In this document: one piece after another, positions 1 to 64,000 of the stretch | Position numbering within the stretch: position 1 is the first letter of the stretch | Layout of the letters: each line of letters opens with the position of its first letter | From: Sporomusa sphaeroides DSM 2875 | Lineage (GTDB): Bacteria > Bacillota > Negativicutes > Sporomusales > Sporomusaceae | DNA: 64,000 bases | NCBI RefSeq assembly: GCF_001941975.2 | Contig: NZ_CP146991.1 | Coordinates: 2,944,501 to 3,008,500, forward strand | Reading direction: 5' to 3' | The notes under the pieces: model-generated | The model's database searches: none | What the model saw: only the letters and a program-made list of their open reading frames with translations | What the model was told of the DNA's origin: nothing | Translations under genes and position numbers: made by a program

Positions 1-1
1 A

Positions 2-181
2 ATGTCAGAAAAGGAACTAATCGAATCAGCCCAAAAAGCGGATGTGAAAGTTTACCCGGTATCTGATTATTGGATGAACGTACAAAACTACTCGAATAAT
101 ATGGTTCTGATCGGGTATAGCAGTCTATCAGAGGAAGAAATCGTTTTGGGTATCAAACAACTGTCTTTAGCTTGGTTGTAG
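2..181 (+). CDS. C-terminal end of a MocR/PdxR-type GntR regulator (partial)
   Basis: The frame is open from the left edge and stops at 179-181, giving about 59 residues. The stretch with GYSSLSEEEIVLGIKQL resembles the final small-domain segment of fold-type I aminotransferases as found at the C terminus of MocR-like regulators (winged helix plus PLP-binding aminotransferase-like domain). The upstream helix-turn-helix and PLP lysine lie outside the window, so the family call rests on the tail alone. It is probably the core-genome gene next to the original tRNA-Arg locus, because the degenerate attachment-site copy begins about 120 bp downstream. Confidence 0.6.
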   Translation: MSEKELIESAQKADVKVYPVSDYWMNVQNYSNNMVLIGYSSLSEEEIVLGIKQLSLAWL

Positions 182-298
182 GCTGCTCCCTCTATTTATG
201 AATTTTATTTTTTTGAACCCGCAAGGAACAACATAAGCGAAGTTTACATAAATATAGCTATGCCGCCGGCTATTAACCTGCGACATAGCTATATCCCT

Positions 299-346
299 AA
301 TGGCGATCCCGTAGGATTCGAACCTGCTATCTTTTGATTCGTAGTC
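299..346 (-). repeat. degenerate tRNA-Arg 3'-end copy (old attachment site)
   Basis: This stretch matches the 3' half of the tRNA-Arg at 50357-50433 with several mismatches, and lacks the 5' half. The sequence on its left (about 250-298) also matches the left flank of the 18027 copy, including a decayed version of the hairpin at 17988-18014. It is best read as the outermost, oldest att remnant of the island. Confidence 0.75.
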
Positions 347-484
347 GCGCAAAGGCTCCATATTACGCTTCAAAACGCCACGGATATGGAAAGTCGTCAT
401 ATTTCGTCACAGACCGTTACAGAACTTTTCAGCGACAATGCTGTACGTTAGTCCGATAAATAAAATCATAAATTCTACCAAGAT

Positions 485-518
485 ACCCGCCATACCTTTT
501 TTGGCGGGTCTTATTTTT
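485..518 (+). terminator. rho-independent terminator
   Basis: A 7-bp stem (ACCCGCC 485-491 with GGCGGGT 503-509) is followed by a T-rich run on the plus strand. It lies just past the 3' end of the minus-strand helicase gene, so it would stop plus-strand transcription entering that gene from the att side. Confidence 0.6.
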
Positions 519-522
519 TGAC

Positions 523-3279
523 CTAAACGCCTAGTATACCATTCAGCACTTGTTCTATCTCATTCTTTATTTTAAATTCCTCCCTGCTGCCATTTGTCGC
601 AAGCCGTAAAAGACGTAGTTCATGTTTATCTAAAATACTATTTTTCAATGCATCTCTCTCCAATTGCGCCGGGTTGTTTTCATGAAAGGCAAAGCCATCA
701 ACTTCGATTATCAACACCGGCTTCCTATTCAGCTTGTAATAAACTACAAAATCTACAGAAGCATTATGATTTACATAGCGTACTTCTTCCGGCGTTAGCT
801 TATCGTCATTTTTAAGTAGGTTCCGCAACAATACTTGCATGGTAAACTCAAAACAATTATATTTGTCTTCGCTAATAATGTCGTCCAGCAATTGCCACAT
901 TATGTTTTCCGATTGATACTTTGAAATATTGGGCAAACGCTTTTTGAATGCCATCAATTTACATGAATACTCCTTGTACAGTAAATCGAATACAGAAACC
1001 ACTTCACTCTCAATTAGATGTTCATCTAATGTATGGTATTCGATGTAGCGAATCAGATCACTTACTTCTTTTCCCGCTTTTTCAAAAAACGAGTGATCGG
1101 TTACCAATACAAACTGATCTTGTGCTCTTGAAACAGCAACGTTTATTTTACAAGGATCATCCACAAAAGCAAGTCCCTTCTTACCGGGAAAAGTATTATC
1201 CAGAACTGTCGACATAATCATAAGTTTCTTCTCTCTGCCTTGATATTTATGTACGGTATCGCATTCCATACCATTATCATAAGCCTTTCCCGCCCTGTCC
1301 GCCTGGTTTCTGTAAGGCGTGGTAAAACCAATCTCAGTAATATCTTTTGTAACAATATGAGGATTTTGTAAAACTTCTTCGATAACATCCAGTTCCCGTT
1401 GATTATATTTCCCCCGGCTTTCTCCTTTTGTCACTTCCCTCATATGGTTTCCCTTAACGGTACGATAGAAAATAAATGGAGTGTCATTTGTATCTTCCCG
1501 AGTAAATGGAATCAATGTACCACGGTAATATTTCTGGTTACAAAACCCAATGATTTTAGGGTGACACCGGTAATGCTCTTTGAGAATAACTCTGGGCAGC
1601 TCCGGGTAGAGAGCAAGCATGGAAGAAAGAATATTGTGCTGAAAATAGTCATAAATATTTTCCACATTCGCTGTTTGTATTTTGTCCTTTATCTTCTCAT
1701 CCACGATATGCGGTAATTGTTTTGTATCGCCTACAATAATTGCACGTTTACAGCAAGACAAGGCTAGGGCCCCTGACAGCAGATCAACCTGTGATGATTC
1801 ATCAATAATTAGATAATCAAATAGATAGTTATCAGGTACGCAATTACGTAAAGAGTGCGTAGTACTGAGTACAACCGGAAACCGTTCAATGAATTTATCG
1901 AAATGCCCCTTATAAGAAGTACCCGTAAATTGTTCCACTTTTTTATCATGATAGCGACCATATAATTTCTGTTTGAATAAGCTTGTCGAATATTCCTTGT
2001 GCTGAGCCAGCAACTGCTCAAACTCCGCATTAGCCAATTCTTGCTCTAAGGCCTTCTTGCGCTGCTCAAGACCTGCTATTTTTAAATTGTAATACTCTTT
2101 TTGTAAGTTTAAAATAATAGCGATTTCATTCTCTTTTAGCTTCTTAAAATCAGTAAAGCCATATTTTATCAGCAATTTTAATTTGTATGTAAGCTTATGG
2201 GATTTGTGTTCTTCCGTTGCAAAATAATGATCGGATAAAAAAGATATAACCCGTTCCGGCGTTTTACGATAAAACAACAATCGTTTAATTTCTTCAATAT
2301 CTTGATTGTCATAGTATCGATTGAAATGTTGTCTTTCCATATAATAAGCCGCTAATTCTTGTTGAACTTTTGCCTGCTCATTATTTAAATTCAACAAATA
2401 ATTGATTCTGCCATTCAAACTACTAATCTTCTCAAGTAATACACTTTCCTCAATCTCGCTTTTCCAATCGGTTACATCATACAGGGGCAGCTTCTCAAAG
2501 AAAGCCTTCCGATTTTTCTTATTGCCGAGAAAAGCCAGCAAAAAACCATATTGCTCTTTTTCCAGCTTATCTTTAACGTTTTGTACAGCTGCGTTATTGC
2601 CAGACACCACCGCCACCGACTTGCCCTGCATAATGGCAAGATTCGCAATGATATTTAAGATGCTTTGCGTTTTTCCTGTCCCAGGGGGACCTTCAATGAC
2701 TGAAACATTCGCTCGTAAGGCGTTTTCCAACGCTTGCTTTTGGCTCAAATTAAAACTGAAAGGAAAGATTACATCATTAGTATCCTGATTCAAACACTGT
2801 AAAGGCTCCTTAGTTATATAACAGCCTAATACACTTTCAAGATTTATACAGGTTAAACGATCATACTCCCTCTTCAAGAAAGCTTCTTCATCATCGTCGC
2901 TTTTAGTGTACGGAGCAATTTCCTTCCAATAGTTTAAGATATCTTGTGCAACATTATGATTTAAACTGTTATCATCTACCCGTATAGCGTCTGAATTATA
3001 TACTTCACTTTTCTGTTTATCAAATATTATTTTTACTTTTCCATTAAACTGTAATATTTGGTTTACGCCGGTTAAAAGAATGTTGTTGTAATATATCACT
3101 TGATCTATGACATCAATTACTGTTGGGTTTTCTTCAATCACTACGTTTTGGCGGCTATATGGAAACGACTTTAAGCTTTTAAACATGACATTCACTTTTG
3201 TACCATGACGGGTATACGATAAAACATTTGAAGTTTCATCTTGTCCTCTAATCAAGATTAAATATTTAGTTTCATCCAT
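523..3279 (-). CDS. SF1 (UPF1/DNA2-like) helicase with C-terminal nuclease-like domain
   Basis: A 918-aa protein when started at the ATG at 3279, which has an AGGAC Shine-Dalgarno; a longer frame to 3348 has no good start. Walker A GPPGTGKT lies near residue 200, followed by a long coiled insertion (roughly 270-460), then Walker B in LIIDESSQVD and helicase motifs including DTKQLPH, HYRCHP, HKYQGREK and VAVSRAQ. The last about 130 residues carry VDFVVYY...LIIEVDGFAFH, the D...E-x-D arrangement of DUF2726/Vsr-like PD-(D/E)XK folds. Such helicase-nuclease fusions are common in defence islands and act on nucleic acid in the cytoplasm. It is transcribed in the same direction as the upstream fic gene. 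The specific target is unknown. Confidence 0.8.
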   Translation of the reverse strand: MDETKYLILIRGQDETSNVLSYTRHGTKVNVMFKSLKSFPYSRQNVVIEENPTVIDVIDQVIYYNNILLTGVNQILQFNGKVKIIFDKQKSEVYNSDAIRVDDNSLNHNVAQDILNYWKEIAPYTKSDDDEEAFLKREYDRLTCINLESVLGCYITKEPLQCLNQDTNDVIFPFSFNLSQKQALENALRANVSVIEGPPGTGKTQSILNIIANLAIMQGKSVAVVSGNNAAVQNVKDKLEKEQYGFLLAFLGNKKNRKAFFEKLPLYDVTDWKSEIEESVLLEKISSLNGRINYLLNLNNEQAKVQQELAAYYMERQHFNRYYDNQDIEEIKRLLFYRKTPERVISFLSDHYFATEEHKSHKLTYKLKLLIKYGFTDFKKLKENEIAIILNLQKEYYNLKIAGLEQRKKALEQELANAEFEQLLAQHKEYSTSLFKQKLYGRYHDKKVEQFTGTSYKGHFDKFIERFPVVLSTTHSLRNCVPDNYLFDYLIIDESSQVDLLSGALALSCCKRAIIVGDTKQLPHIVDEKIKDKIQTANVENIYDYFQHNILSSMLALYPELPRVILKEHYRCHPKIIGFCNQKYYRGTLIPFTREDTNDTPFIFYRTVKGNHMREVTKGESRGKYNQRELDVIEEVLQNPHIVTKDITEIGFTTPYRNQADRAGKAYDNGMECDTVHKYQGREKKLMIMSTVLDNTFPGKKGLAFVDDPCKINVAVSRAQDQFVLVTDHSFFEKAGKEVSDLIRYIEYHTLDEHLIESEVVSVFDLLYKEYSCKLMAFKKRLPNISKYQSENIMWQLLDDIISEDKYNCFEFTMQVLLRNLLKNDDKLTPEEVRYVNHNASVDFVVYYKLNRKPVLIIEVDGFAFHENNPAQLERDALKNSILDKHELRLLRLATNGSREEFKIKNEIEQVLNGILGV

Positions 3280-3489
3280 GTGCTTATGTCCTTTAGTCCA
3301 AGTATTTTTATAACTTGACGGGCAGAAGGAGTAAGTGTTACCTATCAACTATCATATAAATTAGAGTGCAAAGCTAAAAACATTTCCTGTATCTTTTTCT
3401 GCCATCTCTGTTTATATCTCAAGTAAATTGAGAATTTTATCCAGTACTACAGTCCATCATTCCGAATTGCAAAATTACCTGAGCGCTCT

Positions 3490-4563
3490 TCAGGTCCCTG
3501 CCGCCTGAACCACCTCAAATAATTGCTTGTTGAGATAAATTCTCTCCTTGCCAATTTTCTGCGATACAAGGAAACCAGCTTCTTCTAGCGCCGACAAATA
3601 ACCGGCCGCTGTCTTGCGCGAGACACCAAGACCTGTTTCTATGTAAGCCGTTTTAGTATAAAACTCATAGAATAACATCTCCACCAGTTCTTTGGAATAA
3701 ACCCGTGGTAGCGTATTTTTTATGTCTTCTGTGGTCTTGTCCACCACTGCATTAATTCTTTTCACCAACAATAATGTCTCTTCGGCGGTTTGCTCAATGC
3801 CATCCAGGATAAAGAGAACCCATTCCTCCCAAGCTTCTTTCGTTCGCACTTCCTGTAGCAGCCGATAATAGGCGCTTTTGTTGCGTATGATGTATTTACT
3901 AAGATATAAAATCGGACTGTCTAACAATTCTTTAAGAACCAGGTATAAAACGTTTATAATTCTCCCGGTGCGTCCATTCCCATCATAAAAAGGGTGGATC
4001 GATTCAAACTGGTAATGAATGACTGCCAGTTTGATCAGCGGGTCAATCGCATCATAATCATCATTGATATATCTTTCCAGGTTTGACATAAGTGCAAGAA
4101 TTTCTTGTTCACTACTGGGTGGTGTATAAATCACTTCACCCGTTGTCTGGTTTTGCAAAATCGTTCCCGGTAACTTTCTGATACCGGCCCGGTTTTTCTC
4201 AATGTCTTGTTGGATTTCAACAACCATATTTGTGGTCATCATCTTATTTGCTTTGACGAGTTCATACCCTTTCCAGAGAGCCGTCCGGTAGTTTACAACT
4301 TCCTTGGCCGCAGGGTTATGATAATTTGCTTGGGACATAGCCTTGAACAATTCATCGTGAGTGGTTATGATGTTTTCTATTTCGGAACTATCCTTCGCCT
4401 CATTGATGGTCACTGCATTGAGCAAAATGTTCTTATTGGGCATCGTGTCGGCAAAGCCTTTTAGCTCCGCCAGTGCTCTGTGGGATCTGACCAACTGTTT
4501 TAATACTTTCTTAGTCTCAAGGTCAATATCAGGCGGTAAACATTTCAACGTGCTATCTTGCAT
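3490..4563 (-). CDS. Fic/DOC family AMP-transferase, self-inhibited class
   Basis: 357 aa from the ATG at 4563, preceded by AGGGGG. The Fic signature HPFYDGNGRTGR is intact (His base, Asp/Asn for Mg and phosphate, two Arg). An N-terminal SSEIEN fits the inhibitory [ST]xxxE[GN] motif, whose Glu blocks ATP binding in class II Fic proteins. The C terminus has a winged-helix-like segment around TGLGVSRKTAAGYL that could bind DNA, consistent with autoregulation through the palindromes in its promoter. Known family activity is transfer of AMP or another nucleotide part to protein hydroxyls; the target here cannot be read from sequence. It lies downstream of the SIR2 operon on the same strand, with its own promoter. 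Confidence 0.88.
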   Translation of the reverse strand: MQDSTLKCLPPDIDLETKKVLKQLVRSHRALAELKGFADTMPNKNILLNAVTINEAKDSSEIENIITTHDELFKAMSQANYHNPAAKEVVNYRTALWKGYELVKANKMMTTNMVVEIQQDIEKNRAGIRKLPGTILQNQTTGEVIYTPPSSEQEILALMSNLERYINDDYDAIDPLIKLAVIHYQFESIHPFYDGNGRTGRIINVLYLVLKELLDSPILYLSKYIIRNKSAYYRLLQEVRTKEAWEEWVLFILDGIEQTAEETLLLVKRINAVVDKTTEDIKNTLPRVYSKELVEMLFYEFYTKTAYIETGLGVSRKTAAGYLSALEEAGFLVSQKIGKERIYLNKQLFEVVQAAGT

Positions 4564-4584
4564 CGTATCGCCCCCTTTTATTCC

Positions 4585-4613
4585 ATTATATGGGTAATAC
4601 CTTCCCATATCAA
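4585..4613 (-). promoter_or_regulatory. promoter of fic
   Basis: On the minus strand TTGATA (4608-4613) and TATAAT (4585-4590) are separated by 17 bp. The spacer contains ATGGG and CCCAT half sites facing each other, so a repressor bound there would cover the polymerase site. Confidence 0.7.
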
Positions 4614-4640
4614 TATAACGTGAGTAGAAAATAAAAAAAA

Positions 4641-4666
4641 TTACCCACGTTTTTAAAACATGGGTA
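4641..4666. promoter_or_regulatory. palindromic operator-like site upstream of fic
   Basis: TTACCCA (4641-4647) and TGGGTAA (4660-4666) form an inverted repeat around an AT-rich centre, and the same GGGTAA/TTACCC words recur in the fic promoter spacer and at 4591-4596. This suggests co-operative repressor binding, perhaps by Fic's own C-terminal domain. Confidence 0.4.
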
Positions 4667-4877
4667 AGCGTTACCTATATACATTGTATTTTTGGACTCC
4701 CATCATTTCTTTGTTGCAAATCCGCACGATATATGGAGTAACGTATCATCGAGTACTGCAGTAAATATCTATTTTGTATGTCCTTCAATATAATTGATCA
4801 ACTGGTATGGTATGAACCGTATTGCCTTTTGCGGACACCATGAATGGCTGGTACAATAAAACCAGGAGGTGTCCATA

Positions 4878-5168
4878 ATGAAAGGAAAACGATTTGATTC
4901 AGAATTTAAGAAAGATATTGTAAAACTATATATAAATGGAGAGCGCACCTGCCCCAGCTTAGCTGAAGAGTTAGGCCTGCATGAAAATACAATTTATAAA
5001 TGGATTCAGCAGTATAAAGAAAATCCAGAGCAAGCTTTCCCCGGCTCTGGGAACCTTAAGCCCGATGCTGACGAGCTGCGGAAAGCACAACGTAAAATCA
5101 AAGAATTAGAAAATGAGGTAGCCATTTTAAAGCAAGCGGCGGTATACTTCGCAAAGAACAGCAAGTAA
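4878..5168 (+). CDS. IS3-family OrfA (HTH protein)
   Basis: 96 aa from the ATG at 4878 behind CAGGAGGTG. The N terminus has the HTH_Tnp_1 helix-turn-helix (LAEELGLHENTIYKWIQQY) and the C terminus a leucine-zipper-like segment (LRKAQRKIKELENEVAILKQ), as usual for IS3 OrfA. It binds the terminal repeats, and by -1 frameshifting would give the OrfAB transposase. Confidence 0.92.
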   Translation: MKGKRFDSEFKKDIVKLYINGERTCPSLAEELGLHENTIYKWIQQYKENPEQAFPGSGNLKPDADELRKAQRKIKELENEVAILKQAAVYFAKNSK

Positions 5169-6043
5169 TCTATCAATTCATTTATGACCACCGCTCGAAA
5201 TTTGCTGTTCGAGAATTATGCCGCGTACTATCAATTTCCAAGAGCAGTTATTATAACTGGGTCAAAGCGGGCTGTCCAAAACCTTTTGCAAAAGATGCTG
5301 TTTTAGTGGCACATATACAGCAAATTGAACGTGAGAATGATCATAACTATGGCGTTCAGAAGGTGTATGAAGAATTAAACGGAAAAGGAGTTTCCGTAGG
5401 CCGCAGCCGGGTGCAGCGTATCATGCATCAACATGGGATCAAAGCTCAGATTAAAAGTAAATATAAGCCACAAACAACTAAAGCCGATCCAAATGAACAG
5501 GCGTTTCCCAATCTTCTAAATCAAAAATTCGATGTGACCGATTTTAATGCCGTGTGGCTTGCTGATCTTACTTATGTTAGAGTTGGCGGTAAATGGTGCT
5601 ATTTGGCGGCTGTATTAGATCTTGCAAGAAGAAAACTAGTAGGCTGGGCATTAGGAAATCGGCCAACGGCAGAATTAGCTGCTAAAGCACTGAATATGGC
5701 TATTTTGCGGGAGCGGCCGCCTAAAGGCCTTATGCATCATTCAGACATGGGCAGTCAGTACACCTCTAAAAAATACAAAGACATATTAAAGGAAAACGGC
5801 ATGATCGGCAGTATGAGCCGCAAAGGTAATCCGTACGACAATGCACCTATGGAATCTTTTTTCCACTTGTTTAAAGGTGAACATGTTAAAAAACGCTATT
5901 TTGCCACAATTGGCCAAGCCGCTGCAAGCTTCAAAAGTTGGTTTGATTATTACAATACCAAAAGACGTCATAGTGCATTAGGTGGCATTTCTCCGCTAAT
6001 GTACGAAATCAGGAGATACTCGCCATTTAACCTGTCCGCGTAG
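5156..6043 (+). CDS. IS3-family OrfB (DDE transposase), -1 frame of orfA
   Basis: The frame is open from before the end of orfA and continues about 295 codons. The first ATG/GTG-type start (5306) lies inside the conserved N-terminal region, so expression probably depends on -1 slippage near A-AAG (5153-5156) or an upstream A-rich site; the left limit given is approximate. The rve-type catalytic core shows ADLTYV, HHSDMGSQY and NAPMESFF, supplying the D, D and E residues. It catalyses copy-out transposition of the element. Confidence 0.9.
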   Translation, partial: EQQVIYQFIYDHRSKFAVRELCRVLSISKSSYYNWVKAGCPKPFAKDAVLVAHIQQIERENDHNYGVQKVYEELNGKGVSVGRSRVQRIMHQHGIKAQIKSKYKPQTTKADPNEQAFPNLLNQKFDVTDFNAVWLADLTYVRVGGKWCYLAAVLDLARRKLVGWALGNRPTAELAAKALNMAILRERPPKGLMHHSDMGSQYTSKKYKDILKENGMIGSMSRKGNPYDNAPMESFFHLFKGEHVKKRYFATIGQAAASFKSWFDYYNTKRRHSALGGISPLMYEIRRYSPFNLSA

Positions 6044-8074
6044 CCCAATATGGTTCAGTAGCCACTGTTTTGCTTGCGTCTCCTTCTCCCAACACACATT
6101 AAGTACTGCCTTTTCCTCAAATGTTAAAGCCCGATTAGCCCTGTTCGTAAAATACCAAGCCATAAGTAAATTTTGCGTAAAATTAATATCTTTATAAATT
6201 CCTCTATTTCTACATAACATGTCTAATTCCTGGTACCAAGAAGACGTACTCTGGTCATCGGCTTTAGCTAAACGCAACAAAGTAACAGCATTAGCCAGCC
6301 AATGCTCTTGGGACATGTTTTCAAGTGTACGCAATGACTGAAAAATATGAGCTAATCGAGTTGATTCAAACGCATCCCGGTCAAAGAGCATTCCAATAAC
6401 GTGAAGCAAAAGTGGTGTGTACATATTTTTACTTGCACTATGCTCTTGTTGATATGATTTTTGAAGAATGCTTAAAGCACTTCGTAATTCATTAATTTGG
6501 CCGGCATTATCTTGAGAAAGCATCGCACATTGAATATGACAAAGTGCTTTATTCCTCTTCCAATATGCAATTTTCCATCCGTCGAATTTACATAGATCCA
6601 CCATACCTAAAAGTTGAATGGCTAACTGATATTCGCCAATACTGTAAAGTAATTCGCCTACTTCAGTTAACTCTAAATTACTTAATAGGTATTGTCGCTT
6701 GCTTACCTGCTTTGATAGTATTCTGTTGTTTTTGATTGCCAAGCCTACCTCTTGCATATTTCTTTCTAGTTCAATTAATAGCCATAAATCATCAATATAC
6801 AAAATAAATGCGTTGACAAATTCTTGTTGCTCATCTTCATTTAGAATAACTAAAAACAAGCTAATCTCTTTGAACAGCATTCTCCATAATACTTTATCAT
6901 CGTAAGAAAGATGCTCATAACGCGCCTGACGACCAAATTGTATAAGCGCAAAGAGAGCTTTATCTATATAACCCTGCCTGCATGTTTCATCTATTCTGTT
7001 TAAGATGCTAATTTTCAGCAACTCATGAAACAGCGCTTTCCGGATATCATTAAAATATGTCTGATAATCATGTACGTCCCTTAGCCGCCACAGTCTTTGC
7101 GGAGAAGGAATATCTGCATGCTCAAAGATAGCAGTCAACTCGCTCTGCGGAAGTTTTGCCGCAGCTAATGCCGTTTCCTCTATTAGCTCAACAGTCAGAC
7201 TACCGCAGAAATGTAAACCGCCTGAATCAGTAACCCAATATGTCGGATACAGATTCAACAAATAAAGCTGAACATTCTCTGAGATTTGGCGTATAACCGG
7301 ATCGGGATTCTCTCCTAACTTTTTTGCCAGTATATATCCGGCCCATAGCGGCTCTTTATTGACTGGAGTATATAGATAATCCACAAACTTGCCGACAACG
7401 TCATCTGCTGAAGGCCTAACTATTTGCATCCAGGAAATCAACCAATCCAATACCCAGTGGATTCGCACCTGTCTTTCTTGCCATCGCGCATTATTACTAA
7501 AGCTAGACAAGAATGCTCCAGGTATCATATCAGATATGATTAGGGCTGATATCGTTAACGTAGTCGCAATCGGAAGCCTTGCCCAGAGGTTGTTTAATAA
7601 AGATCTGTCTTTTGTCTCTGTACCATCTGTCAACCTGTCCCAGGCATGAGCCATTAATACTCCTTGCTGACCTGGATGAAGCAAGCCCATCAATTCTACT
7701 ATGTCACTATATCCCTTATCATCCCAATGCTTATATCCAAAACGGTCAATAATCCTGAGTGGCCAGGTGGTGCTACCCGACTGATGACATACACGTCCAA
7801 ATACGGCAATATCACTTTCTAGTAAGGCATCAAGACATTGCATAAGACGCTCGGATAGTACCCGCTCTGTTTCAAATAATAGCGTAGGCGGCTGATATAA
7901 ATGATACGTCTCATACCCTGAAACAAAGTCAGTACATTCCCGGTAACGTTCCTTTCGCCAAATGGTTTCATACTCTCTTTCTCCTATACACTGGAATTCC
8001 TCTACCAGGCTTAGCACCTGTTCCGCGAGGATTTCAGCTCGATTTTTCCGTTCTTGCTGTAATGGTTCAGACAT
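5996..8074 (-). CDS. large helical protein, last gene of SIR2/PLD operon; 3' end replaced by IS
   Basis: 692 aa as read now, but the last 20 residues come from the IS3 end. With the IS and one GTA repeat removed the frame runs on ...QWLPYQLINYIEGHTK and stops at 4769-4771, giving 685 aa; only 13 native residues are replaced, so activity may survive. The protein looks almost wholly alpha-helical, with TPR/HEAT-like character, and I recognise no catalytic motif. Its ATG overlaps the end of the PLD gene by 8 bp, which implies translational coupling and probably a shared complex. Possible roles are scaffold, sensor or regulator of the SIR2 and PLD proteins; this is inference. Confidence 0.7.
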   Translation of the reverse strand: MSEPLQQERKNRAEILAEQVLSLVEEFQCIGEREYETIWRKERYRECTDFVSGYETYHLYQPPTLLFETERVLSERLMQCLDALLESDIAVFGRVCHQSGSTTWPLRIIDRFGYKHWDDKGYSDIVELMGLLHPGQQGVLMAHAWDRLTDGTETKDRSLLNNLWARLPIATTLTISALIISDMIPGAFLSSFSNNARWQERQVRIHWVLDWLISWMQIVRPSADDVVGKFVDYLYTPVNKEPLWAGYILAKKLGENPDPVIRQISENVQLYLLNLYPTYWVTDSGGLHFCGSLTVELIEETALAAAKLPQSELTAIFEHADIPSPQRLWRLRDVHDYQTYFNDIRKALFHELLKISILNRIDETCRQGYIDKALFALIQFGRQARYEHLSYDDKVLWRMLFKEISLFLVILNEDEQQEFVNAFILYIDDLWLLIELERNMQEVGLAIKNNRILSKQVSKRQYLLSNLELTEVGELLYSIGEYQLAIQLLGMVDLCKFDGWKIAYWKRNKALCHIQCAMLSQDNAGQINELRSALSILQKSYQQEHSASKNMYTPLLLHVIGMLFDRDAFESTRLAHIFQSLRTLENMSQEHWLANAVTLLRLAKADDQSTSSWYQELDMLCRNRGIYKDINFTQNLLMAWYFTNRANRALTFEEKAVLNVCWEKETQAKQWLLNHIGLRGQVKWRVSPDFVH

Positions 8075-9671
8075 TCACCGTCCCCGCCTTTCGCTTAATC
8101 CAGTGCAGTTCTGGAAATACTTCCATCCCATCCGGATTCATCGGATCAAAGTTTCCGTTCCAAGCCCTTTCAAACTCACCACGAATGGCATCGGCAATAT
8201 CACCTTCCAACCGATAAATTGTACTATGGTAATCACCTAAATCTTTGAGTGAACTGCCGATTTGCCAAACTGCTTTCTCGGTAATGATAAAGCGGTCATG
8301 GAATGCATGTTTACCTGAACGAAACCAGTTGCGTACACTAAAGTTTTTCGTCTCCTTGAGTCTCTGCATCCCTGCCTCTCGCGTATGAAGCTTCTTGTAA
8401 ATGGCGCTGCATCGTGTCATTGTGTCCAATATGTCTTCAATTTGCCCACCACTCCCTGTTGAAGAAGCATTGCCACTAGAAGATGCCTCATCTGCAGGGT
8501 TAAGCCTTTCACCTGAGCATTCACTCAACAATAGCCTTACGTCAAGACTAGGATTTGTTAAACCTAGTACAAGTAATGGAGATAGAATTGATATATCAAT
8601 ATAAGGATCCCAAATCCACAGTTCTTTGACAGCGTTTATATATATATGATCATTAATATTTTGCCGCAGTTTTTCTTTGCTGGTTTTTTCGGCAAAACGA
8701 GTAAATATACTCCCCAGAGATCTGAGTTCCTGTCCACGATTGATTTTATACCGCGTTTGTTCTGCGTCCATCCAGGGCTGTTCCCCGTCTTCATGTCCTA
8801 TGTTTATAGTATTATCGCGCACAACGATATCTAGTTCTTCCTCGTCAGCTTCTTTTTTCACGTTCAACTTCCCCACCACAAGGCCCATGTCGATTTGAAT
8901 TCTTCGCATTAGATAATTCCGATTAGCGGCAATAATTACCCAGTTTTCATCCTGATTTTTCTCATATAGTTCATATCCTAGTTGCACCGGTTTAAATGAT
9001 ATATCAATAGCTCCCCAGTCTTTTTCCTCTGTCAGATCAATCATTTGCTTATAACAACATTCCTTGCCTTCCCAGGCTTCGATGACTACTCTACGTTTAC
9101 TTGGCGCCACACCATCCGGCAGATAGAACACTATTTTACCGTTATCGGGATTATAACAAATTCTAGGTTGTGTATCAAAAGAAGAGGACAGAGAAATCAT
9201 GCACCCTAAAAAATCTTGGAGCTTTTCAATGGTGATGCCTGTACGACTTCTAATAAACGTAAACAACTTGTCCAAAGCTTCCTCATTAGCCGTCAATACT
9301 TTAAAGCCGTTACGATACCATTGTTTTAAAGAAAAACCATGGTTCAACGTTCCCGGCCACCATTCGCTTCCTGTAGAAGAAGCCGGTATATGTGGCAAAA
9401 ATACCTCTGGTCTCTTTCGAAACTGGCCGAATTTAATTAACTTTGGCGCCTCACCAATATCAATACGGTATTCTCCTTTTGTCTCAATAGTATCAATAAA
9501 GACTGCAAACCTGTCATCAGTAAGGTATGCTTCAAACAACTTCAAGCTCTTTGAACCTGAACTCTGTTTCCACACTTCCTGTTGATATATTTCATCAACA
9601 CTCCTTATTAAAGTAAAAACATTGTCAAAGATATCTTTCTTGCCAACAGCGAATATCTGTATTCTTTTCAT
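8067..9671 (-). CDS. PLD-fold protein, VPA1262-like family
   Basis: 534 aa. The C-terminal third holds ELWIWDPYID, then HAFHDRFIITE and WQIGSSLKDLG, the order seen in phospholipase-D-superfamily domains (His-containing catalytic strand followed by a GS(S/T) turn). The canonical HxK appears as H-D-R, so catalysis may be altered. A low-complexity Ser/Gly linker lies about residue 400. The N-terminal 350 residues resemble, from memory, proteins called VPA1262 family, which recur in defence islands; a profile search would settle this. It sits between the SIR2 gene (60 bp upstream) and the helical protein (8-bp overlap). Likely role: nuclease or nucleic-acid binding module of the operon. Confidence 0.6.
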   Translation of the reverse strand: MKRIQIFAVGKKDIFDNVFTLIRSVDEIYQQEVWKQSSGSKSLKLFEAYLTDDRFAVFIDTIETKGEYRIDIGEAPKLIKFGQFRKRPEVFLPHIPASSTGSEWWPGTLNHGFSLKQWYRNGFKVLTANEEALDKLFTFIRSRTGITIEKLQDFLGCMISLSSSFDTQPRICYNPDNGKIVFYLPDGVAPSKRRVVIEAWEGKECCYKQMIDLTEEKDWGAIDISFKPVQLGYELYEKNQDENWVIIAANRNYLMRRIQIDMGLVVGKLNVKKEADEEELDIVVRDNTINIGHEDGEQPWMDAEQTRYKINRGQELRSLGSIFTRFAEKTSKEKLRQNINDHIYINAVKELWIWDPYIDISILSPLLVLGLTNPSLDVRLLLSECSGERLNPADEASSSGNASSTGSGGQIEDILDTMTRCSAIYKKLHTREAGMQRLKETKNFSVRNWFRSGKHAFHDRFIITEKAVWQIGSSLKDLGDYHSTIYRLEGDIADAIRGEFERAWNGNFDPMNPDGMEVFPELHWIKRKAGTVNV

Positions 9672-9731
9672 ATTTCCACTCCTGTCCCCTAGTAGTCCAT
9701 TAGTTAATTAACCTTTATTCGCCCCACTACT

Positions 9732-12700
9732 TCAGGTTACAGATAATCCTAACCTACTAAGCGCTTCTTTCAACTGCTGTTTGGACTTATCCGATATATT
9801 TTTATCACCTAATAACTTCTCAGCAATTTTGCCATATATACCATTGGAGAATTCGCCTGTTGTGAGACTATTCGCTAACCAAATCCATAACTTTGCCGCA
9901 TCCTCCGGATATTTCTCACAAATGTCAACTCTTTCAAAACGATTAAGCTGGTAGCATTCTTTAATTTTATCTGTTGAAAAGCCAATAATTTTCTCAATTA
10001 ACTGAGCACTATAATCCGTAAATTCAACTATCCACCGCAGCATTGCTAAGAGTTCTCCTGCTGTTAACTCTATGATCATGCGACTTCGCATATCTAACAA
10101 AGGTAACAATATATTATTCCATACCCAGTGACTATAACGCTTATCTTTTATACCCGATAAACGTATACAACTAAAATATCTCGCCCTCTGTTGATCATTG
10201 AGTTTCAGTATTACCTTCCCCAATGCTTTTGCTGCTAATGGTTTTTCTATATACCGGCTCATGGTAAGCCAAGCCAAATACTCACAATATCGCTCTGCAT
10301 CAATCTGGTCTATGAAATCTACGGAGATAACAAAATGCCGCAACAACGGGGCGATAAGTCTTCGAGAAATTTGCCCCCAAAATAAAAAGCCATCCCATGC
10401 ACGCTCCGCCTGTTCTATTGATTTACACCAATCAAAAAGAGGTAATATCTTCGTTATTGCCCAGTCTGGCGCCATTGCATATAAAAAGTGGGCTTGACTA
10501 GCACAAATCACTTCTGTAATTTGCGCTATGTTTCTATTGTCGTCTAGCAACTTTGATAAGCGTTCTGTAACAGCAACGATATATTTTTCATCTTTTCCTT
10601 GGGCACTGAGAACTTCTAATAACACCAGGGTAAGATCACTTACTGGATGATTAATTGCCGCATCTAACCAGCGTCGTGAAGGATCTTTCTCAAACGGAAC
10701 AGCTATAGCCCAAGATAATGTGTAATCAACACAATTTAGTAGTTCATCGACTACCTGATGCGCGTACTCATCAAATCCTCTCTTAGACCTGCTTTTTAGA
10801 AATGAAGCAACTGCATTACCTAAATGCTCCAGCATTACAATGTTCTGTATTTTTTTGAATAATAACTCCTGTTGCTCATGGGTTAACTCTGCATCACCCA
10901 AAATACCCAATAGGGTTCTACTTAAATAGTGGGCATTCTTATTGTCTTGCTGCCAAAGAATATCTGCGATAGATATTGCCCACGCCAACTCTTTTGCGGC
11001 TTTTTCCCTAAAAGCTATTTCAAACTTTTCCTTATTGCTGTTTTTGCTAAAGAAATCATCAGATAGAGCAATTTCATCATACCACTGTAAAGCCGATATA
11101 ACATTGCCGTCTAAAAGTGCGGAAATATCTATTGTTACTGTTTCTTTATCTGAATCTGTTGTTTGATATTCAATACCAGCATTTTCTAATAATGTTTTAA
11201 CGCTCTCTACTGCTGCAGTTAACTGCTTACTTTCGCTATGTTTCTCTGCCATACTTTTTAATAAGTAATACGTTCGTAGGCTGCGATTATGATTTAATTT
11301 TCCATCATCCGGATCATGATATACTAGCTGTAATAAGGTGCTGATCACCTCTTCTTTTATTGCCGGTGACAAGTTTATAAAAATTGAACCAAGTAATTGA
11401 TATGACTCCCTATAGAAAACAGTCCAATGCAATATTTGTTTGCGGAGTAGCCATTGGCACTTTTTATCTTCACTCCAGTTGGCTAGGGAAACTGCATAAA
11501 GCGACAGACGCTGTAACATCGGTATTTTTGAATCATTCCACCCAACAATCAACTGTTCTAAGGATGCCTGGTGGTGCTCAGCATACCATTGGATCAAGTC
11601 AACTGCTGCATCAAGCAGTGGGTCCATCGGCCTAATATGAGTAAAATCTTCATCGCCTAGTTTCTTAACAATGGTTTCTCTATGACAAGAAACTTCGTCG
11701 AGCTCACGCGACCATCCACCCTGTTCAATCAACATATAGTAAGCTTCCGTTAGACACGTGGTAACTAAGCTCTGTACTTGATCGTGAATGTCTGGCAAAC
11801 GGTTCCGTAATACGCTCTGCCAGTACTCACACAATTCTTTCGGATCATTTGACCGGATAACAATCGACGCATGCACCGGTCTTTCTTTTTCGCCTTCTTC
11901 AATATATATACTTCTATCAAATTGAAGCATTGGTTTGACTAGCCGAGAAAAAATCGCCCACTCCAAGTAGCTAGAGAAAGGCACTTTTTTATCTATTAAC
12001 ATGTTCTGCAACAATTCCCAATGCGCAGGCAGTGTTGCATCTCGCAGCAATATATAAATCCAGGTAACCAACTGCTCAGTAGAAAAATTTATCCCTCGAT
12101 AGCAAATGGTTGAACCAATCTCGTACCATAAACCATAGCTAAGTTTTTGTTTCGTAAGTTCCTGCAGTAACAGACCATTTGCCTTTTCAAGGCATGATTC
12201 GGCTATCCATGCAATGTATTCTCTAGAGGAATCTTCAGTCTTAGTAAAAGGATCAAATAACAATTTAACTTCTTTAATATGCTTAATTGCCCATTGAAAC
12301 CATAATTCACCCGCAGCGTAACGACAAAAATGTCTTTGACGATTTACTTTTGACAAACTCCTTAACAAATAGTCCTGGTCTTGAGGAGTAAGTAATGTTT
12401 CCTTCTTTGTTGTCAGAAGGTCACGCATGCGGACTTCATGCTCCAATTCGCTCATGCAATATTGCTGAGCAATATCCTTAGCCACATACAACATGGCTTT
12501 ATATTTTTCGCTACCAGATTGCTCAAATAATATGGGTACAATGTCCAGTTCGTCCCATTCGCGGCGAGCATCGTTTCCTGTAAATGCATAATGTTTATTG
12601 GCACACACCGATAACCCGCTGGTAAGATAACGGACCAACGGATCGCGATTACTATAGCCGATGAATAAGACAGTGTATTTTGCAAACATAGCTTGAAGAA

Positions 12701-13241
12701 ATCGTGCTGCCCAGGCATAATTCAAATAAGCTTTGCCGAAATCCTCACCAGTCACAACGATACTTTCTTTATTATCAACCCGGCCATGTAAATATACGAT
12801 GCCCTGAAACTTATCTCCTAAAGGTACGGCAGGAGCCACATACTCCGGTACTGTCCAACCTAATTGCTTAGCAATAGTACTAAGATGGGGGTCAAAATTT
12901 GTTGTAACAATTCGCACGCTATTGTCGCTTCCAAACCAACGAAGTAGATTTTCATGCCATTCATTCGGCTTAGAATCTGGTGGATTTATTTTCTCAAGTA
13001 CTCGCTGATGTACATCATAGCCTGCTTTCACAACTTTACTTAAATTGTAGTCTAGCGACAGCTTATTTGAAAAAGGCACACCGGCTTCTTTACAAATGTC
13101 TTTTGTTAGTTTTACGAAATCCGGTAAATTTGAAGGGGCAAGTTTAGAGATCCCAGCTCCAAGAAACAACACTACCTGCTCTTCTTCCAGTTGCTTCAAT
13201 AAATCATCAGGAACGTTCACACCATACTCTGTCATTCTCAT
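9732..13241 (-). CDS. SIR2-domain protein with long C-terminal helical region (DUF4020-like)
   Basis: 1169 aa. The N-terminal 250 residues form a SIR2-like fold: GAGIS at 28-32 (dinucleotide loop), TTNFD at 113-117 and YLHGR with His152, plus FIGYSNRD near 195. In defence-associated sirtuins these residues carry out NAD+ hydrolysis after phage sensing. The remaining about 900 residues are helical repeats of the type found C-terminal to SIR2 in DUF4020 proteins and would serve as sensor or oligomerisation part. The ATG at 13241 is 31 bp after the DUF4209-like gene, with GGAGAG upstream. Expected action is cytoplasmic NAD+ depletion and abortive infection. SIR2 call strong; C-terminal family name moderate. 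Confidence 0.85.
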   Translation of the reverse strand: MRMTEYGVNVPDDLLKQLEEEQVVLFLGAGISKLAPSNLPDFVKLTKDICKEAGVPFSNKLSLDYNLSKVVKAGYDVHQRVLEKINPPDSKPNEWHENLLRWFGSDNSVRIVTTNFDPHLSTIAKQLGWTVPEYVAPAVPLGDKFQGIVYLHGRVDNKESIVVTGEDFGKAYLNYAWAARFLQAMFAKYTVLFIGYSNRDPLVRYLTSGLSVCANKHYAFTGNDARREWDELDIVPILFEQSGSEKYKAMLYVAKDIAQQYCMSELEHEVRMRDLLTTKKETLLTPQDQDYLLRSLSKVNRQRHFCRYAAGELWFQWAIKHIKEVKLLFDPFTKTEDSSREYIAWIAESCLEKANGLLLQELTKQKLSYGLWYEIGSTICYRGINFSTEQLVTWIYILLRDATLPAHWELLQNMLIDKKVPFSSYLEWAIFSRLVKPMLQFDRSIYIEEGEKERPVHASIVIRSNDPKELCEYWQSVLRNRLPDIHDQVQSLVTTCLTEAYYMLIEQGGWSRELDEVSCHRETIVKKLGDEDFTHIRPMDPLLDAAVDLIQWYAEHHQASLEQLIVGWNDSKIPMLQRLSLYAVSLANWSEDKKCQWLLRKQILHWTVFYRESYQLLGSIFINLSPAIKEEVISTLLQLVYHDPDDGKLNHNRSLRTYYLLKSMAEKHSESKQLTAAVESVKTLLENAGIEYQTTDSDKETVTIDISALLDGNVISALQWYDEIALSDDFFSKNSNKEKFEIAFREKAAKELAWAISIADILWQQDNKNAHYLSRTLLGILGDAELTHEQQELLFKKIQNIVMLEHLGNAVASFLKSRSKRGFDEYAHQVVDELLNCVDYTLSWAIAVPFEKDPSRRWLDAAINHPVSDLTLVLLEVLSAQGKDEKYIVAVTERLSKLLDDNRNIAQITEVICASQAHFLYAMAPDWAITKILPLFDWCKSIEQAERAWDGFLFWGQISRRLIAPLLRHFVISVDFIDQIDAERYCEYLAWLTMSRYIEKPLAAKALGKVILKLNDQQRARYFSCIRLSGIKDKRYSHWVWNNILLPLLDMRSRMIIELTAGELLAMLRWIVEFTDYSAQLIEKIIGFSTDKIKECYQLNRFERVDICEKYPEDAAKLWIWLANSLTTGEFSNGIYGKIAEKLLGDKNISDKSKQQLKEALSRLGLSVT

Positions 13242-13272
13242 ACCGTCGGACTCTCCATTTCCTAAATATCCC

Positions 13273-14640
13273 TTAACTGTTCTCGCCCAAATCAGCTCTA
13301 ACCATTTTAAAATTCAAAAGCATACAGAACAACTGAAGTATAATCATAGCGTACTTAAGAGTAAATATAACCGGCGAAGCCAATCCGTGAGCAATATTAT
13401 TTCTTATGTTCCAACCGGTTTGTGCTACCATGACAGTCTCTATGTACTTGTGAATATCAATCCCTAGCGTTTCCTCCACTTCTGGCCGACTTAAGAATTC
13501 CCCAAAGACCTGTTCATGCTGGAACTCTCCCTCTTTTATAACCGTAGTCGGAATATTAATTGCAAAAAACATATCACGTAAACACGCTTCAAATTGTGGA
13601 ACCAAAATATGTAATGCACTAATATAGTCCTCTGCAAAAAATCTTTCAAAACCGGTTCTAATCAGGTTTTCTCGTTTTGGTTCATAAAAATCCCAATCAA
13701 GGTATTTCTGAAGCAATGAGTCCGCAGATAAGCCCTTTTCTTTTAAGATGCCAAAAATCGGCATTAAAAGAAATATGGATTGTAATTCTAAGCGCCAGCA
13801 GTACTTTCGCTTAAATTCCAGTTCTTTCTGCTCCTCATACTCCGTTGCTTGAGCGATCCTCCTACCATCTGCTATAACCGAAGTAGGTATTCTTGCCCCT
13901 AATATAAACTCTTTAAAATTTTCTTCGATATTTAAATATAACTCAGAGACATCAATAATTAAATTTGGGTCACGTGTAAGAGCTTCTAATATTCTCTCTA
14001 CATTTCCCAATTCTCGATACCAAGTGAGAACTCGTTCTATATGCTGCCGAAACTCTTCCGGTATAGTCATAGGTGTCATAACCGCTTTAAATTCATTTTC
14101 TTGTTCCGCCAAATATGCTTTTTTTAACTTAACTTTCAATTCATTGACTTTGTTGGTTGCGCCAACGTTGAGATAGTGGCGGAGGGCCATTTGCAAAAAA
14201 CCAGCTTTGACACCTTCTGTTTTTTCCACTCTTCCTTGCTGATGCTCTGCTTCTAGTTCAAACGACAAACCAATCTCCAAATTCAGATCATTTATCGGCT
14301 GCTGTAATTTCTTGTTCCAGGCAACCAAACAGGAACACACCCAGCGATGCAATTGGAGATTTTTTTCTTTTAACCAAAAATCACGCGCTTCATCTAATTT
14401 TCTTAAGGCTAACTGTGTTATTTCCCTATCAATCATTAAGTTCATTTTGCTATTATCCATAACTTTAAGCAAAATATCTGAAGGCTCAATAACCCATCGG
14501 TAGGAATAGATTGAGCCTATTCCAGATAAAAAGTCTGCTATTTCTTCGATAGATTGTTTAAGCAAATCTTCTTTTTTATAGCGCAAACAAAGTTCGGTAG
14601 CCCTAGATAATTGATCAATTGTGTAAAGGTATTGAACCAT
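13273..14640 (-). pseudogene. 3' part of DUF4209-like gene split by IS3 copy 2
   Basis: The apparent ATG at 14640 lies inside the IS end, so this 455-codon frame is a truncated remainder. Joined across the IS to the 15847-16317 part (dropping one TAT), it gives a continuous 598-aa protein. The last 150 residues carry ALHILVPQFEACLRD and WNIRNNIAHGL, the hallmark of DUF4209-type domains. R-NNIA-H (about residues 556-561 of the rebuilt protein) fits the R-x4-6-H motif of HEPN RNases. It was the first gene of the SIR2/PLD operon. In the present state only a fragment starting in the IS could be made. Confidence 0.8.
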
Positions 14641-14646
14641 ATTGGG

Positions 14647-15534
14647 CTACGCGGACAGGTTAAATGGCGAGTATCTCCTGATTTCGTACATTAGCGGAGA
14701 AATGCCACCTAATGCACTATGACGTCTTTTGGTATTGTAATAATCAAACCAACTTTTGAAGCTTGCAGCGGCTTGGCCAATTGTGGCAAAATAGCGTTTT
14801 TTAACATGTTCACCTTTAAACAAGTGGAAAAAAGATTCCATAGGTGCATTGTCGTACGGATTACCTTTGCGGCTCATACTGCCGATCATGCCGTTTTCCT
14901 TTAATATGTCTTTGTATTTTTTAGAGGTGTACTGACTGCCCATGTCTGAATGATGCATAAGGCCTTTAGGCGGCCGCTCCCGCAAAATAGCCATATTCAG
15001 TGCTTTAGCAGCTAATTCTGCCGTTGGCCGATTTCCTAATGCCCAGCCTACTAGTTTTCTTCTTGCAAGATCTAATACAGCCGCCAAATAGCACCATTTA
15101 CCGCCAACTCTAACATAAGTAAGATCAGCAAGCCACACGGCATTAAAATCGGTCACATCGAATTTTTGATTTAGAAGATTGGGAAACGCCTGTTCATTTG
15201 GATCGGCTTTAGTTGTTTGTGGCTTATATTTACTTTTAATCTGAGCTTTGATCCCATGTTGATGCATGATACGCTGCACCCGGCTGCGGCCTACGGAAAC
15301 TCCTTTTCCGTTTAATTCTTCATACACCTTCTGAACGCCATAGTTATGATCATTCTCACGTTCAATTTGCTGTATATGTGCCACTAAAACAGCATCTTTT
15401 GCAAAAGGTTTTGGACAGCCCGCTTTGACCCAGTTATAATAACTGCTCTTGGAAATTGATAGTACGCGGCATAATTCTCGAACAGCAAATTTCGAGCGGT
15501 GGTCATAAATGAATTGATAGATTACTTGCTGTTC
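14647..15534 (-). CDS. IS3-family OrfB (DDE transposase), copy 2
   Basis: Identical in protein sequence to the copy at 5156-6043, with the same ADLTYV / HHSDMGSQY / APMESFF catalytic residues and the same -1 frame relation to its orfA. The 5' limit is approximate because expression probably uses frameshifting. Confidence 0.9.
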   Translation of the reverse strand, partial: EQQVIYQFIYDHRSKFAVRELCRVLSISKSSYYNWVKAGCPKPFAKDAVLVAHIQQIERENDHNYGVQKVYEELNGKGVSVGRSRVQRIMHQHGIKAQIKSKYKPQTTKADPNEQAFPNLLNQKFDVTDFNAVWLADLTYVRVGGKWCYLAAVLDLARRKLVGWALGNRPTAELAAKALNMAILRERPPKGLMHHSDMGSQYTSKKYKDILKENGMIGSMSRKGNPYDNAPMESFFHLFKGEHVKKRYFATIGQAAASFKSWFDYYNTKRRHSALGGISPLMYEIRRYSPFNLSA

Positions 15535-15812
15535 TTTGCGAAGTATACCGCCGCTTGCTTTAAAATGGCTACCTCATTTTCTAATTCTTTGATTTTACGT
15601 TGTGCTTTCCGCAGCTCGTCAGCATCGGGCTTAAGGTTCCCAGAGCCGGGGAAAGCTTGCTCTGGATTTTCTTTATACTGCTGAATCCATTTATAAATTG
15701 TATTTTCATGCAGGCCTAACTCTTCAGCTAAGCTGGGGCAGGTGCGCTCTCCATTTATATATAGTTTTACAATATCTTTCTTAAATTCTGAATCAAATCG
15801 TTTTCCTTTCAT
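15522..15812 (-). CDS. IS3-family OrfA, copy 2
   Basis: 96 aa, identical to the product of 4878-5168, with the N-terminal helix-turn-helix and C-terminal zipper. It starts at the ATG behind CAGGAGGTG. Confidence 0.92.
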   Translation of the reverse strand: MKGKRFDSEFKKDIVKLYINGERTCPSLAEELGLHENTIYKWIQQYKENPEQAFPGSGNLKPDADELRKAQRKIKELENEVAILKQAAVYFAKNSK

Positions 15813-15846
15813 TATGGACACCTCCTGGTTTTATTGTACCAGCCAT

Positions 15847-16317
15847 TCATGGTGTCCGCAAAAGGCAATACGGTTCATATTCATCACGCTTTTCTTTCGT
15901 TGCCAGTCTGGCAACTTGCAATAAGGCCGGAACTAGATTACAAAAAATATCATACTTATTTTTAAACTTCTTTTCACCTTGATAGTCAAGCAATATATCG
16001 CCATACCGGCTCTTCAATTGTGGATTTAAACTTTTTGAAAATCGTTCTGCATAATAGTCCAGCTTTTCTTGTGAATATTCATCAATAAAATCGGGCATTC
16101 GCCGTTTATATGTCTGTGGATTTATAACAAAGCTTCGTGTATATAACTCTAAAGCATCCAATTCGTATTGAAGTAAATCTACAATTTTATTGTTTTTCTC
16201 AGCATTAGCCTCACCTCTCAAACTTCTCAGCGGATTGCTTAGAGTGGATAATTCCAGTACAAAACAATGCTCATCCATGTCTTGGATAACATTTTTAAAA
16301 CGATTTTCTAATTCCAC
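15847..16317 (-). pseudogene. 5' part of DUF4209-like gene split by IS3 copy 2
   Basis: GTG start at 16317 behind GAGGCGG. Residues 1-147 are native; the last nine (after ...KRDEY) are encoded by the IS. Native frame resumes at 14629 without shift, so the ancestral gene is 598 codons. This N-terminal part is helical (ELDALELYTRSFV, EKLDYYAERFSKSL) with no recognised motif. Confidence 0.8.
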
Positions 16318-16410
16318 TTTAACTACCGCCTCTCTGACTTTTAATTTTTAGTCATAAAAGTTAATTCTTCACCATGTAAGGCTCCTCTAAACCTAATAGA
16401 TTTATGATTA

Positions 16411-16416
16411 ATTATA
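16411..16416 (-). promoter_or_regulatory. possible -10 of the SIR2 operon promoter
   Basis: A TATAAT lies about 95 bp upstream of the GTG on the minus strand. No convincing -35 is seen; an inverted repeat (CCTCTAA near 16430, TTAGAGG near 16385) brackets it and could be an operator. Confidence 0.35.
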
Positions 16417-16509
16417 CCATAATATTCCTTTATTAGAGGAACCTAGAGATTTATAAGTCTTTAAAAGAATAAATTGTAGATTACTGCCATAAAAAAAAGC
16501 CACCGGCAT

Positions 16510-16716
16510 TCACCGGCAGCCTCCCTGCAAAAACTGAACAACCATCCCCAGCGTCAATACCCCGCCGGCCAGCACCACCAGCCAGAACACCGACAGCAGC
16601 AAGCTGTGATCGGCACAGTACCGGACACTCGCCTGGTCCTTCCAGTCCAGTGCGTTCCAGTAGCAAACCCACAGTGCGGCCTCCACCCGCCACCCTCTTA
16701 CGATCTCGTCCCACAT
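16510..16716 (-). CDS. 68-aa membrane protein, paralogue 1
   Basis: ATG at 16716 with GGAGGTG eight bases upstream. It has a WRVEAALWVCYWNA segment and a C-terminal transmembrane helix (LLLSVFWLVVLAGGVLTLGMVVQFL). A 68-aa paralogue lies at 23480-23686, likewise downstream of a SymE-like gene. The stop is followed by a GC-rich hairpin. No family recognised. The fixed pairing with SymE hints at a partner role, which is untested. Confidence 0.6.
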   Translation of the reverse strand: MWDEIVRGWRVEAALWVCYWNALDWKDQASVRYCADHSLLLSVFWLVVLAGGVLTLGMVVQFLQGGCR

Positions 16717-16841
16717 ACCGCTGCACCTCCGTTCGTCAGCAGCGGCTCTCCCGCCGCCGTCACCCGGAGGGGCGCAGCGAAAGCGGAGCAGGCGCAGCCT
16801 TGACCGGTGTGATACCATGAGAAGACCGGCGGCGGGGAGGC

Positions 16842-17063
16842 CTAGTACCGTCTTTTCCTGAATACGGTCATTGCCGCACCTAAAGCCCCAATTCCTTCAT
16901 CCGGGATGAAGCCGTAACAGGTCACCCGTTCCTGGTAGTATTTCAGAGCAGCCGGTGTTAACTGCATCCATATCCATTCAGAGCCGTCAGGGCTGGTCAC
17001 CAGACGGCCCCATAATCCTTTGCCACGTTTTATCTTCTTTCTGACCTGTTCAATGGCCAGCAT
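16842..17063 (-). CDS. hypothetical 73-aa basic protein overlapping symE copy 1
   Basis: Chosen start is the ATG at 17063 (GGGAG nine bases upstream), overlapping the SymE-like stop by 14 bp; a longer frame to 17114 is possible. The N terminus is very basic (VRKKIKRGKGLWGR) and there is a WIWMQLTPAALKYY segment. The second module at 23.5-24.6 kb lacks this gene. Function unknown. Confidence 0.45.
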   Translation of the reverse strand: MLAIEQVRKKIKRGKGLWGRLVTSPDGSEWIWMQLTPAALKYYQERVTCYGFIPDEGIGALGAAMTVFRKRRY

Positions 17064-17268
17064 GACTGTCGTCTCCCGTTTCTCGCCGCCGGGCCTTAAT
17101 GAACAGACCGCCATTGCTTTCGGTTACTTCGATCTTTGCCCCGCTTGAAAAACCAAGGTCCTGGAGCCATTTACCCTGCAGCCGGATAAGAAGCCGCCTG
17201 TCTTTCCCCTGATTGAGGTATGTATAGTAGACAGTCAGAATGCGTGAACTTTCCCTTTCACTGGACAA
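17050..17268 (-). CDS. SymE-like toxin, copy 1
   Basis: The core RILTVYYTYL...IRLQGKWLQDLGFSSGAKIEV matches the SymE fold, an AbrB-like small domain of SOS-linked type I toxins that acts on nucleic acids. I prefer the TTG at 17268 (GGGGG spaced seven bases) giving 72 aa; an ATG at 17358 would give 102 aa with a non-conserved extension. A terminator-bounded RNA unit lies directly upstream, in both copies, and may control it. Confidence 0.7.
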   Translation of the reverse strand: MSSERESSRILTVYYTYLNQGKDRRLLIRLQGKWLQDLGFSSGAKIEVTESNGGLFIKARRRETGDDSHAGH

Positions 17269-17343
17269 ATCTATACCCCCTATCGCAAGCTGCAGCAAAG
17301 CCCTCCTAATTGAACGGCCCTGCCATTGCTTTTTATAGGGGGA

Positions 17344-17387
17344 AATTAAAAAGCGCATGCGAGGTTTTTACCCTACACATGCGCTTT
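17344..17387 (-). terminator. rho-independent terminator upstream of symE copy 1
   Basis: AAGCGCATG (17351-17359) pairs with CATGCGCTT (17378-17386); on the minus strand the hairpin is followed by TTTTTAATTT. It ends the transcription unit starting near 17553. Confidence 0.8.
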
Positions 17388-17586
17388 GTTTCGTCGGTTT
17401 GCTAAAATCCAAATCCAATAAACCGGAACAGAACCGGCTGTCAACAGAAAAGCAGTCAGTAAAATATGTATGCGAACTATTACCTTTTCACCTGCGCGAG
17501 TCTGGAAGTGCTCCAACACTTCCGGGTCACGGCGACTCTTTAATTTCCACCTATTGCTAATATAGCCCTTTCTGAGTGTATTGCAA
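17388..17586 (-). ncRNA. candidate small RNA or leader upstream of symE, copy 1
   Basis: On the minus strand TTGCAA (17581-17586), 16 bp and TATATT (17559-17564) form a promoter, then about 200 nt run to the terminator at 17344-17387. A hairpin (GGAAGTG...CACTTCC) lies near the 5' end. Copy 2 at 24180-24596 keeps promoter, hairpin and terminator. A 72-codon frame (17373-17591) with a hydrophobic end (ILLTAFLLTAGSVPVYWIWIL) exists here, but it begins at the promoter and is broken in copy 2. The unit is therefore more likely RNA, or a very short toxin frame lacking a clear start. Confidence 0.45.
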
Positions 17587-17626
17587 ATCAAGCGAGACGG
17601 ACAGACCAGGATTTTTTATTGACTGA

Positions 17627-17655
17627 TTGCATATTTTACAATCTATGGGTATAAT
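17627..17655 (+). promoter_or_regulatory. promoter of antitoxin RNA
   Basis: TTGCAT (17627-17632), 17 bp, TATAAT (17650-17655) on the plus strand, pointing toward the 3' end of the small holin-like toxin gene. Confidence 0.7.
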
Positions 17656-17661
17656 ATAAGA

Positions 17662-17785
17662 AAAGGACTGACGTGCTCGACACACGCCAGCCCAACAGAC
17701 TGTCTAACCGAACGGTTAGCCCGGATTACGTTATTGAGAAATAACCGCAAACCATGGCGTGGGAGCGGTTATTTCTGTTTTATGA
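17662..17785 (+). ncRNA. RatA-like antisense antitoxin RNA
   Basis: Starts just after the promoter at 17627-17655 and ends at the hairpin 17738-17775 (AAATAACCGC with GCGGTTATTT) followed by CTGTTTT. It is complementary to the 3' end of the toxin mRNA (17769-17846), the layout of TxpA/RatA type I systems. The ends are inferred from promoter and terminator. Confidence 0.65.
17738..17775. terminator. bidirectional terminator shared by toxin mRNA and antitoxin RNA
   Basis: An 11-bp stem (17738-17748 with 17765-17775) lies between the convergent toxin and antitoxin units; it covers the toxin stop codon. Confidence 0.75.
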
Positions 17786-17846
17786 TGAACACAACAAGTG
17801 TTGCGAATGCGACCATTAAGTACATTGCCTCAAATGTTGACACCAT
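17769..17846 (-). CDS. 25-aa holin-like type I toxin (TxpA/Hol_Tox family)
   Basis: The 25-residue peptide starts MVSTFEAMYLMVAFATLVV and ends with lysines, the standard pattern of Firmicute putative holin-like toxins: one transmembrane helix and a charged tail, acting on the cell membrane. GGAAGGGGGTGG gives a very strong Shine-Dalgarno, which can pair with CCTTCC just upstream and so be hidden. A TATAAT at 17903-17908 would start the mRNA. The convergent antisense RNA supplies control. It is too short for usual gene calling. Confidence 0.8.
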   Translation of the reverse strand: MVSTFEAMYLMVAFATLVVFIIKQK

Positions 17847-17987
17847 ACCACCCCCTTCCTGGAAGGAAGGAGCCAACCGTTCCCCGACAGCCTGTTACGC
17901 TTATTATAGCATAATCTTCCAGACTGGAAAAAGAATTTTAAAAACGTACCAAGGAGCAACATAAGGGACAGTTACATAAATTAAAAA

Positions 17988-18014
17988 ATGTCGCAGGCTA
18001 TTAACCTGCGACAT
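17988..18014 (-). terminator. hairpin terminator beside tRNA-Arg attachment copy
   Basis: A perfect 10-bp stem (ATGTCGCAGG / CCTGCGACAT) with a T-run on the minus strand, placed exactly where a tRNA terminator would lie after the 3' CCA. It probably terminated the tRNA before the younger element separated them. A decayed copy sits near 250-285. Confidence 0.7.
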
Positions 18015-18026
18015 ATCTATATCCTT

Positions 18027-18078
18027 AATGGCGACCCCGGCAGGATTCGAACCTGCGACCTTTTGATTCGTAGTCAAA
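18027..18078 (-). repeat. attL: 52-bp copy of tRNA-Arg 3' end
   Basis: Identical over 52 bp to 50355-50406, which covers the T arm, acceptor 3' strand and CCA of tRNA-Arg. The 5' half of the tRNA is absent here. With the integrase at the far end this marks the left boundary of a 32.3-kb integrated element. Confidence 0.9.
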
Positions 18079-18162
18079 TTTCGCCATCATTTTTCGTTTT
18101 CAAAATGTCATGAATGCTTGATAATACTGGATTTTCATCACAGACCGTCACAGAACTTTTTC

Positions 18163-18187
18163 GCCGCGTTGTTGTACGGTTGTTGTA
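18163..18187 (+). repeat. 25-bp arm repeat near attL
   Basis: Identical to 50269-50293 near the other end of the element. The stretch 18079-18330 holds no convincing gene. A pair of identical direct repeats flanking the att cores from inside suggests integrase arm-binding sites. Confidence 0.5.
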
Positions 18188-18331
18188 GTACGGTAACGGC
18201 TGGGTACTAGTGAGCTTACGCTTCCTGCTCCGTTTTGGGAGCCGCTCACCGGACGCTTAGTTAGTATAACGCAATCCGGGCAACTTTGCAAGTGTCTTCC
18301 GACAAAAAACATTCTGGAAGGTCTGCCATTT

Positions 18332-18359
18332 ACCACCACCTTGCTGTGGTGGTTTTTTT
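18332..18359 (+). terminator. rho-independent terminator inside attL
   Basis: ACCACCAC (18332-18339) pairs with GTGGTGGT (18346-18353), followed by seven T. It would stop plus-strand transcription from the att region before the minus-strand gene at 18461. Confidence 0.75.
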
Positions 18360-18460
18360 ATAGATTTATTTAAAAGTCGGATTCGTCATTCTCTGGAAAT
18401 GAAGTATTAATCATCATATTCGCATTTAATCGTGTATAGCTTCTTTACAATATAGCTCTT

Positions 18461-19303
18461 TTATTGGGCGAGCAATGGATGATTTCTAAAGTGTCTCGAA
18501 ACTTCAAACTCTGGAATATAAGGGGTACTTCTTATGCTATTCATTAAATCCCAATAGTAAAATTTAATCGTTGGATTAGAAATCGTACTTGGGTATTCAT
18601 AGCTGTATGTGTTCTCTTTGCCGATAGTATATGAGCGAGAAAACTCTGTTTGTAAATAACGATGAATTCCCCACCTAATGTTGTTTAGAAATTCTGCAAT
18701 TGAACTACTAAGATACCCCAGTATATTTCCATCTCCATGAAACCAGTTTTGGTAATCTTCCAAAGCTAAAAGGCATTCCATTGTTTCTTTGTGCACATTA
18801 TTATCTTTGAAAATTCTTTGCATCTTTGTTGCACAAGCTGAGAGACGAGTAAAATTATGTTTTGAGATATTTCCGCCTATGTACAAGAAATCTGAATATG
18901 TAACCTTTAAGTCAATATTTAGATGAATTGATGGAAACCACAATTGCTTTATCGTAACCTCAGTTTCAAGCCAATTGCAGAATTCCGTAACGGGTTTTAT
19001 AAGATAGGCTATTGAATTATCTTTGTCAAACACTGGTGATGAACAAACGTCTTTTAATAATGAAATATAGCTTCCTCTTTTCAGCCCAAAGTCGCTTGCT
19101 GGGGCCGATAAAAAATCAACAAGATAAATACTAAAATATTCTTGATGAATGCTTGTTTTAAAGCTCACAACTGAACCATACTCATAATGATGAATATCTA
19201 AGACGTTATAGTTCACAATCGAATCAATAATATCTAAAGAAGCTTTTAAAATTAAAATCTCCTTTTCCATATCATTCAGGGACAATAGAGGCTTATTTTT
19301 CAT
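18461..19303 (-). CDS. hypothetical protein, 280 aa
   Basis: Not recognised. It is AT-rich, mixed alpha/beta, with aromatic-rich stretches (IHHYEYGSV, WFPSIHLNID, DYQNWFHGDG) and a helical middle; no signal peptide, membrane segment or catalytic motif is evident. The ATG at 19303 has a poor ribosome binding site. It lies between attL and the 1255-aa nuclease gene on the same strand, 213 bp downstream of it. Base composition matches the defence genes rather than the core genes. Confidence 0.6.
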   Translation of the reverse strand: MKNKPLLSLNDMEKEILILKASLDIIDSIVNYNVLDIHHYEYGSVVSFKTSIHQEYFSIYLVDFLSAPASDFGLKRGSYISLLKDVCSSPVFDKDNSIAYLIKPVTEFCNWLETEVTIKQLWFPSIHLNIDLKVTYSDFLYIGGNISKHNFTRLSACATKMQRIFKDNNVHKETMECLLALEDYQNWFHGDGNILGYLSSSIAEFLNNIRWGIHRYLQTEFSRSYTIGKENTYSYEYPSTISNPTIKFYYWDLMNSIRSTPYIPEFEVSRHFRNHPLLAQ

Positions 19304-19516
19304 ATTTTAGAATTCACTCCAATATTTTCAAATAAGTTTTCCTTTCTCTTTTTAACTGAACTTGAAAAGACCTATAGATTAGATTGACTACTTTCCCCTG
19401 AGACATTGTTCTAACTTATTTGCAAGTCTTTAGAAAAAAGCTTGAAAGTATCCCTTAACTTAAAATAGAGTGTGGATACTAGCGCACCTCTTTCTAAATC
19501 TGATTTTAAAGCTTCC

Positions 19517-22500
19517 CTATTTTACTGACCGAGATAACTCTTCTATTGTTAGAAACGTGACATCCGGGAATCGACTTGCCATATACTTCGTTGGGTTCGG
19601 TTTACTGAAACAAACAATATTTCGAATATGAATATTGCGATCACCTATCCCGAGAGTTTTGGCAACCCGTTGAGCCTTTTCATTTAAAAATGCACAACGA
19701 TCCAAATGTTTTCTCAATTCATCCCTCTTCCCGCTCGGTAATATCTGGCCGCTAAAATGATTCATCTGCTCTGCAATTTCATTTGGGGTTTTAGTAAGCT
19801 TTAGATCCTTGCATTCGATAGCTAAAATGTCATCTTGTCCTGGTTTCCACGCAAGGACATCAACATCACCATAATCTCTATCAGGAGTCTTTTCGTTCAG
19901 CAATTCAGTTACTTGTATTTCAATACGAATTTCATAGCCTGCCCCTTTCATAACATCCGCAACTTCGGTAACAAATGCGTGACTCTGTCGAGCCTTCTCA
20001 TCATCTATCCAACGTTTCATTGCTAATGATTTACATTTAGAGGTAGCAATTTCAGCCTCATAGTATTGGGAAATTGTATGTGTAGTTCCATCTGATATCA
20101 AACCAGGCGAGATGACGTATCGGGGATTATCGCTATTTTCCAATTGAATGACAGGTCGCGCAACTAAAGACAATGCTCGCCCAAATAGCCAAGGATACCA
20201 ATCCCTATTGGTAAAACCTTTCGGTGCTTTATCCCAAGCTTCACGGGGCCAAAGCGAAAAACGTTCCAAAAATATCTGAGTGTCTTCTTGAGTTGTAAAT
20301 TCACTATTGCCGCAATAAGCAAGAAGTTCATCCTTATATGCGATAAAAACACAACGTTCTTTTTCAATTGCTAAGTTTTCTAACGCATCCCGTGTCCCGC
20401 GCATTGAATCAATTGATAAACCAAATTCAGCCTTGAATGCGGTTAAAAAATCAGCAGGAAATACTCCTTGTACAGTAGGTAGTGGCTGAGAAGATTCAAA
20501 ATGTTTCTCATATCGAGCATTCTCATGATCGAGTCGTACCGACTCAAACTCTTGACCAAATGGATCAACCACTTCATCGCGAAAACCGGTATGGGACAAA
20601 ATATCCCCATTAGGTGCGATTTTAATTTCCGGCTTCATTACCCCTTTTATAATGGCATCTGATAGCCCGCCAAAATTGAATATAAAAAGCATGTCACTCA
20701 TCAGAGGCGTCAGATCAAGTATACCAACATGTTCTCCACCATCTAAAGGACATTCTGAAATGGCCATTTCTACCAGTAACCGCAAAGCTATCGTTGAGGC
20801 GTTACAACGTGCAAGCTGTTCAACCGCTACTGCCTTGGTAGATTCCGGGTTATCGCGCAATGCGATCACCGCTCTAATGGTACGTTGCCACAGTAATCTT
20901 TGATTTTCAACACCTTCTATATATCGAAGTGCTTGTTCAATGAACTGTACACGATTTAAAGTATGAAGATTTGCTTGCATCCGTTCCCAAAGTTTCTCTA
21001 TAACTTTATTCAAAAAACGAGTACTTTCTTCTGCTGTACTAAATCTTTCTCCTTTACTCCGATCCTGCACTAACCAACCTAAGCCTAATTTGCTCATTGC
21101 TTCATCTGCACCATCAATAAATAGCTTACTTGACCGGTCATAGTAATTAATGTTATCACGAAAACGAATTGCCTCAAACATATGAAAATATCGAGCGTCA
21201 TCGTTAGGAACTATTTCGTTTTCAAATATATCTAATAACTCCTCGCAGGGTATTTCACCTGTAAGCTGAAGCGCTCCGTTTGCAACGGCTCGCATAAGCA
21301 TACGCTCAGCAATATTTTGGGGATTGTGAAAGTTTGCAAAAAATGAATCTTGGAAATTAATACGTATAGTATCTTCTGATTGTTCTATCAAAATTGCATT
21401 GCGCGAAGGAAGCACTTGTTTTGTAAAAACGTTTGTATATTCTTGCTTCACATCATCGAAATTCAAAATAACTTGTACTACTTTATTGGCAACCTTATGT
21501 AAGCGACGTTCAAAAACGGGGACGGCTCGTCCGAGCCAGTTGTGGACAGCATCCCAGACTTTGAAAACCATATCACGCGATAGTCCTGTTTCTCCACTCT
21601 CAGTTGAAACCCACCAAATAGATTGTTTACCGACCCATGCTCCCAATAACTGCCCTTGGCGTACGGCATCTATACAAGCATAAAGAGGTTGATTGACATC
21701 ATCGGGAAAATAACTATCAATATCTTTTCTCCGCACTCGAACCAACTTGCCATTAGGTAATGGTAAAACATGCAAATCCCAACCTTGACGAATTTTTCTC
21801 CGGATCTCAGCAAGAGAATCGGTGGGAATCATCATATGAATTGGTTTATCACCAAACTCAACGTCTGCCGGTATCATTAAATAGTTTGTATCTACCCACC
21901 AACCATAAAGGTTCAATAAACCGTTAGCGTTAGCAATTGACACACCTTGTTTTTTTAGGTGCCTTACCTGATTAATTAGTTTCCATAAAAATAAAGGCGA
22001 AGTTTCAGATGTCCACGCAAGCGTTTGAAAGTCTGGCGCGGATATGAATTCAACCAACCAATCCGGCGTTTCTTGTACTGCTCGAAATCCATTCGGACGC
22101 CCATAGCCACACCCAACCACCAATGTTAAACCTTGCTTAAAACCTTCTTGCTTTCGGAAATAGGAACGAGCATCTTTGATATGTATATTAATTTGGTCAT
22201 TATATTCATCCATGATTTCAGATTCAAATGACAAAAGGCCATGTTGCTGATACCCGGAAATGCGATCAATTATTACAATGACCTGTATATAACGGCCTGT
22301 ATCAAATTCTCTGGTAAGAGTCATCAAATATTTATCCTGGACATCTTGTACTGGAATACTCTGCCGAGGAAAGGACGCTCCCATAATAGGATTCTCCTGC
22401 AAAAATTCTTGATATTCCATAACAAGGTGTTTATCAAAACTCTCTTGACAACCATGCTGTATCATCCAATTTAAAATATGCGTCCGCACAGCAAAGCTTA

Positions 22501-23284
22501 TGCTATTAGGTAATAGAATAAACCACTTATCACAATTCTTTACTATTGGGTGCTGCTGAAGATCACTCTCCTCTAAGGACTGCTCCTTCAATTTATTTGT
22601 ATGTTGCAAATCAAAAATAAAAGGCTCAATATCTGCAGGCAAGATTTCAAGACGTTGCAAATCCTCTAATGTAAATACGATAGTTTTACTAAGCGCTTTC
22701 AATTCCTTATCAGAAGGGATTCTGACAGCGGCTTTGTCATTACCTCCTCCTGGCAAAAAGCGGTTAAGATGGCGTCGCTCGGCAATTTCTTCACTAAGCA
22801 TTAAGATTCCGTATACCTCACGTTTCAATTGCCGTGTGCTCGGACCATCCGGTAGTGTTTTAATTATGTTCAACATCCTTTGAAGATAAAAGTCACTACT
22901 TTCCCAAATTCCTTCAAAAATTCGGATGTTACCGATGTCAGTAATCACATTAGATATAAACACATCCTCCACCGGATCTTCTAAATGAACGAAAGAAGTC
23001 GCACCTAATTCCTTATTCAACCATAAGTGAAGGTGCTGTGCCATCGGTTCTTTCTTTCCCAAGGAATGTGATAGAATAAGATGAATTAACATTTCAAGGC
23101 GAAGAGTATTTGCCTGCAACGCCGGTAAAGTTAACAAACCTGAAATTAATGCTGCTGCTTTAATTGGATGAAATGGCCTAAGCTTCTTTTTGATACTTGG
23201 CCGATCTTGTATGGTGTGAGAAATTTCTCGGCTTGGGGTCATTGAAGCAAGCATGTCCAAAAAATCATGATAATCCTCGTTCAT
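19517..23284 (-). CDS. 1255-aa protein with C-terminal PD-(D/E)XK nuclease domain
   Basis: Start taken at the ATG at 23284 behind GGAGGAAATA. The last about 150 residues contain a restriction-endonuclease-like core: RDYGDVDVLAWKPGQDD then LAIECKDLKLTK, i.e. the D...E-x-K triad of Mrr/Holliday-resolvase-like nucleases. The rest (over 1000 residues) shows no Walker or helicase motif and seems a mix of helical and alpha/beta parts. I know no named family. Position between two toxin-like modules in an integrated element suggests a stand-alone defence nuclease in which the large N-terminal part senses the invader; this is inference. Confidence 0.7.
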   Translation of the reverse strand: MNEDYHDFLDMLASMTPSREISHTIQDRPSIKKKLRPFHPIKAAALISGLLTLPALQANTLRLEMLIHLILSHSLGKKEPMAQHLHLWLNKELGATSFVHLEDPVEDVFISNVITDIGNIRIFEGIWESSDFYLQRMLNIIKTLPDGPSTRQLKREVYGILMLSEEIAERRHLNRFLPGGGNDKAAVRIPSDKELKALSKTIVFTLEDLQRLEILPADIEPFIFDLQHTNKLKEQSLEESDLQQHPIVKNCDKWFILLPNSISFAVRTHILNWMIQHGCQESFDKHLVMEYQEFLQENPIMGASFPRQSIPVQDVQDKYLMTLTREFDTGRYIQVIVIIDRISGYQQHGLLSFESEIMDEYNDQINIHIKDARSYFRKQEGFKQGLTLVVGCGYGRPNGFRAVQETPDWLVEFISAPDFQTLAWTSETSPLFLWKLINQVRHLKKQGVSIANANGLLNLYGWWVDTNYLMIPADVEFGDKPIHMMIPTDSLAEIRRKIRQGWDLHVLPLPNGKLVRVRRKDIDSYFPDDVNQPLYACIDAVRQGQLLGAWVGKQSIWWVSTESGETGLSRDMVFKVWDAVHNWLGRAVPVFERRLHKVANKVVQVILNFDDVKQEYTNVFTKQVLPSRNAILIEQSEDTIRINFQDSFFANFHNPQNIAERMLMRAVANGALQLTGEIPCEELLDIFENEIVPNDDARYFHMFEAIRFRDNINYYDRSSKLFIDGADEAMSKLGLGWLVQDRSKGERFSTAEESTRFLNKVIEKLWERMQANLHTLNRVQFIEQALRYIEGVENQRLLWQRTIRAVIALRDNPESTKAVAVEQLARCNASTIALRLLVEMAISECPLDGGEHVGILDLTPLMSDMLFIFNFGGLSDAIIKGVMKPEIKIAPNGDILSHTGFRDEVVDPFGQEFESVRLDHENARYEKHFESSQPLPTVQGVFPADFLTAFKAEFGLSIDSMRGTRDALENLAIEKERCVFIAYKDELLAYCGNSEFTTQEDTQIFLERFSLWPREAWDKAPKGFTNRDWYPWLFGRALSLVARPVIQLENSDNPRYVISPGLISDGTTHTISQYYEAEIATSKCKSLAMKRWIDDEKARQSHAFVTEVADVMKGAGYEIRIEIQVTELLNEKTPDRDYGDVDVLAWKPGQDDILAIECKDLKLTKTPNEIAEQMNHFSGQILPSGKRDELRKHLDRCAFLNEKAQRVAKTLGIGDRNIHIRNIVCFSKPNPTKYMASRFPDVTFLTIEELSRSVK

Positions 23285-23479
23285 TATTTCCTCCAATAAG
23301 TTAATTTCTCAAGTTAATTTCTCAAGATGCTAAAAGACTTGATTTATTGATATTTTCTATTGTATTCGACATATAAATTTAATTTTCAATATTAACCAAC
23401 AATTATCCTTTGGGCTTCTAGGTGCAAACTATAAATACATTAAATTATGTTATTCTATTGGCAAAAAAAGCCGCCGGCA

Positions 23480-23686
23480 TCACCGGCAGCCTCCCTGCAA
23501 GAACTGTACAACCGTACCCAAAGCCATCAACCCGCCGACCAGCGCCATCAGCCAGAAGACCGACAGCAGCAGGCTATGATCGGCACAGTACCGGATGCTC
23601 GGCCGGTCATCCCGGCCTATCGCGTTCCAGTAGCACACCCACAGTGCAGCTTCCACCCGCCACCGTCTCACCAGAAAGTCCCACAT
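23480..23686 (-). CDS. 68-aa membrane protein, paralogue 2
   Basis: Same length as 16510-16716 and very similar (WRVEAALWVCYWNA, DHSLLLSVFWLMALVGG). ATG at 23686 behind GGGAGGTG; the GTG nine bases earlier is less likely. A GC-rich conserved leader separates it from the SymE-like gene in both modules. Function unknown. Confidence 0.6.
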   Translation of the reverse strand: MWDFLVRRWRVEAALWVCYWNAIGRDDRPSIRYCADHSLLLSVFWLMALVGGLMALGTVVQFLQGGCR

Positions 23687-23876
23687 ACCCCACACCTCCC
23701 GCTCATCGGCAGCGGCTCCCCGCCGCCGTCACTCTCCAAAAGAGCGCGGGAGTAAACTTCCTATTGTGCTAAGATTCCGGCGCGGCACACCGCGTCACCC
23801 GCAGGGGCGCAGCGAGAGCGGAGCAGGCGCAGCCTTGACCGGTGTGATACAATCATAAGACCGGCGGCGGGGCGTT

Positions 23877-24098
23877 TCAGCGGCTAGACCTCTCCTTTTC
23901 CTTTTCGGTTATTTCGTCGGTTACAGCTTTTATGAGCAAAGCTCCGCTGTGTTCTTCGATCACCACTTTATCACCGCTCTGAAAGCCAAGGTCCTGGAGC
24001 CATTTGCCTTGCAAACGAATGAGCGGCCGCCGGTCTTTACCATTGAGGTATGTATAATAGACAGTCAAAATACGTGAGGTTTCCCTTTCACTGGACAA
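23877..24098 (-). CDS. SymE-like toxin, copy 2
   Basis: 73 aa from the TTG at 24098 (GGGGGT seven bases upstream); another TTG at 24128 is possible. RILTVYYTYL, PLIRLQGKWLQDLGFQSGDKVVI and a following ALLIK strand match the SymE family, including the Pro that is lost in copy 1. Probably the better preserved of the two copies. Confidence 0.72.
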   Translation of the reverse strand: MSSERETSRILTVYYTYLNGKDRRPLIRLQGKWLQDLGFQSGDKVVIEEHSGALLIKAVTDEITEKEKERSSR

Positions 24099-24179
24099 GT
24101 ATATACCCCCTATCGCAAGCTGCAGCAAGGCCCTTGATCATGGCAAGCACTTGCCGGGCAGCTTTTTTATAGGGGGAAA

Positions 24180-24596
24180 TTAAAAAGCGCATGCGAGGTT
24201 TTTATACCCTACACATGCGCTTTGCTTCATCGTCTGCTAAATCCCAACACCAATAAACCGGAACATAACCGGCCTCAACAGAAAAGCGGTCAAGAAATAT
24301 GTAAGCGAACGCTTGCCCTTCCGTTGACAGTGTATCGGAAATAGGCTTAGTCTCCTGCTACATGAAGTCGCACAGCCTGCGCATCTCCTGCCGGCATCTC
24401 CGTTACACGCAGTGCCTCGCTTGTGTTCAAGCGGGCGGCATTGTATAATAGAAATGTCGTCGTGGACAGCTTAGCTGTTACGTGTAGGTAGTGTGTTTAC
24501 CTGCGCGAGCCTGGAAGTGCTCCAACACTTTCAGGTCACGGCGACTTTTTAATTTCCACCTATTTCTAATTATAGCTCATTTCAAACGAATTGCAA
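24180..24596 (-). ncRNA. candidate small RNA or leader upstream of symE, copy 2
   Basis: Promoter TTGCAA (24591-24596), 16 bp, TATAAT (24569-24574) on the minus strand. The GGAAGTG-type hairpin and the AAGCGCATG...CATGCGCTT terminator are as in copy 1, with about 150 nt of extra sequence between. The hydrophobic frame seen in copy 1 is interrupted here by a one-base difference. Confidence 0.4.
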
Positions 24597-24675
24597 GCCG
24601 ATGGCTTAAAGGAAAATACTTTTTCTCCGGCATCCTCGATAAGTTCGCAATAAAGTGCGTGGCTGATCGGCGCGC

Positions 24676-27111
24676 CTACTTCCACGCGTAAGACAGGGCC
24701 CCGCAGCGGCAAGATATTTTTTTCTCCGTCTCCGATGCATATCTCGTCGCTATCGACTGCTTGCAGCCGCTGCAATACAGCGCGTTTTCCAAACTTTTAA
24801 TCTCGTCCCAGAGCCCATTCAAATCGCCTCTTGTCGGAACGTAGGAGCTGTCGTGCGAACCTTTGTTGCCAATAAAGTTGGAACGCTGCAAGCTGTTGAA
24901 CAAGTCGCCGTGAGCCGCCGCGAAGTCGTCTTTGCTTTTTTTATCGACCCGAGCTTTCAAGGCGGCTAATAATTCCGGTGCCATCCTATCCTCGTTTCTG
25001 TCGTTGAACATAAATTTCACCGGAACTTCCAGCCGCTCGGCGATTTCTTTCAGAAACTGTTCCAGGTACACGCGCATTTCGTTGCCCAGCCCCTCCAGCT
25101 TGCCCGCGGCCAGCAGCGTCTCGATCTTCGCGCGCTTGTCCTCGTGAGCCTCGTCGGCGTACGTACCCTTGTTATCGTCCCAATAAATATTTTTAACCGC
25201 CCAATGTGGATTTCCCTTGACAGCTTTGGAAAAATACTCGAACCATTGTTTTTCATGGGTCAAAGCGATGATTTGATAGTCTTTCAACTTGTCGATCAAC
25301 AAGTTGGCGAAACGTGTCCGATGATTGCTGTCGAAGCTCGAAATGACGTCATCCAACACAATGAAGCCGTTGCGCGGGTTGAACGCCCGGACTGAAGCGA
25401 GAAAAAACGCCAGCCCGAAGCAGTTCAGATGCGATTCGCTGAAGCAGCGCAGCGGCGCGCCAAGCACTTGGCCGTTAAATTGATATTCAATGGCTAGGCC
25501 CTTCAATTCGTCGTCGTCGGTCATCGGCACAATGCGCAAGTCCTTTATGGGCTCTCCCGGGTTCATATATTCATAATATTCGTCGATAGCGTTCGAAAAG
25601 CCGGCGAGGAAAGCCTCCAGCCCTTCCTTCTGGCGTTGGACGAATGCGTCGTAAATCTTGCTTAACGCGGCCTGTTGCTCGACAATGACGTCGCGCTCTT
25701 TTTTCATAGCTGTAAGCTGTTCGTACGCTTTGACAGCCATGGAAAGATTGGTGTGCGCGGCAGTCCTGGCGTTGCCCGCCTCCGCCGCTCTAATCGCCTG
25801 GATGCGTTCGTCGCATTGTCCGGATATTTCAACTAACGCTTTTTTATCCAATGCAAGCGAAGCGTCGGGAGCCGCGCCGTCAATTACAGCCTTGCTGGTT
25901 TCGGCTTCGAAGGGATTAATCCCCGCCGCCCAGTCTTCCAATCGCTTTTTCAGTTCGCTGAAAACCTTTTCTTCGCCTTCGCCTTTGAAAACAGCGTCGC
26001 TCAACAGCGCGGCCAGCGTTTGCCGCAAGCTTGCCGCCGACTGCTTCGCCTTAGCTCGGCTCGCTTCCAGCTTCGACAGTTTGCCCTGCAGTTCGGACAG
26101 GCTGGCTATGCGGCCTAGCAATTCATTCTGCAAATCGTTAAGATTTTTGTCTTGCAGGCACAACGGGCATTTAGGCTCGGCGTACGAGCCGCCCGTAAGT
26201 ACACCAGCTCCGGCTTTCAGCAAATCCAAAAGCGCAAGCTTGGCAATATTGCCCGTATCGGCGAGCAATTGCGCAAACTGCGAAGCGTAGGACTGGTAAT
26301 CGGCGGCCAGCAAGTCAATCTTCCCATCCATTCCCGCTGTAACGCCTTTAATCTTCTCCAACGCCGCCAACACGGCAATGGCCTTTTCGTCGCCGGACGC
26401 TTGCAGCGACGCCAGCGCGGTCGGCGCGTCGCCGACGCTCTTGACCGCCTCCCCTAAGCCAAAAGGGGCCAACTGCTCGCGAACGGCTTCAATGAACTTT
26501 TCATCGTCGGGAACGTTGCGCCCTAGGTACTCCAGCAGACTGCGTTGAAACTGGGCGATCTGGTTTTCATATCCCTTGTTTTTCACTTCCCGGCCTAATT
26601 CGTTGACCGCCTTTTTCAGCGTGTCGCGCACCGCTGTAACGGAAGAAAAGCCGATAATCTCAGACAACGACTTTAATTTATCGGTTTTCGTATCCAATAC
26701 GAACTTCGTCAGCTTGTCGTGCCGGACAATAAAATTTTCCCCTTGTGAAGCTTTGATGTATTCTTGAAACTCCGCAGCGGCGTTGCTGAATTTCGCCGTC
26801 AGCCTGTCTTTCTTATAAATGATTTCCTTTTCCGCATTTAAGGACTTATCGGTCATGGCCAGCGTCATAAACGCCCTTTCGTTCTTGTCTATGCGCACAT
26901 TGCGCAAGGCGTCGATGCCGTTGTTCCCGATCTCCTGACAGCTTAGCCGCTCGATTTTATCGGAGTAGTACCACTCCAGCGCGTCGGCGAGGCTGCTTTT
27001 GCCCGAGCCGTTGTCGCCGTAGACGATGGCCGACTTGCCGCCGAACTGCAGCGTCATCGGCTCTTTCACCCCGCGAAGGCCGGCGATGGTCATGGTTTCA
27101 ATCTTAACCAT
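24676..27111 (-). CDS. Rad50/SMC-like ATPase with zinc hook
   Basis: 811 aa. Walker A GDNGSGKSS lies near residue 35; a long coiled region with CPLC (Rad50-type hook) near 320; ABC signature in FSESHLNCFGLA, Walker B FIVLDDVISSFD and switch His in ALTHEKQW. The C terminus adds a zinc ribbon (CSGC...CRCG), unusual for Rad50 and perhaps a nucleic-acid or partner binding part. The ATG overlaps the 62-aa gene by 8 bp. Related SMC-like ATPases drive Lamassu, RloC-like and other defence systems by sensing DNA ends and switching on an effector; here the effector candidate is the GIY-YIG protein two genes upstream. Confidence 0.85.
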   Translation of the reverse strand: MVKIETMTIAGLRGVKEPMTLQFGGKSAIVYGDNGSGKSSLADALEWYYSDKIERLSCQEIGNNGIDALRNVRIDKNERAFMTLAMTDKSLNAEKEIIYKKDRLTAKFSNAAAEFQEYIKASQGENFIVRHDKLTKFVLDTKTDKLKSLSEIIGFSSVTAVRDTLKKAVNELGREVKNKGYENQIAQFQRSLLEYLGRNVPDDEKFIEAVREQLAPFGLGEAVKSVGDAPTALASLQASGDEKAIAVLAALEKIKGVTAGMDGKIDLLAADYQSYASQFAQLLADTGNIAKLALLDLLKAGAGVLTGGSYAEPKCPLCLQDKNLNDLQNELLGRIASLSELQGKLSKLEASRAKAKQSAASLRQTLAALLSDAVFKGEGEEKVFSELKKRLEDWAAGINPFEAETSKAVIDGAAPDASLALDKKALVEISGQCDERIQAIRAAEAGNARTAAHTNLSMAVKAYEQLTAMKKERDVIVEQQAALSKIYDAFVQRQKEGLEAFLAGFSNAIDEYYEYMNPGEPIKDLRIVPMTDDDELKGLAIEYQFNGQVLGAPLRCFSESHLNCFGLAFFLASVRAFNPRNGFIVLDDVISSFDSNHRTRFANLLIDKLKDYQIIALTHEKQWFEYFSKAVKGNPHWAVKNIYWDDNKGTYADEAHEDKRAKIETLLAAGKLEGLGNEMRVYLEQFLKEIAERLEVPVKFMFNDRNEDRMAPELLAALKARVDKKSKDDFAAAHGDLFNSLQRSNFIGNKGSHDSSYVPTRGDLNGLWDEIKSLENALYCSGCKQSIATRYASETEKKISCRCGALSYAWK

Positions 27112-27292
27112 TTTTCAGCGCCTCCTCCCGTAGCGACTGCAGCGAAGCAGCCACTTCCTTCTGTGTGAACTTTTTGTCTCGATGCAAAGACGCCAGCTTC
27201 TCCGCCAATGCCTTGTCCACGCCTTCCATGTCCTGCAATTCCGCGAAGAACGCATCGACGATCGCGTCTCCGCTCAATGGGCTGTCACTCAT
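27104..27292 (-). CDS. 62-aa small acidic/helical protein between nuclease and ATPase
   Basis: ATG at 27292 with GGAGGATGAGCAA, four bases after the GIY-YIG stop; its stop overlaps the ATPase start. Residues include VDAFFAELQDMEGVDKALAEKLASL and FTQKEVAASLQSL. Tight coupling on both sides argues for a real partner, possibly an adaptor between ATPase and nuclease. No family known. Confidence 0.65.
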   Translation of the reverse strand: MSDSPLSGDAIVDAFFAELQDMEGVDKALAEKLASLHRDKKFTQKEVAASLQSLREEALKNG

Positions 27293-27296
27293 TTGC

Positions 27297-27755
27297 TCAT
27301 CCTCCTCCAAAATGTTTCCAGTCGATTTGAAACTCAACGTCAACCTCTTTTTGTTGGATTTCAAAGCCGGTTTTATTGTTGCAAATGGGGTAAACCCCAA
27401 ATTTGGCGACAAAGTCCAAAATGAAATAGCTTTCTAAGTCTTCAATCCTATGCGGCCACATCGACTTCACCATTTCAAAATTAATAAAGGTAAACTCTAG
27501 CGGCTGCGCGGAGCGATAATTGAACAGCCCGGCGTTGCCGGATTGTCCGTCGTAATGCCCTTGCAGGCGGCTGCCTATGCTATTGGTCTTTTTTTCGCTC
27601 ATGCCGATATAAAGCAGGCGCGACCGGTTAAACGGGTACATGATGTCGCCGGACGTGAGCGCGATGAAGTACAGGCCGACGATGCCGCTAAGCGGCCGGA
27701 TATAAAACGGCTCGAACCGATTGCATTTTTCAAAATAGATTTGAACTTGACCCAT
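27297..27755 (-). CDS. GIY-YIG-like nuclease
   Basis: 152 aa. The GIY-YIG pattern is present in order: GLYFIALTSG, LLYIGMSE, then the catalytic Arg in SIGSRLQGHY, Glu in DLESYFIL and Asn in PICNNKTG. The length is that of a single catalytic domain, so targeting presumably comes from partners. First gene of a three-gene operon with a 62-aa protein and a Rad50-like ATPase. Expected activity: metal-dependent single-strand cleavage of DNA. Confidence 0.75.
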   Translation of the reverse strand: MGQVQIYFEKCNRFEPFYIRPLSGIVGLYFIALTSGDIMYPFNRSRLLYIGMSEKKTNSIGSRLQGHYDGQSGNAGLFNYRSAQPLEFTFINFEMVKSMWPHRIEDLESYFILDFVAKFGVYPICNNKTGFEIQQKEVDVEFQIDWKHFGGG

Positions 27756-27848
27756 GAGAAAAATTTTCTCCTCGCGTTGTTTTTATTGATACGTTCCGCA
27801 TCGCATCGCCATAATCCTGCATTTTTCTTCCATATCAATATTGTTAAA

Positions 27849-28110
27849 GCCGCGCAGTTCGCGGCTTCCTTGCTGCCGGCAGGCCCGTCTGCACGGGACG
27901 CGACGGCGCGGGTTTGGCCGCCGTGGCCGGTGCGCTCCCCTGCCAGGCAGACTGTTGCAAATAAAACAGGCTTACGATGTGCGGCCACACGGGTTTTGTG
28001 GCTGCTCATGGTAAGCCGTCTTATTTGCCGCTCGGCATTGTAGTGGCGACTTCCCCTCCCGTTTGTTCTTCGGGAGGGGGACAGGGTGGGTTCCTAAAGC
28101 GGAACCGTCG
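27849..28110. repeat. GC-rich direct repeat A, copy 1
   Basis: About 262 bp, strongly similar to 34335-34602 and same orientation, beginning GCCGCGCAGTTCGCGG and ending after a hairpin CCCCTCCCG...CGGGAGGGG. No conserved frame. It fills most of the gap between the GIY-YIG operon and the restriction operon. The rest (28111-28272) is AT-rich with a short tandem of TTATTCCGGC words at 28238-28280. Confidence 0.8.
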
Positions 28111-28272
28111 ATATGGCTATAATGGTTGACAAAATTTTCTTGTTTCAGGACATTTGATAATTATAGGAGCACCAATGTCATTGCTGAAACTCCATATAAA
28201 TCTAAATTCTACATAATTTTTATTTGCACACTGCCAGCTTATTTTCCGGCTTATTCCGGCTTATTTTTCGGC

Positions 28273-29685
28273 TTATTCCGGCTCATTATTTTCTTCACGC
28301 ATAAGAAACCATTTTGCACCGCGTCCATAACCTTCTAGCACGACCATTCCCAATTTTTTCAGATGATATAAATCATCACGCACCGTAGTCTCAGCAGGCG
28401 GCTTCGTCATTCTCGCCATAATTTTCCGTAACGGCAATGAATCCTCCGCCAATATCTGCAAGATTTCTCGCTGCCGTGTCGTCAAATCATGGCCAATACG
28501 GTGCGGTGCAACATACGCTCGGGGAAGAAACCTGACTCCTACCGACCCGGCTTGCTCGATAAACTCAGGCTCCGGATGCCCTGCCTTCACACAAAGTTCA
28601 ACAATCGTCTGCGTGCCTCTGCCCCATCGTTCCACCAATCCACGACGGAAAAACACATCCGCAATAAGCGGATTGCGTGGACGGGAAGGATGGTCACGCT
28701 TTAAATCTTCAACCTTTAGCCCAAAAGGCAATATCCCTTCGCTCCAGATTTCCAGCCGATCATCAAATATGGCCACACTGACTGCTCCGCCAGGGTTAGC
28801 ATAATCCCGGTGGCAAAAGGCATTTACCAATGCCTCGCGTAACGCCAGTGGCGGGAAGATCGGTTCATCAATCCGCTCAATCACACCTGGTGTAATCTTA
28901 CCGGCAACAGGTAAATGCCGTTGAATAAAAAACATCGCTTCATCCAAAAGACTAAACGCATGCCCATAAAGCTGCTTGTTATCCAGAAACTCGGTTTTAT
29001 TCGTCCCTTTAAACCGGGCCAATCGAATCTGGCATTGTGTATAATTGGGCAGAAAAACTTTGCCAAACAATACAACGGCGGCATTGATAATCGTACCGTT
29101 TGAACGTAGGCCTAGCCGATCCAAAATATCGGCAGGATCAATGCCCGTACTTTCCGGAAGCCGGCCAGCGGCGATTCCCGTCCGAACCGTTTTAAGGATC
29201 TCTTCCCGATCCAGATCCATTAAATCAACTCCGGCAGCCGCTGCATTTTCCCAGCGATTTTGGCTATGAGCCCGGTTCAATAATAGCTGCTGATACATAT
29301 CTTGCGGCATAACAGCAGTAGTTGTTCCCGTACGATAATAAGGCCGGCCGTCAAAAATGTAGGGACGTGCTTCCGGCACCGGTATGGCTTCTAAAACTAA
29401 TATTTCCAGAGAAGAATTTTCTAGTGCCACCTGAGTCATTGCAATATGAGTTGTTGGCTCTATATTACGGATGGTATTAGCAATATCCTGAAGAGTTTTG
29501 TCCGTTATATTCTGTCCAACCATCTTTCCTTCGGGCGTCACACCGATAATAACCTTGCCTCCATGACCGTTCAAGAATGCACATAACGATTCAGCGGCCC
29601 TGGTGAGTTGGCCGGTAGATTTTTTTAACTCTAAAACTTCAGACTCGCCATTTTTAATAAGGTTATGTATCTCATCAAGCGTCAT
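28273..29685 (-). CDS. AlbA_2/Schlafen-type putative regulator with GHKL-like ATP-binding domain
   Basis: 470 aa. N-terminal AlbA_2 domain (ESEVLELKKSTGQLTRAAESLCAFLNG...VIIGV), middle ATP-binding domain of the divergent histidine-kinase type (REALVNAFCHRDY, FDDRLEIWSEG, RNPLIADVF, GRGTQTIVEL) and a C-terminal winged helix (LTTRQREILQIL...LPLRKIM). This is COG2865 architecture. It lies 27 bp after the type III Res gene on the same strand. Members next to restriction systems are usually guessed to be regulators; a role as accessory defence factor is equally open. Confidence 0.8.
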   Translation of the reverse strand: MTLDEIHNLIKNGESEVLELKKSTGQLTRAAESLCAFLNGHGGKVIIGVTPEGKMVGQNITDKTLQDIANTIRNIEPTTHIAMTQVALENSSLEILVLEAIPVPEARPYIFDGRPYYRTGTTTAVMPQDMYQQLLLNRAHSQNRWENAAAAGVDLMDLDREEILKTVRTGIAAGRLPESTGIDPADILDRLGLRSNGTIINAAVVLFGKVFLPNYTQCQIRLARFKGTNKTEFLDNKQLYGHAFSLLDEAMFFIQRHLPVAGKITPGVIERIDEPIFPPLALREALVNAFCHRDYANPGGAVSVAIFDDRLEIWSEGILPFGLKVEDLKRDHPSRPRNPLIADVFFRRGLVERWGRGTQTIVELCVKAGHPEPEFIEQAGSVGVRFLPRAYVAPHRIGHDLTTRQREILQILAEDSLPLRKIMARMTKPPAETTVRDDLYHLKKLGMVVLEGYGRGAKWFLMREENNEPE

Positions 29686-29712
29686 TAAGTCTCACCCCCA
29701 GTCAAATACATG

Positions 29713-32400
29713 TTACTTCACCGTAAACGTTGCCGCTAACCCTTGTATCGTCATATTCTCCTGCACACTAGTATGAGGTACAAGAATATACCGCCACGGT
29801 TTCCCCCCCACCGCCAATTCATGGGCAGTGGCATGTTTACACCACTGTATAGCGGCAGCAGCTTTGTCCTGCACATTCTGGGATGCTACTTCATTGGCCG
29901 CCTTGGTTTCGGCTAAGATTTTTTCAGTTTCCGTTTCGACAACGAAATCCGGCTCATAGGATTGGTCACTGCGATAGTGAATTTGCAATTGCCCTTTAGC
30001 AGGCTTGAACCATTTCCTGGCTGATGGATCGTTTTCACAAATGACGGCGAAACGCCGTTCGGCATCGGAATCAAATTTCTGCTGCGGGTACAAACATTTC
30101 AGGAAACCACCAAACACCAGACTACTCATGTTTCGCAAATCTGCCGGCGGCTGGCGAAAATCCCGCACGGCTTCGCTGGCAGCATAGGTATTGCTCTTTA
30201 GCGTAGTAAACCCTTTGGTTATACGCACCTCATATTCGGTAGCCCGTTCATAATAGTGCTGCTTCATCTGGGTGTGAATGAGTTCCGCCAGTCGCTGTTG
30301 GTTATATTGCAAGACATTGGCCACATCTTCCGGAGTAGACAAATACGACTGTAAATGCCGCACCACCTCTCCGGATAGCTTGTACAACAAATCCGCGTGG
30401 TCATCGTAAGATATATCAGGATACTCCATTAGGGCAAATACTAAATAATCTTCCAATCTTTGAACGGCCGTAACACCTGAGCCCAGATGAATACGCAAGC
30501 GCTGATCGGTGCGTAAATGCTGGACTAACAATTCTTCCGATACCGGTTGTAATTGAATGCCGCTGACTTCAAGCTCAAAATCTTCATACCCCCAGGTTAC
30601 TTCTCCCTTGGGCTGAACGACAATACGCGGAATGTCAATGGTTTTCTCAATGACCGCTTGTACCACTCGCTCCACGACACTTTCCAACTGCTCTTTCTCC
30701 ATTGTCAATGCATTGGGATCATCAATTAATGTACCCTGTGGTGACGCATGGGTTATGTCAGTCGCTCTTGTTACAATATATTGACGAACCTCTTCCTTGG
30801 CCAGTTGTCTGGATGAAGGCAAATGTTCCAACTCCCGGACAATATCGTACACAACCTGAGCCGTTTGCGTTTCCTCCGGCTGAAACAGTGGTGTTGCAGC
30901 CGGACGGGTAGTTCCTGCACTATTTGCTTCGTTGCCCACGCTACCGGCAAGGGTTTGTAAGATCACCGGCGGGGCTGTAACCACCTGCTTCGCTGCGCGT
31001 GCCACATCCCGGCCGATCAATACTCCCCGACGGATAATGGAATTTGGATCACGGGCCTCATCAATAATCGCCTGGAAATGATCGTGAGCAATAATTGTCA
31101 AACGGTCTACCGCTTCTACGCCTGTGCGCTTGCCATAAGGCAAACGCAACCCCCGCCCAATGGACTGTTCCACCAAAGTCCGGGAATTGGCCGCCCGCAG
31201 GGGAATAATGGTATACAAATTAGTGACATCCCAGCCCTCTTTCAGCATGTTGACATGAATAACAATCTCCACCGGATTGTCCGCCTTTTCCACGCTCATG
31301 AGCTGCTCAATCGTTTCGTCTTTTTCCTCCCCGCGTTGATTGGAATGGACTGTAATCACCTTACCCTTATACTTGCCGCCAAAAAAGGCGGCATCTTCCA
31401 TCGTTGCCAGCAAGGCATTAGCCTGTTCGGTATCAACCGCAACAACAAGTACAAAGGGCTTGACTATCGGCAAATGATGCTCGCGGGCGTACACTTCCAG
31501 TTCTACTTTAGTCTCTTCATGCACCAGAATGCCGTCTTCCAGTTTTAGCCGCTCCAACTGCGTCTCGGTGTAATTATCGGCATTAAAGTTTTCCCGTGTC
31601 GCAACTGCCGGTTCTTTGACAAATCCGTCCTGCATAGCCTGGTATAAAGGATAACTGTAAATTACATTTTTAAAGGGCACGGACTTTGCTCCCGCTTCCA
31701 CTTGAGGCGTGGCGGTAAGTTCCAGTCCCAGTACCGGCTTGAGTTCGTTAAGAACCCGCACACCCGCTGTCGCCCGGTAACGATGAGATTCATCCATAAT
31801 CAAGGTCAAATCAGGCAAAGATACCAAATAATCGAAGTAGCTCTGACCGATGTATTCCGAAAGCCGCTTGATGCGTGGCGTTTTGCCGCCCCGGACTTCT
31901 GAATTGATCTTGGATATGTTAAAAATATTCACGTTGATGCCTTCAAATAATGCGCCGCTTTGCAGATGCTGTCCTAGATTGTAGTTATCACCGGTAATAA
32001 TGTTCGGATATTGATGGACAAACTCCCCAATGCCTTGAAACACGTATTTGGCGGTATTTGGTGTAAAATCGGTAATCAATTTATTGTAAATGGTTAGATT
32101 CGGGGCCAGTACAAAAAAATTATTCATACCCTTGGCCAAATGCAAATACGCAATAAAGGCTCCCATCAGACGTGTTTTGCCAACCCCGGTAGCCAGGGCG
32201 AAACAAAGCGAAGGGAACTCCCGCTCAAACTCTTCAACATGGGGGTAAAGCGCTTTGATTTGCTCCAGTGCCGCCGCTACGTCAGTCGTCTTATCCAACG
32301 TTACTGTATCCGCAATATCTGCCAGTATGCCTAATGATTCTGCCTGCGGTGTTCTAAGACTCATACGGGCACTAATGGATCGAACTAACTTCTCATTCAT
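29713..32400 (-). CDS. res: type III restriction enzyme, Res subunit
   Basis: 895 aa from the ATG at 32400, overlapping mod by 8 bp. SF2 helicase motifs: Walker A ATGVGKTR (71-77), DEAH-like IMDESHRYRA, LELTATP, and motif VI QSIGRGLRLPYGKR. C-terminal PD-(D/E)XK nuclease: EPDFVVETETEKILAETKAAN (D...E-x-K). It uses ATP to translocate or slide along DNA with Mod and cuts some 25 bp from the site. All key residues are present, so it should be active. Confidence 0.92.
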   Translation of the reverse strand: MNEKLVRSISARMSLRTPQAESLGILADIADTVTLDKTTDVAAALEQIKALYPHVEEFEREFPSLCFALATGVGKTRLMGAFIAYLHLAKGMNNFFVLAPNLTIYNKLITDFTPNTAKYVFQGIGEFVHQYPNIITGDNYNLGQHLQSGALFEGINVNIFNISKINSEVRGGKTPRIKRLSEYIGQSYFDYLVSLPDLTLIMDESHRYRATAGVRVLNELKPVLGLELTATPQVEAGAKSVPFKNVIYSYPLYQAMQDGFVKEPAVATRENFNADNYTETQLERLKLEDGILVHEETKVELEVYAREHHLPIVKPFVLVVAVDTEQANALLATMEDAAFFGGKYKGKVITVHSNQRGEEKDETIEQLMSVEKADNPVEIVIHVNMLKEGWDVTNLYTIIPLRAANSRTLVEQSIGRGLRLPYGKRTGVEAVDRLTIIAHDHFQAIIDEARDPNSIIRRGVLIGRDVARAAKQVVTAPPVILQTLAGSVGNEANSAGTTRPAATPLFQPEETQTAQVVYDIVRELEHLPSSRQLAKEEVRQYIVTRATDITHASPQGTLIDDPNALTMEKEQLESVVERVVQAVIEKTIDIPRIVVQPKGEVTWGYEDFELEVSGIQLQPVSEELLVQHLRTDQRLRIHLGSGVTAVQRLEDYLVFALMEYPDISYDDHADLLYKLSGEVVRHLQSYLSTPEDVANVLQYNQQRLAELIHTQMKQHYYERATEYEVRITKGFTTLKSNTYAASEAVRDFRQPPADLRNMSSLVFGGFLKCLYPQQKFDSDAERRFAVICENDPSARKWFKPAKGQLQIHYRSDQSYEPDFVVETETEKILAETKAANEVASQNVQDKAAAAIQWCKHATAHELAVGGKPWRYILVPHTSVQENMTIQGLAATFTVK

Positions 32401-34009
32401 CTTCTCCACCCCACAATTCAGTCTGGCCGGTTTCCGCCTGGTATTCCAGCTGACTGACCTGCAAGCTGTAATCGTCGCGGCCAAATTCACAGCGGGCCAG
32501 TACCGCAGCAGGAATCCGTTTCAACGTAATCTGGGGATAGTCTTCTTCCCGGCACAGAAACGCGGTGCAGCAAATCAGTACTGTTTCCCGGCCGCCCATT
32601 TGATCAGCGATTCTTTCCAACAACGCCGCCGTGACCGGAACGGTGGTCGTATAAATAAAATCATGTTCTGTCGACTGCCCTTGTTTCCAGAATACTGTCT
32701 CATTAGGAGCGTACGTAAAGCCTTCGTGCTTGCACATTGCCTCCGCCAGCATCTCGGCATTATATTCCTTGCTAATGATCCAATTACCGTACTTGTCCTT
32801 TTGTAAAAGGCTGGGAGCCAGCTTATAATAACGGAATCCCCCACCGCCCTGCCAGTTGACAGCCTTCGATATGCCGCCTTGATCGGTACCGTCAATCACT
32901 TTTTGCAGGCGCGGTATGATATGGGTGTGGCAATGTTCTCCCAATTCAATCATAATCCACCGGCGGCCCATTTTGTGAGCAACTGCGCCGGTGGTGCCGG
33001 AACCAGCAAAGGAGTCGAGGACGAGGTCACCTGGTTGAGTGGCTAAACTTAATATTCGATAGATTAACCGTTCTGGCTTTGGAGTATCAAATACATTATC
33101 CGCTCCAAAAAGACCGATAATTTCTTTTTTTGCTTCTTGCGTATGTCCGACTTCAGAATTTGGCCACCACGTCCAAGCCGTTTGTCCCTCAGATTCATTT
33201 AGATACGTCTTTCGACGAGGTACTCCTTTGCCGTCTTTACCAAACCAAATTCGCCCTTCAGATACTAATTGAAGGAAAACGGACTCTATATTTTTCCAAC
33301 ACCGTCCTGTTGGAGGATCGTACGTTACCCCGCCAGGAGTCACGATTTTATACATTTGATTTGGTCTATAGCCTTGCGCTGTATAGTCGGAAGATACCCA
33401 TGGTCCACGAGGATCATGATCAGGATTTTTGTATGTTTTTACTTGTTCCTCTGTTTTAGGTAGTTTATTTATAACCTGTCGAAAAATTTCATAATTTTTT
33501 GCATAAATAATGATATGATCATGCCCGGCGCCAAGAGTTGCACGCATATCAGGTGAAGTTCTTTTTTGCCATACTACATTAGCTACAAAATTAGTTCGAC
33601 TAAATATTTCGTCACACAGCACTTTTAAATAATGCGCTTCATTATCATCGATAGTAATCCATAACGATCCATCTGCTGATAAAAGTTTATGCAAAAGTAC
33701 TAACCGATCTCTCATCATGGATAGCCACAAAGAGTGCTCCATCCCATCGTCATAATGCTCAAATGCACTCCCCGTATTATATGGCGGGTCAATGAATACA
33801 CACTTTACCTTACCTGTAAACTCCTGCTCCAGTGCCTTTAACGCCAATAAATTATCGCCAAAAATCAGCCGGTTATCAAAAATATCGTTACCACTTACCC
33901 GAAACTTCGCATGATAGGATTTTTCCGGGTCTTCCAGCAAAATGCGAGGTTCCAGTCGTGGCTGTTCCTCTTTACCAACCCAGGTTAGCTCCAGTTTTTG
34001 TTTACTCAT
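32393..34009 (-). CDS. mod: type III DNA adenine methyltransferase, Mod subunit
   Basis: 538 aa. DPPYNTGS at 74-81 (motif IV) precedes DSFAGSGTTGAVAHKMGR (motif I), the beta-class order typical of type III Mod. The central about 200 residues carry target recognition, including the KNIESV...GRIWFGKDGKG segment. It methylates one strand of an asymmetric site and specifies cleavage by Res. First gene of the mod-res-AlbA operon. No simple-sequence repeat suggesting phase variation is seen in or before the gene. Confidence 0.93.
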   Translation of the reverse strand: MSKQKLELTWVGKEEQPRLEPRILLEDPEKSYHAKFRVSGNDIFDNRLIFGDNLLALKALEQEFTGKVKCVFIDPPYNTGSAFEHYDDGMEHSLWLSMMRDRLVLLHKLLSADGSLWITIDDNEAHYLKVLCDEIFSRTNFVANVVWQKRTSPDMRATLGAGHDHIIIYAKNYEIFRQVINKLPKTEEQVKTYKNPDHDPRGPWVSSDYTAQGYRPNQMYKIVTPGGVTYDPPTGRCWKNIESVFLQLVSEGRIWFGKDGKGVPRRKTYLNESEGQTAWTWWPNSEVGHTQEAKKEIIGLFGADNVFDTPKPERLIYRILSLATQPGDLVLDSFAGSGTTGAVAHKMGRRWIMIELGEHCHTHIIPRLQKVIDGTDQGGISKAVNWQGGGGFRYYKLAPSLLQKDKYGNWIISKEYNAEMLAEAMCKHEGFTYAPNETVFWKQGQSTEHDFIYTTTVPVTAALLERIADQMGGRETVLICCTAFLCREEDYPQITLKRIPAAVLARCEFGRDDYSLQVSQLEYQAETGQTELWGGEDE

Positions 34010-34334
34010 GATTCCATTCCTTCCTAATCACTAATACTAGTAAAAAACCTCCCGGTGATACTAACCGAGAGGCCATTGGTTCCCCAAATAACTATCAAGG
34101 CCACAGTCATAAATGAGCGAACATCTTCACTGTGCACTAATTTATCAAAAATGAGTGAGACCTCACTTTATCTAATCAAGCTATGCAAAACCATTTTATA
34201 TTTCAATATATTAAATTTTATCACCACTTTTGGATATTGACAAGAATGCTGATGCTTTGTGTGTTTATATCTTACAGTAGTCTAATTGTCAGTACCTGTC
34301 CCCGCGGTTTCAAATGCGGCCTTTTTATTTCTTC

Positions 34335-34602
34335 GCCGCGCAGTTCGCGGCTCCCTTGCTGCCGGCAGGCCCGTTCGCATGGGGCGCGGCGGCGCGGGTT
34401 TGGCCGCCGTGGCCGGTGCGCTCCCCCTGCCAGGTAACTTACAGCAAACAAAACAGGCTTACGATGTGCGGCCGCGTGGTTTTGGCGGCTGCTCATGGTA
34501 AGCCGTTGATTAGGCTGTAGGCACCGGGCTGCCGCTTCCCCCTCCCGTTTGTTCGTTCGGGAGGGGGATTAAGGGGGTGGGTCCCCTGGAGCGTAACCGG
34601 GC
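34335..34602. repeat. GC-rich direct repeat A, copy 2
   Basis: Counterpart of 27849-28110 in the same orientation. The two copies enclose exactly the type III restriction operon. The stretch 34010-34334 is AT-rich upstream sequence of mod with no gene. Confidence 0.8.
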
Positions 34603-35089
34603 CGTCTGGTGCCGCCGCCGTTTGATTGCCTCCCGACTAGTGAAGGGCCCTGCCGCGGCCGCGTACCCCCCAATTTGTTCGGCCGCTCCTTAGCGGGGGG
34701 TTTGGGGGGTAGTCCTTCCCGTTAGGGCGCCCGGAGTCCTCCCTTCCCCCCGAATTTCAATCGCGGCCCACCGCTTGACGGCGACGCCATTCCGGTGGGA
34801 TGGGGGGCTCGGGGGGAAGGGAGGACGGAGAGTGGACACATGCTTTTCGTGTCCACGGGGCGGGACGGGCGCGGCCGCGGCAGGGCACGAACGGTTTGCT
34901 CGCATCAAGCCAGACGAGTGGCGGCAGGTGGCCCGGTGGAGCGGTTCGGGCTTTGTTTGTCGTTCCCGGCGGTCGGCAGGGCGCCCGGCTGGGTCGGCCG
35001 GTGGTTTTGCGGGCGGTCCGGCCGGAGTGTCCTGCCGAGGCCCCGCGCAGCGTGCGGGGCCAGCCGACGGTACCCCGTTCCCCCGGCAG
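34603..35089. other. GC-rich intergenic region without supported genes
   Basis: Very high GC with several strong hairpins, e.g. ACCCCCCAA...TTGGGGGGT around 34665-34710 and GTGGACAC...GTGTCCAC around 34832-34858. Frames open here on all strands are low-complexity Arg/Gly/Pro products of GC-rich DNA and have no ribosome binding sites. Confidence 0.6.
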
Positions 35090-35410
35090 TCCGAGTGCGA
35101 GCGCTAGGGAGTGCTCCGGTCTGCGTCCCCTTGCCCGGACTAATGACAGCCGCCTGGCAGGATACGGCTCTAAGCGCAGCGGTGGCCGAACGGGAGCGGA
35201 TGAGGAGAGTGCAGCGTCAGCGGAACGCCGCAAGGAGCGGACGGGCAGCCATAGAGTGGTATCCGTTGTACCGGCACTGAGCGGAGCAGCCTGATCAATG
35301 AGGCTCGAAAAAATGGTTTTCTTTTTCGTTAGCCGAATTATGCAAGGCTGACGGCAGGCGGAAGACGCGGCAGCGGCTGCAGCGCCGCCCGCAGGGATGC
35401 GGAGCGGGCT
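35090..35410 (+). repeat. GC-rich repeat B, copy 1
   Basis: Matches 46125-46395 in inverted orientation (GGATACGGCTCTAAGCG, GGAGCGGATGAGGAGAGTG, GAGCGGGCT and others), with an AT-rich insertion of about 60 bp (35296-35350). The two copies bracket the nitrogenase-like cluster and part of the phage-like module. Confidence 0.75.
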
Positions 35411-35490
35411 TTGCACGACAATTTTCCTTGCGCCTAAATCAGTCTCCACAAAAAACAAAGCCCGCGAAATACAATCGCGAGCAAAAATTA

Positions 35491-36306
35491 TTAAGAACTA
35501 CTGTATGCTTCTTCTGCACGATCAAAGCTTTCTAGCACAACAAAAGCTTTGATACTCTCGTCATGATAGGGAACCGATAAAATTTTAGCCTCGATATCAA
35601 AATACTCTTTAACCCGCTGTTCGGTAATAATCTCCTGCGTTTTTCCGAACAGATATGAATTCTTCCCAAGCAGCAGCGTCGTATCCGCCAGGCGCAGCGC
35701 ATGTTCCGGGTAATGGGTATTCATAATGCAGGATATGCCGCGTTCCTTTACCAGCGTTTTAATGAGATGCAGCATCATGAACTGGTTTTTGAAATCAAGA
35801 TGAGACTCAGGTTCATCAAGCACCAGCACCTTAGGCTCACCGGCTAGAGCTCTCGCAATAAATACCAGTTGCAATTGACCGCCGCTTAATTGCGTGCAGG
35901 GCTTGTCCCGAATAGGGACTATGCCTACCTGCTCCATTGCCTTATCCACAATTTCCTTGTCATACCGGGAGGGCACGGAGCAAACGCCGATATGACGTGC
36001 GCGTCCCATGGTTACTACTTCCCTGACCGTATAGGGAAAAGAAAGACTGTGGGCCTGCGGCACATACCCGATAGGATAATGCTTTTGCACCTCCCGCGAA
36101 GTTCCCATAGGGGTTCCGTTGATCAGCGTCTGCCCCTGGGTCCATTGCAAGATTCCTGTCATACACTTTAACATAGTCGTTTTGCCGATACCATTGGGAC
36201 CGAGTATGGTCATAATCTCTTGTTCCCCAAGAACAAAAGAGATATCCCTCAGTATGTCATTGTCTTTTGTATATCCGAAATAGCCGTGCTTCACTTCCAG
36301 TATCAT
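35491..36306 (-). CDS. ABC transporter ATP-binding protein, iron-chelate/B12 class
   Basis: 271 aa from the ATG at 36306 (AAAGGTGA spaced well), sharing ATGA with the permease stop. Walker A GPNGIGKTT, signature LSGGQLQL, Walker B VLVLDEPESHLD and switch THYPEHAL are all present, and the length and sequence are of the FecE/BtuD group. It powers import through the permease at 36303-37316. Last gene of the riboswitch-led operon. Substrate could be a ferric siderophore, haem, cobamide or another metal chelate; cobalamin control of the operon favours a corrinoid or cobalt-related ligand. Confidence 0.9.
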   Translation of the reverse strand: MILEVKHGYFGYTKDNDILRDISFVLGEQEIMTILGPNGIGKTTMLKCMTGILQWTQGQTLINGTPMGTSREVQKHYPIGYVPQAHSLSFPYTVREVVTMGRARHIGVCSVPSRYDKEIVDKAMEQVGIVPIRDKPCTQLSGGQLQLVFIARALAGEPKVLVLDEPESHLDFKNQFMMLHLIKTLVKERGISCIMNTHYPEHALRLADTTLLLGKNSYLFGKTQEIITEQRVKEYFDIEAKILSVPYHDESIKAFVVLESFDRAEEAYSSS

Positions 36307-37316
36307 TGCCAATCACCTTTCGCTTGCTTAAATAGTAAGGCAAAAAACGGCGCACCGACCAGGGCTGTCAATATGCCAATGGGGATTTCCGCCGCAGTTA
36401 CCGTCCGGGCCATCATATCAACAAGAATCATAAACGCTGCCCCGACAACACAGGAAACAGGCAGCAGATTTTTATGATCCACTCCGCTCAGCATACGGCA
36501 GATATGCGGTATGACCAAACCGACCCAGCCGATCACACCCGTAACGGTCACACAGGCGGCGGTAATCAGCGTCGCCATGACAATAATAACCAGCCGGGTC
36601 TTTACTGGATTAACTCCCAAAGAATAGGCATCTTCATCCCCCAATGACAGAATGTTGATACGCCACCTCAGCATGAGCAGCGCAATCGTCCCCAGTAAAA
36701 TGGGAACCCCGACCAATTGTAAATTGCTGTACGAGGCGCTGGCAAAGCTGCCCATCAGCCAATACGTAATAGCTGGCAGCTTGTCATAGGGATCGGCGAC
36801 GTATTTAATCAAAGAGATGAGTGCGCTGAATACCGCAGAAATGATCATGCCGGACAGCACCAGGGACAACGTAGACGATTCGCCGCGCAGCTTGGAAAGC
36901 GTATAGGTCATAAAAACACTCACAATGCCAAAAAAGAGCGCCATAGCTGTAGCAAGATGATTCATTCCTGAGAGCAAGATACCGAACGCCGCCCCAAAGG
37001 CCGCTCCCGAACTGACGCCCAGCACATCAGGGCTGACCAGGGGATTTCTAAAAATCCCCTGGAACGCTGCTCCGGCAACAGCCAGTCCCGCACCGACAAA
37101 ACTATTCAACAAGGTCCGTGGCAGCCGGAGATTCCAGACAACGGAAAACGCCATGCCGTCCCCTTCTTCACCGCGCATTCCATCAAGCAGTATGCTGCCG
37201 ACCTCATGGGGAGGAATTACATAACGGCCCCCAAAAAGAGATACGAAAAAGGCAATCAGCAGCACAGCCAATACAGCCATCCACACAAACTTCAAATTCT
37301 GTTGTTTACACATCAT
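36303..37316 (-). CDS. FecCD/BtuC-family permease
   Basis: 337 aa from the ATG at 37316; a TTG at 37340 is a weaker option. About ten transmembrane segments, with family landmarks RLPRTLLNSFVGAGLAVAGAAFQGIFRNPLVSPDVLG (read as separate blocks), VTGVIGWVGLVIPHICRM and IPIGILTALVGAPFF. It forms the inner-membrane channel of a class II importer with the adjacent ATPase and binding protein. Confidence 0.92.
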   Translation of the reverse strand: MMCKQQNLKFVWMAVLAVLLIAFFVSLFGGRYVIPPHEVGSILLDGMRGEEGDGMAFSVVWNLRLPRTLLNSFVGAGLAVAGAAFQGIFRNPLVSPDVLGVSSGAAFGAAFGILLSGMNHLATAMALFFGIVSVFMTYTLSKLRGESSTLSLVLSGMIISAVFSALISLIKYVADPYDKLPAITYWLMGSFASASYSNLQLVGVPILLGTIALLMLRWRINILSLGDEDAYSLGVNPVKTRLVIIVMATLITAACVTVTGVIGWVGLVIPHICRMLSGVDHKNLLPVSCVVGAAFMILVDMMARTVTAAEIPIGILTALVGAPFFALLFKQAKGDWQ

Positions 37317-37388
37317 GCTTCGCTTCCCTCGCTCCTCCAATCAAAACAACAACTGACCTTATTTATTCATCAATCACACTCTTTAGTG

Positions 37389-38507
37389 TTAGATTTTCAG
37401 GCCAGGGTTCTGCTTACTGTTTAGGATTTGATCAAGTTCCGCATCACTGAGCTTATAGTTGAAGAATGTCTGGTAAAAGCTTTTCAGATCAGCCCTCATG
37501 TCGTAATCGTTGAAAACTGCCGGCTGAAGAACTTTGCCGAGCCACTTTATCATTAAAGGCGTTTCCACGCAGGGTGCATCCCAGCGATAAATTCCCATCG
37601 GCGCTTTATACACTCGTTTATTTTTTACGGCGTCAATTTTACTCCAATCCTGCCCGGGAAACTTATTCGTGTACAAATCTTCCGGCAACACATTGGAGAA
37701 ATTACTGATAACAATGACATCTGGGTTCGACGCCATAACCTGCTCCATGGTTATTTTTGACCATTGGCCGCTACCCTCATTAGCGACATTTGTACCGCCT
37801 GCCGTTTCAATCATGATTCGGTTCACCGAGTCGCCTACCGCGACTTGCAGTTGCTCATCCCGTAAATATAACACTTTAGGCTTGTTCTTGCCCGCCAGTG
37901 CGCTCTCCTTGGACTTGAGATAGCCGTTTGTATCCTGATGATACTGAATCAGCGCATTGGCCCGCTCTTGCTGATTAATGATTTCCCCGACCAGCTTGAT
38001 GCCTTTCTGTACATCCTCAAGCGTGCCATATTTGATCGCTACAGACGGAATGCCGAGTTCTGCCAGCTTTTTGCCAATCTCCGGCTGATAATCCCAGATA
38101 ACGACCACATCCGGCTTCAGCTTGGCGACTTCTTCATAATTCACGTTGAAATTGTTGTCTACAAACGTCGAATTCGCGTTAGCCATTTCCGGTGCCATAG
38201 CCTTCAATATGTTACTCTGATAGGCCTTCATCGCCGACGGATGCATGCCAGCGATTTTTTTACCCGTCCCATCTACCGCATAAACAATCGTAGCCCAAGG
38301 AACAGGCACAACGGCGATTTTTTCCACATTAGCCTTGAGTTTCACTTGGTTTCCCACTAAGTCGGTGACAATTTTTGTTTCAGACGTTTGTCCGGTTGGC
38401 GGTTTCTTTCCGCTCCCCCCGGATTGACAGCCTGCGAGACTTAACATAAAGAACACAGCCAACAGCAGTGCTACCCCTTGCAACCATTTTTTACGATGCT
38501 CCAGCAT
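37389..38507 (-). CDS. periplasmic metal-chelate binding lipoprotein (BtuF/FhuD-like)
   Basis: 372 aa with a lipoprotein signal: basic MLEHRKKWLQG, hydrophobic core and LAGC lipobox (Cys27). The mature part has the two-lobed class III binding-protein pattern: VTDLVGNQVKL, KPDVVVIWD, then ASNPDVIVISNF and VYKAPMGIYRW. Strong RBS GGAGGGG before the ATG. It delivers ligand to the FecCD/BtuC-type permease. Coming directly after the nitrogenase-like genes suggests that its ligand is the enzyme's substrate, cofactor precursor or metal. Confidence 0.88.
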   Translation of the reverse strand: MLEHRKKWLQGVALLLAVFFMLSLAGCQSGGSGKKPPTGQTSETKIVTDLVGNQVKLKANVEKIAVVPVPWATIVYAVDGTGKKIAGMHPSAMKAYQSNILKAMAPEMANANSTFVDNNFNVNYEEVAKLKPDVVVIWDYQPEIGKKLAELGIPSVAIKYGTLEDVQKGIKLVGEIINQQERANALIQYHQDTNGYLKSKESALAGKNKPKVLYLRDEQLQVAVGDSVNRIMIETAGGTNVANEGSGQWSKITMEQVMASNPDVIVISNFSNVLPEDLYTNKFPGQDWSKIDAVKNKRVYKAPMGIYRWDAPCVETPLMIKWLGKVLQPAVFNDYDMRADLKSFYQTFFNYKLSDAELDQILNSKQNPGLKI

Positions 38508-38537
38508 AAAAATCCCCTCCGTTATGTTACTTGAATG

Positions 38538-39737
38538 TCATGACCCGATAAATCCTGCTAAATAATCATAGCCTTTCTTACCAATGAACTCATAATTCAA
38601 ATCAGCGTGCATTGAACCGCTCAAGCCGACATGCGGCAGCGGCACATACTGGATATTCTTTTGGCGTACCAGTGTTTGATACAAAGGGTCCCCAATAACT
38701 ATATCCGGCTGCCCTTCCCCTAGCCACTGAGCCAGTGAATGCTCGCATGTAAAAAAGCGGACACTGGAAAGCGATTCTTCTTGATAGACACTTTTCATAC
38801 GCCTATCGGTTTTTATCAGGCTGACTGGTTCAACAGAGGCAAGCCCAAAATCATTTTGCAAACAGGCGGCTATACAAGAAGCAAACAGCGGTTCGCCGAT
38901 CACCACGGCGCGTCGTGCCGACAGTGCCTTGCCAGTTTGGTCATATTGGTTCCGGCTTGTACGGCCGAGCGAGATGTCTGTCACCGCCTCCAATGTTTTA
39001 AACAACCGCCGCATACCCCACATTCCTATTGGCACATGTAAAACGTAAGGAATTGCATATTCTTGCTGCATATATTGAGCCAGCCCCGCGCCTTCATGCG
39101 ATACGACAATATTCAACGCGGCGGCGGACATGTTCTTAAAGTCGCCCAAATTCTTCTTTGCCAGCGGCGAACCGTTGATGGTAAGACCGCACGCTTCCAG
39201 TTCATCCATCAGTTCGGCTAGATGCGCCGGGCTGCCAAGACTGAGCGGCGTATACCCGATGATATTGACCTGGTTATTCTTTTTCTCCCGTTTCTCCAGA
39301 AAACGCTTCCCCAAGTCCAACAGCGTCTGATGAACACCGGAGTAGTAGTCCTTGAATCCCTCCGTAGAAAGCGCCATGGCCGGCAAGCCTGTCTGCCGGC
39401 TCAACTCATCGGCAACTGCCGCAATGTCGATCCCGGTCAACGCCGGTACAGGCGTACCAATAATAGCGGTAAATTCCGTCTGGCGGTTGTGCGCACAAAG
39501 AGTTTGTGCCTGCAGCAGGAATTCATCCGCCGCGCCCATGACGGCTTCCAACTCCCCCAGCTTGGAACAGAAAAACAAGGTCTGCCGCAAATCCCTGATC
39601 TCATCGCATTCGATGATTGCGCTGCTGCATCCGCCTGGCGAGTACAAAAGGGTAAGCGCCTGCATCGCATACAGAACCGAACATGCGCCTGAATAGTCGC
39701 TTGCCAGCGAAGGAAGGCGAGTTAATTTCATTGTCAT
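38538..39737 (-). CDS. nitrogenase component 1-like protein (NifK/NifN-like)
   Basis: 399 aa; the start overlaps the upstream stop. Oxidored_nitro features: N-terminal SGACSVLYAMQAL and SPGGCSSAI, then a region FTAIIGTPVPALTGIDI where true NifK has a Cys followed by (I/L)GDD; here the Cys is replaced by Pro. NIIGYTPLSLGSPAHL and VSHEGAGLAQYMQQEYAIPYV follow the family pattern. It is shorter than NifK (about 520 aa) and lacks the full P-cluster ligand set. This fits Nfl/BchN-B/CfbD-type enzymes that hold a simple [4Fe-4S] cluster. It presumably pairs with the 416-aa protein. Confidence 0.8.
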   Translation of the reverse strand: MTMKLTRLPSLASDYSGACSVLYAMQALTLLYSPGGCSSAIIECDEIRDLRQTLFFCSKLGELEAVMGAADEFLLQAQTLCAHNRQTEFTAIIGTPVPALTGIDIAAVADELSRQTGLPAMALSTEGFKDYYSGVHQTLLDLGKRFLEKREKKNNQVNIIGYTPLSLGSPAHLAELMDELEACGLTINGSPLAKKNLGDFKNMSAAALNIVVSHEGAGLAQYMQQEYAIPYVLHVPIGMWGMRRLFKTLEAVTDISLGRTSRNQYDQTGKALSARRAVVIGEPLFASCIAACLQNDFGLASVEPVSLIKTDRRMKSVYQEESLSSVRFFTCEHSLAQWLGEGQPDIVIGDPLYQTLVRQKNIQYVPLPHVGLSGSMHADLNYEFIGKKGYDYLAGFIGS

Positions 39738-40984
39738 CTCATCGCCTCCATAATTTCCGTGATTCCCTCATAACCGAAACGATAGTCGGCACTCACCAGA
39801 ATTTCTTTTGCTTTCGCACAGTAAAACGCTGCTTTTTCGCCAATGGCGACATCGATTTCAGCAAACCCGCCCGCCTGCGTTTCGCTGGTCACGTTTGAAA
39901 TCAGATATACCTGCGCCTGGCTTCCTATGGCGAGAAGCGCATTGATGTACGCCCTATCGTTTTTATTCACGGTATCCGCAAATATTGTGGAAACAGAAAA
40001 GCCAGCCAACGTCAGAGCATAGGCGAGTTCGAAAGACCTTGCGCCAATTCCCACCGCAATTTGTTTGCCTGCTAATGTCGCAGCAGTTTGTGCTGCCAAC
40101 TGATGATACGCTTTCGAATCCTGGCTGAAATCCCAGGTTGTATGTAGCGCCTTCATCAATGCCCCATAGCTGCCTTTGATCTCTTTCATATTGTAGCAGG
40201 CAGGCAGAAATACGAAAGGTATGTTCCAATTTTTCTGTATGCCCACTGCCAAGTCATAACCAAAGCGATCCAAGGCAATGTTCAGTTTGCCTGTTGTCAT
40301 TTCCTCAAATTGTTCGTAAGAGTCCAGCGCGGCAAATTCTCTGATTTCCCCGTCGGAACAGTAGTGCATAAGCATCTTTCTTAGTCCGGAAGTTTCAGCA
40401 AGCTTCCCGGCGTCTCCCAACAAGTGAATGCAGTTATTGCTTCCACTCCGGTTGCCTCGTTGCAGCAAATCGATAAAAATATCACACAGCCGCTCTTTGG
40501 GAAGCGTCCGTCGCCGGGAAAGCGGCCCCCGCTCAAAGACCTTCACCGGTATCCCGTGTTGACATTCTACGCGTCCGGTTATACTGGCAAAATCAGTGCC
40601 TGCAAGAATATCGGCACAAGTAACATACACAATGATCGCTCTTGATCGGCGCGAAGCCGCCAGGTCTGTAAGCGATTCTTCCAAATTTTGCAGATGATTG
40701 CCGGCAGTAAAATCATTGCTGGATATAGGGTGCAAAAACAAGCGTTCTTCCAACCTTTTTTTCGCAGCTCTGAAGTATAGCACCCGCGAACAAGAGGCAG
40801 GGCCTGCCGCTACTACGTCAATGCCCGGCACAGCCAAGGCCAGATTAACCAGTTCTCCACAGTCATCATCCGCTATGCCCCGGTCAAAAAAGCTATCGAG
40901 CGGTATTGTATCCGTCACAGCCGAAAGACTGATTTTTTCAATACTGTTGCTTCCCTGTTTATAACCCGCACAAGACAAATTCAT
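39734..40984 (-). CDS. nitrogenase component 1-like protein (NifD/NifE-like)
   Basis: 416 aa. Cys residues in AAGPASCSRVLYF and YVTCADILAGTDFASI match the two N-terminal cluster-ligand positions of NifD/NifE-like proteins. The rest follows the three-domain Rossmann plan (NCIHLLGDAGKLAETSGLRKML; VGIGARSFELAYAL). No second set of cofactor ligands as in FeMo-co proteins is obvious. The short spacing to the NifH-like gene and the overlap with its partner predict a heterotetramer reduced by the NifH-like protein. Confidence 0.82.
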   Translation of the reverse strand: MNLSCAGYKQGSNSIEKISLSAVTDTIPLDSFFDRGIADDDCGELVNLALAVPGIDVVAAGPASCSRVLYFRAAKKRLEERLFLHPISSNDFTAGNHLQNLEESLTDLAASRRSRAIIVYVTCADILAGTDFASITGRVECQHGIPVKVFERGPLSRRRTLPKERLCDIFIDLLQRGNRSGSNNCIHLLGDAGKLAETSGLRKMLMHYCSDGEIREFAALDSYEQFEEMTTGKLNIALDRFGYDLAVGIQKNWNIPFVFLPACYNMKEIKGSYGALMKALHTTWDFSQDSKAYHQLAAQTAATLAGKQIAVGIGARSFELAYALTLAGFSVSTIFADTVNKNDRAYINALLAIGSQAQVYLISNVTSETQAGGFAEIDVAIGEKAAFYCAKAKEILVSADYRFGYEGITEIMEAMR

Positions 40985-41008
40985 TTCCTCCCATTTCCGG
41001 CCCCGCTA

Positions 41009-41860
41009 TTATGCTTTTGCCAATTCCAGATCAAGCATATAGTGACTGAATTTTTCCAGTTCATCATCATTCAGCGCTTTTATGTGCGTTTGACCCTGAT
41101 GTTTAGCAATGACCCCCGCCAGTTCTTTAAAGAAACCAGCGGCTTCTGAATCCGGATACTTTTCCAGCACGGTTTTGCCTGCCAGTTCTGACAGGGTTAT
41201 TTCCCGGCTGAATGGGACATCGGCCACTACCTGCGTACCTGTCAATAAGGCAAACTGCTCCACTGCCTCGCGCTTCGACTCACCGGTTCTACAATTGTGA
41301 ATTAATCCCCCCAGCGTCACGGACCGTGCCCCCTGGCTTCTGCTAATCGCTTTCATGATGTTATTGGCAGCATATAGCGACATGAACTCCGCTGATGTCA
41401 CAATATAAACGGTATCTGCATATCTTTCGCGCATCGGAACTGAAAAGCCGCCACACACAACATCGCCCAACACGTCATAGATAACAGCGTCCCAGCCCTC
41501 ACGCCAGAGCTCCAGGTACTTCAATTCCTCCATCATGGTGATGATTCCCCTGCCGGCGCAGCCAATGCCAGCCTCAGGCCCTCCCGCCTCGATGCAGTCA
41601 ACACCGCCGAAACCCGGAAAAACAATATCGTTCCTGTCAATCCCCTCTGGTTTTATCTGCAATTGTTGCAACACGGTAGGAATTTTACGCCCCACCAGGC
41701 AACGTGCGGAATCCGCCTTTGGATCGCACCCGATATGTAAAGTCTTACAGCCTTGGCTCGCCAGCGCTGCGGAAACATTGGCGGAAACTGTGGATTTGCC
41801 AATTCCGCCTTTGCCATAAAACGCAATCTTTAAACAGTCTTTCTCATTTTGTGGATTCAT
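41009..41860 (-). CDS. NifH-like ATP-dependent reductase
   Basis: 283 aa from the ATG at 41860. P-loop YGKGGIGKST, switch I-type CDPKADSARC, cluster Cys residues in GIGCAGRG and DVLGDVVCGGF, as in nitrogenase iron proteins; it is a dimer bridging one [4Fe-4S] cluster. It hydrolyses ATP to hand single electrons to the adjacent component 1-like proteins. No nifB, nifEN pair or molybdate genes accompany it, so nitrogen fixation is unlikely. Confidence 0.9.
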   Translation of the reverse strand: MNPQNEKDCLKIAFYGKGGIGKSTVSANVSAALASQGCKTLHIGCDPKADSARCLVGRKIPTVLQQLQIKPEGIDRNDIVFPGFGGVDCIEAGGPEAGIGCAGRGIITMMEELKYLELWREGWDAVIYDVLGDVVCGGFSVPMRERYADTVYIVTSAEFMSLYAANNIMKAISRSQGARSVTLGGLIHNCRTGESKREAVEQFALLTGTQVVADVPFSREITLSELAGKTVLEKYPDSEAAGFFKELAGVIAKHQGQTHIKALNDDELEKFSHYMLDLELAKA

Positions 41861-42025
41861 GCACATTCCTTTCTATTGCCAAACGGCTGCAACAGTCAGC
41901 CTTTTGGCAACCCCCACTGCAGCCGGAATTCATTGCGTACAAACAATATCACTGACAACGCAAACTACGCATCAACTAGAAATTTTTGCTTGCAAAATTA
42001 CACGTTTACATCCGGTAATTTCCTG

Positions 42026-43126
42026 TTAGAATTTATAATCTAATTGCAGACGATAGACCTGATCTTCCACTTGTGCGCTTGACGGGGTTGTTTTCCCATG
42101 GTTTTGCGGATTATATTTTTCATAGAATAACGTTGCTGTTAGCTCGGGAGTTAACTGGCGCTTGGCGCTAAGAGCCCAGTAGGTAAAGTCGCCGATATTA
42201 ATATTTTTGGTACGCATCATCGATATTCCACGCGCCGTATTCGTGCAAGAGTTATAGTCCAGCGCATTTTGCTCTATATTTCGATACTCGACCGCATACT
42301 GCATATCGCCGACCTTTTTTGTTTCCGGAGTCTTAGCAATCAGTTTATAGGCTTTATCGTGCGTATCGGCAAGACCCCAGATATACTCAGCGCCGGTATA
42401 TAAATAATTATTGAATAATTTCGTGTTGGCTGTCACGGAATAACCCGTTTTGCTGCCGTTTTTCACACCATACTTGCTTACATCAGCAGCAGATACATAA
42501 GAATCGGTAGTATAGACCATTCCCCCGACTTTGAAAGCGCCAACCGGTCCAATAGCCGCAATCCCTTTTACATTGTAATTCGCGCCATCGTCAGTACGAG
42601 CGTTTAAATTCCCATAAAAAGAAGTCACGTTTGTTTTACCAATTTTGTTTTGGAATTTAGCCCCTTGTAAAGACGGGAAATTCTTTGCGTTACCACCATC
42701 CGGGCGGTTTCCCGCCGCTGGATAACCAGCATCGCCAGGCGTGTGGCCATCATCCATGCTAACCGCAAGTCCTTCAAACATACTAAACACCTGGCGACCA
42801 ATCGTAGCATTCCAGTCCGGTTGCTTGTATGTTAAGCTGGCAACGGAAATCTGCACGTCATCGACATTAGGCGGAGCATCTCCAAACAGTGAATCACCAG
42901 CTACCACCCTTGTATTGAATGACCATTCCGGGCTTAGCTTATATCCTAAATTTAAACGGATACGGTATTTATTCGCGTTAAAGTCTGGTTGATTATAGTT
43001 CGTTTGTTTATCAAACCGTAACCTGATGTCGCCATTTACAGTTAAAGAATCATTTTCCGCTGCAAAAGCCGTGGCTCCTGTCCCTAAGGCAACCATCAAC
43101 GTCAACAACAAAATACTTTTTTTCAT
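42026..43126 (-). CDS. outer-membrane porin, Negativicutes type
   Basis: 366 aa with a clear signal peptide (MKKSILLLTLMVALG, cleavage after AFA) and a beta-barrel composition: alternating strands such as WSFNTRVVAGDS, YSVTANTKLFNNYLYTGAEY and a final strand VYRLQLDYKF ending in Phe, as needed by the BAM machinery. It is the first gene after the cobalamin riboswitch and its terminators. As part of the operon it probably lets the ABC importer's ligand cross the outer membrane. It is direct evidence for a diderm cell envelope. Confidence 0.88.
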   Translation of the reverse strand: MKKSILLLTLMVALGTGATAFAAENDSLTVNGDIRLRFDKQTNYNQPDFNANKYRIRLNLGYKLSPEWSFNTRVVAGDSLFGDAPPNVDDVQISVASLTYKQPDWNATIGRQVFSMFEGLAVSMDDGHTPGDAGYPAAGNRPDGGNAKNFPSLQGAKFQNKIGKTNVTSFYGNLNARTDDGANYNVKGIAAIGPVGAFKVGGMVYTTDSYVSAADVSKYGVKNGSKTGYSVTANTKLFNNYLYTGAEYIWGLADTHDKAYKLIAKTPETKKVGDMQYAVEYRNIEQNALDYNSCTNTARGISMMRTKNINIGDFTYWALSAKRQLTPELTATLFYEKYNPQNHGKTTPSSAQVEDQVYRLQLDYKF

Positions 43127-43283
43127 TCTGCTATTTCTCTCCCTTGTTTCTTGATACTGCTATAACAAGCCATATTCCCCTCAGACGTAACTACAGTTTT
43201 GCGTGAGCGCCTTTCTTGTGTCAATAACTCACCTCTCTTAAACCTTCCACCTTAACTGGACAACGTCCATACCTACTACGAAT

Positions 43284-43313
43284 AAAAAAATCTCCCGGCC
43301 ATCGGCGGGAGAT
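43284..43313 (-). terminator. terminator 2 between cobalamin riboswitch and porin
   Basis: TCTCCCG / CGGGAGA hairpin at 43291-43313 followed on the minus strand by seven T. It lies downstream of another terminator, so two consecutive stops separate the riboswitch from the coding region. Confidence 0.8.
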
Positions 43314-43336
43314 AGAAAGAGTACCCCTTGTTGTAT

Positions 43337-43366
43337 TAAAAAATCCCGGCGCAAAACGCCGGGAAG
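43337..43366 (-). terminator. terminator 1 after cobalamin riboswitch
   Basis: CCCGGCG / CGCCGGG stem (43345-43363) with TTTTTT on the minus strand. Placed about 40 nt after the aptamer, it is the likely expression platform. Confidence 0.8.
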
Positions 43367-43399
43367 AAATACCATACAACATGTATGTACTTAACCCCC

Positions 43400-43595
43400 T
43401 CCCTATCGCTCGTAGGTAAAACGGTGATTGACAGACAGGCAGTTCTCCTGGCTCTAGATCATCGCTTGTCCAAACCTTCCCAAGACGCGTGTCTCAGTGG
43501 CATACTTTGGATTCGCTCCCTATTACAGTGGCGGGACCGCGCCGGCGTTACACCGGTCTTCCCTATTAAGCCCTTGCGGGCACCTATCTTAACGC
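43400..43595 (-). promoter_or_regulatory. cobalamin riboswitch controlling the porin/nitrogenase-like operon
   Basis: On the minus strand the consensus blocks appear in order: AGGTGCCC, TTAATAGGGAA, GGTGTAACGCCGGCGCGG, TCCCGCCACTGT, GCCACTG, GGGAAGG, and AGAGCCAGGAGAACTGCC. This is the adenosylcobalamin aptamer with B12 box. Binding of cobalamin would favour the terminators downstream and lower expression of the operon when B12 is plentiful. Confidence 0.93.
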
Positions 43596-43637
43596 TATTT
43601 AATTATCCTGAAAGGTTAATACTCCATTATTCGTTTC

Positions 43638-43667
43638 ATAATAGCATTTTTTGTAATGATGTGTCAA
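43638..43667 (-). promoter_or_regulatory. promoter of the minus-strand cobalamin riboswitch
   Basis: TTGACA (43662-43667), 18 bp, TATTAT (43638-43643) on the minus strand, about 45 bp before the aptamer. The divergent promoter at 43801-43830 has the same boxes and spacing. Confidence 0.75.
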
Positions 43668-43800
43668 TTTCTTTTGTAGTTTTTACATTTTTTGAGCGTC
43701 GCTTAAGTACTGATGCTTATGTACTGATTCAACCGGTATAAATCCTGATGCCGCATCAATTTACATTTTAAAGATCAATAATCGCCAAAATCTTCAACAA

Positions 43801-43830
43801 TTGACATTCAATAAACAAAAGTGCTATTAT
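43801..43830 (+). promoter_or_regulatory. promoter of the plus-strand cobalamin riboswitch
   Basis: TTGACA (43801-43806), 18 bp, TATTAT (43825-43830). Confidence 0.75.
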
Positions 43831-43867
43831 GATTGCAATTTAGAAAATACAATTGCATATGATCGAA

Positions 43868-44052
43868 ATAGGTGCCCTACGGGCTTAATAGGGAAGTTTG
43901 GTGTAAAACCAACACGGTCCCGCCGCTGTGACGGAGAGCAAACCTGCATAATGCCACTGGATATCCCGGGAAGGCGCAGGTAAGCAATGACCCTAAGTCA
44001 GAAGAACTGCCTATTTAAAAGTCACCGTTTGACCCACGAGCGATGGGAAGGC
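43868..44052 (+). promoter_or_regulatory. second cobalamin riboswitch, no gene downstream
   Basis: Plus-strand blocks AGGTGCCC, TTAATAGGGAA, GGTGTAAAACC, GGTCCCGCCGCTGTGA, TGCCACTGG, GGGAAGG and AGTCAGAAGAACTGCC form a complete aptamer. A terminator follows at 44075-44105 and beyond it all genes run on the other strand, so it now controls nothing visible. Confidence 0.92.
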
Positions 44053-44074
44053 GATTATGAGAGTAATCATTTTT

Positions 44075-44105
44075 CCCGGCTATTATTTATGCCGGGATTT
44101 TTATT
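44075..44105 (+). terminator. terminator of the orphan cobalamin riboswitch
   Basis: CCCGGC (44075-44080) pairs with GCCGGG (44091-44096), followed by ATTTTTATT. Likely the ligand-dependent stop of the upstream aptamer. Confidence 0.8.
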
Positions 44106-44128
44106 CGGACTGAGTCCTCTTATAGCGT

Positions 44129-44162
44129 AACCCTCCCTTTGCAAGTTCAGGGAGGGTTTTGT
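44129..44162 (+). terminator. rho-independent terminator
   Basis: A perfect 10-bp stem AACCCTCCCT / AGGGAGGGTT with T-rich tail, 25 bp after the previous terminator. It may belong to a lost riboswitch-controlled gene. Confidence 0.7.
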
Positions 44163-44205
44163 CGTACCAATCACTCACTTTACTACTGCTGCAATTAAAA
44201 ATATA

Positions 44206-44230
44206 GAAGCACACCGTTTCGGCGTGCTTC
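44206..44230 (-). terminator. terminator of the YvrJ/DUF2922 operon
   Basis: GAAGCACACC / GGCGTGCTTC stem with TATATTTTT on the minus strand, directly after the last small gene (stop at 44237). Confidence 0.75.
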
Positions 44231-44236
44231 CGTCGT

Positions 44237-44389
44237 TTATAAGGCATGCAGTTTTCGGGCGGTAATCACTAGTCCGAGAATATCCCGGATAATTTTCAGC
44301 CGTTCGGGATGTTCTTTATCGATATCCTCCGGCAAAGCTTCCAACACCGCATCAATGGTAGTAAGCAGGACGTCAAGCGTCTTGAGCAC
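44237..44389 (-). CDS. 50-aa small protein, last gene of the DUF1659 operon
   Basis: GTG start at 44389 inside the end of the preceding gene with AAGGAGG close upstream. The sequence is helical (VLEALPEDIDKEHPERLKI, IRDILGLVITARKL). Translational overlap with its neighbour and an immediate terminator support it. Function unknown. Confidence 0.5.
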   Translation of the reverse strand: MLKTLDVLLTTIDAVLEALPEDIDKEHPERLKIIRDILGLVITARKLHAL

Positions 44390-44555
44390 GCGCCTCCTTG
44401 TCCGGGTTTGCGTTTGTTCGTCTTTTTAGAGATGCAGTCATTGCCTCAGCTGTTAAATCCTCCTCGCGCACCAAAGCGCTCTCCAACTCTGCTTCTGCCG
44501 CCTCAATCCGTTCCGCATCAACCGGTGGCGGACCATAGACTGTTTTCAGCATCAT
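44373..44555 (-). CDS. 60-aa small acidic protein in the DUF1659 operon
   Basis: The start ATG at 44555 shares ATGA with the YvrJ stop. The sequence is Glu/Ala rich (DAERIEAAEAELESALVREE) and probably one helix. Tail overlaps the next small gene by 17 bp. No family recognised. Confidence 0.55.
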   Translation of the reverse strand: MMLKTVYGPPPVDAERIEAAEAELESALVREEDLTAEAMTASLKRRTNANPDKEARAQDA

Positions 44556-44707
44556 TTTTTCATGACCTCCATCCTTTCGACGCAATAACACATTTTGTTG
44601 ATCGCGCTGGTCAGTTCGGTCAGGCGCTTTTCCAGTCTGACCAAAAGATAGAAGGCCACTACCATAGGAAAACCATAGGTCGCCGTCAGGCGGGCCAGCT
44701 CTTCCAT
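44552..44707 (-). CDS. YvrJ family protein
   Basis: 51 aa from the ATG at 44707 preceded by AGGAGAGGAGG-like sequence. It has the family pattern MEEL...YGFPMVVAFYLLVRLEKRL followed by a short charged helix: one transmembrane segment and a cytoplasmic tail. YvrJ genes typically lie next to DUF1659 and DUF2922 genes in Firmicutes, as here. Role unknown; small holin-like activity has been considered for such peptides. Confidence 0.8.
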   Translation of the reverse strand: MEELARLTATYGFPMVVAFYLLVRLEKRLTELTSAINKMCYCVERMEVMKK

Positions 44708-44729
44708 TTGCAGGGCCTCCTCTCCTGTT

Positions 44730-44954
44730 TTAGGTTAACTCGGTAATGGCCAACTGGCGAATTTGCGCTTCCTTGGCAGCCATCAGATCGCCGCTGGTGC
44801 TGGAAAACACGTTTTTGGCAATGATAGTGGCCATCACTGCCTGCACGGCAGCTAGTGTCAGACCGTCCTTCGGATCTTTCACAACCACTGTCACTTCCTT
44901 AGCGCCAGCTGTCGTAAAAACCATTTCTAGCGTCTTCGTATTAGTATCAGCCAT
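44730..44954 (-). CDS. DUF2922 family protein
   Basis: 74 aa; KTLEMVFTTAGAKEVTVVVKDPKDGLT and VQAVMATIIAKNVF match the DUF2922 pattern. It sits between the DUF1659 and YvrJ genes, the conserved order. Cellular role unknown. Confidence 0.82.
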   Translation of the reverse strand: MADTNTKTLEMVFTTAGAKEVTVVVKDPKDGLTLAAVQAVMATIIAKNVFSSTSGDLMAAKEAQIRQLAITELT

Positions 44955-45003
44955 CGGTCTGTCCTCCTTTCCTTTTCTTGTTGCTGTTTAAGCGTCCTTA
45001 TCC

Positions 45004-45225
45004 TTACTGATTAACCAGATAGGCATTATCCACCCGGGCAATATCCGCCACCGGATAGGACTGCAGCCCCATCAGCGCTTGCGCCACATCGAACAAATCC
45101 TGGTCAGTCGCCGTTGCCTTGCCGGTGTAATTCCGGGTTACATACGCCGGACTGCCGGAGGTTGTTACGCCCTTTTGCAACTTAATGGCAATGGTGCTGC
45201 TCTGCGGCATTTTTACTACAGCCAT
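45004..45225 (-). CDS. DUF1659 family protein
   Basis: 73 aa from the ATG at 45225 with AAGGAGG upstream. IAIKLQKG, TRNYTGKATATDQDLFDVAQALMGLQ fits DUF1659. First gene of the small-protein operon, preceded by a structured leader and promoter. Confidence 0.82.
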   Translation of the reverse strand: MAVVKMPQSSTIAIKLQKGVTTSGSPAYVTRNYTGKATATDQDLFDVAQALMGLQSYPVADIARVDNAYLVNQ

Positions 45226-45261
45226 TATTGTGTGCCTCCTTTCTTCTACGATTTCCAACGC

Positions 45262-45362
45262 AAAAGGCACACCCCGGGAGGTGTGCCTGTCTGCGCCTGG
45301 AACGGATTATGACAAGCGCGGGGTAAAACTCGCGCGGGTCACCACGTTTCGCCCGTTCCAGG
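45262..45362 (-). promoter_or_regulatory. structured leader with attenuator-like hairpin before DUF1659
   Basis: A perfect 10-bp stem (45296-45305 with 45353-45362) encloses a GCGCG/CGCGC inner stem. It is followed on the minus strand by the AGGCACACC/GGTGTGCCT hairpin (45265-45288) with a TTTT tail, about 40 bp before the gene start. The pair looks like a cis-acting attenuator. Confidence 0.55.
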
Positions 45363-45385
45363 AGCGATTATTGTATTTTGTAATT

Positions 45386-45414
45386 ATTATACATTCATTC
45401 TGCAATGTTGTAAA
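45386..45414 (-). promoter_or_regulatory. promoter of the DUF1659/DUF2922/YvrJ operon
   Basis: TTTACA (45409-45414), 17 bp, TATAAT (45386-45391) on the minus strand. Confidence 0.75.
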
Positions 45415-45507
45415 GTACCTTCTTGCAACGCCCCTGGTCGGCTGCAGCCGACAGAACAGACCATCCCATAGCGGCAGGACCAGCGCAGTGCCCAACCCGG
45501 GCGGCTA

Positions 45508-46044
45508 TTAGCTGGCAAAATAGTCCGCCAGCCCAGCAGCTATGGCTACCGCCGCCGCCAGTTGGCCGGCATAACCGGTCAACAGCCGCCGGTCAGCCTC
45601 ATTTGAGATAAAGGCTACCTCCACTAGTGCCGCCGGGCAGTCCGTTTCCCTAAGCACCTGGAAATTGGCCTCCTTGACGCCCCGGTCGGCCGTCCCCATT
45701 TCGGCCACCAGCCGGCTCTGCAGGCAGGACGCCAGTCGCTTGCCCCGCACGCTGCCCGGATAATGATAGACCTCCGTGCCATGGGCGGCCGGGCTCTCGA
45801 CGCTGTTGGCGTGAAGGCTGATAAACACGTCCGCCTCGTTAGCATTGGCCAGCTCTGCCCGGAACGCCAACCCGTCATTTGCAATATTGCCGGTCCGGGT
45901 CAGTAAAACATCATGGCCTGCCTCATACAACAGTTCGGTTAGCAGCTTGGCAATGGCCAGCGCCACATCGCACTCCCGCACGCCGGTGGCGCAGGCCCCT
46001 GGTTCCACCGGCCCGGAATGGCCGGGGTCAATGACAATTTTCAT
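45508..46044 (-). CDS. N-acetylmuramoyl-L-alanine amidase (Amidase_3)
   Basis: 178 aa from the ATG at 46044 behind GGGAGGGG; a longer frame to 46383 runs into GC-rich repeat B and is not used. Zn-site residues: His in IDPGHSG, Glu in VRECDVALA, His in ISLHANS and catalytic Glu in ALVEVAFISN. It cleaves the lactyl-Ala bond of peptidoglycan. No signal peptide or cell-wall domain is seen, so release would need a holin-like helper. Such an amidase commonly accompanies the DUF1659/DUF2922/YvrJ set. Confidence 0.9.
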   Translation of the reverse strand: MKIVIDPGHSGPVEPGACATGVRECDVALAIAKLLTELLYEAGHDVLLTRTGNIANDGLAFRAELANANEADVFISLHANSVESPAAHGTEVYHYPGSVRGKRLASCLQSRLVAEMGTADRGVKEANFQVLRETDCPAALVEVAFISNEADRRLLTGYAGQLAAAVAIAAGLADYFAS

Positions 46045-46124
46045 AAAAATCCCCTCCCGTTGTCGTATCGTCTTCACAATTCCACCCGCTGCCAAGTAGG
46101 ATAACACCTCCACACACGTAAGCC

Positions 46125-46395
46125 CGCTCCGCATCCCTGCGGGCGGCGCTGCAGCCGCTGACGCGTCTTCCGCCTGCCGTCCTCGGGCTGCTCCGCTCAG
46201 TGCCAATAAAACGGATACCGCTCTATGTCCGGCCGTCCGCTCCTTGCGGCGTTTCGCTAACGCTCCACTCTCCTCATCCGCTCCCGTCCGGCCACCGCTA
46301 ACGCTTAGAGCCGTATCCTGCTGGGCGACAACTCGGCAGACTAGGCAGGGGGAGCAGGCCCGAACGCTCCTTATCACTCGCACTCCGGCCTGCCG
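46125..46395 (-). repeat. GC-rich repeat B, copy 2
   Basis: Inverted counterpart of 35090-35410, without the AT-rich insertion. It lies upstream of the amidase in a 575-bp non-coding stretch. Confidence 0.75.
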
Positions 46396-46461
46396 GGAGT
46401 AACCAGGGGAACGTCCACCTATCCCTAACCCTTCCCTGTCTTAGGGAAGGGGAGGCGGCCA

Positions 46462-46551
46462 TCCGCTAATGGCTTTTATGTCCACGCCCGCCCCTTGGGT
46501 CCGCTTCGCCGGGCTACCGCTGCCGCTGGACATAAAGAGGACATTAGCGGA
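46462..46551. other. long interrupted stem-loop
   Basis: TCCGCTAATG (46462-46471) pairs with CATTAGCGGA (46542-46551), and ATGTCCA (46478-46484) with TGGACAT (46527-46533), around a GC-rich centre. Flanking hairpins CCTTCCC...GGGAAGG and CCCCTCCCG...CGGGAGGGG lie on both sides. No gene. Confidence 0.5.
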
Positions 46552-46620
46552 CGTCCACCGCTGCTGTCGCAGACCTTTGCCCTGGCTCAGGGTATATGAA
46601 CCCACCCCTAACCCCTCCCG

Positions 46621-46854
46621 TCAACCGGGAGGGGAACAAGAAACGGCTGGGCCCGACCGACCGTCTTCCTGCCGGTACAGATACTCCTCAATGTACAGCA
46701 TGGCCGCCAGCAGCAGCGCGTCCTCCACACTAACCTCCCGCGTTTTGCCATTCCGCCGCGGCTTGGCCGACAAGACGGCAGCACACTTCGCCAGTTGTCC
46801 GTACATCCGCTCCGTCATAACCACCGTCACCGTTTTCCCTGCCACCGACACCAC
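46621..46854 (-). CDS. hypothetical 77-aa protein
   Basis: GTG start at 46854, or the ATG at 46818. KTVTVVMTERMYGQLAKCAAV followed by VSVEDALLLAAMLYIEEYL suggests a short strand and two helices, like small ribbon-helix-helix proteins, but this is a weak resemblance. It lies 20 bp after ssb on the same strand. Confidence 0.45.
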   Translation of the reverse strand: MVSVAGKTVTVVMTERMYGQLAKCAAVLSAKPRRNGKTREVSVEDALLLAAMLYIEEYLYRQEDGRSGPAVSCSPPG

Positions 46855-46874
46855 ACCCCTCTGCCCGAATTTCG

Positions 46875-47201
46875 CTATCCTGGCCGGGCCAGCCCCGGCT
46901 TGTCCAAAAATTCGATATCCCGGACCACTACTTCGGTCACTTTCTTTCGCTGACCGTCCGCTCCATCAAACTGCCGCGTATGCAGCCGCCCTTCAATCGC
47001 CACCCGGCGGCCGCCTTCCCCCGCCTGCCCAATCTGCTCCGCCAGGTTATCCCAGGCCACGCAATCAATGGCGTCAGTTTCCTCGCGTACCTTGGTCTTA
47101 AAATTTACCGTTAATGAAAAAGAACAAACTGCCTTGCCGTTCATTGTATAGCGCATGTCCAGGTCCGGGGACAAGCTTCCCACCAGAAAGACCTTATTCA
47201 T
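46875..47201 (-). CDS. ssb: single-stranded DNA-binding protein
   Basis: 108 aa from the ATG at 47201 behind GGGGGAGGG. OB-fold pattern MNKVFLVGSL, DLDMRYTMNGKAV, FSLTV, DAIDCVAWDNLAEQ, VAIEGRLHTRQF is clear. The acidic DDDIPF-type tail of housekeeping SSB is missing (ends ...KPGLARPG), as in many element-borne SSBs, so it may not recruit host repair proteins. It probably serves replication of the element. Confidence 0.9.
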   Translation of the reverse strand: MNKVFLVGSLSPDLDMRYTMNGKAVCSFSLTVNFKTKVREETDAIDCVAWDNLAEQIGQAGEGGRRVAIEGRLHTRQFDGADGQRKKVTEVVVRDIEFLDKPGLARPG

Positions 47202-47254
47202 GCCAGCCCTCCCCCTTGTTGTCCACATAGTCACAGGCTCTACTACTATTATTG

Positions 47255-47284
47255 GTTTACGTTTATATATAAAGTTTACGTTTA
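47255..47284. promoter_or_regulatory. direct repeats GTTTACGTTTA upstream of ssb
   Basis: Two identical 11-bp copies (47255-47265 and 47274-47284), 19 bp apart, between ssb and the replication-type gene. They could be operator or iteron sites. Confidence 0.45.
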
Positions 47285-47300
47285 AATAATGTATTCAGGT

Positions 47301-47364
47301 TGCCAATCATAATGATTGGCAAATCCGGTTTTGTCATTCCACTTGCCATTCATTATGATTGGCA
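47301..47364. promoter_or_regulatory. two 21-bp palindromic operators
   Basis: 47301-47321 is a perfect palindrome with arms TGCCAATCAT / ATGATTGGCA, and 47344-47364 is the same with one mismatch. Spacing is 43 bp, about four helical turns. The second lies over the 3' end of the replication-type gene. A repressor of this element is the likely ligand. Confidence 0.6.
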
Positions 47365-47712
47365 AATTGGCTTTACCAATGCCAGTCGCGGTTTATCCAC
47401 AGGGTTATCAACAGATTTATCCACAGTTTTACCATTAAACGGCTGCAGTTCATAATACGGCGCCAGTCGCCCCGGGCGGGGCGTATGAACTAAGAGTCCG
47501 GCCGCCACCAGTTCGCCTCTGGCCCGCGACAGCGTCGCATAGCTGTAGCCCAAAAAACCTAACAGAGTACTGGCAGCCACCGTCAGCTGGGGCGGCCAGC
47601 CGGCCCGGTTAAAGAGGTGCATTAAGACACCCCACAGGGCCTGGGCTTCACTTGACAGCGGCCGCACCAGCAGCCGGGCATAAAACGCATTGAGCTCGGC
47701 AATGTAATTCAT
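47353..47712 (-). CDS. DnaD/replication-initiator N-terminal-like protein
   Basis: 119 aa from the ATG at 47712. The region FYARLLVRPLSSEAQALWGVLMHLFNRAGWP, LTVAASTLLGFLGYSYATLSRARGELVAAGLL is a winged helix as in phage DnaD-like replication proteins. The C-terminal DnaD helical domain is absent; instead it ends with VDKSVDNPVDKPRL, encoded by 12-bp repeats resembling DnaA boxes. It may load replication proteins at that site. Confidence 0.65.
   Translation of the reverse strand: MNYIAELNAFYARLLVRPLSSEAQALWGVLMHLFNRAGWPPQLTVAASTLLGFLGYSYATLSRARGELVAAGLLVHTPRPGRLAPYYELQPFNGKTVDKSVDNPVDKPRLALVKPICQS
47393..47425. repeat. three DnaA-box-like 9-mers at 12-bp period
   Basis: TTATCCACA at 47393-47401 and 47417-47425 are perfect DnaA-box consensus; TTATCAACA at 47405-47413 differs by one base. 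They lie inside the 3' coding end of the replication-type gene, close to both palindromic operators, and could form the element's origin. Confidence 0.55.
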
Positions 47713-47767
47713 GGCCCCGCCCACTTCCACCGGTAAAAGGCTTCTTTGTATCGCCGGCGCTTCTGAC

Positions 47768-47989
47768 TCACGGCAGAATACGCTTCAACCCGGCCGTATT
47801 CACGCCCGTCTTAGCACTGGTCCGCCGCCGCAGCCACTCATTGGCGGCCTCCACATGAATTAAAAAACGATTGCCTTCTTTCGATGCCGGAAAATCCGAC
47901 AGATAGCAAAACTCCCGCACCCGGTTCTGCCCAATGCCAGTCATGGCCGCAAACTCCTTGACCGTGACCACTAGCTTGGTGTTTGTCAT
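47768..47989 (-). CDS. excisionase-like HTH protein
   Basis: 73 aa with GGGAGAAGATG before the ATG. VTVKEFAAMTGIGQNRVREFC and FPASKEGNRFLIHVEAANEWLRRR is the winged MerR-like layout of Tn916-type excisionases. Xis bends att DNA and directs the tyrosine integrase to excision. It is divergent from the XRE repressor, the usual regulatory switch layout. Confidence 0.8.
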   Translation of the reverse strand: MTNTKLVVTVKEFAAMTGIGQNRVREFCYLSDFPASKEGNRFLIHVEAANEWLRRRTSAKTGVNTAGLKRILP

Positions 47990-48182
47990 AATTCATCTTC
48001 TCCCTTTAAGTGAATTAACGCAATTTGATATTGCATTATGTAATAATCATAGCAGTGGTTTACTATTTTTTCAATACATTTCTCACTTTTATATTTACAA
48101 ATCGCAATTGAAGAATTACAATGTGGGTAGCAACTACTTTTTACAGTGTGTGCAAATTAAACGTGATGGTGTGTGAAAAAAC

Positions 48183-48527
48183 ATGAGCAAAGAAATAGGA
48201 AAACGCATCCGCGCTGCCCGCGAACGGCTCCATATGTCCCAGGCCGCCCTAGCGGACATTATCGGGGCGGGCAATCAGTCCACGGTGGCCGGCTGGGAGC
48301 GGGGCCGCACCGAACCCGACGGCGAAACACTGGCCCGGCTGGCCGTTATATTAAAGGTTTCGACCGACCATCTGTTAGGCGTCGATGCCGGCGTGTTGTC
48401 GCTGCCTGTCGACGTGACCGACCTGGCCCGCGACATTGCCGACCTGCCGCCCTCTGAACGCGCCGTCATTGAAAAAATTGTGGCGGCCTTAAAAGCCGAA
48501 GATAAGGACAAGGTTGTCCCTGGTTGA
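48183..48527 (+). CDS. XRE-family repressor
   Basis: 114 aa. N-terminal HTH_3: IGKRIRAARERLHMSQAALADIIGAGNQSTVAGWERGRTEPD (seen as separate helices), then LARLAVILKVSTDHLLGV; C-terminal part is a helical dimerisation segment. It is divergent to the excisionase with about 190 bp between, which probably contains the operators. Likely keeps the element in the integrated state. Confidence 0.85.
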   Translation: MSKEIGKRIRAARERLHMSQAALADIIGAGNQSTVAGWERGRTEPDGETLARLAVILKVSTDHLLGVDAGVLSLPVDVTDLARDIADLPPSERAVIEKIVAALKAEDKDKVVPG

Positions 48528-48642
48528 CCGGTGGATTCGAAATATGTTGTATCCCGGCGGTAAGCGCAAGCGCCGGCAATAAAACAGGCGGCCGAGTGGC
48601 GGCCGCCGATGTAAGACTCTACATAAAGGATGGTGTGTGTAT

Positions 48643-48690
48643 ATGGCGCATAAGGTGAAATGCCTGCGTGCCTCCGGGGCCCCGCCGTAG
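48643..48690 (+). CDS. possible 15-codon leader peptide
   Basis: ATG at 48643 behind AAAGGATGGTGTGTG, stop TAG at 48688. Its leader resembles those before the next two genes (GGAGGTGTGTG, GGTGGTGTGTG), so the position may be a translated leader or a decayed gene start. Confidence 0.25.
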   Translation: MAHKVKCLRASGAPP

Positions 48691-48750
48691 GCAGGGACAA
48701 GTTCAACGGCTTTACCCGGAGCAATCAGCCAATAAAGGAGGTGTGTGACC

Positions 48751-48966
48751 ATGGAACAACGCAAATACGGCAATGGCAGTATCTATCGACGTCAGGACGG
48801 CCGCTGGGTGGCTGCCGTCTGCAGCCGCGACCCTGTGACCGGTAAAACCGTCCGTACCTATTTCTACGTTAGAACCAAACAGGAAGCGCTGCAGAAAAAA
48901 ATGGAGCTCCTTGCGAAAAACAAAGAACTCCCTGCCCCTTCCGGCCTGACTGCCTCTCACAGCTAG
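48751..48966 (+). CDS. stand-alone integrase arm-binding (AP2-like) domain protein
   Basis: 71 aa from the ATG at 48751 with AAAGGAGGTG. RKYGNGSIYRRQDGRWVAAV, TGKTVRTYFYVRTKQEALQKK is the same three-stranded sheet plus helix as the first 60 residues of the integrase 100 bp downstream (NGEGTICKRKDGLWMTAVI). No catalytic domain follows. It may bind the same arm sites and modulate recombination, or be a truncated duplicate. Confidence 0.7.
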   Translation: MEQRKYGNGSIYRRQDGRWVAAVCSRDPVTGKTVRTYFYVRTKQEALQKKMELLAKNKELPAPSGLTASHS

Positions 48967-49070
48967 GCTGCGCCTGTAATTCGTTGCAAACCGCATGCGG
49001 TGGCAACGGGTTATACAACAACAGCGTGCAGCCGCCCTTGCCACCGACATCAAAAAGGTGGTGTGTGCTC

Positions 49071-50246
49071 ATGGCTAAACGGGCCAATGGCGAAGGAACT
49101 ATTTGCAAACGCAAAGACGGCCTCTGGATGACGGCCGTCATCATCGGCCGCGACGCCGAGACGGGAAAACCCGTCCGCAAATATTGCTACGGCAAAACCA
49201 AAGGCGAAGTCCAACAGAAAAAAGACGCCCTGCTCGAACGGAGCAAGGGACCGGTCTTCATTGACGCCGATAAAATCACTGTTGGCCAGTGGGTGGAAAA
49301 GTGGCTGACCATCTACGCCCGGGCCAGCGTCCGGGGCAATACCTACATTGGCTACCGTTCGGTGGTCAATAACCATATTCTGCCGCTGTTAGGCGAGATT
49401 AAACTGCAAAAACTCAGGGGGATTGATATTCAAAACATGGTGAACACCATCAAAGACAACGGCGGCGGACCGCGCCTGGCCGAACTGGCCTTTTCGGTGC
49501 TGCGCATCGCCTTAAACAAAGCCTTTAACGAGGAAATACTGCACCGGCTGCCGTTTAAAACGGTATCGCTGCCCAAGAAGAGGCGCAAGGAATTCATACC
49601 ACTCAGCAGCATAGAGTGGGCACGCCTGTTCACAGCCGCCGAAGCCGACGCCGAAATGTATACCGCTTTGCTCCTCGAATGGGCAACCGGCATCAGCCGT
49701 TCCGAACTATTGGGACTGAAGTGGATAGACTTCAATTTCACCGCCGACAGCGTCAGCATCCAGCGGGCCGTCATCATCACCGACGAGGGCCTCACGCTCG
49801 ACGACACCAAAACCATCGCCCGCCAGCGCGTCTTGCCGCTGCCGGAAATTACGATACTGCAGATGAAGCAGCACCAGGGCCGTCAGACGGCAACCATCGC
49901 CGCCCATAAGGCCACAGGCCTGCCCTGGGAAGACAATGACCTGGTATTCCCCGACCCCTTCGGCAAACTCCAGGACCCGCGCAGCTGGTCCAAACAATTT
50001 AAGCGCATGGCCAAAGCGGCCAGCATTGATATTACCTTTCACAAACTCCGGCACGACCACGCCAGCCGCCTTTCGGCCAATGGCGTCAGCATCAAAGATG
50101 CCCAGTACAGACTGGGCCACAGTACCACGCAAATGCTACTCAATGTCTACACCCACAGGATATCCGGCGGCCAGGAAAAAATTGCCTCATGGCTCAACTC
50201 TTCCTTTCCGGTCGCATCGATCAATCATGAGACACCACTACAGTAA
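49071..50246 (+). CDS. int: tyrosine recombinase / phage-type integrase
   Basis: 391 aa from the ATG at 49071; the frame to 48984 has no proper start. Arm-binding N-terminal domain (1-60), SAM-like core-binding domain around WVEKWLTIYARASVRGNTYIGY, catalytic domain with Arg in ATGISRSELLGL, HKLRHDHASRL and GHSTTQMLLNVYTH (Tyr nucleophile). It lies 108 bp from the 52-bp att core in tRNA-Arg and should integrate and excise the 18.08-50.35 kb element. Related to Tn916/phi-type Firmicute integrases. Confidence 0.93.
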   Translation: MAKRANGEGTICKRKDGLWMTAVIIGRDAETGKPVRKYCYGKTKGEVQQKKDALLERSKGPVFIDADKITVGQWVEKWLTIYARASVRGNTYIGYRSVVNNHILPLLGEIKLQKLRGIDIQNMVNTIKDNGGGPRLAELAFSVLRIALNKAFNEEILHRLPFKTVSLPKKRRKEFIPLSSIEWARLFTAAEADAEMYTALLLEWATGISRSELLGLKWIDFNFTADSVSIQRAVIITDEGLTLDDTKTIARQRVLPLPEITILQMKQHQGRQTATIAAHKATGLPWEDNDLVFPDPFGKLQDPRSWSKQFKRMAKAASIDITFHKLRHDHASRLSANGVSIKDAQYRLGHSTTQMLLNVYTHRISGGQEKIASWLNSSFPVASINHETPLQ

Positions 50247-50268
50247 CCGTTTAGAAAATGCAGTTTCT

Positions 50269-50293
50269 GCCGCGTTGTTGTACGGTTGTTGTA
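50269..50293 (+). repeat. 25-bp arm repeat near attR
   Basis: Identical to 18163-18187 at the other end of the element; 62 bp from the att core. Probable integrase arm site. Confidence 0.5.
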
Positions 50294-50354
50294 AAACTGC
50301 TATGAAAACGAAAAAAAGAGCTTTACGAAAACCTCGTAAAACCCTTGAAATATC

Positions 50355-50406
50355 AATGGCGACCCCGGCAGGATTCGAACCTGCGACCTTTTGATTCGTA
50401 GTCAAA
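50355..50406 (-). repeat. attR: att core within tRNA-Arg
   Basis: 52 bp identical to 18027-18078, spanning tRNA anticodon-stem 3' strand to CCA. Integration rebuilds the tRNA 3' end, so the tRNA stays intact on this side. Confidence 0.9.
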
Positions 50407-50433
50407 CGCTCTATCCAGCTGAGCTACGGAGTC
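50357..50433 (-). tRNA. tRNA-Arg (anticodon ACG)
   Basis: 77 nt on the minus strand. Acceptor stem GACTCCG / CGGGGTC, D arm AGCTCAGCTGGATAGAGC, anticodon arm TTTGA-CTACGAA-TCAAA with ACG, T arm with GGTTCGAATCC and encoded CCA. It decodes CGU/CGC/CGA through A34-to-I editing. Target of the element's integrase; its natural terminator has been displaced to 17988-18014. Confidence 0.95.
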
Positions 50434-50520
50434 ATGTGAACTTGCTACTTGACTATTATATTACGCGAATCGAATATTGTCAACATCAGCAAGTAAACTT
50501 TTTTATGTTTCAATAACACC

Positions 50521-51852
50521 CTATCTCTCATTGCAATACTTTCCCTTATATACAGTTGCGGCCGCAATGGCGGCGCCGATACCTGAACCGTCTTTACTAA
50601 GCCTGATAGTAATTTTCTTGGCTTTGTCGCCAAACATCTCCACCATGGTGTTAGCCAATTGCTCGGCATATCCGGGCATTTTTTCATACAAAGCCCCATC
50701 AACGGCAATCGTATGCTGGCGGACGAAACCGGGGTCAATTTTACTCAATACTCCTGCCCAGGTGGCTGTCACTAAACGGGCGGAACGCATCGCCACCAAC
50801 CTGGCAATCGTCTGAATTGCCTTGTATTCACTTACCTTTAACCCGGTAATCCCCCAGCGGGCGGCTGCAACAGCAGCTACAACCTCCAGCTCTGGTGATG
50901 TATCACCAAGTATTGCGGAAATATCCTCAGTAGGCAGTGAATAAGGAACCGACAATCTCTCAGAGCCGCTGGAAATATGTCCATCTGCCGCGAGCGAACC
51001 GACAATAAGCCGCACCAGTTCCCCTAAGTACTGGCCTGAAACCATTTTTTCCAATCGCTGGGCGCCCGGCTTTTCGCTGGCCTGGTCCAAAAGAATATCA
51101 TATTTTGTCTGCTGCACCCCGTCAAAATTGCCTGACTCCATATTAACAATCATCGGACGCTTGGTCACCGGCTGGCAAGACTCCAAATAACAAGTATTGT
51201 GTCCGGTACCGCAAATAGCGCCAATCGTAGTGGCAGGATCACTATAAGCCCCAGTGAGTAACGTACCGGTAGTATCATTAATAACAGCTTGTAATCTAAC
51301 CCGCTCCAGTCCCCTATTTTCTAACGCAGCCTGCAGCATTTGGCCCACATCCCGGCCTTCCACTCCGACTGTCTTGATTTCTTTGGTCCAATTGATCAAT
51401 ACAGCTTTATCTACCCCTTGTTGACGGCAGGGAAAAGAAAATGTATATCCCAGCGGATATATACCGCCGTCTGATACGATCTCACTAATCTTGCCGGCGA
51501 TAAAGTCAAATAGCTCAGGCCCGGACGCTGACACAGCCGTATAGTCATAATAGCCCAGCTTGTCTTTGAGGGGAAAAGTGCGTCTCGCAGCAATACGGCT
51601 CCGGCCTGTTCCAGCCAGTTCAACCAGCAACACACGCACATTGGTCCCGCCAAAATCAACGGCAATAACCTGCCCCTGTTCCTGACCCGTAGGACTGCCG
51701 ATAAAGGACGGCAGCATCTTGAGAGAACTGGACCTGCCAGCCAATCCCTCGGACATAGCTTCTTGAAACCGTGAAGCTATGTCCTGCAGTAAAATGGCAG
51801 ATACAGCTAGTTCCTTCTCAAGCCTAGCTACTGCTGTGTACAAACGTTCCAA
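50521..51852 (-). CDS. hexokinase, eukaryotic-type family
   Basis: 443 aa using the TTG at 51852 behind GGAGGTG (six-base spacing); the frame extends to 51924 without a better start. Phosphate loop VIAVDFGGTNVRVLLVE, sugar-binding region GYTFSFPCRQQGVD and NDTTGTLLTGAY, second loop ICGTGHNTCYLE, and C-terminal DGALYEKMPGY with DGSGIGAAIAAA. These are hexokinase_1/_2 (PF00349/PF03727) rather than bacterial ROK or glucokinase features. It phosphorylates hexoses with ATP. Such bacterial hexokinases occur sparsely. Monocistronic, core genome. Confidence 0.88.
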   Translation of the reverse strand: MERLYTAVARLEKELAVSAILLQDIASRFQEAMSEGLAGRSSSLKMLPSFIGSPTGQEQGQVIAVDFGGTNVRVLLVELAGTGRSRIAARRTFPLKDKLGYYDYTAVSASGPELFDFIAGKISEIVSDGGIYPLGYTFSFPCRQQGVDKAVLINWTKEIKTVGVEGRDVGQMLQAALENRGLERVRLQAVINDTTGTLLTGAYSDPATTIGAICGTGHNTCYLESCQPVTKRPMIVNMESGNFDGVQQTKYDILLDQASEKPGAQRLEKMVSGQYLGELVRLIVGSLAADGHISSGSERLSVPYSLPTEDISAILGDTSPELEVVAAVAAARWGITGLKVSEYKAIQTIARLVAMRSARLVTATWAGVLSKIDPGFVRQHTIAVDGALYEKMPGYAEQLANTMVEMFGDKAKKITIRLSKDGSGIGAAIAAATVYKGKYCNER

Positions 51853-51953
51853 ACTAGTCACCTCCAAGGATAGTAACAGTATGCTCCCCGCCAACACAGG
51901 CTTAAACAAAACTTCACCCGGCAATAGCCAAGTGAAGTTTGTCAGATAAATTC

Positions 51954-53213
51954 CTATTTTTCCAATGCCGCAAAATCCAGGGTAGCAAAATAATCCTCAA
52001 TGGTTTCAGCCCGGCGGATAATTTCTACACTGCCATCCTGTTTCAGCATAAGTTCTGCGGAACGCAGCTTGCCATTATAATTAAAGCCCATAGCATGACC
52101 ATGCGCCCCGGCATCATGGATAACCACGACATCACCAATGTCAATCATCGGCAGCTTGCGGTTAACGGCAAACTTGTCATTATTCTCGCACAGTGAGCCG
52201 GTAACATCATAAATATAACCTGCCGGCCAATCTTCTTTACCCATCACAGTAATATGATGATAGGCTCCGTATAAAGCAGGACGCATCAGGTTAGCCATAC
52301 AAGCATCCAAGCCGACATAGTTTTTATAAATTTCTTTTTTATGAAGCACAGTTGATACCAGATAGCCGTAAGGACCGGTAATCATCCGGCCGCATTCCAT
52401 AGCAATTTTAAGCGGCGCCAGACCATTGGCGGCGATTTTTGTTTCATATGCCTTTTTAATACCTTGGCTGACGGCAAAAAGATCAACAGGCTCCTGCTCA
52501 GGCTTGTAAGGAATACCGATACCGCCACCGAAGTTAACAAATTCGATCTTAATATCCAAGGTACGGTGAATTTCAAGAATAAGGTCAAACATCATATTGG
52601 CAGTTTCAATAAAAAATTGCGGATCCAGCTCATTGGAAATAATCATGGTGTGAATACCAAAACGTTTTACCCCCCGAGCCTTCATAACGCGATAAGCATC
52701 CATGAGCTGCTTGCGGGTTAAACCATATTTGGATTCTTCGGGATTACCAATGATGGAGTTGCCACCCTCACGCAACGGGCCGGGATTATAACGGAAAGAA
52801 ATCATTTCCGGAATACCGGCATGTTTATCTAAATAGTCGATGTGACTAATATCATCAAGGTTAATGATTGCGCCAAGTTCGCGTGCTTTTTTAAACTCAG
52901 TCGCCGGCGTATCGTTGGAGGTTAATATAATCTCCTCACCCTTCATTCCGGCCTTTTCCGCTAAAATTAGTTCAGGCAGTGAGCTGCAGTCAGCCCCCAG
53001 CCCCTCTTCCCGCAGCACTTTTAAGATATAAGGATTAGGAGTAGCTTTTACAGCAAAATATTCCTTAAAATCAGGCGCCCAGGCAAACGCCTTTATCAGC
53101 GTGCGGACATTCTGCCTGATGGCCTCCTCATCATAAATGTGAAACGGTGTGGGATATTGCTTAATCACTCCCGATAATTGTTCTTTTGTAAACGGTAATT
53201 TTTTTTCAGCCAA
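51954..53213 (-). CDS. lysA: diaminopimelate decarboxylase-type PLP enzyme
   Basis: 419 aa. Fold-type III PLP decarboxylase: PLP Lys in YFAVKATPNPYI, glycine loop NFGGGIGIPY, ECGRMITGPYG, and the C-terminal CENNDKFAVNR region with the active Cys in TGSLCENND. A lysine riboswitch directly upstream supports the final step of lysine synthesis (meso-DAP to lysine). The divergent subgroup lacks some of the usual LysA spacing, so other diamino-acid decarboxylases are possible without the riboswitch evidence. Confidence 0.85.
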   Translation of the reverse strand: MAEKKLPFTKEQLSGVIKQYPTPFHIYDEEAIRQNVRTLIKAFAWAPDFKEYFAVKATPNPYILKVLREEGLGADCSSLPELILAEKAGMKGEEIILTSNDTPATEFKKARELGAIINLDDISHIDYLDKHAGIPEMISFRYNPGPLREGGNSIIGNPEESKYGLTRKQLMDAYRVMKARGVKRFGIHTMIISNELDPQFFIETANMMFDLILEIHRTLDIKIEFVNFGGGIGIPYKPEQEPVDLFAVSQGIKKAYETKIAANGLAPLKIAMECGRMITGPYGYLVSTVLHKKEIYKNYVGLDACMANLMRPALYGAYHHITVMGKEDWPAGYIYDVTGSLCENNDKFAVNRKLPMIDIGDVVVIHDAGAHGHAMGFNYNGKLRSAELMLKQDGSVEIIRRAETIEDYFATLDFAALEK

Positions 53214-53333
53214 TTGTTTCGCCTACCCTTCAATAAATAAAGTATAAAGAAAACACGGTTTTGCGCCAAGCCTTTGGCAACGGTGAAAACCGATATTGCT
53301 CTTAGCCTGTTCTTAAGAATCTCTGTTAAGACA

Positions 53334-53369
53334 TAAAAGGCAGCCTGCGCTAAATCCCGCAAACTGCCT
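53334..53369 (-). terminator. expression-platform terminator of the lysine riboswitch
   Basis: AGGCAG / CTGCCT stem with inner GCG/GCG-type pairing and TTTTATG on the minus strand, between aptamer and lysA. Confidence 0.7.
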
Positions 53370-53402
53370 AAAGAGACGACATTGTTCTTGTCAGCTGTGC
53401 AA

Positions 53403-53566
53403 GATAGCACTCCACCTGAAACATTCAGGTGACAGTCAGGCATTTCTTAAATGCAAGACCAGCAAAAGTTCCCGGCCAAAACTTTCACTTCGGCGGTCAG
53501 CCCCTTTCAGTATCATCATTGCTGCCAGCTCTCGATACTTACTCTTGGTCTGCCGCACCTCTATCG
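53403..53566 (-). promoter_or_regulatory. lysine riboswitch (L-box)
   Basis: The minus strand carries the L-box landmarks in order: ATAGAGGTGCGG, AAGAGTAA, GGGGCTGACCGCCGAAG, GTTTTGGCCGGGAAC, CTGGTCTTGCATT, and the final arm CACCTGAATGTTTCAGGTG, GGAGTGCTATC closing P1. Lysine binding would favour the downstream terminator and shut lysA. Confidence 0.92.
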
Positions 53567-53590
53567 GAAAAACATTATTCGAATATGTCT

Positions 53591-53619
53591 ATAATATCAG
53601 TACACTCAGGCAATGTCAA
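53591..53619 (-). promoter_or_regulatory. promoter of lysA
   Basis: TTGACA (53614-53619), 17 bp, TATTAT (53591-53596). The -35 overlaps the stop end of the upstream acyltransferase gene. Confidence 0.8.
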
Positions 53620-54770
53620 TATCTCGGAGACGAAATCTTACTATCCTGCCTGACATTGCCGCCAAAGGCGGGAATTCGCCTTAGCAATACTTCGGAGATA
53701 AGATAGCTGAGGATTACCGCCAGACCGGCTGACAGAAAAAACTTTACAAATGGACCGGTATGTAAATTAAGTAAAGCATAATTTAGAGAAAAAACCGGAA
53801 ATTGATGAATAAAATAGATGGCATATGAATTAACGGCCAAACGCCGCCAGAGGTAGTTCCCGCTATTTACCCAGCGTTGAAAGACAGCTAGGAGCGCAAA
53901 TACAGCACATAAACAAAATAGGGTGTGTAAAAAAGCATTTGCTGCCAAGCCTGGTAAAGCCATATTGTTTGCCAGCACAACTTTACCGCCGAAAAACAGC
54001 CCACCGGCAACTATTGCTGCCACTGGCCAACGTACCGGACAGGGACTATAGCCATCGGCAGTAAACCATTGACGGCGACAAGCATATATGCCCAGCATAA
54101 AATATAGGACGTACAAAACAAATCTCGTAGGCTGAATCATCAAAATGTATTTAACGTTTACCCAGTCGTAATCATTGACCACCGTATTCACGGCAAAAAA
54201 TCCGGCGCTCCCCCCAAGCACAAATAATGCTAAAAAAGCGGCTGATGGCTTGGTGGCTTTGAGCGGTGTGGCCTTTATCCAACCACGGCTGTAAACTAGG
54301 GCCAATACCAGACAAAACAATGTCAATACTCCCAAAAACCAGTAATGCGCCTGCTGATAGGAACTGCCAAAAAACAAATTAAACCAGTAATATAAATATG
54401 CTGGCGGCGTCTGAGAGCGGGTAACAAAAATAAAATAAGTAACCGCCGGAGCTAGAAAAACAACACCGATGACCCAGGGGATCATTAACCGGGTGACTTT
54501 ATCGCGGACAAATTCAGCTACACTACGTTTAGCTAGCGACTTAATGGCAAAATACCCGGCAATAAAAAACATAACAGGCATTATAAACACATCATTCCCT
54601 AGCACAAACCAATCAAAGAGAGCATGCCGCTGCGAGTCAAGAACATACCACCACCACGGAGCATGAGGCATGTAAGCCATAGCCGCATGGAATACTACCA
54701 CCAGCAGCACTATAAATGAGCGTAAATTATCAAGAAAGTAAACACGCTTTTCACTGCCTGCGCTTTGCAT
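53616..54770 (-). CDS. acyltransferase 3 family membrane protein
   Basis: 384 aa from the ATG at 54770 behind AAGGAGGCGG. About ten transmembrane helices; RVYFLDNLRSFIVLLVVVFHAAMAY carries the His used by this family, and MPVMFFIAGYF and FFAVNTVVNDY follow. The family moves acyl groups to sugars or exported polymers at the cytoplasmic membrane; this substrate is unknown. Its 3' end overlaps the lysA promoter. Confidence 0.87.
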   Translation of the reverse strand: MQSAGSEKRVYFLDNLRSFIVLLVVVFHAAMAYMPHAPWWWYVLDSQRHALFDWFVLGNDVFIMPVMFFIAGYFAIKSLAKRSVAEFVRDKVTRLMIPWVIGVVFLAPAVTYFIFVTRSQTPPAYLYYWFNLFFGSSYQQAHYWFLGVLTLFCLVLALVYSRGWIKATPLKATKPSAAFLALFVLGGSAGFFAVNTVVNDYDWVNVKYILMIQPTRFVLYVLYFMLGIYACRRQWFTADGYSPCPVRWPVAAIVAGGLFFGGKVVLANNMALPGLAANAFLHTLFCLCAVFALLAVFQRWVNSGNYLWRRLAVNSYAIYFIHQFPVFSLNYALLNLHTGPFVKFFLSAGLAVILSYLISEVLLRRIPAFGGNVRQDSKISSPRY

Positions 54771-54850
54771 ATCTTCCGCCTCCTTATAGCATTGTTTGCC
54801 ATAAGGTACATATTCCATTTGTAATACTAGTTTCCTGCTATTTCCAAACC

Positions 54851-55057
54851 TTATTTATCCCGGTAATAAGACCAGACACAATGTAATCCGCGCATCGTAG
54901 CACCACAGCGGCAGCCGGCTTGCCCACACAAGCGGGTACAAATCTCAACGCCTGACACCGGCTCTGCTTTGCCACCCTTTTTTCTTTCCCGCCAAAAAGA
55001 TATTTCTTGCCTTGGTGCCTTATTTCCTAATGTGCAAAACCATTGCCAAATCGACAT
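54851..55057 (-). CDS. hypothetical 68-aa Cys-rich protein
   Basis: ATG at 55057 with GGGAG eight bases upstream. The middle is basic (FWRERKKGGKAEP) and the end has CTRLCGQAGCRCGATMRGLHC, a possible metal-binding knuckle. No family recognised; it could be spurious, but the ribosome binding site and cysteine spacing favour a gene. Confidence 0.45.
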   Translation of the reverse strand: MSIWQWFCTLGNKAPRQEISFWRERKKGGKAEPVSGVEICTRLCGQAGCRCGATMRGLHCVWSYYRDK

Positions 55058-55191
55058 ACTATCAACTCCCAGTATCCATACTATGTGCCGCATACCTTCT
55101 GGCATTAGTATAAAATAACCGGCGGAGAAATGCAGTGACTAACATCACACTTACAGTATCCCGGGAAACAAATTGCTATCATTCCAGCAAG

Positions 55192-55229
55192 AAGGCGGAA
55201 ACCTATCTTCGACAATAGGTTTCCGCCTT
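55192..55229. terminator. strong bidirectional terminator
   Basis: A perfect 15-bp stem (AAGGCGGAAACCTAT with its complement) flanked by AT-rich tails, after the YbjN-like gene. Confidence 0.85.
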
Positions 55230-55235
55230 GAAATT

Positions 55236-55667
55236 TTATTCTGCCCATACTTTGCGCATTAAGACAGGATATTCTTCTGCCAAATGCGTTAAGATTACGT
55301 TCATGATAGTATACACCATCGATCCATTAGCCTGTTCTGCCTCGCACAAAACACAACAATCCAGGCACAAATCGCCATCGGTTGTCACATAATACTTAAA
55401 AACCTTGTACTGACGGTTTAATTCATTAATGTATTCCAAGATCGCCTGTTTATTTGTCTCTTTAAGTGCCTTTGGCGCGATTTGGAGACGCAGCATGCCG
55501 TAAATGCTGTCATCCAGGATGACCACAAGAGGAATTCTCTGGCCTGCGATCTCCATATGCGAACGGAAAGCTGTGGTATTCAGTTCATCGTTAATTTCTT
55601 CGGCGTTAAAGCAGTCGATGTTGTTTTCCTGCAAATACTCTTGAAATATCTGCGCCCGTCTGTTCAT
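55236..55667 (-). CDS. YbjN-domain-like protein
   Basis: 143 aa. Pattern of one N-terminal helix, then strands HMEIAGQRIPLVVILDD, LRLQIAPKAL, helix KQAILEYINELNRQYKVFKYYVTTDGDLCLDC resembles YbjN/T3SS-chaperone-like folds. Its function is unknown; it may act as a cytosolic chaperone. It follows the adhesin on the same strand, 74 bp downstream, and could be co-transcribed. Confidence 0.55.
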   Translation of the reverse strand: MNRRAQIFQEYLQENNIDCFNAEEINDELNTTAFRSHMEIAGQRIPLVVILDDSIYGMLRLQIAPKALKETNKQAILEYINELNRQYKVFKYYVTTDGDLCLDCCVLCEAEQANGSMVYTIMNVILTHLAEEYPVLMRKVWAE

Positions 55668-55741
55668 TTTTTTCTTCCTCTCTTCTCAGGATTAGGATTT
55701 ACCGGCTGAGAAAAATTCCCCGGCCGGCATTTGACCATAAA

Positions 55742-58700
55742 TTAGAACAAGCTAAGTTGAATTTCGCCGTCTTCACTGCCCGGTTGCAGAGTCAGCGGCC
55801 GCGTTTGCGGCAAACCGCTCAGGTTGATATCCAGCAGATTAAACCTCCCATAATGACCATAGACTGACGCCGGTTCGCGCATATACTGCAGCAGCAGCCA
55901 GTTGTCCCGGCTCATCTGCCGCTGCATCCGGTCGGTCATTTCTTCCACACTGCTGGGACGCTGCCAGTAGGTATAAAAGGAATTGTCACCGCGAAGCAGA
56001 ACGCCATTGCTCTCCAGAGTGTGGTTATCCCGCATAAAATTCAGATACATCCAGGGATCACGCCGCTCCGGATTGTACCAGAAATGGACATTGGCGTTGT
56101 CGAAAACCGGTCTGGAGCCGTACACCGTGACCGTCGTATTAGCATTACTGAAATGCCCGACATCGATGATGCTGAGTTTGTCAATATAAAAACGGTTGGA
56201 ATCGACATGCATATCAGCCCGCTTCGCCCAAAGCTGATCAATCTGCAGACCGTTGCGGGTACTGATCTCACCGATATTAAAGTATTCCATCGGCGAATTG
56301 GGATCAGCTGCCTGCGGCCGGAACAGCAGCATATTGTCATAGCCCTCGCGCTGGGTAAGCTGGTCAATATCAATCGCGTTGCTGCTGATGATGATATCTT
56401 TGGCAGCAGTAATCTTGGGTACATGCAGATTCTGGTTTTTATTTTTCACGCGGATCACAACGTTTTCACCGTCAATGCTGAACATGGTAACCGAACCGTC
56501 ATCCGATCCAACCGCGGCAGTCTTGCCGGCGTAGACATTGCCAAGGTCAATATCGCCCTTGATCGTATGAACGGTCAGCGTATCATTGACTGCCTTGACA
56601 TCCTTGCCGGTAATATCGCCCTCTTGCGTAACCTGAATATCAACTTTCCGGTCAGCGGTTACATCCTCAAACACAATGCCGCCGTTTCGGTTGGCGAGTC
56701 TGATATCGCTGTCGGCGCCGGTGGCCTCAAGCGCCGTATTCACCTTCAGCATACCGGTTTGATTTTCAATGACGATCGAGCCGGCGTTGGCTTTATTCAC
56801 ATCAACAGTCAGGCCATTAGCGCCGGAATTGCGAACAGAGATGTCATTCCGGTCATTTTCGGCAATCAAACGGTTCATCGTATTGCCGGCAGCGCTAATA
56901 TCAATGCCGGTTCCTGCCGTTGCGGCGAGAATGTCTGTTGTCACTGTACCGCCTGTCTGCCGGATATCTCCTTCGCCCTGGGTAACAACTAGATTCGGCG
57001 ACACCTTGCGGCCTGCCTGCAGCACAACCTGATGATCTGCCGTGAGATCGCCGGCAAGGACGATATTGTCCGTGCTAGTCGCACTAACAACACCATCGGC
57101 AGCGGTAGCAGTCACGTCAGTCAGAACAAGTACGCCGTCCGCCTCGCCGTGGGCGGTAGTGCCTTCCAGATATACATTGCTGCCGGTGACACTGATTTGT
57201 GCCGTATCAGCCTTATCAGCCGCGAAATTGGTGATGCGCAGGCCGTGCGCAGCCGTACCCACATCACCACCTGAAATAATGTCAATGTTTTGCGCGGTGA
57301 TGCGCCCCAGGTTCAGAGGATCGCTTGGATCAAGCGTATTGTAGAAGCTGGTGATAGAACCATTTGAACGCAGCCATAAGTTTTGGCCCGTATATATAGA
57401 GCCGATGGTAAAACCGCCGCCGGACAAATCACGGATATAGGCCGAGCCGTCGGTGCGAGCCGTGAGCTGGCCGGACAAGACCGTCCGGATCGCGTTGTCA
57501 ACCATGCCAATGTCAGCGGTGCCACCCTCCAGGATTAAATCCTTGCCGTTGAAATTCGGCGAAGCCGGATCGGTATTGACGCTGTAGACACCGGCTTTAC
57601 CCAGCACACGGATATTACCGCCGGTCGTTACCTTATCGATGAAGAGCGGAGTGTCCTGCCCTTCGGTGCGGCCGGCCAAATAGACATTATCACTGGCGAC
57701 AGCGTTGAGGACACCGTTGTTTCTGGTGTGGACGCCCAGCGGGCTTTTGCCGTTGATCGTGGCTGACGTAAATTTGCCGTCGGCATTTTTCGTCCAGGTC
57801 ACATCGCTGGCGTCGGCGTTGACCAACTGTTTCAAATTATCGACATTCGTGAAATCCGTGATCGTTACCGCGCCTGTATCAATGCCGATGCCTCCCTGAT
57901 GCGCCGTCAGAGTAACATTGTTGCCATTGATATTGGCGGCTTTGATTTCGGTCTGGGTACTGCCGCCCTCCTTGTTGATCATAGCGTCCTGCAGCGCGTA
58001 CAGCAGTTGGTCTTGCGTCCACTGATAATCGGCGGCGGTCAAGGCTCTGCTCATATCCTGATACTTGGCATCGGCCGCCAGATACGCATCGGCGGAAGCG
58101 AAGTCCTGAAATCTCGCATCCAGTTCCAGATACGCCGCATAGGCAGGGCCGGCTTGCTGGTCCGCATGGCTGGCGTAATAGGCTTTTTGCTCCTGGTATG
58201 TCCGGTAATCAGCTTCAACGCCGCTCTTATACCCGGCAGCCTGCTGTACCCGTTTCTCCGTGAAGGCGCCGTCGCCCGCGATCAGGCCAAGGTCCTTCCA
58301 TTTCTGAATCTTCTTGTCGGCTGCCGTCTGGCTGACCGCCGCGCCGGACGGCAGCGCGTCGACAAAGCTGCCGTCATTGACTGTCAGCGTCACATCACCT
58401 GCGGTGGAGTCGATGATACCGACACGCAGGTTGCCCTGATCCTGAATCAAATTGATGTCCCCCTGGGCCGCCACGTTAACGCTGGCTGACAGGCTGTCGC
58501 CGCCGTGAGCGTTCTGCCCGCCCCGGATGACAAGCGCCCGGGTGTCTGTGCCAATCTGTCCGTTGTCGCTGGCCAAGTCGATGCGATTGCCCTGCACCGT
58601 CAGGTTTGTGCCCTGCTGCGTGATATCGCCGCGGGCTGTCAGACTGACATCGCCGCTGCCGGTGTTGATGGCCCGCGCCAGATCGATATTGCCCTTAAAC

Positions 58701-61700
58701 TGCTGGTTATTGAGCCAGCCGCCGTCAACGCGGATATCAATATTGCCGGTTGTGGTATTATTCGCATCCAGCCGAACCGTGTCGCTCAGCGAGGTAATGT
58801 GTATGTTGTTAATACCGTTGTCAGCACCCAGCCTGATGTTGTCGCCAAAGAGGGTGCCATTACTCTGGGTAATCGCGCCAAACGCATTGTTCTTGCCGGA
58901 TATGATTTCCATCGTAGCAGCAGAGCTGTTATTGCGGATATCGCCCATCAGTTCGACGTTCTGCTTGCCGGTGATATTGATTTTGCCGTCGGTTTCCCCG
59001 ATGAAGCCGATATTGATGGCCTTGTCGGCTTTAACACTGTTCAGGTACGTCTGCGATGAACCGGTCTTTACCGACCAGCGGTAGTGGTTCCATTTGAACC
59101 AGCCCAAAAAACCGCTGCTAGACTTCCACGATTCCACTTTCGAACGGCTCTGGTTGGTAATGACATTGTCAAAGATCAACGCGTATTCAGTATTGCCTGC
59201 TTCCGGGACGGTCTCAATGAATGCGCCGGTAAGTTTATTCCGCTTGGTGCCGGGTTTTTCAGCTTTTAAATTCGATTCCTTTTCGTATTCCGCCAATGCC
59301 GTATAGTCACCGACCTCCACCAGTCCCCACAAGCCGGCTTTGATATCGCGCTGATAGGTCTTTTCAGTTTGTGTGGCCGAGCCTTCCGTCCAGTTGTAGC
59401 GCAGCCCGTTCTTGACCTGGTAGGTGGAAGACGCACCGCTGGTTTGAGAATTTTTGCCGAACAGGTCGCTGACCTTGGTTTGTGTCCGGGTATATTCCGT
59501 CACCTTATTGGTATTCAGATCGGTGATCTTAATAAGTCCTTCGATATTATTATTCAGGACATTGCCTACCTGCAGATCAGCATTGGCGTTATTGACGATA
59601 TTGATTGTTGCACCACCGTCCAGCGCCGTAATCTTGCCGTTGCCGGTACTGGCAATGCGGCCGGTCAGATGCACCTGCCCGCCCTTGGTCGCAATATCGT
59701 CGACGACAATCTTGCCGGTGCGGGGATTGTAGTATGCCTGCACTTCATAGATATATTTGCCGCTGACGGAGTCATAGACCGAGCGGTTGCCGTTATTGAT
59801 CTTTATCAGGGTCTCACCGTTGATGACTACCGCTTTGGAACCGGTCGGGCTGGCGTTTTTAGCGGCGTTCAGCTCTGCCTGATTAATCGTCGCCTGATAG
59901 GTGTCATAACCACTTTGAATAGTGCCGTTCACATTGATACTGGCGGCATTGATATATACCGCGTCGCCCGCAACCCAGCTTCCCCCACCGCCTTTAGCAG
60001 TGTTGTTCGTTTGCACCTCATGCTTTGGATTGGTCAGGTCATAGCCGTCAGCCAGGTATTTTGCCCGGAGGCCCTCATAGGTGCTCTTCCAGTCGGCTTC
60101 CGGCGAGCTGCCGATATTGACGATACCGTCAATATACCCCTGTGTGATCGAGCCGTTGGCAGCAGACAGCACAATTTCCCTGCCCTGCACCGATGCGTTG
60201 TCTTTTTCTGTCTTGCCCTGAATCAGAATGTCGCCGCCGGCGTTATCAATCGTAACCCGTCCGTACATATTCTCGACCGCACCGTTGACTTCGATTGTTG
60301 TCAGCGGTTTTACGGATATGGTCTCGCTGGTATGATCATCAGGATCGATATAAGTAACGTTCAGATTAGTGTTCCAGTTGCTCTTAATCGAGATACCCGC
60401 CTCACCGCTGGGACCATCAGCCTGTACGCCGCCATAAGCCACCTGTTTCGTCCGATCCTTGTTCAAAGCCTGGATCGACGCGTTGGCATTGGCAGTAATG
60501 CTGTTGTTATTGAATTTGATTTCGCCGCCCTTTTCGCCGATGATCACATCATTGATCTTCATATAATAGGTCGAATTATTGGTAATGTCGATCTGCGGCG
60601 ATCCCTGTGCCGCCAGGCTGCCGGTGCCGGTCATATTGTCGGCGTCGATCACGATATTACCGCCGGAGGCCGCCAGGTCAGGTAATTCCACTGCATTAAC
60701 GGTAAAATTCTCCCGGACCTTTTCCACTGTTACCGTCTGGCCGTTCACCGTGACCGTTTCCTTACTGACCAGTCCTAAATCCTTCATTTGGTTGAAAATG
60801 CGCGTTTGTTCCGCCGTATAGCCGACATATGCGGCAAGGTCGTCGCCGCCGCCATTGATCTTGCCTTCATATTCCGTTATCAACTGACTTAGCGCTTGAT
60901 AGCGCGCATACAATTCCTTACCGTAATCAAGCGTGCCTTGTTTGATCTGCGCCTGAATCGCCGCATCCTGTTCAGCGTTGCCGCTGTCTACGGTAATATT
61001 CAGACCGACATCACCGCCGCTGATTGTGCCGCCCGGCGGTGCCACCCTGCCATCAACGGTGACGGTCAGCTTGTTCTGCGTGCCGGCGGTCAGCTTGCCG
61101 TCGAGCTGGACGTAATTATCGCTCTGCTTGCTCCGGCTGTCCTTGCCGGCCGCTGTACCAGTAAACGATTTTTCAGTGTCCTCACCTTCATACCAGGTAT
61201 AGGTGGCTGTCGTTTCCGCCACATATTCCTTGCCTTGATTGGCGGCCAGATTGATGTGCCGTACACTGTCGACTATACCGCTGCCGGTGACCAGAACACG
61301 GTTTTGCTGCCTGTTTATGTTCGTGAGGCTGGGTACGGCGACCGGAATAACGCTCTTATTATACGCCTCGGCTGCCACGTCCAGATTCAGCACACCCTTG
61401 GTTCCGTCCGTCCGGGTGCCGGCGTACAGGTTGGTGTCGCCCATGCTGCGAATGGCACCGGCCACCTGAACCGTGTTGGCCCGCTTGAGGGTATTGGTCA
61501 TGTTGGCGGCGCTGCCGCCGGCCGCTCCGCCTTCATTGTCGGCAATGGCTGCAGCCGTGACGTCTAATGAATCGCTGGCCGCCAGTGTCACGCTCTCGCC
61601 AAATTTCTTGGTTTCCGTCTGAGAACCGGCTGCCAGATTCACCGCATTATCTACGTTCATGGTATTGGTATTCTTCGCCGTAACAACAGCGACCAGGCCG

Positions 61701-64000
61701 CCGGTCTTCATGCTGGCCTTGCTGTTGACGTTTCCTTCTGTCAGCGCCGCAAGCGTCAGGCCGCCGGTCCGGGCCGCGAGAGCGGCGCTGCCGACATTGA
61801 CTGCCGCGCTTCTAGTGATGGTATTCTCAGCAGTCGCGTTCTGAACGGCAATGCCGCCATAACCCGCTCCCTCGACCATATACGCATAGCGGTCATTAAC
61901 GGTCATATTATTTCTGGCCGTCAGGCCGATGTCACCGGCGGTCAGTTTCGCTCCATCCAGGACGTTAACCGCGGTCCCCTTGCTCTTGTTGCCGATCGTG
62001 TTCGTAGCTTGCGCGCCGTTGATCGCCGCCAAGCCGGCCTGCACCGAATCGGCGTTGAGGTTAGCTCTATCCTGCTGTACCGCGTTGGCTGACAGACTGC
62101 CGGCAACCGTCCAGTCGCCGCTCAGATTGACAATAGTATCGCTTGTCATGGTGTTGTCGGCGAATGTTGCCCCCGCGCTGATCAAGCCGCCGCCGCTGCC
62201 GCCGGCAACAGCGGTGTTGTCGGCCGTACCGAAGGCGTTCACCGTCACACTGCCGGCGGTTGCACCCTTGGCGTTAACCACCGTCAAACCGGAACTGACA
62301 GTCTCGGCTTTGTTGCTGCCGGCAGCCAGCACGCCGCCAATGGTGAGACCCTTGGTCTCTGCCTTTTGTTTGGTCTCGTTATGACCGGAAATTGTCAATA
62401 CCGTATTGTTTTTATAGTCCTGCTTATCTACCGTTACCTCGACATTCATGGCGCTCCCGGCATAACTGCTGTTGACACCGACGCCGAGGAGACCGGCTGC
62501 CGCCAGACCGGCCGCATCGGCCTGAGCTGTGGCTTTGCCTGTCTGGGTGCCAATGCCGGCATTAAAGCTGACTGTATCATTTTGGAAGCTGTTGGCGCCC
62601 AGGACGTGCAGATTGGCGCCGCCGGCCGCCTTGGCGACAGCCACAGAAGCACCGCCCGCCCCGGCGAGAGAAACAGCCGCACTGCCGGCATTGGCCTTAA
62701 CCGCCGGCGCGTTTTGCGCAGTCAGCGCCACCGAGTCGCCGCTAAATTCTGATCCGTTCTTCACGGTTACACTGCTGACACCTTTATCATCAGCCATGGC
62801 GACGACGCCGGACAGCGCGCCCGTATAGCCGACCACGCCGCCGACGGCATTGGCCGTAACGGAGTTGGCTTTGTCGGCGGTAACGCTCGTATTTTTTGCG
62901 GTAAAACTGCTTTTGTCAATATTGACGGCTACGCTACTGTCGTTGGCAGCGTCGGTAATGATGACACCGGCGCCGACCAGGCCGGCCGTCAGGCCCAAAG
63001 CGTTGATTTCGGTGCTGCCCTGATCTTTTGCTTCCACCGTGATGCCGTCCTGACCGTTAGCCTGCAGGCTGCTGTTACGGATGTCGACACTGCCCGAGCC
63101 ATGAGTAGCCAGCTTCGCATAACCGGCGCTCACACCAAAGACGCCTGCCGTACCCTGAAGCATATTCATCCTGGTGCCGGCGCCTCCGTCCTGTACCAGT
63201 GCCTGGGCATGGATATTTCGGGCCGCTGTCAGCGCCGCGTCATCGATTTCAACCCGGGTGTTACGGTGCACGTTCAAAATGCCGACAGAGGCGTTGACGC
63301 TGATGCCGCCGATTGCGATGTTACCGCTGTTAATGTCGATGTCATCAGTTTCTATTGCTTTGACCACAATGTCGCCGCCGGCAGTGAGTGAACCGCCGCT
63401 GACCCCGGCCTTGATCATGGAACCGTTGTCTTTTCCTTTGCCGGCGTTGACGGCGAGATCACTCTGCTTTACAGCAGAGCCACCGGTATTTCTGGCGCCG
63501 AAATCACCTGCCAGAATATCACCGCTGCCGTAAACCGAATTAGCCCGGTCAACCTGCCCGGCGGCGTCTTTTTCCGCTTTGGCTGCATCATCACTGCCGC
63601 CGGCGGTGGACAACTGCTTACCAACGTTAGTAACCATGATATTTGCAGACAGAGCGCCGATACCTGCCGCCGCGTTGACGGCGAACTGGCTGATGTCGCG
63701 TGTTTCATCGGCAGTGATGCCGATATTGCCGTTAGTTGCAGTCAGGCTGGCATTGTTTGTCATGGCCTCCACCTGGCTGTCGATGGTGTTGACACTGACG
63801 CTGGCGCCGACACCTGCCGCGCCGGCGGCTACACCGCCGGTGTTGGCATCGATGCGAATCGTATTGTCAGCGCCCACATCAATGTCACCGTTGGCTGCTG
63901 TCAGAGACGCATTGTTTACACCAGCCTTCACCCGGCTGTCAATATTGTTGACCGATACCGAGCCGGACACACCGGCCCCCAGTCCCGCCACACCGAAGGA
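55742..64000 (-). CDS. giant filamentous adhesin / LktA-type exoprotein (partial)
   Basis: More than 2750 residues; the frame is still open at the right edge, so the N terminus with signal and TPS domain is missing. It is made of beta-helix-like repeats rich in Gly, Asn, Ala, Thr (e.g. NNASLTAANGDIDVGADN, SVSVNTIDSQVEAMTNNASL), an FhaB/LktA-like pattern, with a central helical insert near DYRTYQEQKAYYASH. The C terminus is a distinct domain with many aromatic residues ending DGEIQLSLF, and no autotransporter barrel is evident, favouring two-partner secretion. GC content is high and even. Expected place: cell surface. Confidence 0.82.
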   Translation of the reverse strand, partial: SFGVAGLGAGVSGSVSVNNIDSRVKAGVNNASLTAANGDIDVGADNTIRIDANTGGVAAGAAGVGASVSVNTIDSQVEAMTNNASLTATNGNIGITADETRDISQFAVNAAAGIGALSANIMVTNVGKQLSTAGGSDDAAKAEKDAAGQVDRANSVYGSGDILAGDFGARNTGGSAVKQSDLAVNAGKGKDNGSMIKAGVSGGSLTAGGDIVVKAIETDDIDINSGNIAIGGISVNASVGILNVHRNTRVEIDDAALTAARNIHAQALVQDGGAGTRMNMLQGTAGVFGVSAGYAKLATHGSGSVDIRNSSLQANGQDGITVEAKDQGSTEINALGLTAGLVGAGVIITDAANDSSVAVNIDKSSFTAKNTSVTADKANSVTANAVGGVVGYTGALSGVVAMADDKGVSSVTVKNGSEFSGDSVALTAQNAPAVKANAGSAAVSLAGAGGASVAVAKAAGGANLHVLGANSFQNDTVSFNAGIGTQTGKATAQADAAGLAAAGLLGVGVNSSYAGSAMNVEVTVDKQDYKNNTVLTISGHNETKQKAETKGLTIGGVLAAGSNKAETVSSGLTVVNAKGATAGSVTVNAFGTADNTAVAGGSGGGLISAGATFADNTMTSDTIVNLSGDWTVAGSLSANAVQQDRANLNADSVQAGLAAINGAQATNTIGNKSKGTAVNVLDGAKLTAGDIGLTARNNMTVNDRYAYMVEGAGYGGIAVQNATAENTITRSAAVNVGSAALAARTGGLTLAALTEGNVNSKASMKTGGLVAVVTAKNTNTMNVDNAVNLAAGSQTETKKFGESVTLAASDSLDVTAAAIADNEGGAAGGSAANMTNTLKRANTVQVAGAIRSMGDTNLYAGTRTDGTKGVLNLDVAAEAYNKSVIPVAVPSLTNINRQQNRVLVTGSGIVDSVRHINLAANQGKEYVAETTATYTWYEGEDTEKSFTGTAAGKDSRSKQSDNYVQLDGKLTAGTQNKLTVTVDGRVAPPGGTISGGDVGLNITVDSGNAEQDAAIQAQIKQGTLDYGKELYARYQALSQLITEYEGKINGGGDDLAAYVGYTAEQTRIFNQMKDLGLVSKETVTVNGQTVTVEKVRENFTVNAVELPDLAASGGNIVIDADNMTGTGSLAAQGSPQIDITNNSTYYMKINDVIIGEKGGEIKFNNNSITANANASIQALNKDRTKQVAYGGVQADGPSGEAGISIKSNWNTNLNVTYIDPDDHTSETISVKPLTTIEVNGAVENMYGRVTIDNAGGDILIQGKTEKDNASVQGREIVLSAANGSITQGYIDGIVNIGSSPEADWKSTYEGLRAKYLADGYDLTNPKHEVQTNNTAKGGGGSWVAGDAVYINAASINVNGTIQSGYDTYQATINQAELNAAKNASPTGSKAVVINGETLIKINNGNRSVYDSVSGKYIYEVQAYYNPRTGKIVVDDIATKGGQVHLTGRIASTGNGKITALDGGATINIVNNANADLQVGNVLNNNIEGLIKITDLNTNKVTEYTRTQTKVSDLFGKNSQTSGASSTYQVKNGLRYNWTEGSATQTEKTYQRDIKAGLWGLVEVGDYTALAEYEKESNLKAEKPGTKRNKLTGAFIETVPEAGNTEYALIFDNVITNQSRSKVESWKSSSGFLGWFKWNHYRWSVKTGSSQTYLNSVKADKAINIGFIGETDGKINITGKQNVELMGDIRNNSSAATMEIISGKNNAFGAITQSNGTLFGDNIRLGADNGINNIHITSLSDTVRLDANNTTTGNIDIRVDGGWLNNQQFKGNIDLARAINTGSGDVSLTARGDITQQGTNLTVQGNRIDLASDNGQIGTDTRALVIRGGQNAHGGDSLSASVNVAAQGDINLIQDQGNLRVGIIDSTAGDVTLTVNDGSFVDALPSGAAVSQTAADKKIQKWKDLGLIAGDGAFTEKRVQQAAGYKSGVEADYRTYQEQKAYYASHADQQAGPAYAAYLELDARFQDFASADAYLAADAKYQDMSRALTAADYQWTQDQLLYALQDAMINKEGGSTQTEIKAANINGNNVTLTAHQGGIGIDTGAVTITDFTNVDNLKQLVNADASDVTWTKNADGKFTSATINGKSPLGVHTRNNGVLNAVASDNVYLAGRTEGQDTPLFIDKVTTGGNIRVLGKAGVYSVNTDPASPNFNGKDLILEGGTADIGMVDNAIRTVLSGQLTARTDGSAYIRDLSGGGFTIGSIYTGQNLWLRSNGSITSFYNTLDPSDPLNLGRITAQNIDIISGGDVGTAAHGLRITNFAADKADTAQISVTGSNVYLEGTTAHGEADGVLVLTDVTATAADGVVSATSTDNIVLAGDLTADHQVVLQAGRKVSPNLVVTQGEGDIRQTGGTVTTDILAATAGTGIDISAAGNTMNRLIAENDRNDISVRNSGANGLTVDVNKANAGSIVIENQTGMLKVNTALEATGADSDIRLANRNGGIVFEDVTADRKVDIQVTQEGDITGKDVKAVNDTLTVHTIKGDIDLGNVYAGKTAAVGSDDGSVTMFSIDGENVVIRVKNKNQNLHVPKITAAKDIIISSNAIDIDQLTQREGYDNMLLFRPQAADPNSPMEYFNIGEISTRNGLQIDQLWAKRADMHVDSNRFYIDKLSIIDVGHFSNANTTVTVYGSRPVFDNANVHFWYNPERRDPWMYLNFMRDNHTLESNGVLLRGDNSFYTYWQRPSSVEEMTDRMQRQMSRDNWLLLQYMREPASVYGHYGRFNLLDINLSGLPQTRPLTLQPGSEDGEIQLSLF

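Follow-up and report, generated by a model that had tools for sequence, protein, structure and literature searches.

Insertion of an IS3-type element into a candidate helical-repeat/HEPN (DUF4209) defence gene on a putative tRNA-Arg island of Sporomusa sphaeroides DSM 2875

Background

The closest described relatives of the gene studied here are the proteins of DUF4209 (PF13910), matched in PADLOC by the model PDC-S39. In PMC3710099, DUF4209 is listed among newly recognised HEPN families, the overlapping C6orf70 family is noted for a TPR fusion and for its occurrence in operons related to restriction-modification, and HEPN domains with the motif R-x4-6-H are argued to be RNases. The designation PDC in PADLOC marks a candidate; in the literature searched, we found neither a test of phage protection by the family nor any other experiment with a DUF4209 protein. 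The copy described here is similar to DUF4209/PDC-S39 proteins in its length of about 600 aa, its HEPN motif, its match to the profile in one stretch and the lack of a conserved partner gene, but it differs in being split by an insertion sequence (IS). RnlA and Csm6 are similar in the C-terminal fold of our model (VIA-align Z 7.3 and 8.3, respectively) and in the R-x4-H motif, whereas the present protein has a helical-repeat N-terminal part. As for the loss of defence genes by IS insertion, nothing specific was found in the accessible text of the literature searched.

Results

In the present study, we analysed a window of 64,000 nucleotides of contig NZ_CP146991.1 of Sporomusa sphaeroides DSM 2875 (positions below are those of the window), in which a DUF4209 gene is interrupted by an IS with the following features.

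15881-16317, minus strand: first part of the broken DUF4209/HEPN gene (N-terminal fragment), starting with GTG at 16317 and about 145 codons long
15878-15880, no strand: target-site duplication TAT, upstream copy (sequence comparison)
14633-15877, minus strand: IS3-type insertion sequence of 1245 bp with both transposase frames
15522-15821, minus strand: orfA of the IS (HTH_Tnp_1, profile match)
14647-15384, minus strand: orfB of the IS (integrase core, rve), frame at -1 relative to orfA and open further upstream
14630-14632, no strand: target-site duplication TAT, downstream copy (sequence comparison)
13273-14640, minus strand: C-terminal fragment, a 455-aa DUF4209/HEPN frame with the motif RNNIAHG, its ATG derived from the IS end

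The element looks like a complete member of the IS3 family, a name that we assume from its architecture: an orfA with an HTH, an orfB with an integrase core that lies in the -1 frame, inverted repeats, imperfect, at the two ends (TGAACCGTATTGCC / TGAACCATATTGGG) and a 3-bp duplication of the target. It has the same orientation as the interrupted gene. The first-pass annotation had proposed that deleting 14633-15877 and one TAT exactly reverses the insertion, and both the duplication and the joined flanks confirm these boundaries. Joining the flanks by script gave 598 codons plus the stop codon, with zero internal stops, just as that annotation had read.

An uninterrupted homologue of 592 aa, the nearest one from a named organism, was found in Propionispira arboris DSM 2179. 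It aligns over residues 1-593 of the joined protein with 404/593 identities (68%) and a single gap near residue 38, none being at the junction, which corresponds to P. arboris residues 145-147. In tblastn, 9 of the 18 genome-contig loci match both sides of the junction and the other 9 its C-terminal side only; likewise, half of the ten viral-contig loci cross it and the other five match the C-terminal side. The two refuting conditions set by the first-pass annotation (a stop within the rebuilt frame, or homologues that align to one half only) were not borne out. PDC-S39 also spans the junction in one stretch (residues 77-565 to profile positions 89-576 of 615, E 4e-35), although the gain from the N-terminal part is only about 10 bits, since the joined protein scores 119.6 bits and the C-terminal fragment alone 109.8 bits; the N-terminal fragment alone matched no PADLOC family at E<=1. 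Compared with P. arboris, dN/dS was about 0.23 in the N-terminal part and 0.15 in the C-terminal part (rough values, at dS 0.9-1.2), and both halves had therefore been under constraint. Judged from these comparisons, the joined frame is a real gene and not a chance frame. Among the 200 related genomes searched, DUF4209 relatives occurred, besides the own genome, only in two (G011 and G014). A search of genome contigs with the single protein found no DUF4209 homologue; the 18 genome-contig loci were found only with an alignment of closer rows as the query.

Near the C-terminus, the protein matches Pfam DUF4209 (E 2.5e-14; score 53.5 bits, cut-off 22.3), and its sequence RNNIAHG fits the R-x4-6-H pattern of HEPN domains. 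All 24 rows of alignment A4 share the R, A, H and G of the motif R-[NH]-x-x-A-H-G; this alignment omits L044 and L045 (which are like L043), L035, L049 (a remnant), L050 (a recombinase-like fusion), L007/L009, L010 and L027-L029. Among all relatives' frames, R-x4-H is found in 31 of 33, the exceptions being L049, without the motif, and L029, the relative on a Novosphingobium plasmid, with Y in place of H.

The model of the P. arboris protein consists of an array of helical repeats followed by a helical C-terminal domain (pLDDT 89.0, pTM 0.67). With Foldseek and VIA-align, residues 6-325 of the full model matched generic alpha helical repeats, and a sequence search of solved structures returned helical-repeat and TPR-like rows only. 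The junction lies in the linker between helices 117-140 and 146-162 of this model, or just where the second of these helices begins. The C-terminal domain of the window protein was also modelled alone (pLDDT 88.7, pTM 0.85), and 12 of its 15 best VIA-align rows are titled HEPN, Csm6 or RnlA, or YutE, with RnlA and Csm6 repeated; the remaining rows of these 15 are 2q00, 1ufb and one designed protein, the first two of which we take to be HEPN proteins. The best match was 2hsb (110 aligned residues, rmsd 2.9) at Z 8.7, a modest score for a helical bundle that is under the caution level of VIA-align itself, and the first unrelated natural protein in the list was bacteriorhodopsin at Z 5.5. Foldseek of the same domain against the PDB gave no match at E<=0.001 (best E 0.21). 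As far as a predicted model goes, a HEPN helical fold is supported.

The broken gene is part of an apparent island array at tRNA-Arg(acg) that spans 299 to 50433 and includes a tyrosine integrase at 48984-50246. Its distal segment of 17.8 kb, which contains the broken gene, the SIR2 gene, a VPA1262-type gene, a fourth gene, a SoFic gene and a helicase, is bounded by two att-like copies of the tRNA 3' end.

18027-18078, minus strand: att-like site, identical over 52 bp to the tRNA-Arg 3' end, at one boundary of the segment with the broken gene
299-346, minus strand: degenerate copy (90%) of the tRNA-Arg 3' end, distal att-like site (sequence comparison)

Exact fragments of the tRNA-Arg 3' end of 47-51 bp are also present in related genomes. 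On the same island, a cassette is duplicated at 16492-17566 and 23463-24576, with pieces of 83-94% DNA identity; the first copy, which holds a SymE-type frame (PF08845), is upstream of the DUF4209 gene, and the second is upstream of an Upx-like gene. A short frame at about 17770-17850 on the minus strand, near the att copy at 18.0 kb, resembles by eye what we presume to be a small holin-like type I toxin.

The genome contains three identical copies of the IS, with 0 differences over 1245 bases, one of them inverted in the same segment.

4813-6057, plus strand: second identical IS copy, inverted, with the duplication GTA at 4810-4812 and 6058-6060

Each copy has a 3-bp duplication of its own, TAT for 14633-15877, GTA for 4813-6057 and AAT for the third (L003), and these matching flanks make an assembly artefact unlikely. 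The absence of differences limits the divergence of two copies to less than about 0.24% (95%). Since the three copies are identical, a recent jump is supported, and the inactivation appears to be as recent as the first-pass annotation had judged from the identical copies. The fourth full-length relative in the same genome is 74% identical. What sets the element apart within its family is that no full-length copy in 59 other genomes exceeded 74% identity, when at most six candidates were scored per genome. At the ends of contigs C75 and C80 of one genome (G039), however, pieces of 124-125 bases match the two IS ends at 96-97% identity; they are probably a close copy split by assembly, so that a closer relative may exist there. 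The IS was not found in the plasmids searched. The third copy terminates a methyltransferase-like frame (named by eye), and thus the IS seems not to aim specifically at defence genes. With uniform placement, at least two of the three copies would fall into this 17.8-kb segment with a probability of about 4e-5, a figure for a segment picked post hoc; the clustering would be accounted for by local hopping or by an IS that had arrived together with the island.

Discussion

We consider it probable that an IS3-type element transposed into a stand-alone candidate defence gene (helical-repeat/HEPN, DUF4209, PDC-S39) on the tRNA-Arg island, that gene being most likely null and the neighbouring SIR2 gene most likely a separate unit. 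A defence role of the DUF4209 protein is likely because of the HEPN, Csm6 and RnlA titles among the best fold matches, the listing of DUF4209 as HEPN in PMC3710099, and the neighbourhood of the P. arboris gene, in which proteins match models of PADLOC, for example PDC-S33 and Old/AriA-type ATPases. In the mechanism that we propose, the full-length protein would be an infection-triggered ribonuclease, in which the N-terminal helical repeats would either recognise the trigger or keep the enzyme inactive, and RNA would be cut by the HEPN domain at the C-terminus. Dimers are known among HEPN proteins, and this domain is probably dimeric as well. With its helical-repeat part split by the IS at a linker before a helix, the gene has most likely lost its function.

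The first-pass annotation placed the broken gene at the head of an operon with SIR2, so that polarity of the IS would silence the whole system. The genes concerned are as follows.

9732-13241, minus strand: SIR2_2 gene, 1169 aa, uninterrupted, starting 31 bp after the broken gene
8067-9671, minus strand: third gene, protein with a VPA1262-family N-terminal domain (family match)
5996-8074, minus strand: fourth gene, a 692-aa frame that matched no family in Pfam, PADLOC or NCBIfam

The first two genes are co-directional and 31 bp apart, and the next genes are closely spaced, as expected of an operon. Furthermore, published DSR2 proteins, which have a SIR2 domain, are reported to deplete NAD+ on infection. 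The present SIR2 protein is similar to the defence-associated sirtuin Dsr1 in about its first 255 residues (the best stretch covers the first 255-259), but it scores only 219 bits against the cut-off of 1400 of the NCBIfam Dsr1 family. A terminator-like site on the transcribed strand at 13385-13369, between the IS and SIR2, would fit polarity, but both the terminator-like sites (5 found, 4.1 expected) and the promoter-like sites (11 found, 9.7 expected) in the region are at chance level. Against silencing, the IS is co-oriented with SIR2 and transcribed in its direction, with no terminator-like site found on the transcribed strand inside the IS. With SIR2 uninterrupted and the IS in the same orientation, a cut-off of SIR2 from its promoter is no more than a hypothesis; polarity and read-through into SIR2 are both possible, and SIR2 may still be transcribed, either from the IS itself or from a promoter of internal position. 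The fourth gene loses no more than its last 12 codons to the second IS (the joined frame has 685 aa, the present one 692 aa), and thus this gene may still work.

The comparison with other loci also speaks against a common system. Within 6.5 kb of 17 DUF4209 loci, no frame like the window SIR2 was found (blastp, E<=1e-6); these loci include three near-identical Enterococcus islands, and some flanks are cut by contig ends (L031, L032, L045 and L047 among them). No conserved partner gene was found in the 17 loci, and tblastn of the SIR2 protein on 18 genome-contig loci of DUF4209 gave no match. Conversely, relatives of SIR2 occurred in six of 398 genomes of the phylum sample besides the own genome, and no DUF4209 gene was found in the stretches compared around them, two of which are at or near contig ends. 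A single-protein search of viral contigs found no SIR2 relative; 61 plasmid records matched SIR2 in part, none of them over 80%. Homologues of the third and fourth genes were found in the own genome only (among 398 and 200 genomes, respectively) and not in plasmids or viral contigs. The sole match to any window gene among the 17 loci was to the VPA1262-type third gene, in L046, a metagenome-assembled genome (MAG); there, a 1147-aa frame at 3622-7062, 21% identical to the third gene, lies 1.7 kb from the DUF4209 gene. In three Enterococcus genomes (L043, L044 and L045), the neighbouring frames around DUF4209 are 99-100% identical, and a recent transfer of these islands is thus suggested. DNA homology with P. 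arboris extends from 18 bp before the start codon to 17 bp before the gene end, that is, over little more than the single gene, and therefore the DUF4209 gene seems to move as a single-gene cassette. Such a cassette is compatible with co-transcription of DUF4209 and SIR2 in the present organism. Taken together, a joint operon silenced by the IS is unlikely: the DUF4209 gene is probably not part of the SIR2 system, as the 17 loci and six SIR2 relatives show no pairing in the stretches compared, and the further proposal that a costly SIR2 system was switched off finds no support either; SIR2 is most likely a separate, intact module.

A different outcome of the same insertion would be that the IS trims the gene instead of abolishing it. 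The ATG at 14640, within the IS end and 6 nt after the transposase stop, is in frame and opens the 455-aa frame with the entire HEPN part, so that a partial product is possible and might be an altered or deregulated RNase. However, no ribosome-binding site was seen by eye close to this ATG, and a deregulated RNase should be toxic. Truncated relatives elsewhere bear on this question. Of the DUF4209 relative in G011, which belongs to the same family, little more than a C-terminal piece of about 290 residues is left; the break is at an unrelated 1567-bp UPF0236 element (L009 13000-14566), of which G011 has two further copies at 100% identity. The 8-bp duplication present at those two copies is missing at the break, which suggests an adjacent deletion, and the comparable C-terminal HEPN frame left there has a start derived from the element. 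In L050, at a contig end of a Clostridiales MAG, the HEPN part forms an in-frame fusion with a recombinase-like frame, so named by resemblance to a frame beside the L030 gene. Naturally short relatives of 340-407 aa without the N-terminal part also exist (L051, L052, L053, L055, L056 and L057). In contrast, the decayed C-terminal remnant of Paenibacillus sp. UNC499MF (L049) has a stop inside the motif. Furthermore, C-terminal motifs were the search patterns for DUF4209 loci, with which only remnants keeping that end can be found, and thus this biased series must not be read as selection of the HEPN part. Expression of a trimmed enzyme from the window copy is therefore quite improbable in our opinion. 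The four broken copies (window, G011, Clostridiales MAG and Paenibacillus), together with the short forms, led us to a broader speculation, in which we place very little confidence, that mobile elements may repeatedly "decapitate" DUF4209 genes and leave, instead of a null allele, an expressed short HEPN protein with a start supplied by the element, where a sensor-effector protein had been encoded before.

Finally, the identical inverted IS copies flanking 6058-14632 could be seen as a composite transposon that brought the SIR2 genes into the DUF4209 gene, but we reject this as extremely improbable because each copy has its own duplication with different outer flanks (GTA and TAT), and a single copy has DUF4209 gene sequence on either side of it.

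Conclusions

The event in S. sphaeroides is most likely an inactivation of an ordinary kind, in which an IS knocked out a candidate HEPN defence gene that most likely stood alone. Because the evidence points to an independently moving gene, the broken gene should not be annotated within the SIR2 system, and a likely mis-assignment is thus corrected. The locus would represent a clean, recent loss of a candidate HEPN defence gene by transposition, for which an intact close relative, that of P. arboris, is at hand for tests.
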